Shown here: piece after piece, positions 1 to 32,177 of the stretch
Position numbering within the stretch: position 1 is the stretch's first letter
How the letters are laid out: the number at the start of each line of letters is the position of its first letter
Source of the DNA: Dehalococcoidales bacterium
GTDB lineage: Bacteria; Chloroflexota; Dehalococcoidia; Dehalococcoidales; UBA5627
Assembly: GCA_028707255.1 (NCBI GenBank)
Contig: JAQTUQ010000017.1
Coordinates: 1-32,177 of the forward strand
Length of the DNA: 32,177 nt
Reading direction: 5' to 3'
Notes under the pieces: generated by a model
Told to the model about the DNA's origin: nothing
Database searches by the model: none
The model's input: the letters and a program-made list of their open reading frames with translations, nothing else
Position numbers and translations under genes: made by a program

Positions 1-191
1 ATCGTAAAAGCACTGCCCAGATACTTATCCGCTGGGCTTTACAAAAAGGTTTGGTAACTATACCTAAATCATCCAGGGAAGATAAAATACATGAAAACAT
101 TGACGTATTCGACTTCGATATATCAGAGAAGGATATAAGCTTTCTGGATTCATTTCACGAAAATTTAAGGGTACCATTGGTATCAGTTTAA
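1..191 (+). CDS. Aldo/keto reductase, C-terminal end (cut by window edge)
   Basis: The third reading frame is open from the window edge to a TAA at 189-191 and gives about 62 residues. It contains AQILIRWALQKGLVTIPKS, the characteristic C-terminal part of NADP-dependent aldo/keto reductases, where the loop after the IPKS segment helps bind the cofactor phosphate. The catalytic Asp/Tyr/Lys/His residues lie upstream of the window and cannot be checked. The stop is 55 bp before the next gene on the same strand, so the two could be co-transcribed. The family is clear from the motif; the substrate cannot be told. Confidence 0.85.
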   Translation, partial: RKSTAQILIRWALQKGLVTIPKSSREDKIHENIDVFDFDISEKDISFLDSFHENLRVPLVSV

Positions 192-246
192 TTTGGATAT
201 GAACCATTAAATATATGTCCTTGCTTTTTTAAAATTTGGAATTGAC

Positions 247-900
247 ATGGCAAAGATTATTAAAAGATATGTTAACTTCTTGCTGGATGTAATAGCGCTG
301 TTGTCTATCCTAGTTACCTTGGTATCCAGTTATATATTATGGTTTATTCTTCCCATGGGACAAGGAGCACACGGTGAGCTGGGGAGCGCATCCGGTTATA
401 TGTGGTGTAATACTGACGGTTACGGCATTACCGGCAACTATATTACCGTAATGAACTGGCCAAGGTATACATGGATAGATATACATACATGGGCATCGAT
501 TATTCTCTTGGGAATAATAATTCTGCATATTGTTCTGCATTGGAAATGGATTATCAGTTTAACGAAAAGGATAAAAAACCATCTTGGCGGAAGTATTATC
601 AAAGTAAAAGCCTTGGAGCAATACGCCGTGACCGTACTATTACTAATTCTGTTTACAATAGAATGTCTTTCCGGTTTTATTATCTGGTTAGTATTACCGC
701 GCGGTGCGCTGGATTTTGAAAATATGCTGATTGGTTTAGGTCGTACGTTTTGGGGATTGCAGAGAAATATATGGGTAGACATTCATGCTTGGTTAGCAAT
801 AGCTATAATCGCCATCTTAATTATACACATATTACTGAATTGGAGATGGATTTTGAACATGACTGTGAAAAAAAGAGCATTGTTATCAGAAAAGAAGTAA
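247..900 (+). CDS. DUF4405-like four-helix membrane protein with duplicated histidine pairs
   Basis: This 217-residue protein has four hydrophobic segments, near residues 10-35, 80-103, 125-150 and 180-203. It is an internal duplication: each half ends in a similar block (WIDIHTWASI and WVDIHAWLAI) followed by a helix that closes with a W-K/R-W motif. His80 and His94 in the first half match His180 and His194 in the second, both spaced HX13H, which suits axial ligands of b-type haem in a cytochrome-b-like fold. DUF4405 proteins have this layout; haem binding here is inference. It may pass electrons between the quinone pool and an unidentified partner. The ribosome site before this ATG is weak. 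No partner oxidoreductase gene lies next to it. Confidence 0.6.
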   Translation: MAKIIKRYVNFLLDVIALLSILVTLVSSYILWFILPMGQGAHGELGSASGYMWCNTDGYGITGNYITVMNWPRYTWIDIHTWASIILLGIIILHIVLHWKWIISLTKRIKNHLGGSIIKVKALEQYAVTVLLLILFTIECLSGFIIWLVLPRGALDFENMLIGLGRTFWGLQRNIWVDIHAWLAIAIIAILIIHILLNWRWILNMTVKKRALLSEKK

Positions 901-980
901 ATAAACAAGATATAGTGTGATTTTACTGGTATTTAACATTGCAATCAATACACCGTAGACTATAAAAGGAGGAAATATTA

Positions 981-2048
981 ATGGCAAATCTTCAGTTTTC
1001 GGTACCTTATAATATGAACGCTAAGACTTTAGCAGAGTATAGCAGGATGAATGAATGCGGCGGTAATAAAATAACCGAGGTCTATCTCTCCGGCCCTCAG
1101 GAATTTTCTGCTTCAGGTAGAGCAATGGGTAAGCTGGATACCGATAGCTTCCTGCTAATAGTAAAGAGAATACATTCCATGGGATTTAAGGTTAATCTAT
1201 TAATGAATGCGACTTGTGAGGGGGAAGACTGGTATACCAGCGATGTGCAGGAAAAAAAAGTTGAATATATTGAGATGCTGCATAATGAACACGGTTTGGA
1301 ATCAGTTACTATAGCGAATCCTATATATATTAACATAGTCAAGAATCGCCTTCCAGATATAGAAATATATGCTTCGGTACTCAGTGATATTAATTCTATT
1401 CATCGAGCTATAATTTTTGCCGATCTTGGGGCTGATGCTATTGTGCCGGATCCCAGCATAAACCATAATCTTGAACTGCTTAAAGAAATTAAGGATGTAA
1501 CTGATCTTAAAATTAAATTGATGGTCAATGAAGGGTGTCTTTATATGTGTCCATTTAGAAAATTCCATATTAATTATATGTCTCATATATCCAAAAAATT
1601 GTCCTCAGAGAAACCTGTATTTTTTAAGTACTGTAATGAAGTATTTCGTAGTGACCCTTCACAGATTCTGAAATCAGGATGGATAAGACCGGAGGACATG
1701 CAGAAATACGGCGAAATAACCGATTCCTTTAAGATTGTGGGTAGAGCTTCTCCCGAGAGTAAGATTTTACGAGCCGTAAAGGCATATATGGATGAAAAAT
1801 GGGATGGAGATTTGCTGGATATTTTGGCAGGTAGTTTGGAGCAATACTCGATGGTGAATGGTATATGCTTGAGCAATAAGCTGCTAGGAGAATACGGCTT
1901 CTTCGAAAAAGTTACCTCCTGCGGACAGAACTGCAATAAATGTAACTATTGTGATGCACTCGCAGCACAGTTGGTTGAATATGGTCTTTATACCGGAGAA
2001 AAAGAAATAGATGCTCAAGATAAATTCCCACAAGTACATGATTCTTAA
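981..2048 (+). CDS. U32-peptidase-like (UbiU/UbiV-type) cysteine-rich protein
   Basis: This 355-residue soluble protein has alternating strand/helix blocks typical of the TIM-barrel-like U32 family (for example VTIANPIYINIV, IYASVLSDIN, LGADAIVPDPSI). The segment NEGCLYMCPFR, a later FKYC and a C-terminal TSCGQNCNKCNYC supply enough cysteines for an iron-sulfur cluster, as in the UbiU/UbiV branch of the family. The classical U32 protease signature is not seen, so peptidase activity is unlikely. The start has a very good ribosome site (AAAGGAGG at 965-972). It lies 49 bp before the DAHP synthase gene on the same strand. Substrate unknown; many relatives act in O2-independent hydroxylation or tRNA/rRNA modification. 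Confidence 0.5.
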   Translation: MANLQFSVPYNMNAKTLAEYSRMNECGGNKITEVYLSGPQEFSASGRAMGKLDTDSFLLIVKRIHSMGFKVNLLMNATCEGEDWYTSDVQEKKVEYIEMLHNEHGLESVTIANPIYINIVKNRLPDIEIYASVLSDINSIHRAIIFADLGADAIVPDPSINHNLELLKEIKDVTDLKIKLMVNEGCLYMCPFRKFHINYMSHISKKLSSEKPVFFKYCNEVFRSDPSQILKSGWIRPEDMQKYGEITDSFKIVGRASPESKILRAVKAYMDEKWDGDLLDILAGSLEQYSMVNGICLSNKLLGEYGFFEKVTSCGQNCNKCNYCDALAAQLVEYGLYTGEKEIDAQDKFPQVHDS

Positions 2049-2097
2049 TGAGGTTCTGCGTCTAATAGACATAATTCACTATTGAGTGTAATAGCAT

Positions 2098-3147
2098 ATG
2101 ATTATAATGGAAAAGACCGCCACCATAGAGCAGATTAATGACGTCATCGATGAGGTTATAAGCTTTGGTCTTAAAGTTGATGTATCACAGGGAGAAATCA
2201 GGACTGTCATAGGAATCATTGGGGATGAGAGAAGGATATCATTTGCCGATCTTGCACTCATGCCCGGTGTCAAAGAAGCCATACCTGTGGAAAAATCCTA
2301 TCGATTTATAGGCAGTGATTTTAATGCTACATCAAGGCGTATTGTAAAGGTAAGAGATGCACAAATCGGTGGCAGCGAGCCGGTAATAATCGCCGGACCC
2401 TGCGCAGTGGAAAGCAAAGAGCAAATATTCCGTATCGCAAAGGAAGTGCAGACAGCAGGCGCGCACATCTTAAGGGGAGGGATATTCAAACCCAGAACAT
2501 CCGTATATTCATTCCAGGGATTGGGTTCAAAAGGTGAATCCGAGGCAAGAAAAGCTCTTGAATGGCTGCGTGATGCAGGGCATCAATATGGAATGCCTGT
2601 AGTAACTGAGGTGCGCGGGGAATCTCATGCAGAATTAATAGCTGAATACGCTGATATTCTGCAAATAGGTTCCAGAAATATGTATAATCAGGATTTACTG
2701 AGCAGGGTCGGCAAGATTGGTAAGCCCGTTTTATTGAAACGACATTTCGGTGCCAGTATCGAGGATTTTTTATCCTACGCTGAATATATAGCCGCCGAAG
2801 GTAATAGGGACATAATACTCTGTGAACGAGGGATACTGCCTGTAAGTAAAGGTAACAGTTATGCAAGATATATCCTTGACCTCGAAGCAATTCCGATAAT
2901 ACAAAGGGAAACTTATCTCCCTGTTATCGTTGACCCCAGCCATGCTGCAGGACGAAATGACCTGATCTTCGATATGAGCTGTGCCTCCATTGCAGCAGGG
3001 GCAAATGGATTAATGATCGAATCCCATTACAATCCCAGAGAATCGTTCGTGGATGCTAAACAGGCGATAACTCCGGATGCATTGAAGGATATCATCACCG
3101 GAGTTGGTGAAATAAATAAAATAGCAACGAAATATAGGCAAGAATAA
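2098..3147 (+). CDS. aroF: 3-deoxy-7-phosphoheptulonate (DAHP) synthase, AroF/type I-beta
   Basis: It condenses phosphoenolpyruvate with erythrose 4-phosphate in the first step of the shikimate pathway, in the cytoplasm. The 349-residue length fits the Thermotoga-type enzyme: an N-terminal ferredoxin-like regulatory domain (about 1-75, with RTVIGIIGDER) followed by the barrel. Barrel motifs seen are AGPCAVES, GGIFKPRTSVYSFQGLG, QIGSRNMYNQ, KPVLLKRHFG, ILCERGI and VDPSHAAGRNDL, covering the PEP, phosphate and metal sites. The ATG at 2098 gives the short MII- start seen in relatives; a second ATG three codons later is possible and neither has a strong ribosome site. No other shikimate gene is nearby. 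It ends at the terminator at 3222-3259. Confidence 0.93.
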   Translation: MIIMEKTATIEQINDVIDEVISFGLKVDVSQGEIRTVIGIIGDERRISFADLALMPGVKEAIPVEKSYRFIGSDFNATSRRIVKVRDAQIGGSEPVIIAGPCAVESKEQIFRIAKEVQTAGAHILRGGIFKPRTSVYSFQGLGSKGESEARKALEWLRDAGHQYGMPVVTEVRGESHAELIAEYADILQIGSRNMYNQDLLSRVGKIGKPVLLKRHFGASIEDFLSYAEYIAAEGNRDIILCERGILPVSKGNSYARYILDLEAIPIIQRETYLPVIVDPSHAAGRNDLIFDMSCASIAAGANGLMIESHYNPRESFVDAKQAITPDALKDIITGVGEINKIATKYRQE

Positions 3148-3221
3148 TTATTTAAATTGTAGTAGACGAGACATCATCGGGCATCGTTGAACCTTTGCTT
3201 GTTTAGTGAAATATGAAAACA

Positions 3222-3259
3222 AAAAAAGGTTGGAGAAATTACTTCCCCCAACCCTTTTT
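3222..3259. terminator. Bidirectional rho-independent terminator between aroF and the recombinase remnant
   Basis: An A-rich arm at 3222-3233 pairs with 3248-3259 in a 12-bp stem with one mismatch (AAAAAAGGTTGG against CCAACCCTTTTT). Flanking A and T runs allow it to work in both directions. It lies 74 bp after the DAHP synthase stop and just beyond the end of the minus-strand recombinase pseudogene. Confidence 0.8.
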
Positions 3260-3333
3260 GCTTAACTATCTATATCAGTCAGAATTCAAATAATACCGAA
3301 TGTTCTCTTTGGTTCTGTATTTTTTGCGTTTCC

Positions 3334-4007
3334 CTATTCTGTAATAAATAGCAGATTATTATTGCATTTGGCGGGTTTCGAGCGGTAGCGATTTATGTAT
3401 TGCAAAAGTAACCACTGAATCTGTCTTCCCATAGGAACGAAACGCTCCTTATTGCCTTTCCCTGATATTTTTATCATCCCTTCATCTAGCTGGACATCTT
3501 CCAATTTTATTGTACACAACTCCGATATTCTCATGGCTGTATCCAACAATGTCATAATTATTGTCATGTTTCTATATCCTTCAGATGATCCCTTATTTAT
3601 TACATTAAGTAAACCCTGTATTTGTACATCAGGGAAGGTTGTAATAACCTTCTTAGTTGGTCTTGGTATCTTTATCCTGTCGAACGGATTATTATCAATA
3701 ATATCCTCGGATACAAGCTAGGAAAAAAGATCCTTAGGCTACGCAGATAACAATTTATTGTTTGTTACGAAAGCCCTCTATCTTGAACACGGTTCAAACG
3801 ATGATTTTCGAAACATCTTTTCTGTTTCAGATAAAAGATAAACTCCCGTATATAACGATGATCAATATCGGTTATTTTAATATTAATATGTTTTGAATAT
3901 TTTAAAAATTCAGAAAAATAATTTACACTATTAACGACAATCTTTATTGAATTCTTGCTTTTACCATCGGACGATACACACAGCTTATAACCAATTAATT
4001 AAAGCAT
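3334..4007 (-). pseudogene. Decayed XerC/D-like tyrosine recombinase
   Basis: Reading the minus strand from an ATG at 4007 gives a recognisable recombinase with several lesions. The N-terminal core-binding domain (LCVSSDGKSKNSIKIVVN to YIREFIFYLKQKR) is interrupted by TAA at codon 3 and by another TAA after DRGLS. The text then resumes as TINCYLRSLRIFF. A one-base loss in a T run near 3730 shifts frame, a TAG falls where the family has Trp, and LVSEDIIDNNPFDRIKIPRP follows. The catalytic half keeps the first Arg (TAMRISEL) and Lys region (GKGNKERFVP) but stops at LLFITE, so HxxR and the Tyr nucleophile are gone. It resembles the intact recombinase at 28561-29622 and marks an old insertion next to tRNA-Val. 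Confidence 0.8.
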
Positions 4008-4042
4008 TGATGTCGGAATCAAAATTCGACGAAACAAGCGCA

Positions 4043-4092
4043 CCCATTTTACAAAGCTGATTTTTTGGGTTAAAATAGCTTTGTAAAATGGG
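4043..4092. repeat. 16-bp perfect inverted repeat overlapping the tRNA-Val 5' end
   Basis: CCCATTTTACAAAGCT (4043-4058) is perfectly repeated in reverse as AGCTTTGTAAAATGGG (4077-4092) across an 18-bp spacer. With one bulged A the pairing extends into the GCG of the tRNA acceptor strand. The left arm contains the likely -35 box of the tRNA promoter, and the right arm ends at the second base of the tRNA. It could be an operator-like protein site or a scar of the neighbouring recombinase element. Confidence 0.75.
4048..4076 (+). promoter_or_regulatory. Promoter of tRNA-Val
   Basis: TTTACA (4048-4053), a 17-bp spacer and TAAAAT (4071-4076) each match the sigma-70 boxes at five of six positions. 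Transcription would begin about 8 bp before the tRNA. The promoter sits almost wholly between the arms of the inverted repeat. Confidence 0.6.
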
Positions 4093-4166
4093 GCGATTAG
4101 CTCAGTGGTTAGAGCGCTTGCTTCACACGCAAGAGGTCACTGGTTCAAATCCAGTATCGCCCACCA
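4091..4166 (+). tRNA. tRNA-Val (anticodon CAC)
   Basis: The sequence folds as a full cloverleaf. The acceptor stem GGGCGAT pairs with ATCGCCC, the D arm has AGCTCAGTGGTTAGAGC, and the anticodon stem CTTGC/GCAAG encloses TTCACAC, so the anticodon is CAC. The T arm is CTGGTTCAAATCCAG. A genomic CCA follows the discriminator A (4164-4166). This differs from the tRNA-Lys in the same window, which has no encoded CCA. Confidence 0.97.
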
Positions 4167-4259
4167 TTGTTAGGATAAGCAAAAATTTTTCATTTGCTTT
4201 GCGATTATGCAATCGATATTTGCCATAATAGCGTAAAGACATATTAAATCCTGAAAACA

Positions 4260-4293
4260 CAAAAGGGTGAGAAGGGTATAAAACTTCTCACCC
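4260..4293 (-). terminator. Terminator of the molybdoenzyme/chaperone operon
   Basis: A perfect 10-bp hairpin (GGGTGAGAAG at 4265-4274 with CTTCTCACCC at 4284-4293) lies 24 bp after the stop of the trigger-factor-like gene. On the minus strand it is followed by a T-rich tail (TTTTGTGTTTT), as expected for the end of that operon. Confidence 0.85.
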
Positions 4294-4317
4294 TGATAGT
4301 TTAGAAATTGCGTCTGT

Positions 4318-5625
4318 TTACTGAGCCGGTTCGGATTGCTGTTTACCGGTAACGATTTCAGCCAGCCTGTTAACGGTTTTTCTGACCTTGATGAGGTCGA
4401 TAACATTCTCGCGCTCATAGCTATGCAGTCTTCGGCGCGCCTCTTTCTGTTTGATTTCCTCCGCAATATCGGCAGTCATTTCGTCCACTTCGGCGGCGAC
4501 CTCCTCTTCGCTGACGGTGATGTCCTCGGCTTTAGCCACCTCATCCAGCACCAGGGTCCATAACACTCTTTTTTTAGCCAGTTCCGCAGAGCCTTTCTTA
4601 AGCTGTTCTTCCGTTATCAGGTTCAGCTGCTCCTGGTACTCTTTTTCGTTCTTGGCGGAAGTTTTCAATTGCTGTTTATAATCTTCCATAATCTGCTTGG
4701 CCTGGAGGTCGATCATCATGGTCGGGTACTCGAGGTGGCTTTTTGATATCAACTCGGCGACGATCTTCTCCTTGAATTTCGTATCGGCGTTAATCTCTTT
4801 TTCCTTCATCATGTTGTAACGGATACGCTTTTTCAGTTCCTCCAGAGAAGTGACACCGGGTGCCACTTTTCTGGCAAAGTCATCGTTAATTTCGTCCAGC
4901 AGCAGCTCGCGCACATCGTGTACTTTTACGCTGAAATCGGCTTCCCTGCCCGCCAGCAGTTTGTCGGAGTAATCTCCGGGCAGTGTCAATTTAAAGCTGA
5001 ATTCCTCCTCTTTCACAGCCCCGACCAGCTTTTCCGACAACCCCGGCATTTCAGGCACGAAGTTTTCATCCACATAGAACTTGGAGTTCTTTTTACTTAA
5101 GAAAGGTTTTCCGGATACCTTGCCTTCGATATCGATGATGAGCAGGTCTCCGCTTTTAACCGGCCGCTCTACCGGGATGAGCGTTCCGATTTGAACGCGG
5201 TTCTTCTCCAAAATGGCGTCGACCTCGGCATCGGTTACTTCCAGCGGTTCGGGTTCCACCCTCAGGCTGCGATAATCCGCGATTTCCACTATCGGTCTCA
5301 AGGCCGCTGCTATTTCGTATTTAGGCGGTTCGAACTGGAGGATCGTTATCATCGGCTGCAGCCAGTTTTCGATATTAAGGTCTTTGATAATTCCGGAAGA
5401 GTCCTCATATGCCAGCTCCCTGATGGCATCTCCCAGCGCCTGTTCTCTATCGATATGCTTTTCCAGAACATCATGCGGCGCATTTTCTTCGAGGTAATCC
5501 GGAATATTCGCCTTCTTAGCCATGCGCTTATAGACCTTCTCGAGATACTTCTCCAGGTCTGCAGGCTCGGGTTCTACTGTTATATAAGCCGTGCGGTTCT
5601 CCGTCCTGTCAAATTTTACTTTCAT
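4318..5625 (-). CDS. Trigger-factor-like chaperone lacking the ribosome-docking motif
   Basis: The 435 residues follow the trigger-factor plan: an N-terminal tail-like domain (1-115), an FKBP-type PPIase domain (about 150-240, with VKSGDLLIIDIEG and LPGDYSDKLLAGREADFSV) and a helical C-terminal chaperone domain (250-420, starting INDDFARKV). In true trigger factor the loop at residues 41-50 is GFRxGKxP, which docks on ribosomal protein L23. Here it reads IPDYLEENAP: the basic residues are gone and acidic ones replace them. It is the last gene of the molybdoenzyme operon, not beside clpP/clpX. Known parallels are PceT/RdhT, trigger-factor-like proteins dedicated to Tat-exported reductive dehalogenases. 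I infer a dedicated chaperone for the Tat precursor encoded upstream. Good ribosome site (GAGGAAG). Confidence 0.85.
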   Translation of the reverse strand: MKVKFDRTENRTAYITVEPEPADLEKYLEKVYKRMAKKANIPDYLEENAPHDVLEKHIDREQALGDAIRELAYEDSSGIIKDLNIENWLQPMITILQFEPPKYEIAAALRPIVEIADYRSLRVEPEPLEVTDAEVDAILEKNRVQIGTLIPVERPVKSGDLLIIDIEGKVSGKPFLSKKNSKFYVDENFVPEMPGLSEKLVGAVKEEEFSFKLTLPGDYSDKLLAGREADFSVKVHDVRELLLDEINDDFARKVAPGVTSLEELKKRIRYNMMKEKEINADTKFKEKIVAELISKSHLEYPTMMIDLQAKQIMEDYKQQLKTSAKNEKEYQEQLNLITEEQLKKGSAELAKKRVLWTLVLDEVAKAEDITVSEEEVAAEVDEMTADIAEEIKQKEARRRLHSYERENVIDLIKVRKTVNRLAEIVTGKQQSEPAQ

Positions 5626-5691
5626 TTCTTCCTCTTACCAGATTAAAATTCATCATTTATGAATAATGTTGCAGCGTTATACTGCGCTGCC

Positions 5692-6426
5692 TTATTTGGC
5701 TTCCTCTGTCATTTCTGCGATATCGCTGACAATAACTACCCCGAAGCTGTCTACCATTTCACCGCCATACGGCTTGTATTTAAATTGAAATTTTTTCATC
5801 TGTTGCGGGTCGATATCCCTGATGATAATCACTTTTTCCCCGATAACCTCTTTTTTAAAGTTGCCGAAGGTTATCAGCAGGACGGCGTCGGTTTTGGCTT
5901 CGGTTATATTTTTCACCATACCTCTTAATTCCGCCTCGCCCGTCATCGGGTTGATCTTCATATCCTGGTTGCGGAGCTGTACCTTCTCCGTTTCCGTTGT
6001 CGTCATCTTGATGATCCTGACCTCATAGCTCTTTACGACGCCGGGGATGATAACATTTTTGGAAGGGATGATTATTCCCCTGCTCACGCCGGGTTGGAAT
6101 TCGATCTCTTTGTGCAGGACCGTATCCATTTCTTTACCCTTTTCGTTGTAGAACTTAGCCTCGAAGACAAGGGTGGAAATCGTTTTGTCGGAAACGTTCC
6201 TGATGGCAAAATCGACACAGATTTTGTACATGCAATTGTATACCTGCATCTCTTCGAGCTTGTGTTTTGTGATAGCTACCATGTCGTTTCCGTAAACCAT
6301 AGGCTCCGGCAGAACGCCCGGCCCGTCATTCTCTTCTATAACATCGGTAATAAATTTGTCCCGGGCTGTTACCGGAGTTCCACTACCGCAGCTATGCTGG
6401 TCTCCACATTCGTGTTCGTGTGCCAT
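5692..6426 (-). CDS. Cytosolic FxLYD-like protein with His/Cys-rich N-terminus
   Basis: This 244-residue protein has no signal peptide or membrane helix. The first 15 residues (MAHEHECGDQHSCGS) hold three His and two Cys, a likely metal-binding tail. Two beta-rich stretches follow: about 67-120 (VDFAIRNVSDKTISTLVFEA, then KEIEFQPGVSRG) and about 165-225 (GMVKNITEAKTDAVLLITFG). Both have the pattern of FxLYD/DUF3426-type beta-sandwich domains, which usually sit outside the membrane. The ribosome site GGAGG is 10 bp from the ATG. It lies 46 bp after a B12-radical-SAM gene and 66 bp before the chaperone gene, so it is probably in the same operon. Function unknown; a metal-handling or scaffold role in enzyme maturation is a guess. 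Confidence 0.6.
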   Translation of the reverse strand: MAHEHECGDQHSCGSGTPVTARDKFITDVIEENDGPGVLPEPMVYGNDMVAITKHKLEEMQVYNCMYKICVDFAIRNVSDKTISTLVFEAKFYNEKGKEMDTVLHKEIEFQPGVSRGIIIPSKNVIIPGVVKSYEVRIIKMTTTETEKVQLRNQDMKINPMTGEAELRGMVKNITEAKTDAVLLITFGNFKKEVIGEKVIIIRDIDPQQMKKFQFKYKPYGGEMVDSFGVVIVSDIAEMTEEAK

Positions 6427-6472
6427 TTCTCAATACCTCCGTTTGTTATTTTATTACTATCTTAAAGCCGTT

Positions 6473-8116
6473 TTAAACTCTCCCGGCGCTGCGGGAACGC
6501 AGATAGGAATCAACGGTTTCCCTGAGCGCCTTTAATTTAGAACGCCTTTCGGCTTCATCGGCTATATTCATTATTTTATCCACTTCCCCCACCGCTATCC
6601 TGTCCGTATTGACCTCGGTTTGCTTCTCGTATGCCTGACGTTGGTCGTAGGCTCCGTACTTCTCTCTTTCGCTAATCGAATATAACACAGATTCCAGAAT
6701 CAATTCTACCAGCCCATCGCGGCTCAACGCCTCCGTTTCGTGATTCAGCCACTGGTGCCACGATGGCTGCGAGAGCGCATCGATATATTCTTCCAGGTTG
6801 GCAAAAAGCAGCTTGTAGCCGTATTTGCCGGGGTCGTCGAAGGCGGCGGAACCCGGTTCCAGGATAATCGGCCCGACAATCGGACCTCCCATACATCCGG
6901 CCAGGCTGCCGTAACTGTGCCTGGCAATGCCGATCTGGTCCAGTATGCACAGCCTGTCCCAGAGTTCTTGCGTCGCTTTAAATGTCTCGCGGTTTTCACC
7001 GGATAAGCCCACCGAGAAAAAGAAGGTGAGCGGAATATGGTATTTCTGGCATACCTTGACCGTATTTATTATCTCTTCGTTCGAGTAGCATCTCCCCTGT
7101 ATCTTTCTCACTCCGGCATCCCCCGATTCGGGAGTCATATAGAGCATTACCGGTTTCCCGATGCTGGACACTACCCGGGCAAATTCTTCGTCTACCGGCG
7201 CAAAGATGTCCAGCGACAGGCGGTCTATCTTCAGGTTATCCCGCTCCTCCCGCAGCGCTGCAAACAGCTCTCTCCAATAAATCTCTCCTCCCATGCGCGC
7301 ATCCTGGTAGAGATTTATCAGCGTTATCCCCTGCGCATTGAAGCTCTTGATATCTTCCACAATCTTTTGCGGGCTCCTGACTGCCGGTTTGTTCATGCCG
7401 AAATACTTGCGATAGTTATAGGACGAACCGCCGCAGGTAACACAGTTGTAGATGCAGCCGCGGCAGGTTACCAGGTTGCCGTAGGTCTCTCCACCGTGAT
7501 TGAAAATAGAGGTCTTCGGTTCGATTAAATCGAAGCGCGTATACTCGTATTCGTCCAGGTCACGGCTGCCTTCCGCAAGCGGCATAACGCAGATATCGCC
7601 CGCTTCCGTGCGGCAGGTGACGTTGGGTGTCTGCGGAACTTTGCCGGTTCTCTTAAACTCATTGGCAAACTCTAAAAGCGCTTTCTCCCCCTCCCCCCTG
7701 ATTACCGCATCTATAAAATCGTATTTTTCAATAATCTCTTCGTGAAAAAAGGTGGCCGTCAATCCGCCCAGCACCACCAGCGAATCAGGGTGCAGTCTCT
7801 TGCACAGCCGCGCTATCTCGATTGCCCCCTGGGCATGATGATGCCAGTGCAGGTCGATGGCATAGATTTCCGATGCCAGATTCTTTATGTGCTTTTCTAC
7901 ATCGAATTCACGGCCGGCCACCATGCGGTCGGCGATATTATCGATGATAACCTTTAGCCCGTTTCTGTCAAGGTAGTTGGCAATGCAGATCATGCCAATC
8001 GGCACCTTGATAAACTGTATCTTCTCTACCGACGGTCCCAGCGGCCCGGGGAAAAGGGGCTGCTTCCTGAAATCATATACCGCCGGCGGATGTATCAATA
8101 CCACATCATAGTTCAT
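6473..8116 (-). CDS. B12-binding radical SAM protein (second copy)
   Basis: The 547-residue protein starts with a cobalamin-binding Rossmann domain (about 1-150: VVLIHPPAVYDF, VVLGGLTATF, FIDAVIRGEGEK). A radical SAM barrel with the cluster motif C221-x3-C225-x2-C228 follows (CRGCIYNCVTCGG, with an extra Cys218). The canonical lower-ligand motif DxHxxG is not exact: residues 88-94 read DLHWHHH. The C-terminal region (about 400-540) is specific to this type and contains NLEEYIDALSQPSWHQW, nearly repeated in the upstream paralogue. The family includes methyltransferases and other cobalamin-dependent radical enzymes; it resembles the uncharacterised Ta0216-like group, from memory. Substrate unknown. 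It lies 84 bp after its paralogue and within the molybdoenzyme operon. Confidence 0.88.
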   Translation of the reverse strand: MNYDVVLIHPPAVYDFRKQPLFPGPLGPSVEKIQFIKVPIGMICIANYLDRNGLKVIIDNIADRMVAGREFDVEKHIKNLASEIYAIDLHWHHHAQGAIEIARLCKRLHPDSLVVLGGLTATFFHEEIIEKYDFIDAVIRGEGEKALLEFANEFKRTGKVPQTPNVTCRTEAGDICVMPLAEGSRDLDEYEYTRFDLIEPKTSIFNHGGETYGNLVTCRGCIYNCVTCGGSSYNYRKYFGMNKPAVRSPQKIVEDIKSFNAQGITLINLYQDARMGGEIYWRELFAALREERDNLKIDRLSLDIFAPVDEEFARVVSSIGKPVMLYMTPESGDAGVRKIQGRCYSNEEIINTVKVCQKYHIPLTFFFSVGLSGENRETFKATQELWDRLCILDQIGIARHSYGSLAGCMGGPIVGPIILEPGSAAFDDPGKYGYKLLFANLEEYIDALSQPSWHQWLNHETEALSRDGLVELILESVLYSISEREKYGAYDQRQAYEKQTEVNTDRIAVGEVDKIMNIADEAERRSKLKALRETVDSYLRSRSAGRV

Positions 8117-8200
8117 GCGCTAACGCAACCCTTCTCCAATATCTCATCGGGAACACGAAATCCCCGCTATCTTTCTTCTTTAGTTTATACGATTCCCCGC

Positions 8201-9832
8201 TTACATGTCATCCGCTACGGGAACCATTCGGCTTAACGCCTCATCCAGTTCTTTCTTGAAAGCGCTGACGGTCTCAAAGCGCTCTGCCTCGTCTTCTATC
8301 TCCATTACCTGGTTTACTACATCCATTACCATCTTGTTAATGGTTACGAAACGCAGCTTGCGCGCGCTGGCGTCATGTCCGCTGAATAACCCGAATTTCT
8401 CTCTCAGTTCGATCGAGTATTCTATCGAATCCATGATCAGTTTTGCGATTGTTTCCCGGTTTAAATACTTCGTTTCATAGGATATCCACTGGTGCCACGA
8501 CATCAGCGACATCCCGTTAATATATTCCTCGAGATTGTTGAATTTTAAACGGTATCCGTAGTTTTCCGGATAATCGAAGGCCGGCGACCCGGGGTCTAAA
8601 AGTATCATCGGCCCGAAGGCATGGTGCACCGGCGATTTGCCGCTGCCCTCCCGGTTGATAAGGCAAATCTGCTCCCAGATCTTCCAGGTGTCTTTTACCG
8701 TCTTCGGCGTATCATCCCCTAATGCTATCATCGAGAACACCCCGATCGGGATGTTGTATTTCTTGCATAACCTCAAAGTCCTGAACAGCTCTTCATTGCC
8801 ATACTTGCGCCCCTGCGCTTTTCTGATTCCGTCACAACACGATTCCGGCGATATCGAAAGCACTATCGGCAAACCGGTATTCGACATCTGCCTGATGTAT
8901 TCTTCATCTGCCGGACCGAACAGCTCCATCGCTATGTTTACCGCCGTGTGCTTCTTGCTGCGCAGCGCCGCAAACAGCTTCGTCCAGTATTCTTTTCCCC
9001 CCATGCGCGGGTCCTGGAACAGGAAAATGCTCTTGATCCCCTGCTTTGCCAGTTTCTCGATATCTTCCGCTATCTTCTCCGGGCTGCGAAAGGCCGGCTT
9101 CTCCCGCGAAAGATAGGTCTTATAGCTGTAGCGCGAACCCCCGCAGGTGGCACAGTTATACGAGCAGCCGCGGCAAACAGGAATAAACCAGCTTCCGCCT
9201 CTATCATTACGGTAAATAATCTTCTGCGGCTCGATTAAATCCAGCCGCGTATAGTCGTATTCGTCCAGTGTCTCCGAGGGCGCCATCATCGGGTTAACCC
9301 TAACCTTACCTTCACTATCACGGAAGGTAAGGTTAGGTACTTCATCAAGTTTATCATCTTGCTCTAACCCTTTCATAAGCTCGAGAAAGGGTTTCTCGGC
9401 TTCTCCCCGGATTACCGCATCTATAAAACCATACTTGCCGATTATCTCTTCACTGAATACGGTCGATGTCAGCCCGCCCAGTACCACCATCGCTTGCGGA
9501 TGCGCAGCTTTGCATGCCCGCGCCAGCTCGATGGCACCCTGCGAGTGTACACACCAGTGCAATCCTATGCCGATTACCTTCGCCGACAGCCCCTTTATAT
9601 GCTGCTCTGCATCAAACCCGCTATCGGTTACCATCCGTTCGCTTAAGTTATCTACTTTTACCCGGTAACCGTGCCGGTCTAAATATTCCGCTATGCTCAG
9701 CATGCCAACCGGCGGTATCATGAACTCGTCCGTGCTTTCGCTTACCGTGTATGCTATCGGCCCCGGAAATATTATTTTCTTGCGAAAATCATATATCGCC
9801 GGCGGATGTATCAGTATGGCATCATATTCCAT
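8201..9832 (-). CDS. B12-binding radical SAM protein (first copy)
   Basis: The 543-residue protein is a clear tandem paralogue of the downstream gene: same start (MEYDAILIHPPAIYDFRK), same B12-domain signatures (VVLGGLTSTVF, FIDAVIRGEAEK) and same cluster motif C223-x3-C227-x2-C230 with an extra Cys220 (VCRGCSYNCATCGGS). At the DxHxxG position it reads GLHWCVH, so the cobalt-binding His may be absent or replaced, as in some base-off enzymes. The C-terminal block NLEEYINGMSLMSWHQW matches the partner. Long collinear similarity with clear divergence suggests two related but not identical reactions or a heteromer. The ribosome site is weak; a hairpin at 9880-9905 lies just upstream in the message. 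Confidence 0.88.
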   Translation of the reverse strand: MEYDAILIHPPAIYDFRKKIIFPGPIAYTVSESTDEFMIPPVGMLSIAEYLDRHGYRVKVDNLSERMVTDSGFDAEQHIKGLSAKVIGIGLHWCVHSQGAIELARACKAAHPQAMVVLGGLTSTVFSEEIIGKYGFIDAVIRGEAEKPFLELMKGLEQDDKLDEVPNLTFRDSEGKVRVNPMMAPSETLDEYDYTRLDLIEPQKIIYRNDRGGSWFIPVCRGCSYNCATCGGSRYSYKTYLSREKPAFRSPEKIAEDIEKLAKQGIKSIFLFQDPRMGGKEYWTKLFAALRSKKHTAVNIAMELFGPADEEYIRQMSNTGLPIVLSISPESCCDGIRKAQGRKYGNEELFRTLRLCKKYNIPIGVFSMIALGDDTPKTVKDTWKIWEQICLINREGSGKSPVHHAFGPMILLDPGSPAFDYPENYGYRLKFNNLEEYINGMSLMSWHQWISYETKYLNRETIAKLIMDSIEYSIELREKFGLFSGHDASARKLRFVTINKMVMDVVNQVMEIEDEAERFETVSAFKKELDEALSRMVPVADDM

Positions 9833-9879
9833 TACTCATCGCGCTTCTCTCTACGGTATTTCTTTATACATCGAAGCTT

Positions 9880-9905
9880 AAGCAAAGGGACATCCCCCTT
9901 CGCTT
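9880..9905 (-). other. Intra-operon RNA hairpin before the radical SAM pair
   Basis: On the minus-strand transcript AAGCGAAGGG pairs with CCCTTTGCTT through 10 bp with one G-U wobble and a 6-base loop. No U tract follows, so it is unlikely to be a terminator. It separates the membrane-protein gene from the first radical SAM gene and may tune message stability. Confidence 0.5.
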
Positions 9906-9946
9906 CTGTCAATACACCGGAACTCTAATCTTTTATTCCGATTAAA

Positions 9947-10543
9947 CTATTCTGCAGATTTACCTATGATTTTATTGCGCAGAAAAGCCAGCACAACCAG
10001 GTAAACACCAGTTCCGATTGCCAGCCAGTAACCAAAGGGAATATATGCGGTTACATCGAGCTCGATACTCCACATGCCGAAGGATCCGACGTACACAAAA
10101 GCAGTTCCGGTAAACGGGATATGCAATAAGGCTATTTTAGGCATGGCAAATAACACCGCTGCGACGCAAACAACGATATAAACCAGTCCTACCAATCCTA
10201 CCGCCCACCTGGAGATGTTCAATCTCTTGCCGAATAAGGGGATAGACGCTTTGTTAAAAATCATGCCCAGTAATAATGCCGCTATAGCTGCGCCGAAGAA
10301 TATCCAGATTACAATTATAAGAAACTGCGGTACGGCAACTTCAACGCCGCCGCCGGGCAATAATGCGAAATAACCTTCAAGACCGCCGCCGTCAAGACCG
10401 TAGGGATGGATTATTACATTATGGTTGCCCGCTACTGCGGATTTAGTTTCCGCAATCCACCAAGGCTGGAAAAATGAATAAACGAACGTTCCGAGGCCGA
10501 TAAGAACCAAAGCACGAAAAATCCAGATTCTCGCTGTGTTCAT
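9947..10543 (-). CDS. Four-helix membrane protein of the molybdoenzyme operon
   Basis: This 198-residue protein has hydrophobic segments near residues 8-28, 72-97, 111-134 and 166-188. A roughly 40-residue loop after the first helix contains a Gly-rich stretch (LDGGGLEGYFALLPGGG). It does not look like NrfD or a b-type cytochrome: no paired histidines lie within the helices. Its place after the catalytic and ferredoxin subunits suggests a membrane partner or anchor of the exported enzyme, comparable in position to the small anchors of other Tat redox enzymes; that is inference. The ribosome site (AAGGAAGG) is 13 bp from the ATG. Family not recognised. Confidence 0.65.
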   Translation of the reverse strand: MNTARIWIFRALVLIGLGTFVYSFFQPWWIAETKSAVAGNHNVIIHPYGLDGGGLEGYFALLPGGGVEVAVPQFLIIVIWIFFGAAIAALLLGMIFNKASIPLFGKRLNISRWAVGLVGLVYIVVCVAAVLFAMPKIALLHIPFTGTAFVYVGSFGMWSIELDVTAYIPFGYWLAIGTGVYLVVLAFLRNKIIGKSAE

Positions 10544-10586
10544 ATTTTTAAAAATTTCCTTCCTTTGTTTTATCTACTTATATACC

Positions 10587-10632
10587 ATCATAGGGGGCGG
10601 GAGTAGATTATTTCCCCCACACCCCCTATGAT
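10587..10632 (-). other. Strong intra-operon hairpin after the ferredoxin subunit gene
   Basis: ATCATAGGGGG (10587-10597) and CCCCCTATGAT (10622-10632) form a perfect 11-bp inverted repeat with further GGGA/TCCC pairing inside. It lies in the 118-bp gap between the ferredoxin and membrane-protein genes and is not followed by a U run on the minus strand. It may protect the upstream message or cause partial termination, giving more catalytic subunits than downstream products. Confidence 0.6.
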
Positions 10633-10661
10633 AGCAAATTTTGCCTTATAACACTAAACTC

Positions 10662-11501
10662 TTACGTTAGCGCTACATCTCCGAGGTTGACATCGGCATT
10701 TACTGTGCTGATATTCGATTTGGTGACTGTTTTGCCACCGGCAGATATGGTTACAGTGAAAGTGCCTTTGCCCAGTTTATCGAACCAGAAATCACCCCAG
10801 CCGTTGGTGGTCATGCTGCCGGTTCCGGCACCGCTGAGGGTGCAGGTGGCGCCGACGACCACTTCTTTGGTGGACGGGTCGTAAACCGTTCCGGCAATGA
10901 ATCTCTTGGGGAGACTCAGGTATTTGACCCTGGTGGTTAAACCGTACTCGGGCATATAGGTTTCGGTACCGGCCAGGTCCAGCGATGATTCCTCGCCGAA
11001 CAGGATGGCTTCGGTCGGGCAGTTGTCGGCACATCTGGGACCATAGGTCCAGCCCGACCTGTCCAACAGGTGGGCGCAACCGGTACATTTCTGCGCCTGT
11101 GAGATAGCCCTGTTGTAATAGATCTTGCCGTACGGGCAGGCATCGACGCACAGGTAGCAGCCGCTGCATTTATTCGGGTCGAGCCAGACTATGCCATCGC
11201 TCCTGGTGGAAATGGCCTGCTGCGGGCAGGCGGGAATGCAGGGAGCACTGACGCAGTGCTGGCAGGGTACGAATACATAGTCCGTGCGGACAACGGAAGA
11301 CTGTCTTGCCTTGGTGCCGCCGGGTACCTTGGGGCCGACGGTACCGCGTTCGTAGTCTACCAGTTTACCCCAGAACTGTCCCCATTCAGGTTGCGGCCTG
11401 GCATAGGGCATCCAGTCGTTGGAAACATGCTCGTCTTTGCAGCCGACCTGGCAGCTATAGCACCCAAAACATCTGTCTACATTTATACGAAAAGCTTTCA
11501 T
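10662..11501 (-). CDS. Ferredoxin-type electron-transfer subunit, transhydroxylase beta-like
   Basis: The 279 residues begin with a DMSO-reductase-type ferredoxin region. It has CFGCYSCQVGC near the N-terminus, CQHCVSAPCIPAC, CSGCYLCVDAC, CTGCAHLLDRSG and CADNCP, enough for about three 4Fe-4S clusters. The last 80 residues (from RFIAGTVYDPSTKEVVVGA) are a carboxypeptidase-regulatory/Ig-like beta domain. Pyrogallol-phloroglucinol transhydroxylase beta subunit has the same unusual ferredoxin plus beta-barrel layout and a similar length. There is no signal peptide, so it probably leaves the cell bound to the Tat-targeted partner. It starts 4 bp after the catalytic gene stop, with its ribosome site (GGAGGAGG) inside the end of that gene, so the two are translationally linked. 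Confidence 0.88.
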   Translation of the reverse strand: MKAFRINVDRCFGCYSCQVGCKDEHVSNDWMPYARPQPEWGQFWGKLVDYERGTVGPKVPGGTKARQSSVVRTDYVFVPCQHCVSAPCIPACPQQAISTRSDGIVWLDPNKCSGCYLCVDACPYGKIYYNRAISQAQKCTGCAHLLDRSGWTYGPRCADNCPTEAILFGEESSLDLAGTETYMPEYGLTTRVKYLSLPKRFIAGTVYDPSTKEVVVGATCTLSGAGTGSMTTNGWGDFWFDKLGKGTFTVTISAGGKTVTKSNISTVNADVNLGDVALT

Positions 11502-11505
11502 TTAA

Positions 11506-14502
11506 TTAAGCCTCCTCCTTCTCTACCCAGCCGCTGAAGAGCGGACCGTAAGCCGGGTCATAATCTCTGGCGAATGCGGCAGGATATTTCTGGCGCCATT
11601 CTTCCATTTCATTCGGTTCGAGTTTGGCAACTTCAACCAGGTAGCCGCTGACAGTGTGCCCGGTGCAGTTCTTGGAGATGGGGTTGGTCGGGGTGATAAG
11701 GTTGATACCACCGCCTCTGTCGATCCACATGCCGTCTTCGCCTGTGGCTATCGGGTCGATCCTGGCACCATGGTCGACCCTGACGGAACCGACCATCTGC
11801 TTTTGGGTAATATAGGCGATAACAAGTACGATACCCCTGTCGTTGTATACCTTGCAGATATCCTTGTGCTTGATGCCCCTGGGCTCGGCATCTTCGGGAT
11901 TCAGCCAGATCGATTCGTACTGGTAGCCGTCGTAGCCGGTCATCTTGCCGGTATCGATTTCCCTGAACCATGATACATCGTCGAACTGTACATGGAATCT
12001 CCATCTCGGATGGTTGTTCTGAATAACCAGCGGATAGGTCTGGCATTTCTCGCCGTAGAGGCTTTCGTCATGAGTCCAGCCGACGATATCAGCGCCGACT
12101 CCGCTTCCGCCCGGACCGCCGACAACATACCTGGCAACCGGATTTCTTTCCACATCATCGGGGAAATGCTCGGCAAGCCTTGCCGAATAGAATTCCAGTT
12201 TGCCGGAAGGCAGCCTGATGGGGTCGCTGGTCGGGTCGTTGTAGAAGTCGATAAGCCCGGCTTTGTCTTCCTGCCAGTCGTCTGCGGCAGGCGCCGTAAC
12301 ATACTGCTTGTCCTTCCACTGTTCGAAGGTCATCAGGTCCTGAGCGCCCGAAACACTGAAACCGTATTCGAGCCATTCGGCAACGGTCAACCTGTTGTTC
12401 ATGAACTCGGCCTTGGTTCCCAGTATGTCGGCCATTTCGGCAACGATTTGCATATCGCTCATGGTTTCGCCGACGTGCGGGATAGCCGGTTTCTCGTAAA
12501 CCAGGAAGGAGAACGAGAACTCATCGTTGACGCCGCGCATATCTTCGTTTTCGAACTTGGTGCAGACCGGAAGAATGATGTCGCATAACAGCATGTCGTT
12601 CTCAAGCCAGATGTGCTGTCCGACGACTGTTTCGATTTGCGGCTGTCTCCAGGCATGGATGGTTAAAAAGCCGTGGTTCCAGCAGCCCGTGTTGCAGGGT
12701 GAGTCGGTCCATATCATGTGTATAATCGAACCGCCCTGGTCTGCGGGAATAGGATAATAGTATCTCTCGAACTGGTCTTCGACCGGAGCAGCCAGCAGGG
12801 AGGTTCCATACCAGCTGACGGGATGGTCGGGAGTACCGTTCAGGATGGCTACATGAACCATACACCTTGAAATGTGCTGCCTGATCTGGTCGTCTTCGGC
12901 TCCGGGCCAACCGGCAAAGCGGAAACCGCCAGAGAAGTTTACGGCAGACGAGGTGAATCTCTTGGTCCATCTCGGTGAGTTGTGCGGGGTAGCATATGAA
13001 TGATGACCCGGTTTGCCAAGCCCCTGAAGTCCCATGTTGTAGGCTTCGAACCTGGCATGCTCAGCGGCATAAGGACCTCTCATCGGTCCGCCTTCGCGGT
13101 GTGAGGTGCAGGTTGCCTTGCTGGCCCATTCTCTTGCCAGCGCTTTAATCGTCCAGGGTGCAACACCGCAGATCTCGGAAGCCCATTCCGGAGTTTTCGG
13201 ACCGATTGGGTCGCCGGCTGCATTGCCAAGGACATAGTCTCTGTACTGTTCCCAACCGACGGTATGGGTTTCACAATAAGCCTGGTCGAAAGTGTTTTCG
13301 GTAAACCATACATAGGCAACCGCCAGGTTAAGGGCATCGTCCGTGTTGGCTATAACGGGAATCCATTTGCCCTTGCCGAAGCGGTTGAACGGCTGTCCGG
13401 TGAAGTTCAGGTCCGGCGAGATGTGCAGCAAAAAGACGCCGCAATCCTGGAACCAGTAATACAGAAGACCGGGGAAAGCGCCGAAGTAGCAGGTGGTCTG
13501 GGTGCAGGGGTCATGTCCCCAAAGGATGTTCATTTCGGTATTTCTGGCGATATCGGAATACAGAGGACCGACCTGTTTGCACTGACCCATCCAGCCGTCG
13601 CCCCAGAAGTGCTTTGCGCCCCAGTACCAGCCTTCCCAGCTGTCCGGGTTTCTCATCTGCTGGGTGTAACCGCCGAAGTTCTGGCGCAGAAGACGGTTGC
13701 CGCAGCCATGTCCGTTGAAACCGCCGTGAATCTGCTTGGTTTCACCGTGGATATCCTGACAGGTCAGAATAGCCCAGGGTGTATATTGGCTGTTCATTCT
13801 CTGGATTTCGCTGACTACCGTGTTTAACGCGTAATCCCATGAAACCCTCTTGAATTTGCTCTTGGCACGGTTCTGCGGATTGTATCTGCTGACATCGCCG
13901 CCACCCGGCTCCCAGTCGACTCTCTTTAACGGATACATAATCCTGTTGGGCGAGTAGACTCTCTTTTTGTAGCAAGCAAAATAGTGGCTCTGCAGACTCT
14001 TCATGGTGAAGTTGAAGGTCTTGCCCCTGGCTACCATTTTGCCCGGTTTCAGTTCATCGACAGTGTATTTCCAATCCCAGTGATGGGGTCGAATTCTGAT
14101 GATTTTTCCATGCTTTACATCAACAGCCGAAAGGGCTCTGCCGTCGGAACATCCGACCTTAAGATTTGTTTCTTCCGGTTCGAATGCCGGTAAAACGTCA
14201 CCGCCGGTGCCGGGGTCAGTAACTGTCTTGGTGCTGGTTACTGTAATTGCGCCTGTTCCACCTACCGTGGAAGTAACGGTGTTTGTAATTGTGGTAGCTG
14301 CCGCCGTTACGGTTGTCGGTACTGTCTTGGTGCTGGTTACTGTGGTAGTAACCGTCTCACCACCCTTGCAGCTGGAGAGCAGTCCGGCGCCGATTGCGCC
14401 GCCGACAACTACGGTTCCGGCGCCTACAAGGAAGTCTCTCCTCGTTACTTCGCCGGTTTGTTTGGTTTCATCTACAGGTAACTTTTCTTTTTCTTCTTTC
14501 AA
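11506..14502 (-). CDS. Tat-exported molybdopterin oxidoreductase, pyrogallol-transhydroxylase-like catalytic subunit
   Basis: The 998-residue protein starts at TTG (14502) with a strong GGAGAAGG ribosome site. Residues about 20-45 are a twin-arginine signal (TRRDFLVGAGTVVVGG) ending in LLSSC, a plausible lipobox. A Thr/Val linker follows, in which TVTSTKTV occurs twice. The catalytic part matches the bis-MGD transhydroxylase alpha family: NPDSWEGWYWGAKHFWG, NILWGHDPC, NTDDALNLAVAYVW, and late IWLNPEDAEPRGI and DRGGGINLITP. No N-terminal CxxCxxxC cluster motif is seen, as in transhydroxylase. The His of KHFWG matches the catalytic His there. The expected Ser metal ligand is not obvious (WGHDPC where that enzyme, from memory, has WSSDPE), so the substrate and even the metal (Mo or W) are open. 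A true transhydroxylase is cytoplasmic; this one is exported. Confidence 0.88.
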   Translation of the reverse strand: MKEEKEKLPVDETKQTGEVTRRDFLVGAGTVVVGGAIGAGLLSSCKGGETVTTTVTSTKTVPTTVTAAATTITNTVTSTVGGTGAITVTSTKTVTDPGTGGDVLPAFEPEETNLKVGCSDGRALSAVDVKHGKIIRIRPHHWDWKYTVDELKPGKMVARGKTFNFTMKSLQSHYFACYKKRVYSPNRIMYPLKRVDWEPGGGDVSRYNPQNRAKSKFKRVSWDYALNTVVSEIQRMNSQYTPWAILTCQDIHGETKQIHGGFNGHGCGNRLLRQNFGGYTQQMRNPDSWEGWYWGAKHFWGDGWMGQCKQVGPLYSDIARNTEMNILWGHDPCTQTTCYFGAFPGLLYYWFQDCGVFLLHISPDLNFTGQPFNRFGKGKWIPVIANTDDALNLAVAYVWFTENTFDQAYCETHTVGWEQYRDYVLGNAAGDPIGPKTPEWASEICGVAPWTIKALAREWASKATCTSHREGGPMRGPYAAEHARFEAYNMGLQGLGKPGHHSYATPHNSPRWTKRFTSSAVNFSGGFRFAGWPGAEDDQIRQHISRCMVHVAILNGTPDHPVSWYGTSLLAAPVEDQFERYYYPIPADQGGSIIHMIWTDSPCNTGCWNHGFLTIHAWRQPQIETVVGQHIWLENDMLLCDIILPVCTKFENEDMRGVNDEFSFSFLVYEKPAIPHVGETMSDMQIVAEMADILGTKAEFMNNRLTVAEWLEYGFSVSGAQDLMTFEQWKDKQYVTAPAADDWQEDKAGLIDFYNDPTSDPIRLPSGKLEFYSARLAEHFPDDVERNPVARYVVGGPGGSGVGADIVGWTHDESLYGEKCQTYPLVIQNNHPRWRFHVQFDDVSWFREIDTGKMTGYDGYQYESIWLNPEDAEPRGIKHKDICKVYNDRGIVLVIAYITQKQMVGSVRVDHGARIDPIATGEDGMWIDRGGGINLITPTNPISKNCTGHTVSGYLVEVAKLEPNEMEEWRQKYPAAFARDYDPAYGPLFSGWVEKEEA
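14222..14343 (-). repeat. 23-bp direct repeat inside the Thr-rich linker
   Basis: The 23-bp block at 14222-14244 recurs exactly at 14321-14343, 99 bp (33 codons) apart and in frame. It encodes the repeated TVTSTKTV of the linker between the lipobox and the catalytic domain. Recombination between the copies could change linker length without breaking the frame. Confidence 0.8.
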
Positions 14503-14713
14503 TTCCTTCTCCTTTTATTGATTACTACTATGTAATAATAAATTGCTGAATAGGCATCACCTCCGTTTCCCTTATTAGTCTGTATTTATCTTCCGTACAA
14601 ATCACAGGTAATATCGAACTTAAAAAAACCTGGAGAAAGCGGTATTTAATAATGTTAATGTTCGAACCGGATATCATAACCCTGCGCATAAAGAGCGCTA
14701 TCCCGGATAACCG

Positions 14714-15124
14714 TCAGGTGGAATTTACCGCTCTTGCTTTTTTTGCCTGTGTATCCCATTCCCTTCTTCTTATCAAAGCTTTCAGGCGGGCGATGAATAT
14801 CTGGTCGTTAAAAGGCTGAATAACATAATCGCTAGCGCCGGCATCAAAAGCCGCTACCATATTTCTAACATCCCTTTCATGCGACAAAACCATGATAGGT
14901 ACATCGGAGTCGTCACGTATTTGCTTTATCAAATCCAAACCGGGCATATCACACAACAGCATGCCCAGCAGAATCGCATCCGGGCAACCGCTCTCTTTTA
15001 ACAAACTTAAACACTGTTTTCCCGAGTTACTTGCCGATATCTGCCAATCGGGCTTGAGCGAGCTTAACAGGGAATATACATTTTCGATAGTCTCATTATC
15101 GGTATCTGCAACAAATATTTTCAT
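14714..15124 (-). CDS. Stand-alone degenerate receiver (pseudo-receiver) protein
   Basis: The 136 residues form a single CheY-like receiver domain with no output domain. The fold signatures are present: MKIFVADTDN, PDAILLGMLLCDMPGLDLI, DVPIMVLSHE and AGASDYVIQPF. The phospho-acceptor Asp of the usual LLDxxLPDMPG motif is Gly54, and the conserved Lys of the KPF motif is Gln103, so normal phosphorylation should be impossible. The fold is otherwise well kept and the frame is intact, so it is probably a functional phosphate-independent protein, not a wreck. It lies 211 bp upstream of the molybdoenzyme operon on the same strand and downstream of a conventional kinase/regulator pair. No clear ribosome site precedes the ATG. 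Confidence 0.85.
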   Translation of the reverse strand: MKIFVADTDNETIENVYSLLSSLKPDWQISASNSGKQCLSLLKESGCPDAILLGMLLCDMPGLDLIKQIRDDSDVPIMVLSHERDVRNMVAAFDAGASDYVIQPFNDQIFIARLKALIRRREWDTQAKKARAVNST

Positions 15125-15280
15125 ATAACTGATTAGATATAAATGAAAAATGCTACTCTATACTACAGATATCGTATTAATAGAAAATGGAAACGTTCTA
15201 AGCAAAATTGAAAAATATAATGTTTAATGTGAAAAAGATGTGAAAAAACGGTATAAACAATTGGGGCAAACGGTATTGAA

Positions 15281-15430
15281 ATGCAGCCGCTAAGCAGTAT
15301 GTGTTATTTGCTGGCAACTATGACCGATATAACAGAAAAAATGGCATACTCGAAGAGGGTATTTACGATGAATGAACCGGAAATCAGCCGCTCCGGATGT
15401 GGCAGTGACGATAAGCTGAATCCCTGCTGA
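15281..15430 (+). pseudogene. Possible PAS-domain fragment or short ORF
   Basis: A 49-codon open frame encodes MQPLSSMCYLLATMTDITEK and about 30 further residues. The ATMTDITEK text is the usual end of a PAS domain in sensor kinases. There is no ribosome site and no similarity beyond this stretch. It may be the last trace of a deleted sensor gene or chance. The remaining sequence between 15125 and 15507 shows no other gene; a 12-bp tandem repeat lies at its right end. Confidence 0.25.
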
Positions 15431-15464
15431 ATATAATCAGACCGCCAAGCCGGCGATGCCGATC

Positions 15465-15488
15465 AAGCTTTCATATAAGCTTTCATAT
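15465..15488. repeat. 12-bp perfect tandem repeat
   Basis: AAGCTTTCATAT occurs twice head to tail (15465-15476 and 15477-15488), just after the stop of the OmpR-type regulator gene on the minus strand. No hairpin or T run makes it a terminator; role unknown. Confidence 0.7.
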
Positions 15489-15507
15489 ATATATTGTATG
15501 CAGGCTT

Positions 15508-16200
15508 TTAAATTACCGTGTCGGTGTTGGTGAAATAATAACCCTGTCCTACTTTGGTCTTGATTAATTTGGGATGACGCGGGTCATCCTCGATTTTACG
15601 GCGCAATCTCAGGATATAACTTCTGATGTTTTCATCCGAGCTGTTATAGTAATCGCCCCAGATTTTTTCCGCCAGATGGGTGCTGGTTAAAACGATATCC
15701 TCGTTTTTCATAAGTTCATAGAGTATCAGTCCTTCGGTTCTGGTAAGGTCGATTTCCCTGTCGTTATAAACCAGTTTGCTCATCGAGGGAGCAAACCGCA
15801 GGTCACCTCTGGTAATCGGCTCGTATTCATCGATTTTCTTGCTTTTTCTGAAAAGGGCTTTTAAACGGGCGAGGAACTCCAGCTGGCTGTAGGGTTTTAC
15901 CACATATGTATCGGCGCCGCTTTCATGAGCCTTGATAATATCTATTTCACCAGACCTTACAGTGGAAATCATTATAGGCACATCCGAAAAACTGCGTATT
16001 TCTTTCAAAACGGTCAAACCGTCGATATCGGGGAGCCCCAGGTCAAGCACGATGGCATCCGGCGCTTCGGTTTCTGCCAGCAAGATACCCTCCTCCCCTT
16101 TCGTGGTGTGAACGACGTTCAGTTCCGGCCAGCGAATTTTGCATGCCAGCGTAAAAGTCTCCGCAATAGTTTTATCGTCTTCAATTATTAATACTTTCAT
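15508..16200 (-). CDS. OmpR/PhoB-type response regulator
   Basis: The 230-residue protein has a complete receiver domain (acidic pair in IIEDD, phospho-acceptor Asp53 in IVLDLGLPDIDG, Ser/Thr in MISTVRS, Lys102 in VVKPYS). A winged-helix DNA-binding domain follows (about 130-225: LTRTEGLILYELMKN, NIRSYILRLRRKIEDD, KTKVGQGYYF). It is the partner of the kinase gene immediately upstream, separated by 2 bp. Its targets are unknown. The molybdoenzyme operon downstream and the divergent MoxR operon are the nearest candidates. Unlike the neighbouring single receiver, all key residues are present. Confidence 0.95.
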   Translation of the reverse strand: MKVLIIEDDKTIAETFTLACKIRWPELNVVHTTKGEEGILLAETEAPDAIVLDLGLPDIDGLTVLKEIRSFSDVPIMISTVRSGEIDIIKAHESGADTYVVKPYSQLEFLARLKALFRKSKKIDEYEPITRGDLRFAPSMSKLVYNDREIDLTRTEGLILYELMKNEDIVLTSTHLAEKIWGDYYNSSDENIRSYILRLRRKIEDDPRHPKLIKTKVGQGYYFTNTDTVI

Positions 16201-16202
16201 CT

Positions 16203-17870
16203 CTAACCCTCTTTTTGTGGTATCGGGATCGTGAATGTAAAAGTGCTGCCTCTATTCCTTTTACTTTGAACGAATATACTGCCCCCGTGACGCTCTATTA
16301 TATTTTTTGAGATTATCAAGCCCAGCCCCAATCCGTCGGCTTTGTTGTGCGGCTTAGGAGTCATATCGAAAAGATGTTCCATCTGTGTCTTTGTCAGCCC
16401 GCATCCGCTATCCTGTACTGCCACGATTATTTCATTCTCCCCTGTCGTGGCGGCCACATTGATTTTCCCTCCTGCATGGGTGTATTTGATGCTGTTGCTT
16501 AAAAGGTTCAAAATGACTTGGTGAATGCGGTCGCGGTCCCCCTTTATTTTAGGCAGTTTTTGCGGCATTTCCAGCGACAACGCTACATTCTTTTTATTGG
16601 CTTCTATGGCCATATATTTTACCGCTTCCCGGATGACCCTGTTGGTATCTATCAGTTTTAGTTCTACCTGTAATATACCTCTTTCGCTTTTAGCAATATC
16701 TCTCAGCTCATCTACCCTTCTGTCCAGGTTTTTTGCTCCCTGATTAATTTGCACAGCCAGCTCTCTGAGGGGGCCTTTCGGCAGTTCGGCAACCAGGATT
16801 TCCGAGGCTGCCTGTATAGGGGTTATCGGAGTTTTCAGTTCGTGGACGACCGATTGGATGAATTTGGTCCTGTTGTTATTAAAATATATTAAACTCCTGT
16901 TCATATTCTCCAGTTCAGCAGTTCTCTTTTTTACCAGTTGCTCCAGGTTAATATTGTACTGTTCCAGTTCTTTCTCTATCATCTTGCGTTCGGTGATATC
17001 TTTAATATAGGCTACAATAGCGCTGCTGCCATGATAATTGGTATAACCGCTGGTGAGCTCGATGGGTACTTCAACCCCGCTCTTGTTTATGATATACATC
17101 TCGAAATAATGCGGAATAACAGACCCGCCCATTTTCTTGCGGTGTCTTTCTATGGAGTTTTTAAGGTATTTCGGATGCAGGATGTCGAAAAAAGACTTTT
17201 TAAGCAACTCTTCTCTGTCATAACCGGTAATACGGCACCACTCATCGCTGACAAATGTCTGCAAGGCCTCCACTTTTTCCGTATCCTGGAGCATGACGAC
17301 GGCTTCACCGACGCGGTCGCCAAGCTCTACCAGGGTACGGTACATATCTTCGGATTCTTTTAGCTGCTGGTATAACTGCTTCTGCATGGTAACGTCACGG
17401 TTGAAATGGAAGAATACCCCTCCCATGACGTTCATATATTTCAAACTGACCGAAATATCGATGATTCTGCCGTCTTTGCGACGGTGCTGTACCATTGAGA
17501 ATTCGTTGGGCTTTGTTTCAAAGCCTATGAGGTTTTTGAATACAGCAATCATTTCCTGTTTGCCGTTGGGTGAATTCAGATACTTGACATCGAGGTCATA
17601 TAAACCCATATTAAGCAACTCTTTACGGCTGTATCCCGACATATTACAAAAGGCGTCGTTCACATCCAGTATTCTTGTATTCATATCTGTAATGAAGAAG
17701 CCTTCGGTGGCGTTATGAATGATATATTTATACCACTTATCCTTGATATCAGAAGGAATTTTCGAGTAATTTTCAACGGAATCGGACAAGTTCTCCCGTG
17801 TATCTTCCGTTATCGAAGATACATCCTGCTGAGATATGTTCTTAGCTTTCTTTATCTTTATTCCTTCCAT
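16203..17870 (-). CDS. Soluble PAS-PAS sensor histidine kinase
   Basis: This 555-residue kinase has no membrane helix or signal peptide, so it senses an internal signal. Two PAS domains are visible, about 46-160 (EGFFITDMNTRILDVNDAFC) and about 175-298 (ending VAYIKDITERK). A short coiled linker and the HisKA domain follow, with phospho-accepting His343 in VVHELKTPITPIQ. The ATPase domain shows the N box (VILNLLSNSIKYTH), G1 (VQDSGCGL) and G2 (ADGLGLGLIISKNIIERHGG). It heads a two-gene unit with the OmpR-type regulator. A ribosome site (AGGTGG) and a promoter at 17919-17946 fit the chosen ATG. PAS ligands such as haem or flavin cannot be predicted from the sequence. Confidence 0.95.
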   Translation of the reverse strand: MEGIKIKKAKNISQQDVSSITEDTRENLSDSVENYSKIPSDIKDKWYKYIIHNATEGFFITDMNTRILDVNDAFCNMSGYSRKELLNMGLYDLDVKYLNSPNGKQEMIAVFKNLIGFETKPNEFSMVQHRRKDGRIIDISVSLKYMNVMGGVFFHFNRDVTMQKQLYQQLKESEDMYRTLVELGDRVGEAVVMLQDTEKVEALQTFVSDEWCRITGYDREELLKKSFFDILHPKYLKNSIERHRKKMGGSVIPHYFEMYIINKSGVEVPIELTSGYTNYHGSSAIVAYIKDITERKMIEKELEQYNINLEQLVKKRTAELENMNRSLIYFNNNRTKFIQSVVHELKTPITPIQAASEILVAELPKGPLRELAVQINQGAKNLDRRVDELRDIAKSERGILQVELKLIDTNRVIREAVKYMAIEANKKNVALSLEMPQKLPKIKGDRDRIHQVILNLLSNSIKYTHAGGKINVAATTGENEIIVAVQDSGCGLTKTQMEHLFDMTPKPHNKADGLGLGLIISKNIIERHGGSIFVQSKRNRGSTFTFTIPIPQKEG

Positions 17871-17918
17871 GTTACCACCTTTAGGAAGAATATCTGAGGA
17901 TAATCGAATTCGCTTTTT

Positions 17919-17946
17919 ATTATAATAAACTACGATGCTCTTTAAA
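17919..17946 (-). promoter_or_regulatory. Promoter of the kinase/regulator operon
   Basis: On the minus strand TTTAAA (17941-17946), a 16-bp spacer and a perfect TATAAT (17919-17924) lie about 50 bp upstream of the kinase ATG. The -35 box is a moderate match. Confidence 0.5.
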
Positions 17947-18006
17947 TCAATAATTAAACTGTAAAAATATTTGATTCGCCTTTATTAAATATGTACAGAA
18001 AGAATG

Positions 18007-18035
18007 TTGACAAAAGAATTTTATTGTACTAGAGT
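18007..18035 (+). promoter_or_regulatory. Promoter of the MoxR/VWA operon
   Basis: A perfect TTGACA (18007-18012), a 17-bp spacer and TAGAGT (18030-18035) lie about 220 bp before the MoxR ATG, leaving a long leader. The 17871-18256 gap holds this and the divergent kinase promoter; no gene is seen in it. Confidence 0.5.
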
Positions 18036-18256
18036 ATTAAATTGTAACTCCTTTTATTGATATTTACCCAGTTGTTCGACTATGTTACAGGGTTTTGTTA
18101 AGTCGGGTTCGGGTAGTATCTCAAATTGTCGAATTTTCCAACTTCACTTAATTCTACGTAGTAATAGCCATTCTGGGGATATCAATTTATAATTTATTAT
18201 TTTGCGTTTTCGCATTTTTATAAAATTGCAAAGCTTTTTAAAGGAGAGGAAGCTAA

Positions 18257-19267
18257 ATGAAAGAATCCCAGAACCAATTCGAAGTATATAGAGATAAAAT
18301 AGAGCAGCAAAAAGCAGAAATTCAAAAACGTATTATCGGGCTTTCGGGGCTGATTGAATCATTGATGATCTGTTTCTATTCTCACGCCGAAAGAAAACTG
18401 AGTCCGCATCTGCTGATTGAAGGAAAAGTCGGAAAAGGAAAGTCCGCCACACTGGATGCGTTTTCCAAGACCATTTCGGGAGCGACTTTCAGCCGCATCC
18501 AATTCACACCGGATTTGAAACCGATGGATATGGTCAGAATCGTAGAACAGCACCAGGACAGAACGCTGGAATTCCATACCGGTCCTCTTTTTTCCAACCT
18601 TGTTCTGGCAGATGAAATTAACCGTGCTCATGAAAAGACGCGTGCCGCCTTACTCGAAGCCATGGGCGAAAGACAGGTTACCATCGGCAAGACCAGTTAT
18701 CCGCTCGAAGAACCGTTCTTCGTTATGGCGAATGAAAATCCTGTCGATGTAGAAGGAACCTTCATGCTTGGTGCAGCGCAGCTGGACAGGTTTATGATGA
18801 AGATTTATTCGGAGTCACTCAGCGAAGAAGAAGAATTGACCATTGCCGATTCGCATCAGGAAAAAGACCCTACCATAAACAAGGTTATTTCAAAGGAAGA
18901 AGTACTCGAAATCAGGGAATTCATCAGGAAGAACATTATCGTCAGCCCTGAGATAAGGAAGGATATCATTCGCGTTATTCGCTATCTGAGGCCGGAGGGC
19001 GGGGTGGTTAATCCCGATGATTTCTATCTGCTGCCGGAAGGAGAACGCGGATATCTGTTCCTGGAAAGAGGCGCGAAAACGAGGGCTTTCCTGAAGGGAA
19101 GAAAATATGTTGATTTTTCGGACATTGCCACCCTGGCATTCCCGATATTAAATCACAGGCTGGGCTTCCAGCATATCTCAAATGACAGAGAAAAAGTAAA
19201 TAAAGCGAAAGAAGTCATTGCTGCAGCGGTGGAAAAGGTATTACAAGATGGGGCTAGAGGAATATAA
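18257..19267 (+). CDS. MoxR-family AAA+ ATPase
   Basis: The 336-residue AAA+ ATPase has Walker A (GKVGKGKS, residues 57-64) and Walker B (LVLADEINRA, about 115-124) with the MoxR-type text GPLFSN before it and LLEAMGERQVTIG after it. The sensor region (MANENPVDVEGTFMLGAAQLDRFM) is also typical. MoxR ATPases act as cytoplasmic chaperones with VWA-domain partners; in the classical case they help activate methanol dehydrogenase. The ribosome site is strong (AAGGAGAGG). It is the first gene of a tightly packed operon with DUF58 and two VWA proteins, and the next gene starts inside its 3' end. Confidence 0.95.
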   Translation: MKESQNQFEVYRDKIEQQKAEIQKRIIGLSGLIESLMICFYSHAERKLSPHLLIEGKVGKGKSATLDAFSKTISGATFSRIQFTPDLKPMDMVRIVEQHQDRTLEFHTGPLFSNLVLADEINRAHEKTRAALLEAMGERQVTIGKTSYPLEEPFFVMANENPVDVEGTFMLGAAQLDRFMMKIYSESLSEEEELTIADSHQEKDPTINKVISKEEVLEIREFIRKNIIVSPEIRKDIIRVIRYLRPEGGVVNPDDFYLLPEGERGYLFLERGAKTRAFLKGRKYVDFSDIATLAFPILNHRLGFQHISNDREKVNKAKEVIAAAVEKVLQDGARGI

Positions 19268-20162
19268 ACGATTTCGGCAAAGTAAGATACAACTCTCCAC
19301 ACGCTTGAAGCTGACGAATATATTCTCCGGCGAGTGGGAAAGTATATATAAGGGAGAAGGCATCGAGTTTGCCGATATCCAGCCGTACGAACCGGGAGAC
19401 GATCTGCGTGACCTGGATTTGCTTACTTTAATACAAACCGGGGATGAAGAAGTTGTTCTGCGTGCGGTAGGGCGCCAGATGAAGATGTATATCCTGGCTG
19501 ATATGTCGGGCTCGATGCGACGTTTTAAGGATATGTTCTTTTCCTCGAAACCGGATATCCGCGATATCGCTATCGGTTTAATCGGCTTTTCCGCCTGCAA
19601 CGTTTACAGTCCGATAGGGTTATGTGCGTTCGATAAAGACATAAGATGTTTTCTGCCGGCTAAATTCGGAGAAGAATGCTGTATAAAAATAATGAATACG
19701 GTTATCGATGAAGATTATAAAGGGGTTTCTGTTGGGGCAGATATCCCCAAGGTTTTCTCTTACATTTTTGAACATGTCAATAAACAAAACATAATATTCT
19801 TCATCTCGGACTTTAAAGACCCGGTATTCGAAGGGGATTTCAGCGATTTGTTAAGGCCGGTAGCTAAAAAGTTCGATTTCATTCCGATCGTTATCAGAGA
19901 CCCCATTGAAAAGGATGTTTCTTTAAAAGGAACTATAAACATCACTGTAAGGGACAGCGAAGGCAGCAAAGGCAAGGAAATATATCTAACGCCGGAAAAA
20001 TTGAAGACAATGCAAAAAGCCAGTGCCATGCATCTTCAGCATCTTGAATGGCATTTTAAAGAAGTGGGAATCGACCATGTTGTGCTCGATTCCCCGTCAA
20101 TAGATGATTGTTACCGGGTTCTTTCCAGCTTTTTTGAAGGCAGGAAAAGAATAAGAGTATAA
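19248..20162 (+). CDS. DUF58 protein with VWA-like domain
   Basis: This protein of about 304 residues has the DUF58 signature (GIEFADIQPYEPGDDLRDLDL) followed by a von Willebrand A-type fold with the metal-site motif DMSGSM. I place the start at the ATG at 19248 (MGLEEYKRF), overlapping the MoxR gene by 20 bp. An in-frame ATG at 19218 would add ten residues and overlap by 50 bp, but the text from 19248 matches family starts better. DUF58 proteins are the standard MoxR partners. It is predicted cytoplasmic with no membrane helix. The stop is 28 bp before the next gene. Confidence 0.9.
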   Translation: MGLEEYKRFRQSKIQLSTRLKLTNIFSGEWESIYKGEGIEFADIQPYEPGDDLRDLDLLTLIQTGDEEVVLRAVGRQMKMYILADMSGSMRRFKDMFFSSKPDIRDIAIGLIGFSACNVYSPIGLCAFDKDIRCFLPAKFGEECCIKIMNTVIDEDYKGVSVGADIPKVFSYIFEHVNKQNIIFFISDFKDPVFEGDFSDLLRPVAKKFDFIPIVIRDPIEKDVSLKGTINITVRDSEGSKGKEIYLTPEKLKTMQKASAMHLQHLEWHFKEVGIDHVVLDSPSIDDCYRVLSSFFEGRKRIRV

Positions 20163-20190
20163 AAACACCGACACAAAAAGGGAGTGTATC

Positions 20191-21216
20191 ATGATAAAGA
20201 AAAAACTGTTCTGGATTATTGCGGGTTTGGTCGCAGTGGCTGTTATCGTTCTGGTATTGATTTTACCAGATGCGAACAGCGTATCTTCCATTCAAACGAG
20301 GGCGGAGCCCCTGCCGCAGGGGAAAAATATTTTAGCCAGCGCCTGGCCTGAGAAACAGGGCGTCCAAAAAGGTGACGCTTTTTACTATGTAGTAGAGGTA
20401 GTTTACAATACCGATTTCGTATCCGGTATCGATAAGGTTACCCTCGATGAAAATGTGAACCTGAACCCCTTCGAAGTAAAAAGTATCACTGAAAGAACTT
20501 TTAAACTGGATTCCCAGACAAGAGTATACCAGCGCTTGTACCTGGTTCAATTTGTCAACGGAAATGTTGAGCGTATATATGATTTTCCGTCAATAGTAGT
20601 GAAATACAAGCTTAAATCTACAAACGGGTATGCGGAAACCCCGGCTATGCCGGAATCTGTCTATGTCGCTCCCAGATTGCCATCAAGCGGGGCGGTTATA
20701 ATCAGCGGATTGAATGCCGGGACATATTCCCTGCAACCTGTGGAAGGCAATATAAAGAAAACAGGTGTGAATACTTCCTCATGGATTCTATGGATTGCCG
20801 GAGGGCTTTTACTCGTCTTCCTGGTTGTCAATCTGGTTACCCGTGTAATTCCGCAGTGGAAAGAAGATGAAAGACTGCAAAGAGGCAGGCATATGAGTGA
20901 GCTACTGCGCGAAACATACGGCTCTCTTCGTAAAAATCTGGACAGCGGCGCCAAAACGTCAAGACTGCTCCATCAGATGGATTATATACAGAGAATTGTT
21001 CTTTCACCTGAGGAAAGAATCGGTTTGCTGCAGGAGCTCGACCTCGAACAGGTGCCGTGCGAAATAAAACCCACGGTTATCTCTCTGTTCGAAAAATGCG
21101 CAAAATCGTATGAAAACGAGGATATAACACAGCAGGAAGTTAAAGAAGCTGCAAAACAACTTGAAGAAGTATTGAGATATTACTATGAAGAGGACATGGA
21201 GGAATGGACGGTTTAG
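20191..21216 (+). CDS. BatD-like membrane protein of the MoxR operon
   Basis: The 341 residues begin with a membrane helix or signal anchor (residues 5-28). A beta-rich extracytoplasmic domain of about 165 residues follows, then a second helix near 195-217 (WILWIAGGLLLVFLVVNL) and a charged helical cytoplasmic tail. Position and layout fit the BatD/MxaA-like component of MoxR operons, which presents an Ig-like domain outside and contacts VWA proteins. Sequence identity to BatD is not obvious to me, so the name is positional. The ribosome site is GGGAG. It overlaps the next gene by 13 bp, which suggests coupled translation. Confidence 0.65.
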   Translation: MIKKKLFWIIAGLVAVAVIVLVLILPDANSVSSIQTRAEPLPQGKNILASAWPEKQGVQKGDAFYYVVEVVYNTDFVSGIDKVTLDENVNLNPFEVKSITERTFKLDSQTRVYQRLYLVQFVNGNVERIYDFPSIVVKYKLKSTNGYAETPAMPESVYVAPRLPSSGAVIISGLNAGTYSLQPVEGNIKKTGVNTSSWILWIAGGLLLVFLVVNLVTRVIPQWKEDERLQRGRHMSELLRETYGSLRKNLDSGAKTSRLLHQMDYIQRIVLSPEERIGLLQELDLEQVPCEIKPTVISLFEKCAKSYENEDITQQEVKEAAKQLEEVLRYYYEEDMEEWTV

Positions 21217-22181
21217 TCGAGTTTATTAAAGCCTGTACATTTACCACTCCGGTTCCTTTCTGGATTGCCGGCGGGGTGATGCTGTTGCTCATTTTCTTGC
21301 CGTGGATAAGAAGAAAGAGAGGGCTGGCATTTGACCTTCAATACTGGAAAGACAAGGTCGAATTTAACAGTAAAAGATACTGGATAATGTCGCTGCCGGT
21401 GGTTATCATCACAGTTTTGATGGCAGGCGTGCTTTCGGGGCCCCAGGTTACCACAAAGACGGTAACCAATGTTTACGGATATCCGGTAATGCTTGTGGTC
21501 GATATTTCCGGCAGTATGGGCATCGGCTATAGTTTTGATACGCCGTTCGGTTATAGCTATCAGATATTCAACAGTTTGACTGCTTTAAGAGGCGATATCA
21601 ATTTCGGGCTTTTAATGTTTTCCGCTGACAAATATATCGCCAGATATTTTGCAAATAAAGATGAACTGTTTTATGACTCTCTCGATAACATCAAGGAAAT
21701 TCTGCAAATTTCCACGGGGACGCAAATTAGCGGCGCCATGTTAGTGGCCCATGATTTTATGACGAAACATATCGACGGCGAAGGAGCCGTCATCCTTATC
21801 AGCGACATGGATACCAGCGCTCAGGAGTGGCAGAAAATTATTTCAGAAATAAATAAAATGAAACTGGAAGGCATCAGAACTTATATGATTACCCCGTTTG
21901 ACGCCGCAACCGTAGCCAGAATTGCGGCATCGGGTGGTGGCATCGGCAGAAGCGGAGGAATCGATATTTCACAGGCAAGCGATTTATATATAGTCGCCAT
22001 GAATGATAGGGAAGGTATTAATGAAATTTGCCAGGATATTATGACAATGCAAATGTCGTTAATCAGGGAAGATGTGAATAAATTAAAAGAAAGTTTAATA
22101 CCCTATTTTATTATGCCGGCGCTGGGACTATTAGGGCTTTGCCTTGTTCTCGGTGAAACCGGTTTCCGCAAAATACCATAA
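21204..22181 (+). CDS. BatA/BatB-like VWA-domain membrane protein
   Basis: The 325-residue protein has two N-terminal helices (about 13-33 and 60-80), a von Willebrand A domain with the metal-site motif DISGSM near residue 97 and a threonine-rich second metal loop (STGTQISGAM), and a C-terminal helix (about 298-318). This is the Bat-type layout, with the VWA domain on the outer face or periplasmic side. It presumably works with the MoxR ATPase, DUF58 and the second VWA protein. An insertion after the metal motif (GIGYSFDTPFGYSYQ) is aromatic-rich. Its stop overlaps a possible ATG of the next gene. Confidence 0.9.
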   Translation: MDGLVEFIKACTFTTPVPFWIAGGVMLLLIFLPWIRRKRGLAFDLQYWKDKVEFNSKRYWIMSLPVVIITVLMAGVLSGPQVTTKTVTNVYGYPVMLVVDISGSMGIGYSFDTPFGYSYQIFNSLTALRGDINFGLLMFSADKYIARYFANKDELFYDSLDNIKEILQISTGTQISGAMLVAHDFMTKHIDGEGAVILISDMDTSAQEWQKIISEINKMKLEGIRTYMITPFDAATVARIAASGGGIGRSGGIDISQASDLYIVAMNDREGINEICQDIMTMQMSLIREDVNKLKESLIPYFIMPALGLLGLCLVLGETGFRKIP

Positions 22182-22195
22182 TGGAGGAAGGAAAA

Positions 22196-22786
22196 ATGAA
22201 GACGGCGATGAAGAAAGAGAACAATTTAACAAGTAAAATGGTTTCCTTTGTAAAAAAGGCATGGATAAGCCTTTTGTTAATAGTGGTTGCCGTTGTAATG
22301 GTCGGTATCGGTGTCTATTTTAACTCCCATTCTTATTGGGCAAATAAGACCGATGTCAGCCTGTTTAATGCGGGTATGGAGGCATATAGTGCCGGCGACC
22401 AGGTATTGCCTACGGACGGCGACCGTCCAGAAGAACAGGCTGTTATTAGAGCAGTAGCCTATTTACAACAGGCATATTCGGAGACTGATGATGCAAATCT
22501 GGGTGCTTTAGCTCAATATAACACGGGGACTATCATGGGGTTCGAGGGTTTAAAAATTCTTGATGGGAGCACACCGCTGTTTGTTATTAAAGAGGCAATC
22601 GCTAAACTGGCAGAAGCCATCAGGCTCGACCCCAATAACGAAGCGGCCAAATATAATTTAGAGCTTCTGGAAAAAGTACAGTCCATATTGGAACCGGTCG
22701 GCGGAATTCCTGTAACTGAAACCGCGGTCGGTTCGCTGGGAGGTTTGTCGGGTTATTCTTCAGGCGTTATCTATAAGGGATATTAA
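22196..22786 (+). CDS. TPR-like membrane-anchored protein
   Basis: About 196 residues: a basic N-terminus, one membrane helix (WISLLLIVVAVVMVGIGVYF) and an extracytoplasmic part with tetratricopeptide-like helices (AQYNTGTIMGFEGL, and AIAKLAEAIRLDPNNEAAKYN, shown here in two pieces of one repeat). I choose the ATG at 22196 because GGAGGAAGG lies at the right distance; an ATG at 22181 overlapping the upstream stop would put the ribosome site inside the gene. TPR proteins are usual companions of BatA and BatB (BatC/BatE). The Gly/Ser-rich C-terminus looks disordered. Confidence 0.7.
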   Translation: MKTAMKKENNLTSKMVSFVKKAWISLLLIVVAVVMVGIGVYFNSHSYWANKTDVSLFNAGMEAYSAGDQVLPTDGDRPEEQAVIRAVAYLQQAYSETDDANLGALAQYNTGTIMGFEGLKILDGSTPLFVIKEAIAKLAEAIRLDPNNEAAKYNLELLEKVQSILEPVGGIPVTETAVGSLGGLSGYSSGVIYKGY

Positions 22787-22810
22787 TCGGGCTTTTGAAA
22801 GAGGCGACTA

Positions 22811-23842
22811 ATGATTTTTGAGAACCCTGATTTATTATGGTTGTTATTGGCGCTGCCTGCGTTTCTCTTTGTGTTGGGTGTTTGGGGGTGGAGGAGAAAA
22901 AGAAAAGTAGTTGCCATATTTCCTTCGGTTTTTAACAACCTGTGGAAGAAGCAATTGGAGAAATATATATTAGCCGGCGTGCTGATGGCATTGCTGGTAT
23001 TTGCGCTGGCTTTACCAAAGGTGGCATATACCGCTCCGCCGGTTGAACAGAAGAGCGGTGAAATAATTATGCTCGTCGATGTCAGCGGCAGTATGGCGGC
23101 GCAACCCGAACCGTATGCTTCTACCAGGATGGACAGGGCAAAACCGATTCTTCTGGACATAGTAGAGAGGATGGAAGAGCTGGGACAGGTAAAAATCGGA
23201 CTTTACGGATTTACCAGTATTGCCAGGTCACATGTTCCTATAATAGGGAATGAAGATTATTCCTACCTTGAAGAAAGTATCAGAAAAGTGCTGGGGGTAT
23301 ATTCCGTTGCCGGGGGAAGCACCAGCATGGGGAATCCGATATTGAATGTTCTCCCCAAGTTTTCGGAAGATGCCACATCAAAAACTATAATATTAGTCAG
23401 TGACGGAGACCCTTTCTACTGGGGAGTCTCAAGAGTTACGGATGAAGAAAAAGAAGCTATCGAAAATGCCATTACGGCTGCAATCGAGCAGAATGTTACG
23501 ATAATAACTATCGGTGTCGGGGAAAGGGAGGGGGCAAAAATACCTTTGTATGACAGCCAGGGTAATTTTACCGGAAACTATGCGCAAAAGGAAAAGGGAG
23601 TAGATTTTATATTTATCTATCACGATGATTTATTAAGGGATATAGCTCTTCGAACCAACGGCAAATATTACTATGAACAAGATCTGGACGGACTAATGGA
23701 ATTTATCGAGAGCCAGCTGGACACAGTATATATGGAGGAAATTCACGAAGAGCAAGAGTTATACCGCTATGTTGCTCATTATTTTCTGATTGCTGCAATT
23801 CCATTCTGGCTGGTTTTTGCCAGGCGTCATCTGCTGGGATAA
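22811..23842 (+). CDS. BatA/BatB-like VWA-domain membrane protein, second copy
   Basis: The 343-residue protein has two N-terminal helices (about 8-26 and 55-72), a von Willebrand A domain with DVSGSM near residue 89, a matching threonine metal loop (GGSTSMGN), ILVSDGD, and a C-terminal helix (about 316-335). It starts FENPDLLWLLLALPAFL, the typical opening of Bat proteins. It is the second VWA component of the operon, and the pair probably forms a complex with the BatD-like and TPR proteins. The ribosome site (GAGG) is 8 bp from the ATG. Confidence 0.92.
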   Translation: MIFENPDLLWLLLALPAFLFVLGVWGWRRKRKVVAIFPSVFNNLWKKQLEKYILAGVLMALLVFALALPKVAYTAPPVEQKSGEIIMLVDVSGSMAAQPEPYASTRMDRAKPILLDIVERMEELGQVKIGLYGFTSIARSHVPIIGNEDYSYLEESIRKVLGVYSVAGGSTSMGNPILNVLPKFSEDATSKTIILVSDGDPFYWGVSRVTDEEKEAIENAITAAIEQNVTIITIGVGEREGAKIPLYDSQGNFTGNYAQKEKGVDFIFIYHDDLLRDIALRTNGKYYYEQDLDGLMEFIESQLDTVYMEEIHEEQELYRYVAHYFLIAAIPFWLVFARRHLLG

Positions 23843-23864
23843 AATGTTAATCGGGGGCGGGTAA

Positions 23865-24320
23865 ATGAAGAAAATCAGTATTCTATGTTTAATATTCATT
23901 ATTTTACTTGTAGTTGCTTTGAGCGGCTGCGGAGATAATAATACGAATCTCACAACGACAGAAACACAATCGACCGAAACTACTACTTCAGTCACCGAGC
24001 CTGTCGAAATAGAAGCTGAGTATGAGTTATTGGACAATGAAACAAAAAGCCTTGTAGCTGTATTTGAGCTTGAAGTGATTACTAAAGCCAAAGAAGTTAC
24101 GGTAAGAGCGGTATTAGCTTCAGTTAAAATTGCCGTCCCACATATTACAGTCGTCGGTGAATTTTATGATGCTTCGGGGTCAATGGTCTACACCAATTAT
24201 GCCGATTACAAACTGGATGCATCGCAAACTCACAGGTCGATGGATATTGCGATTCCATATTATACCGATAACCCGTCGGTCGTTACCAAATGTAAATTAA
24301 TTATATCGGCGCACGAATAA
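23865..24320 (+). CDS. Small lipoprotein ending the MoxR operon
   Basis: The 151-residue protein has a classical lipoprotein signal (MKKISILCLIFIILLVVALS then GC, lipobox LSGC). A Thr-rich linker (about 28-45) and a beta-rich domain with FxLYD-like character (TVVGEFYDASGSMVY) follow. It starts 22 bp after the second VWA gene with a GGCGGG ribosome site, so it is probably part of the operon. Function unknown; the domain recalls the beta-sandwich of the FxLYD-like protein at 5692-6426, but without recognisable direct similarity. Confidence 0.75.
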   Translation: MKKISILCLIFIILLVVALSGCGDNNTNLTTTETQSTETTTSVTEPVEIEAEYELLDNETKSLVAVFELEVITKAKEVTVRAVLASVKIAVPHITVVGEFYDASGSMVYTNYADYKLDASQTHRSMDIAIPYYTDNPSVVTKCKLIISAHE

Positions 24321-24361
24321 TTTTATATCAGGATTTCGGATTTTAGTAATCCTGAACAGTA

Positions 24362-24387
24362 ACCCGGCTGCCGGTCGGGGTATTTTT
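24362..24387 (+). terminator. Weak terminator after the MoxR operon
   Basis: A short GC-rich stem (ACCC pairing with GGGT around an inner mismatch) ends in TATTTTTAATT. It lies 41 bp after the lipoprotein stop. The stem is short, so this is tentative. Confidence 0.4.
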
Positions 24388-24489
24388 AATTGCAAAAATA
24401 AAAATCCATCATCGGATTAGCTGGTCAATTCGCCCGATTAACTACCACAGCCATTTATTGCATGTCCGCTATTTCTGTTTCGAATGGAT

Positions 24490-24529
24490 CTAAAACAAAA
24501 TAAACCCCCGCATTAACGAGGGCTTATTT
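24490..24529 (-). terminator. Terminator of the ABC exporter operon
   Basis: On the minus strand 24517-24529 pairs with 24498-24510 in a 13-bp stem that is complete when two G-U wobbles are allowed, with a 6-base loop and a TTTATTTTGTTTT tail. It lies 29 bp after the last permease stop. Confidence 0.85.
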
Positions 24530-24557
24530 CTATACGTATATGGTATGGGCTATTTTA

Positions 24558-25625
24558 TCAATTCAATCTGAGCGCTTGACTGCTTAACTTCACCACGATG
24601 CGATTGATTATAATCATAATTGCAGCCACTATAGCAATCAAAATAACCAGTTCAAAAATTATCGAATCGAATCCCAGCCCATTGATAGTCAAATCGACCA
24701 CCGGTTTAATAACATAGAAAGTCGGGAAGATATATCCTATCCATTGGGGTATCTGCGGAAACATATAGACTACGGCCGGTCCGAATAAAAGCAGCCCGCC
24801 GAATTTCCACAAGGCAAACAGGGTATTCATATCCCTGATATATGCGCCGGCAATCAAGCCCAACTGCGCCGCCATGACAGCCCCAAGTCCCATTACCAGT
24901 ATCAGAGAAAGAAAAGATGAATGAAATTGTCCGCTGATTGCCAGTGTCAGCACTCCCATCACCAGCGCCAGCATTGCTCCTATGGTGCCTTTGGCGGTAA
25001 ATATTTCACCAATAGTGGCAGGACTGACGCTTAAAGCTTCGAGGGTATGCTTGTTCTTTTCATTTATCAGCGAAGCGGCAGGCAGCATCATACCGCCGAA
25101 GAAAATGGCGGTGAGTATGATCATCGGTAACAAGCGGTCGTTCCAGGGTACACTGGATACGTCTCCGAGGGCAATTGTTTCGATATTGACCGGCAGCGTC
25201 GAGCCGCTTATATCGTGAATAGCATCGTTAAGTATCGTTCCGATAATAACCCGGTGCTTAAGCATGCTTTCTCCCCAGGTATAAGCTTGAATATCGGCAC
25301 TTCCCGTTTGAATCATATTATCGAAACCGGCCGGCAGTATAATCCCCATATCGATTGAGCCGTTTGCCGCCGCCGCTTTCAAATCGTCTTCATTATTGTA
25401 TATCTTGAGGTTAATGCTGCTTGAAGATTGCAGCAGTGTTGCCATCTCCGAATCGCCTTTGTCCAGTAAACCCAGCGCGGCACGGTCGCTGAATATATTC
25501 CCAAAAGCCAGGTTAAAGAATAACGCCAGTAAAACCGGCATAGCTACAGACATCACCAGTACCATGTCTTTCGGGCCGTGAAATACCTCATTTTTAATCA
25601 GTGTACGGATGCGCTTCAGTTTCAT
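24558..25625 (-). CDS. ABC-2 type exporter permease (second)
   Basis: The 355-residue protein has one N-terminal helix (about 25-45), a large external domain (about 50-170) and five closely spaced helices in the C-terminal half (starting LLPMIILTAIFFGGMMLPAA). This is the ABC2_membrane_3 layout of drug or lipid exporters. The segment LINEKNKHTLEALSVSPATIGEIFTAK, seen as LINEKNKHTLEALSVSP plus its continuation, is the conserved cytoplasmic loop that contacts the ATPase. It overlaps the upstream permease stop by 4 bp. It probably forms a heterodimer with that permease. Confidence 0.92.
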   Translation of the reverse strand: MKLKRIRTLIKNEVFHGPKDMVLVMSVAMPVLLALFFNLAFGNIFSDRAALGLLDKGDSEMATLLQSSSSINLKIYNNEDDLKAAAANGSIDMGIILPAGFDNMIQTGSADIQAYTWGESMLKHRVIIGTILNDAIHDISGSTLPVNIETIALGDVSSVPWNDRLLPMIILTAIFFGGMMLPAASLINEKNKHTLEALSVSPATIGEIFTAKGTIGAMLALVMGVLTLAISGQFHSSFLSLILVMGLGAVMAAQLGLIAGAYIRDMNTLFALWKFGGLLLFGPAVVYMFPQIPQWIGYIFPTFYVIKPVVDLTINGLGFDSIIFELVILIAIVAAIMIIINRIVVKLSSQALRLN

Positions 25626-26680
25626 CGATATCGCCTCCTCAACGCGTTCATACCGGCATAGATTGCAAGGACGGTTATACCTGCCAGGACAGCCATGTTT
25701 ATTCCGACATCACCCCAGTTTGCGCCATAATTGGCGACGCGGTTGACGGTATCCGTCAGGTAGAAAGAGGGAATCACCTTCGTCCATTCCGAGAGAATGC
25801 CGGGAACGGTAGTTCCGAAACCCGGAATCATCAGGATAATAAGTATCAGCATGCCCCAGCTGGTAACGGCCATGACATCCCGTGCTACCGATGCCAGCAG
25901 GAAACTGATGCCTACTACCATAAGGCTGCCCAGTAAAAGGGTAATCAGGATAATAAGGGGTTGATTTGCAAACCCGCCTGCCAGCAGCATGAACAGGATT
26001 GCCTGAGCCAGCGCCAGCCCGACCCCAAGTATTCCTTTAGCCATAAACAGGTCTGCGGTACGCATCGGAGTTACAAAGAGTGCGCGAGCCGTTCCCTGTT
26101 CGATTTCAACGCTTATCAGGCTTGCCAGCGTCAATATCTCCATGAGCAGTATAACCACCGCCAATAACGGGCGCATGCGTTCTCTCAGGGAGAGCTGTTC
26201 GCCCGCCATATCGTGGCCGAGTACCTCTTGCGAGATATTGTAATTAATCGACTGTCCCGTCTGTAAATATGAAAGCTCTTCGACAATGGTAACGATGGCG
26301 TCTTTTATCTCTGTCGCCGTGGACGACGAGTAATAAACCTTGATATCAGGGATTCCGCCGCTCTGCCAGGTCTCCATTATATCTTCGGGAAGGGATATGC
26401 CTGCCTGGTAGTTGCCGTCGAGTACCTCCTGCTTCAGGGTCTCCTCGTCTTCGAAGTACTCGATATTTATTCCTTCCGTTTCGGACAATTGCGCGAATAC
26501 CACAGGGACTTCCTCCGCATACATGGCCACATTCAGCTCTTCGTCTACCTGCGAGGGCATCAGGAAGTAGATTGCTATAAAGAATATAATTCCGACAAAC
26601 GTAATCAGCATATAAAAGCGGTTGCTCATAAATAGAGAAAAGTCTTTTTTAAGCAGTGCTTTAACTATACGGAAGTTCAT
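25622..26680 (-). CDS. ABC-2 type exporter permease (first)
   Basis: The 352-residue permease has the same plan as its neighbour: an N-terminal helix (about 20-42), an external domain of about 140 residues and a C-terminal helical bundle. The coupling loop VEIEQGTARALFVTPMRTAD is clear. It overlaps the ATPase gene by 4 bp and the second permease by 4 bp, so all three are translated together. Substrate unknown; TetR-controlled exporters of this form often expel hydrophobic compounds. Confidence 0.92.
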   Translation of the reverse strand: MNFRIVKALLKKDFSLFMSNRFYMLITFVGIIFFIAIYFLMPSQVDEELNVAMYAEEVPVVFAQLSETEGINIEYFEDEETLKQEVLDGNYQAGISLPEDIMETWQSGGIPDIKVYYSSSTATEIKDAIVTIVEELSYLQTGQSINYNISQEVLGHDMAGEQLSLRERMRPLLAVVILLMEILTLASLISVEIEQGTARALFVTPMRTADLFMAKGILGVGLALAQAILFMLLAGGFANQPLIILITLLLGSLMVVGISFLLASVARDVMAVTSWGMLILIILMIPGFGTTVPGILSEWTKVIPSFYLTDTVNRVANYGANWGDVGINMAVLAGITVLAIYAGMNALRRRYR

Positions 26681-27540
26681 TCGGTCAGCCTCCGTCCGGT
26701 AACTTTTATGAAGATATCTTCCAGCGTAGCTTCCTCGCTGTGGAGCGTGATTACCTTTTCGTTTGTTAAAAGCTTTTCGACTTCCGCTGCGGTATTAGGT
26801 GAATCCATATCGATTTCCTTCTTTACGATTGCATCGCCATTCGAGGATATCTCTGCTATCAGTGAACGTTTGCCGTATTGCTGTTTTAAGTTTCGCGGGC
26901 TGTCGAGGGCTTCGATTTTTCCCTGGTTCATGAAAGCGACACGGTCGCATAGCTTATCCGCTTCCCACATATCATGGGTGGTGAGAAAAATTGTCGCTCC
27001 GCGGTCTCTTTCTTCAAGAATGATATTGTCGATTGCCTCTGAAGATACAGGGTCCAATCCGGAGGTCGGTTCGTCCATAAAGATAATCTGCGGTTTGTTT
27101 ACCAGCGAGCGGGCAATCATCAATCTCTGTTTCATTCCCTTGGAATAACCGGAGACCTTGTCTTTTTCACGTCCGGCAAGCCCTACTCTTTGCAGAAGAG
27201 CATAACCATTGAAGTTGTCGACACCGAACAGCACTGCAAACAGTTTCAGGTTTTCAATGGCGCTCATCTGCTCATAGAGGTTGGTCTGCTCGAAACAAAC
27301 ACCGATTCGCGATTGCACTTTGTCGGGATTCTTCGTTACATCGTAGCCGAGCAGTACGGCTTTTCCGGCATAGGGGTGCAGTTGACCGGTGAGCATCTTG
27401 ACTGTGGTGGTTTTGCCGGCTCCGTTGGGTCCCAAAAATCCGAGTATCTCTCCGGCTTTAACATCGAAGCTGATGTGGTCGACTGCCAGCAGATTGCCGT
27501 AACGGAACGCCAGGTTTTCGACGATAATGGATTTTTCCAT
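26677..27540 (-). CDS. ABC exporter ATPase
   Basis: The 287-residue ATPase has Walker A (GPNGAGKTT, residues 37-45), Q loop (CFEQTNLY), signature VSGYSKGMKQR, Walker B with catalytic Glu (IIFMDEPTSGLDP) and switch His (LTTHDM). The C-terminal extension (after about 215) is of the DrrA/CcmA-like drug exporter type. It pairs with the two downstream permeases. The gene starts 6 bp after the TetR stop. Confidence 0.95.
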   Translation of the reverse strand: MEKSIIVENLAFRYGNLLAVDHISFDVKAGEILGFLGPNGAGKTTTVKMLTGQLHPYAGKAVLLGYDVTKNPDKVQSRIGVCFEQTNLYEQMSAIENLKLFAVLFGVDNFNGYALLQRVGLAGREKDKVSGYSKGMKQRLMIARSLVNKPQIIFMDEPTSGLDPVSSEAIDNIILEERDRGATIFLTTHDMWEADKLCDRVAFMNQGKIEALDSPRNLKQQYGKRSLIAEISSNGDAIVKKEIDMDSPNTAAEVEKLLTNEKVITLHSEEATLEDIFIKVTGRRLTE

Positions 27541-27546
27541 CGTATG

Positions 27547-28164
27547 TTACTTTCCTCCCTTGTTGAACAGGTCTATTTCCTTTTTTAAGAAACCGTAAAA
27601 CATGATACGGGTTATCTGTTGCATAAGCTCGATTTTATCTAAATAGTTTTTCCATATTTCTTTATTGGCAAATGTTCCCGCCTTAATCGTATCCAGATAT
27701 ATAAGCAGGGCTTCATTGTTAAGAGATTCGTCTATATAACCCTCTTTTTTACCATCATCCAGCATCTTTAACCACAGAGGTCGGATTTCATTTATATAGA
27801 CCTCATCAATATAGGGTGAAATGGATTCATCCTGGCTTATAATTTTGTCCAAGATTTCGCTGTTCAAACTGGAGGTCATATCCATTTTGCCGCTGATGAC
27901 GCCCATTATCTTTTGCGGGAAAGGGACATCGGAGTAGAAGAGTACACGGTTGCGCTCGATATTGTCTTCGAACAGCAGTTTAATCACTTCGTAAACCAGT
28001 TTTTCACGGGTGCCAAAGTTGTTGTAGATGGTGGTGGGGGAAACATTTGCCTGTTTGGCGATAGCCTCGATGCTGACCTTTTTTACATCGTGGGTATTGC
28101 TAAAAAGCGTCAACGCCGCATTCAGGATCCGTTGTTTTTTATCCTTGTTATCGATATATTTCAT
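27547..28164 (-). CDS. TetR-family repressor of the ABC exporter operon
   Basis: The 205-residue protein has an N-terminal TetR helix-turn-helix (about 10-55: RILNAALTLFSN, VSIEAIAKQANVSPTTIYNNF, shown in two parts, then TREKLVYEVI) and an all-helical ligand domain. It is the first gene of the exporter operon. A palindrome lies directly before its start codon and no ribosome site is seen there, so the message is probably nearly leaderless and self-repressed. Confidence 0.93.
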   Translation of the reverse strand: MKYIDNKDKKQRILNAALTLFSNTHDVKKVSIEAIAKQANVSPTTIYNNFGTREKLVYEVIKLLFEDNIERNRVLFYSDVPFPQKIMGVISGKMDMTSSLNSEILDKIISQDESISPYIDEVYINEIRPLWLKMLDDGKKEGYIDESLNNEALLIYLDTIKAGTFANKEIWKNYLDKIELMQQITRIMFYGFLKKEIDLFNKGGK

Positions 28165-28190
28165 TGTAGTATAATAGAATACTACTACAA
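28164..28190. promoter_or_regulatory. Palindromic operator of the TetR operon
   Basis: GTAGTAT (28166-28172) and ATACTAC (28179-28185) form a perfect 7-bp dyad with a 6-bp spacer; an overlapping outer pair TTGTAGTA/TACTACAA spans 28164-28190. It touches the start codon and covers the -10 region of the TetR gene, a usual place for autorepression. Confidence 0.65.
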
Positions 28191-28205
28191 AACTACATTT
28201 GTCAA
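28176..28205 (-). promoter_or_regulatory. Promoter of the TetR/ABC operon
   Basis: On the minus strand a perfect TTGACA (28200-28205), an 18-bp spacer and TATTCT (28176-28181) place transcription start only a few bases before the ATG at 28164. Confidence 0.5.
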
Positions 28206-28232
28206 TGGTTTATCAGGAAATATTTATCAAGT

Positions 28233-28262
28233 TTGCGCATTATACGGTATTTTTGCTAAACT
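28233..28262 (+). promoter_or_regulatory. Promoter of tRNA-Lys
   Basis: TTGCGC (28233-28238), an 18-bp spacer and TAAACT (28257-28262) put the start a few bases before the tRNA. Both boxes are partial matches, so this is tentative. Confidence 0.4.
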
Positions 28263-28273
28263 AATATCTACAC

Positions 28274-28346
28274 GGGCCGTTAGCTCAGTTGGTAGAGCAC
28301 CTGACTTTTAATCAGGGTGTCACAGGTTCGAGACCTGTACGGCCTA
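28274..28346 (+). tRNA. tRNA-Lys (anticodon UUU)
   Basis: A full cloverleaf: acceptor GGGCCGT with ACGGCCT (first pair G-U), D arm AGCTCAGTTGGTAGAGC, anticodon stem CCTGA/TCAGG around CTTTTAA (anticodon TTT), and T arm ACAGGTTCGAGACCTGT. No CCA is encoded. The 3' end faces the two recombinase genes 215 bp downstream, the usual place for an integrated element. I found no second copy of the tRNA 3' end in the window. Confidence 0.97.
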
Positions 28347-28385
28347 CTTGATTAAAAAAGTTTTAAAGCTAATTCATAGCTAGAC

Positions 28386-28420
28386 AAAACCACCCAAAAC
28401 ATCGGGTGGTTTTTTATTTT
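28386..28420 (+). terminator. Terminator after tRNA-Lys
   Basis: A perfect 10-bp stem AAAACCACCC (28386-28395) with GGGTGGTTTT (28404-28413) and a T-rich tail follows the tRNA by about 40 bp. It isolates the tRNA from the recombinase genes. Confidence 0.9.
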
Positions 28421-28560
28421 GGTAAAAAACGTTACCCTGATTCTTCTACAATTTTTTTCGGTATTACCCCTCCTACTTGCCCACTGGACAATGTACAGGA
28501 AAGGCAGGCAAGTATATGCTCAAAATTAAGAGTAGGAATCCAGTTTGGGGTGACATCAAT

Positions 28561-29622
28561 ATGAAAAAAGTAACGCTAACTAATTTAATAATTCACTATG
28601 CTCAATCCAATAAAGCGGAGGGAAAATCACCTAATACGGTAGTCTGGTATAGTGAGATGCTCCATTCCTATACCAAATTTCTCGAATCCAACAACATCAA
28701 TACAACCCTTGCGGAGTTTAATGTAGTCAATGTCCGTCAGTTTATCATCTATGAACAGGAAAGGCAGGTTTCTCCGTTTACGGTACAGTGCAAAGTCAGG
28801 TCCTTAAAAGCCTTTAGTTCTTGGCTTTTAAGAGAAGGGTATACGAAGGATAATATATTGGCTAACGTAAAATTACCGAAAACCCCAAACAGGATAATAG
28901 AACCATTAACACAGTTGGAGATCGAAAAGCTGTTTGCTGCACAGAATCCGCTTACATCTGTTGGTTCCCGCGATATAGCTATATTGACATTGTTATTGGA
29001 TACCGGACTGAGAGAAAGTGAGTTATGCAATCTGAAGAGGGAAGATACTCATATAGAAGAAGGATTTATTAAAGTGATGGGTAAAGGAGCTAAAGAACGT
29101 ATAATACCATTTGGGGCAAGGACCCAAAAAGTGCTATGGCGATACAGCATTCATTTCCGGCCTGACCCTGAAAATGAATACAATGATTATTTCTTTCTCA
29201 CACTGGATGCTCGTAAGTTAATCCCTAATGCGGTAAGGCAGATAATTAAGCGATGGGGCAAAAGAGTCGGGATACCAAGACTACATGTTCATTTATGTCG
29301 GCATACTTTTGCTACAAACTTTCTCGTATACGAGTGTGGAGATGTTTTCAGGTTGCAACAACTACTTGGGCATACTTCCCTGGAAATGGTGCGGCGGTAC
29401 GTTCACTATGCTTCTGATCAGGATATTATTAAGGGGCATGTTGTATCTCCAATGGACAAAATAGGCATAAAGGGAATAAGGGGTTATAAGATAGACAAAA
29501 TCTTAAGGAAAAAAGATTCTATTTCGGAATACCAACATCAAGGTATGAAATACGATGAAGACATATCTCGGTCCAAAAGAAATATTGGAAATGGAAGAGG
29601 CAGCCACAAATACTCGAGATAA
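28561..29622 (+). CDS. XerC/D-like tyrosine recombinase
   Basis: About 353 residues. I start at the ATG at 28561 (MKKVTLTNLI), 8 bp after GGGGTGA; longer in-frame starts at 28477 and 28516 lack a ribosome site. The N-terminal SAM-like core-binding domain (about 1-90) is followed by a complete catalytic domain: Arg in DTGLRESELC, Lys in GKGAKER, HxxR in HVHLCRHTFA, His in LLGHTS and the Tyr nucleophile in RRYVHYA. A basic tail of about 50 residues follows. Its 3' end overlaps the second recombinase by 68 bp. It is the intact counterpart of the pseudogene at 3334-4007 and probably belongs to an element that used tRNA-Lys as a site (inference). Confidence 0.92.
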   Translation: MKKVTLTNLIIHYAQSNKAEGKSPNTVVWYSEMLHSYTKFLESNNINTTLAEFNVVNVRQFIIYEQERQVSPFTVQCKVRSLKAFSSWLLREGYTKDNILANVKLPKTPNRIIEPLTQLEIEKLFAAQNPLTSVGSRDIAILTLLLDTGLRESELCNLKREDTHIEEGFIKVMGKGAKERIIPFGARTQKVLWRYSIHFRPDPENEYNDYFFLTLDARKLIPNAVRQIIKRWGKRVGIPRLHVHLCRHTFATNFLVYECGDVFRLQQLLGHTSLEMVRRYVHYASDQDIIKGHVVSPMDKIGIKGIRGYKIDKILRKKDSISEYQHQGMKYDEDISRSKRNIGNGRGSHKYSR

Positions 29623-30235
29623 ATTGCTGATCAGGGTATTGTTTCGTCTCGGTTGCCGTGTCAGTGAGGCACTATCCATTGGCGTCCAGGATATTGATTT
29701 TACCAGCGGAACAATAATGATAAAGCATCTTAAACACAGGATAAGATACAGTTGCCCTAAATGCAGCGTCGATTTAGCAGCCAGTGATAAATATTGCCCC
29801 AAATGCGGGGTGGAAATAACAACCGCCCAGAGAAGAGACATGGAGAACAGAAGGCAGCGTATTATTCCTGTCGATAGAGGAACATTGAATATAATAAACG
29901 ACCATATTAATAAAGGACATACTGTTATAAAAAATGATAAAGAGCTGATTTTCGGAATAAACAGGCATAGAGCCTGGCAGATTATCAAGGAGTGTTCCGA
30001 AAGGGCTGGATTACCCAAACTGATAAACCCAGAAACCGGTAGAGTGCATAATATATCTCCCCATAAATTAAGGGATGCCTTTGCTGTCATGGCAGTAAAG
30101 GTAAATGATACAGGCGACGGGCTGCGTCTACTCCAGGAACATCTTGGACACCAAAGCATCAGTACCACAATGAGATACCGTAAGGTATCCGGGGACGAAC
30201 AGAAACAATGGTATGATAAGCTATGGGAAGCCTGA
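29555..30235 (+). CDS. Catalytic-domain-only tyrosine recombinase with inserted zinc ribbon
   Basis: The 226-residue protein consists of the recombinase catalytic domain with no core-binding domain. Seen are Arg in GCRVSEALS, HxxR in ISPHKLRDAF, His in EHLGHQS and Tyr in TMRYRKVS. Between the second beta hairpin (HRIRYSC) and the rest, residues about 65-90 form a zinc ribbon with two CPxC knuckles (CPKC and CPKCG, 18 residues apart), an unusual insertion. It overlaps the upstream recombinase in another frame, so the two are expressed together. Paired recombinases of different type are known from Tn554-like elements; whether this is such an element is not clear as no cargo lies beside it. Confidence 0.9.
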   Translation: MKTYLGPKEILEMEEAATNTRDKLLIRVLFRLGCRVSEALSIGVQDIDFTSGTIMIKHLKHRIRYSCPKCSVDLAASDKYCPKCGVEITTAQRRDMENRRQRIIPVDRGTLNIINDHINKGHTVIKNDKELIFGINRHRAWQIIKECSERAGLPKLINPETGRVHNISPHKLRDAFAVMAVKVNDTGDGLRLLQEHLGHQSISTTMRYRKVSGDEQKQWYDKLWEA

Positions 30236-31003
30236 ATCCGGAGGTGGACAACAGTTTATTTCTGACGCCAGAATAAGCAATCAGAGCTATTAACCATATA
30301 AGTAATATTAATTATCTAATCTTTAAAAATTGCACAATTACTCAACTCGTATACGTAAAAGTGCAATTACGTATTATTTGAGAAGCCCTGTAGCTTAAAA
30401 AGAGCTTAATTCAGATATGTAATATGTAAGCAAAGTTTAACGTAGAATTGTTACAATATACCTATTTTGTCACATTTCTGCGGATAGAGGCTGAATCAGG
30501 TTAGTGATTCAGGGATACCCTATTCAGGATGGTTCATTTGCAGCCTGCCTTATCATTCGATTATTTGATCTACGTTCCTTTTCCCATATCGCCAACTTTT
30601 ATTTTATCAGAATCGGGTTTTGTAGCCGGGTAGTATAATAAAAACTCGATAGGTTGAGTTTCACAAACCGAGCCCGTGGTTTAAAGAATAGGCGACAATA
30701 CGCTGTGTCAAGGATACGGAAACGTAATTATCCGGATATGGAACCTGTCGAATTGAGAAACATATACAAGTTGAGCATATGCACATAGTAATGGCACTAT
30801 CACCCGAATAGGGGGCAGTAGGTGATATAATATGTTATAGGGTGATACGGCGGTATGCAGATAGTAAGGGAAGGGTTGATCGGAAAGAGGCTGACGTTTG
30901 TTTATCGTCCTTACTTGTGGTTATCAAGGCTAATTTTATTTTGAAGAGAAAAATAAGTGGCATTAATGTGCCGCTAAGAATTTTTAGTTGCCGATAACGA
31001 CAC

Positions 31004-31101
31004 TTAAGATGCATTTAAGAAACATTAAGGAACATTTAAGTGCATTTAAGGAACATTAAGGTGCATTTAAGGAACATTAAGGTGCATTTAAGAGACATAA
31101 C
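31004..31101. repeat. Helically phased TTAAG array
   Basis: Nine TTAAG motifs start at 31004, 31015, 31025, 31036, 31046, 31056, 31067, 31077 and 31088, so the steps are 10 or 11 bp with an average of 10.5, one turn of B-DNA. At a larger scale a 21-bp unit (TGCATTTAAGGAACATTAAGG) recurs at 31041, 31062 and 31083. All motifs face the same side of the helix, which suits a curved DNA segment or an array of sites for a cooperatively binding protein. Confidence 0.9.
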
Positions 31102-31153
31102 AAAACATCTTTGTCATAATATGACAGAATGTTAACAATTTCTGAGGGAAATT

Positions 31154-31228
31154 ATGGATATATTAAAGCGGCTGTTTAAAGGAACCGAACGAATCCCTCC
31201 TCCTGGCGTTTCCAGACTGTATAATTAA
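31154..31228 (+). other. 24-residue open frame with a good ribosome site
   Basis: ATG at 31154 follows GAGGGAA by a proper distance and opens 24 codons (MDILKRLFKGTERIPPPG and a few more) before TAA. It may be a small peptide or the truncated 5' end of a lost gene. It overlaps, on the other strand, the remnant at 31176-31394, so at most one is meaningful. Confidence 0.25.
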
Positions 31229-31394
31229 ACACTTTAATCAATCCCAAAGTTCCAATAAACGTAATCACCGCATCCGGTTTCCCGAATCTATGCATAGTGC
31301 TATGGTCGTGTTTGCTGGAGTACGTAGATTATATACTGATGGTGCTGCTGCCTAATATCAAATAATACAGCGAATGAAATGTAATTGCCTGCAT
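31176..31394 (-). pseudogene. Possible membrane-protein remnant
   Basis: On the minus strand an open frame from ATG 31394 reads MQAITFHSLYYLILGSS, meets a TAA at 31331-31329, and continues in the same frame as TMHRFGKPDAVITFIGTLG and LIKVFNYTVWKRQEEG to TAA at 31176. The amino-acid texture, with two hydrophobic stretches and a conserved-looking charged loop, suggests a former small membrane protein with one nonsense change. Family not recognised; chance is possible. Confidence 0.3.
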
Positions 31395-31449
31395 CAGAAT
31401 AAAGGGGCGATAATTAAAGCTTCTCTATTGGCGATATTTATTATTTGCA

Positions 31450-31477
31450 TTGTGATTTAGCTTATATCCGCTATAAT
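31450..31477 (+). promoter_or_regulatory. Promoter of the acetyltransferase gene
   Basis: TTGTGA (31450-31455), 16 bp and a perfect TATAAT (31472-31477) lie 26 bp before the GNAT start codon. Confidence 0.5.
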
Positions 31478-31503
31478 AATATTATTCTTATCCGGGATTA
31501 TTA

Positions 31504-31998
31504 ATGCTAAACATAGAGATAGTAAAAGGTTGTATACCCGGTTCCATTGATAGAATAGTTGAACTGCATAGTACTTACTATTCCAAGCATTGGGGTTTCG
31601 GTTCTTTTTTCGAGCGAAAGATAAAAACTGAACTTACAGAATTCATGAGCCGTTATGATGATAGCCGCGATGGTTTCTGGACCGTATCGCTAGATGGACG
31701 CATTGAAGGTTCCATTACCATAGATGGGATTAATGCTAAAGATAATGGAGCCCATCTGTGGTGGTTCATTGTATCAGAATCCTGGCAGGGTAAGGGTATC
31801 GGCAAACAGCTTATCAATACTGCTATGGAATTCTGCCGAAACAAGGGTTACAAGCGGGTATACCTTTGGAGTTTTGCCGGCTTAGATACCGCCTCCAATC
31901 TTTATCGGCAGTTTGGTTTCCAAGTTGCAGAGCAACATCCTGGCACTATGTGGAGCACTCAGGTGAATGAGCAGTTATTTGAAGTGTGGCTCAAATAG
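31504..31998 (+). CDS. GNAT-family N-acetyltransferase
   Basis: The 164-residue protein has the GNAT fold with the acetyl-CoA-binding motif A (ESWQGKGIGKQLINTAM) after the strand AHLWWFIV, then motif B (NKGYKRVYLWSF, NLYRQFGFQVAEQ). It resembles the acetyltransferase half of MarR-GNAT fusion proteins, but no helix-turn-helix is present here. Substrate unknown. It is a single gene between the mobile-element remnants and the IS end, 52 bp from the IS. Confidence 0.9.
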   Translation: MLNIEIVKGCIPGSIDRIVELHSTYYSKHWGFGSFFERKIKTELTEFMSRYDDSRDGFWTVSLDGRIEGSITIDGINAKDNGAHLWWFIVSESWQGKGIGKQLINTAMEFCRNKGYKRVYLWSFAGLDTASNLYRQFGFQVAEQHPGTMWSTQVNEQLFEVWLK

Positions 31999-32050
31999 CC
32001 ATAAGAAATGCAACCAAAAATTCAACATTCTGACGAAAAGTATCATGGTT

Positions 32051-32177
32051 TGAGGTGGACCCAAGAAATCGGACAGGTAGTTAAGGTGGAGTCCTGCTAA
32101 AATAACAAAAGGAAAAGGAGCAGGACATGAAAGAAAGCAGAAGGAAACACAGCCCATCGTTCAAAGCAAAAGTAGCT
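32051..32177 (+). mobile_element. IS3-family insertion sequence, left end (cut by window edge)
   Basis: From 32051 the text TGAGGTGGACCC looks like the TG-starting inverted repeat of an IS3-family element, followed 76 bp later by an orfA start with a strong ribosome site (GGAAAAGGAG). The right end is outside the window, so length and target duplication cannot be read. Confidence 0.7.
32127..32177 (+). CDS. IS3-family transposase OrfA, N-terminal end
   Basis: Only 17 codons are in the window (MKESRRKHSPSFKAKVA). This is the highly typical start of the HTH_Tnp_1 OrfA protein of IS3-family elements, in which a downstream OrfB with a DDE domain is made by programmed frameshifting. The ribosome site is GGAG, 8 bp upstream. 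Confidence 0.8.
   Translation, partial: MKESRRKHSPSFKAKVA

Follow-up and report, generated by a model that had tools for sequence, protein, structure and literature searches.

The systems closest in architecture to the locus described here are the dehydroxylases Dadh, Cadh and Hcdh of Eggerthella lenta. They reduce hydroxylated aromatics, and each combines a Tat-exported bis-MGD enzyme with a 4Fe-4S ferredoxin and a putative membrane anchor, with the paralogues expanded within one genome (PMC7028382). Another relative is pyrogallol-phloroglucinol transhydroxylase (PGTH), whose product is opened by an enzyme termed a 'cyclase' family enzyme in the phloroglucinol literature (PMC10470551). For accessory proteins there are two further precedents. 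PceT and CprT are, by their description, extra trigger factors encoded in the gene clusters of Tat-exported metalloenzymes, and PceT attaches to the Tat signal of PceA, with a 1:1 ratio in the soluble fraction (PMC8905343). Mmp10 and MgmA are B12-dependent radical SAM methylases that both modify methyl-coenzyme M reductase (PMC5943407, PMC11796369).

Our locus, from a Dehalococcoidales bacterium, resembles the Eggerthella systems in its exported enzyme, ferredoxin and presumed anchor as well as in having several paralogues in its genome. One difference is the Fe-S motif of the catalytic subunits from Eggerthella (PMC11574389), and another is that the available portions of the published accounts report no B12-binding radical SAM or trigger factor partner for them. 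The superfamily of each component and the exported layout of catalytic subunit, ferredoxin and anchor (here MoA, FeS and TM) were already known. We found no paper in the open-licence literature that joins a B12-binding radical SAM protein with a transhydroxylase, and as far as that literature shows, what is new is the partnership of radical SAM enzymes (rSAM) with MoA across phyla and a trigger factor (TF) that lacks its ribosome motif.

Gene order and recurrence of the module

The window is the whole stretch of DNA that was analysed, a contig of 32,177 nucleotides (C33) in a genome assembly of 1.64 Mb that is 98% complete. Seven minus-strand open reading frames follow one another in the order MoA-FeS-TM-rSAM-B-rSAM-A-FxLYD-TF (Table 1), with gaps of 4, 118, 114, 84, 46 and 66 bp. 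The initial annotation had described seven same-strand genes with gaps of at most about 120 bp and a single clear terminator, and both descriptions hold: every frame is in its place, and the unit ends in a stable hairpin (z = -5.4) followed by a T-rich stretch. The single promoter region of that annotation is a conjecture by comparison: promoter-like sites in the region number 27, which is close to the shuffled expectation of 20.2 +/- 4.1.

Table 1. Features of the module and its surroundings in the window
Feature	Position	Strand	Evidence
DUF4405 cytochrome-b-like protein	247..900	+	Two DUF4405 genes within or next to the C29 operon are 49% and 42% identical
HK: PAS-domain sensor histidine kinase	16203..17870	-	Pfam PAS/HisKA/HATPase_c; HK 5' of MoA also at C29, C66, C19, G017
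RR: OmpR-type response regulator	15508..16200	-	Pfam Response_reg + Trans_reg_C; same order at C29, C66, C19, G017
REC: stand-alone receiver-domain protein	14714..15124	-	Pfam Response_reg only; homologues directly 5' of MoA at C29, C66, C19, G017
MoA: bis-MGD catalytic subunit	11506..14502	-	TTG start; Pfam Molybdopterin + Molydop_binding
FeS: ferredoxin subunit	10662..11501	-	Pfam Fer4_11 + C-terminal CarboxypepD_reg (Ig-like) domain
TM: four-helix membrane protein, presumed anchor	9947..10543	-	No Pfam family; AlphaFold2 model
rSAM-B: type-B B12-binding radical SAM enzyme	8201..9832	-	Pfam B12-binding + Radical_SAM; type-B branch in subfamily tree
rSAM-A: type-A B12-binding radical SAM enzyme	6473..8116	-	Pfam B12-binding + Radical_SAM; CX3CX2C Cys221/225/228; type-A branch
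FxLYD-like protein	5692..6426	-	NCBIfam FxLYD domain; homologues in C29, L050, L059 operons
TF: trigger factor duplicate without the ribosome motif	4318..5625	-	Pfam Trigger_N/Trigger_C; TIGR00115 above cut-off
DYLEENAP at TF residues 43-50, replacing GFRxGxxP	5476..5499	-	Comparison with 18 trigger factors
Intrinsic-terminator-like hairpin 3' of TF	4262..4300	-	Fold -19.1 kcal/mol, z = -5.4

The outer boundary of the unit had to be redrawn. Sequence searches of the same genome located further MoA genes on three other contigs (C29, C66 and C19), and contig C35 breaks off just as a fifth one begins. The order HK-RR-REC-MoA-FeS is common to the window, C29, C66 and C19. G017, a genome of a different family within the order, has a contig that runs HK-RR-REC-MoA-FeS-TM-rSAM-B before it stops. 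Because this arrangement recurs, we count the HK, RR and REC genes (14714-17870) as part of the module, which the seven-gene outline had left outside. The gene after FeS is TM at C29 and C19; contig C66 stops a short way past FeS. Among the MoA loci of this genome, as far as the contigs reach, only the window and C29 go on into rSAM and FxLYD genes.

Additional genes of the C29 operon (L034 9019-10444 and 12751-14437) encode a protein with a CxxCxxCC domain, two cytochrome-b-like DUF4405 proteins and another FxLYD protein that is longer than the first. The DUF4405 protein of the window is a possible redox partner and a candidate member of the module. On C35 there is an open reading frame with a Tat-type signal (L046 13681-15666). 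A single TGA splits it (LSS-TGA-GSC), and both halves match Pfam UGSC; from its sequence it is probably an exported selenoprotein. The fifth Tat MoA gene starts 3' of this frame. Elsewhere in the window, a peptidase U32 family gene (981-2048, +) adjoins a DAHP synthase gene (2098-3147, +), and at positions 18257-23842 a MoxR-type AAA ATPase and two proteins with von Willebrand A domains make up an ordinary MoxR-like cluster that is not part of the module.

The exported enzyme and its likely role

MoA has the serine ligand and the Molybdopterin and Molydop_binding domains of the serine-ligated (bis-MGD) DMSO-reductase family. Its Tat signal (TRRDFLVG, residues 20-27) and its lipobox (LSSC, Cys45) are both clear by eye. 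The nearest solved relative is PGTH (4v4c; phmmer E = 6e-95). Using PGTH numbering, which we checked against the chain sequence, His144, Asp174, Ser175 (the Mo ligand) and Trp176 are shared with PGTH and kept in nearly all members of the window clade.

The initial annotation called MoA an enzyme of the transhydroxylase type, and the kinship with 4v4c bears this out at the level of the superfamily. It does not extend to function. In a tree of 55 sequences built with a quick method, PGTH falls outside the clade of the window MoA with support 100. Tyr152, Arg153, Tyr404 and Tyr560, which we take to be active-site residues of PGTH, are all four absent from the window MoA and its clade, whereas most of them are conserved throughout the PGTH clade. 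The separate clade and the lost residues led us to reject a PGTH function for MoA. An orthodox pyrogallol-phloroglucinol transhydroxylase would fit the E-value, the kept Ser and Asp/His/Trp and the Ig-like C-terminus of FeS, but in addition to the clade and the four residues it has against it the Tat export and the missing cyclase described below, and we consider it very improbable. The window enzyme also differs from PGTH in having a TM subunit and a two-component system.

The partner subunits are regular companions. FeS homologues lie directly 3' of MoA at the MoA loci that we read, and TM homologues come after FeS at C29, C19, L050, L058, L059 and G017. The AlphaFold2 model of TM has four helices and two beta-rich loops (pLDDT 66); a fold search with it gave weak matches to claudin/TARP-like four-helix proteins, none with E < 0.001, which speak to topology only.

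By the description of the catechol dehydroxylases in PMC7028382, the window enzyme has their architecture of Tat signal, ferredoxin partner and membrane anchor. The Tat signal and lipobox together with the ferredoxin and four-helix subunits suggest a respiratory reductase. We found no PF04199 cyclase in this genome, and since we assume PF04199 to be the family of the known phloroglucinol ring-opening enzyme, its absence makes us favor respiration over ring degradation. Apparently, then, the window enzyme is a reductase of anaerobic respiration, and we infer that its substrate is most likely a hydroxylated aromatic.

Members of the MoA clade are found in other settings too. In Deltaproteobacterial clusters (L124, L125 and L127-L135) they are paired with a PGTH-clade enzyme and accompanied by PF04199 cyclases, SDR genes, an NrfD-type complex, a thiolase and TRAP-like genes; these clusters are probably for anaerobic polyhydroxybenzene degradation. 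In an actinobacterial MAG (G781, the genome of L060) the enzyme group is greatly expanded, with 27 MoA-like matches.

The radical SAM pair and its link to MoA

The two tandem cobalamin-type radical SAM paralogues of the initial annotation were confirmed, as both proteins match Pfam B12-binding and Radical_SAM. The CX3CX2C cysteines are invariant in 16 of 16 aligned sequences, and these cysteines and the two domains place both proteins in the B12-binding radical SAM superfamily. The best NCBIfam model for both is TIGR04190 (Ta0216), with scores of 380 and 391 bits that are below its 500-bit cut-off. In our tree the subfamily of the window proteins is a single clade, separated from TIGR04190-like relatives with support 100/100, and it has two branches, type A (98/96) and type B (91/93). 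Both types are present in the window, in L050 and in the archaeon Terraquivivens. At the loci we saw, type B occurs only with a Tat-exported MoA or a TM gene. In Deltaproteobacteria, type A is found with a cytoplasmic MoA as well, and for this reason the rSAMs are not tied to export.

The sister family has different neighbors. TIGR04190-like proteins of Dehalococcoidia (L005-L033, L064-L092) are adjoined by UbiA- and UbiE-like genes and a SAM hydroxide adenosyltransferase-like gene at 38 of 58 loci, which suggests an enzyme that modifies quinones or prenyl-aromatics. In contrast, the window rSAMs have MoA and FeS beside them, and none of the close-subfamily rSAM loci tested has a UbiA/UbiE-like match. 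Where MoA is missing from an rSAM locus, the neighbors vary from locus to locus and give no functional clue.

To look at co-occurrence, we scanned a collection of named genomes with an rSAM alignment, blind to MoA. The scan returned 12 rSAM loci at 46-61% identity, from Chloroflexota, Deltaproteobacteria, SAR324, an actinobacterial and a clostridial MAG, and Terraquivivens. MoA or FeS is near rSAM in seven of them (L050, L051, L052, L057, L058, L059, L061), and 11 of the 12 genomes have a MoA at 41-50% identity. At the twelfth locus, L059, the contig is cut inside the FeS gene, with the FeS and TM partners present. Once the window's own genome (G000) and G017 are added, 13 of 14 rSAM genomes carry a MoA of this clade, with rSAM near MoA or FeS in nine of the 14 and apart from MoA in five.

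The background is far lower. Out of 393 genomes from the class of our bacterium, 8 (about 2%) have the MoA clade, as do 13 of 321 genomes of the class of G776 (about 4%), and all three rSAM genomes of the latter class are among those 13. By a hand calculation the chance of this is about 5e-5, with the caveat that it was the rSAM scan that had first pointed to these three genomes. Close rSAM homologues appeared in no other of the 393 class genomes or of 400 phylum genomes, at a threshold that a copy cut by a contig end, as in G017, would miss; the comparison genomes are mostly MAGs. In the other direction, many genomes with MoA have no rSAM (7 of 8 MoA genomes in Dehalococcoidia, 10 of 13 in Desulfobacteria), so modification by rSAM would not be essential to this class of enzyme. 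When we aligned MoA from 14 rSAM-positive and 8 rSAM-negative cases, no column was conserved in the former and changed in the latter.

The initial annotation had proposed a new module and suggested a co-occurrence search as its check. The outcome that it named as a refutation, radical SAM homologues mostly without the molybdoenzyme, is not what we see, and we regard the module and its MoA-rSAM link as real.

Trigger factor, FxLYD protein and competing explanations

The TF of the window has Trigger_N, FKBP-like and Trigger_C regions, all above cut-off, in a full-length open frame. It was described as a divergent trigger factor, and we agree: it is still recognized by TIGR00115, and it has lost the ribosome-docking motif. 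GFRxGxxP, the main ribosome contact of trigger factor (PMC9527764), is intact in all 18 comparison proteins with a readable N-terminus. A second TF in the same genome, next to a ClpP-like gene on contig C62, is 42% identical to the window copy and reads VPGFRKGNAP where the window copy reads IPDYLEENAP. In the tree, the window TF and the canonical TFs of the genus form one group (100/100), and the window copy has a branch of 0.93, compared with 0.08 for the canonical copy; this grouping and the long branch mark it as a lineage-specific duplicate.

Outside of this genome the copy is rare. A contig of a sister species (G002) ends inside a gene that is 80% identical to the C-terminal part of the window TF and adjoins a tRNA-Val gene 97% identical to that of the window and the same terminator region. 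TF is missing from each of the other MoA operons for which enough sequence was available, and the L050 genome has a single TF. Thus, in the operons compared, TF is not a general part of the module. Of the idea of a dedicated chaperone, the duplication and the lost docking motif stand, but its only counterpart elsewhere is the fragment in one sister species. The surroundings hint at movement or rearrangement: a tyrosine-recombinase remnant (3334-3567) adjoins the tRNA-Val gene (4091-4166), and a second integrase gene (29555-30235) is near a tRNA-Lys gene (28274-28347). Since the tRNA-Val/TF end in G002 sits in a backbone that matches contig C66 of our genome, the region looks mobile or rearranged.

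For the FxLYD protein, the NCBIfam domain scores 28.1 bits against a cut-off of 23, and the model shows two tandem beta sandwiches (pLDDT 76). A fold search with it found only generic Ig-like sandwiches, with TM-scores of about 0.3 at most, and by eye we saw no signal peptide. Homologues recur with exported systems (C29, L050, L059). The His/Cys tail noted earlier does exist; it is at the N-terminus (MAHEHECGDQHSCG) and private to the window copy, with no counterpart in its relatives.

Our best explanation, which we hold tentatively, is an exported, membrane-attached molybdenum reductase whose precursor is handled by TF, the rSAMs and FxLYD, with the rSAMs modifying MoA or its cofactor. It builds on what can be read from the sequences: the gene set and its recurrence, the Tat signal and lipobox, the kept and lost residues, the co-occurrence of rSAM with MoA, and the duplication of TF with loss of its motif. 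Transcription would be controlled by the adjacent kinase, regulator and receiver genes. MoA, with bis-MGD and a serine-ligated Mo, would assemble with FeS in the cytoplasm, where dedicated factors would handle the precursor before export. The ribosome-freed TF may act on the Tat precursor as PceT does, and the two cobalamin-dependent rSAMs may modify MoA or its cofactor in the way that Mmp10 and MgmA methylate methyl-coenzyme M reductase, an analogy in which two B12-rSAMs serve one metalloenzyme. The two-domain FxLYD protein may bridge TF and the rSAMs. The lipoprotein signal would then take MoA-FeS across by Tat, to be seated with TM on the membrane's outer face. We favor maturation because the rSAMs, TF and FxLYD look cytoplasmic while MoA is exported. 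A narrower version, in which the pair C-methylates (or similarly modifies) a DMSO-reductase-family enzyme or bis-MGD before Tat export and the ribosome-free TF is the precursor chaperone, strikes us as rather unlikely. Such radical SAM maturation of a molybdenum enzyme would be, to our knowledge, the first case. The initial annotation had the last four genes mature, modify or load the exported enzyme, and as a statement of fact this is not supported, given that rSAMs also accompany cytoplasmic MoA and that no MoA residue tracks rSAM.

The lack of such a residue, together with the quinone-biosynthesis-like neighbors of the sister family, makes a different role possible, in which the rSAMs act on a small molecule. 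They could methylate, rearrange or hydroxylate the phenol that MoA consumes or produces, or else alter a quinone that supplies the reductase, with MoA and rSAM as two steps of one pathway. UbiA/UbiE-like genes beside the nearest relatives would point to ring or quinone chemistry, the Deltaproteobacterial MoA clusters contain the catabolic genes listed above, and rSAM is found by a thiolase and a cupin (L055) and by an AMP-ligase and an enoyl-CoA hydratase (L054). However, stoichiometric use of SAM is costly for catabolism or respiration, the rSAMs are cytoplasmic and the window enzyme works outside, none of their neighbors apart from MoA and FeS is constant, and the UbiA/UbiE-like genes are absent from every close-subfamily locus tested. 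We see this role as possible and lean against it. It is also conceivable that the TF has nothing to do with the enzyme and is a degenerating copy that by chance lies at the end of the operon, which would agree with its fast evolution and with its absence from other MoA operons. Its intact frame and domains, the conservation of its C-terminal part and terminator in the sister species, and its position 66 bp from the FxLYD gene with a GA-rich stretch before the ATG make this unlikely.

If TF serves the enzyme, a ribosome chaperone would have been recruited to a metalloenzyme exported by Tat in a second case, beside PceT. The two cases, as far as PceT is known to us by description, differ in the partner (RdhA there, a bis-MGD enzyme here), and the window copy comes from the TF of its own genus and has lost the ribosome motif. 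The MoA clade may be an unrecognized respiratory trait of sediment bacteria of the Dehalococcoidia type, and annotations as 'pyrogallol transhydroxylase' (PMC3971608) may be wrong for some enzymes of such bacteria. Few partners are known for the large group of B12-dependent radical SAM enzymes, and one subfamily tied to one MoA clade over several phyla offers a directly testable target. If that target is the enzyme itself, radical maturation would extend to molybdenum respiration.
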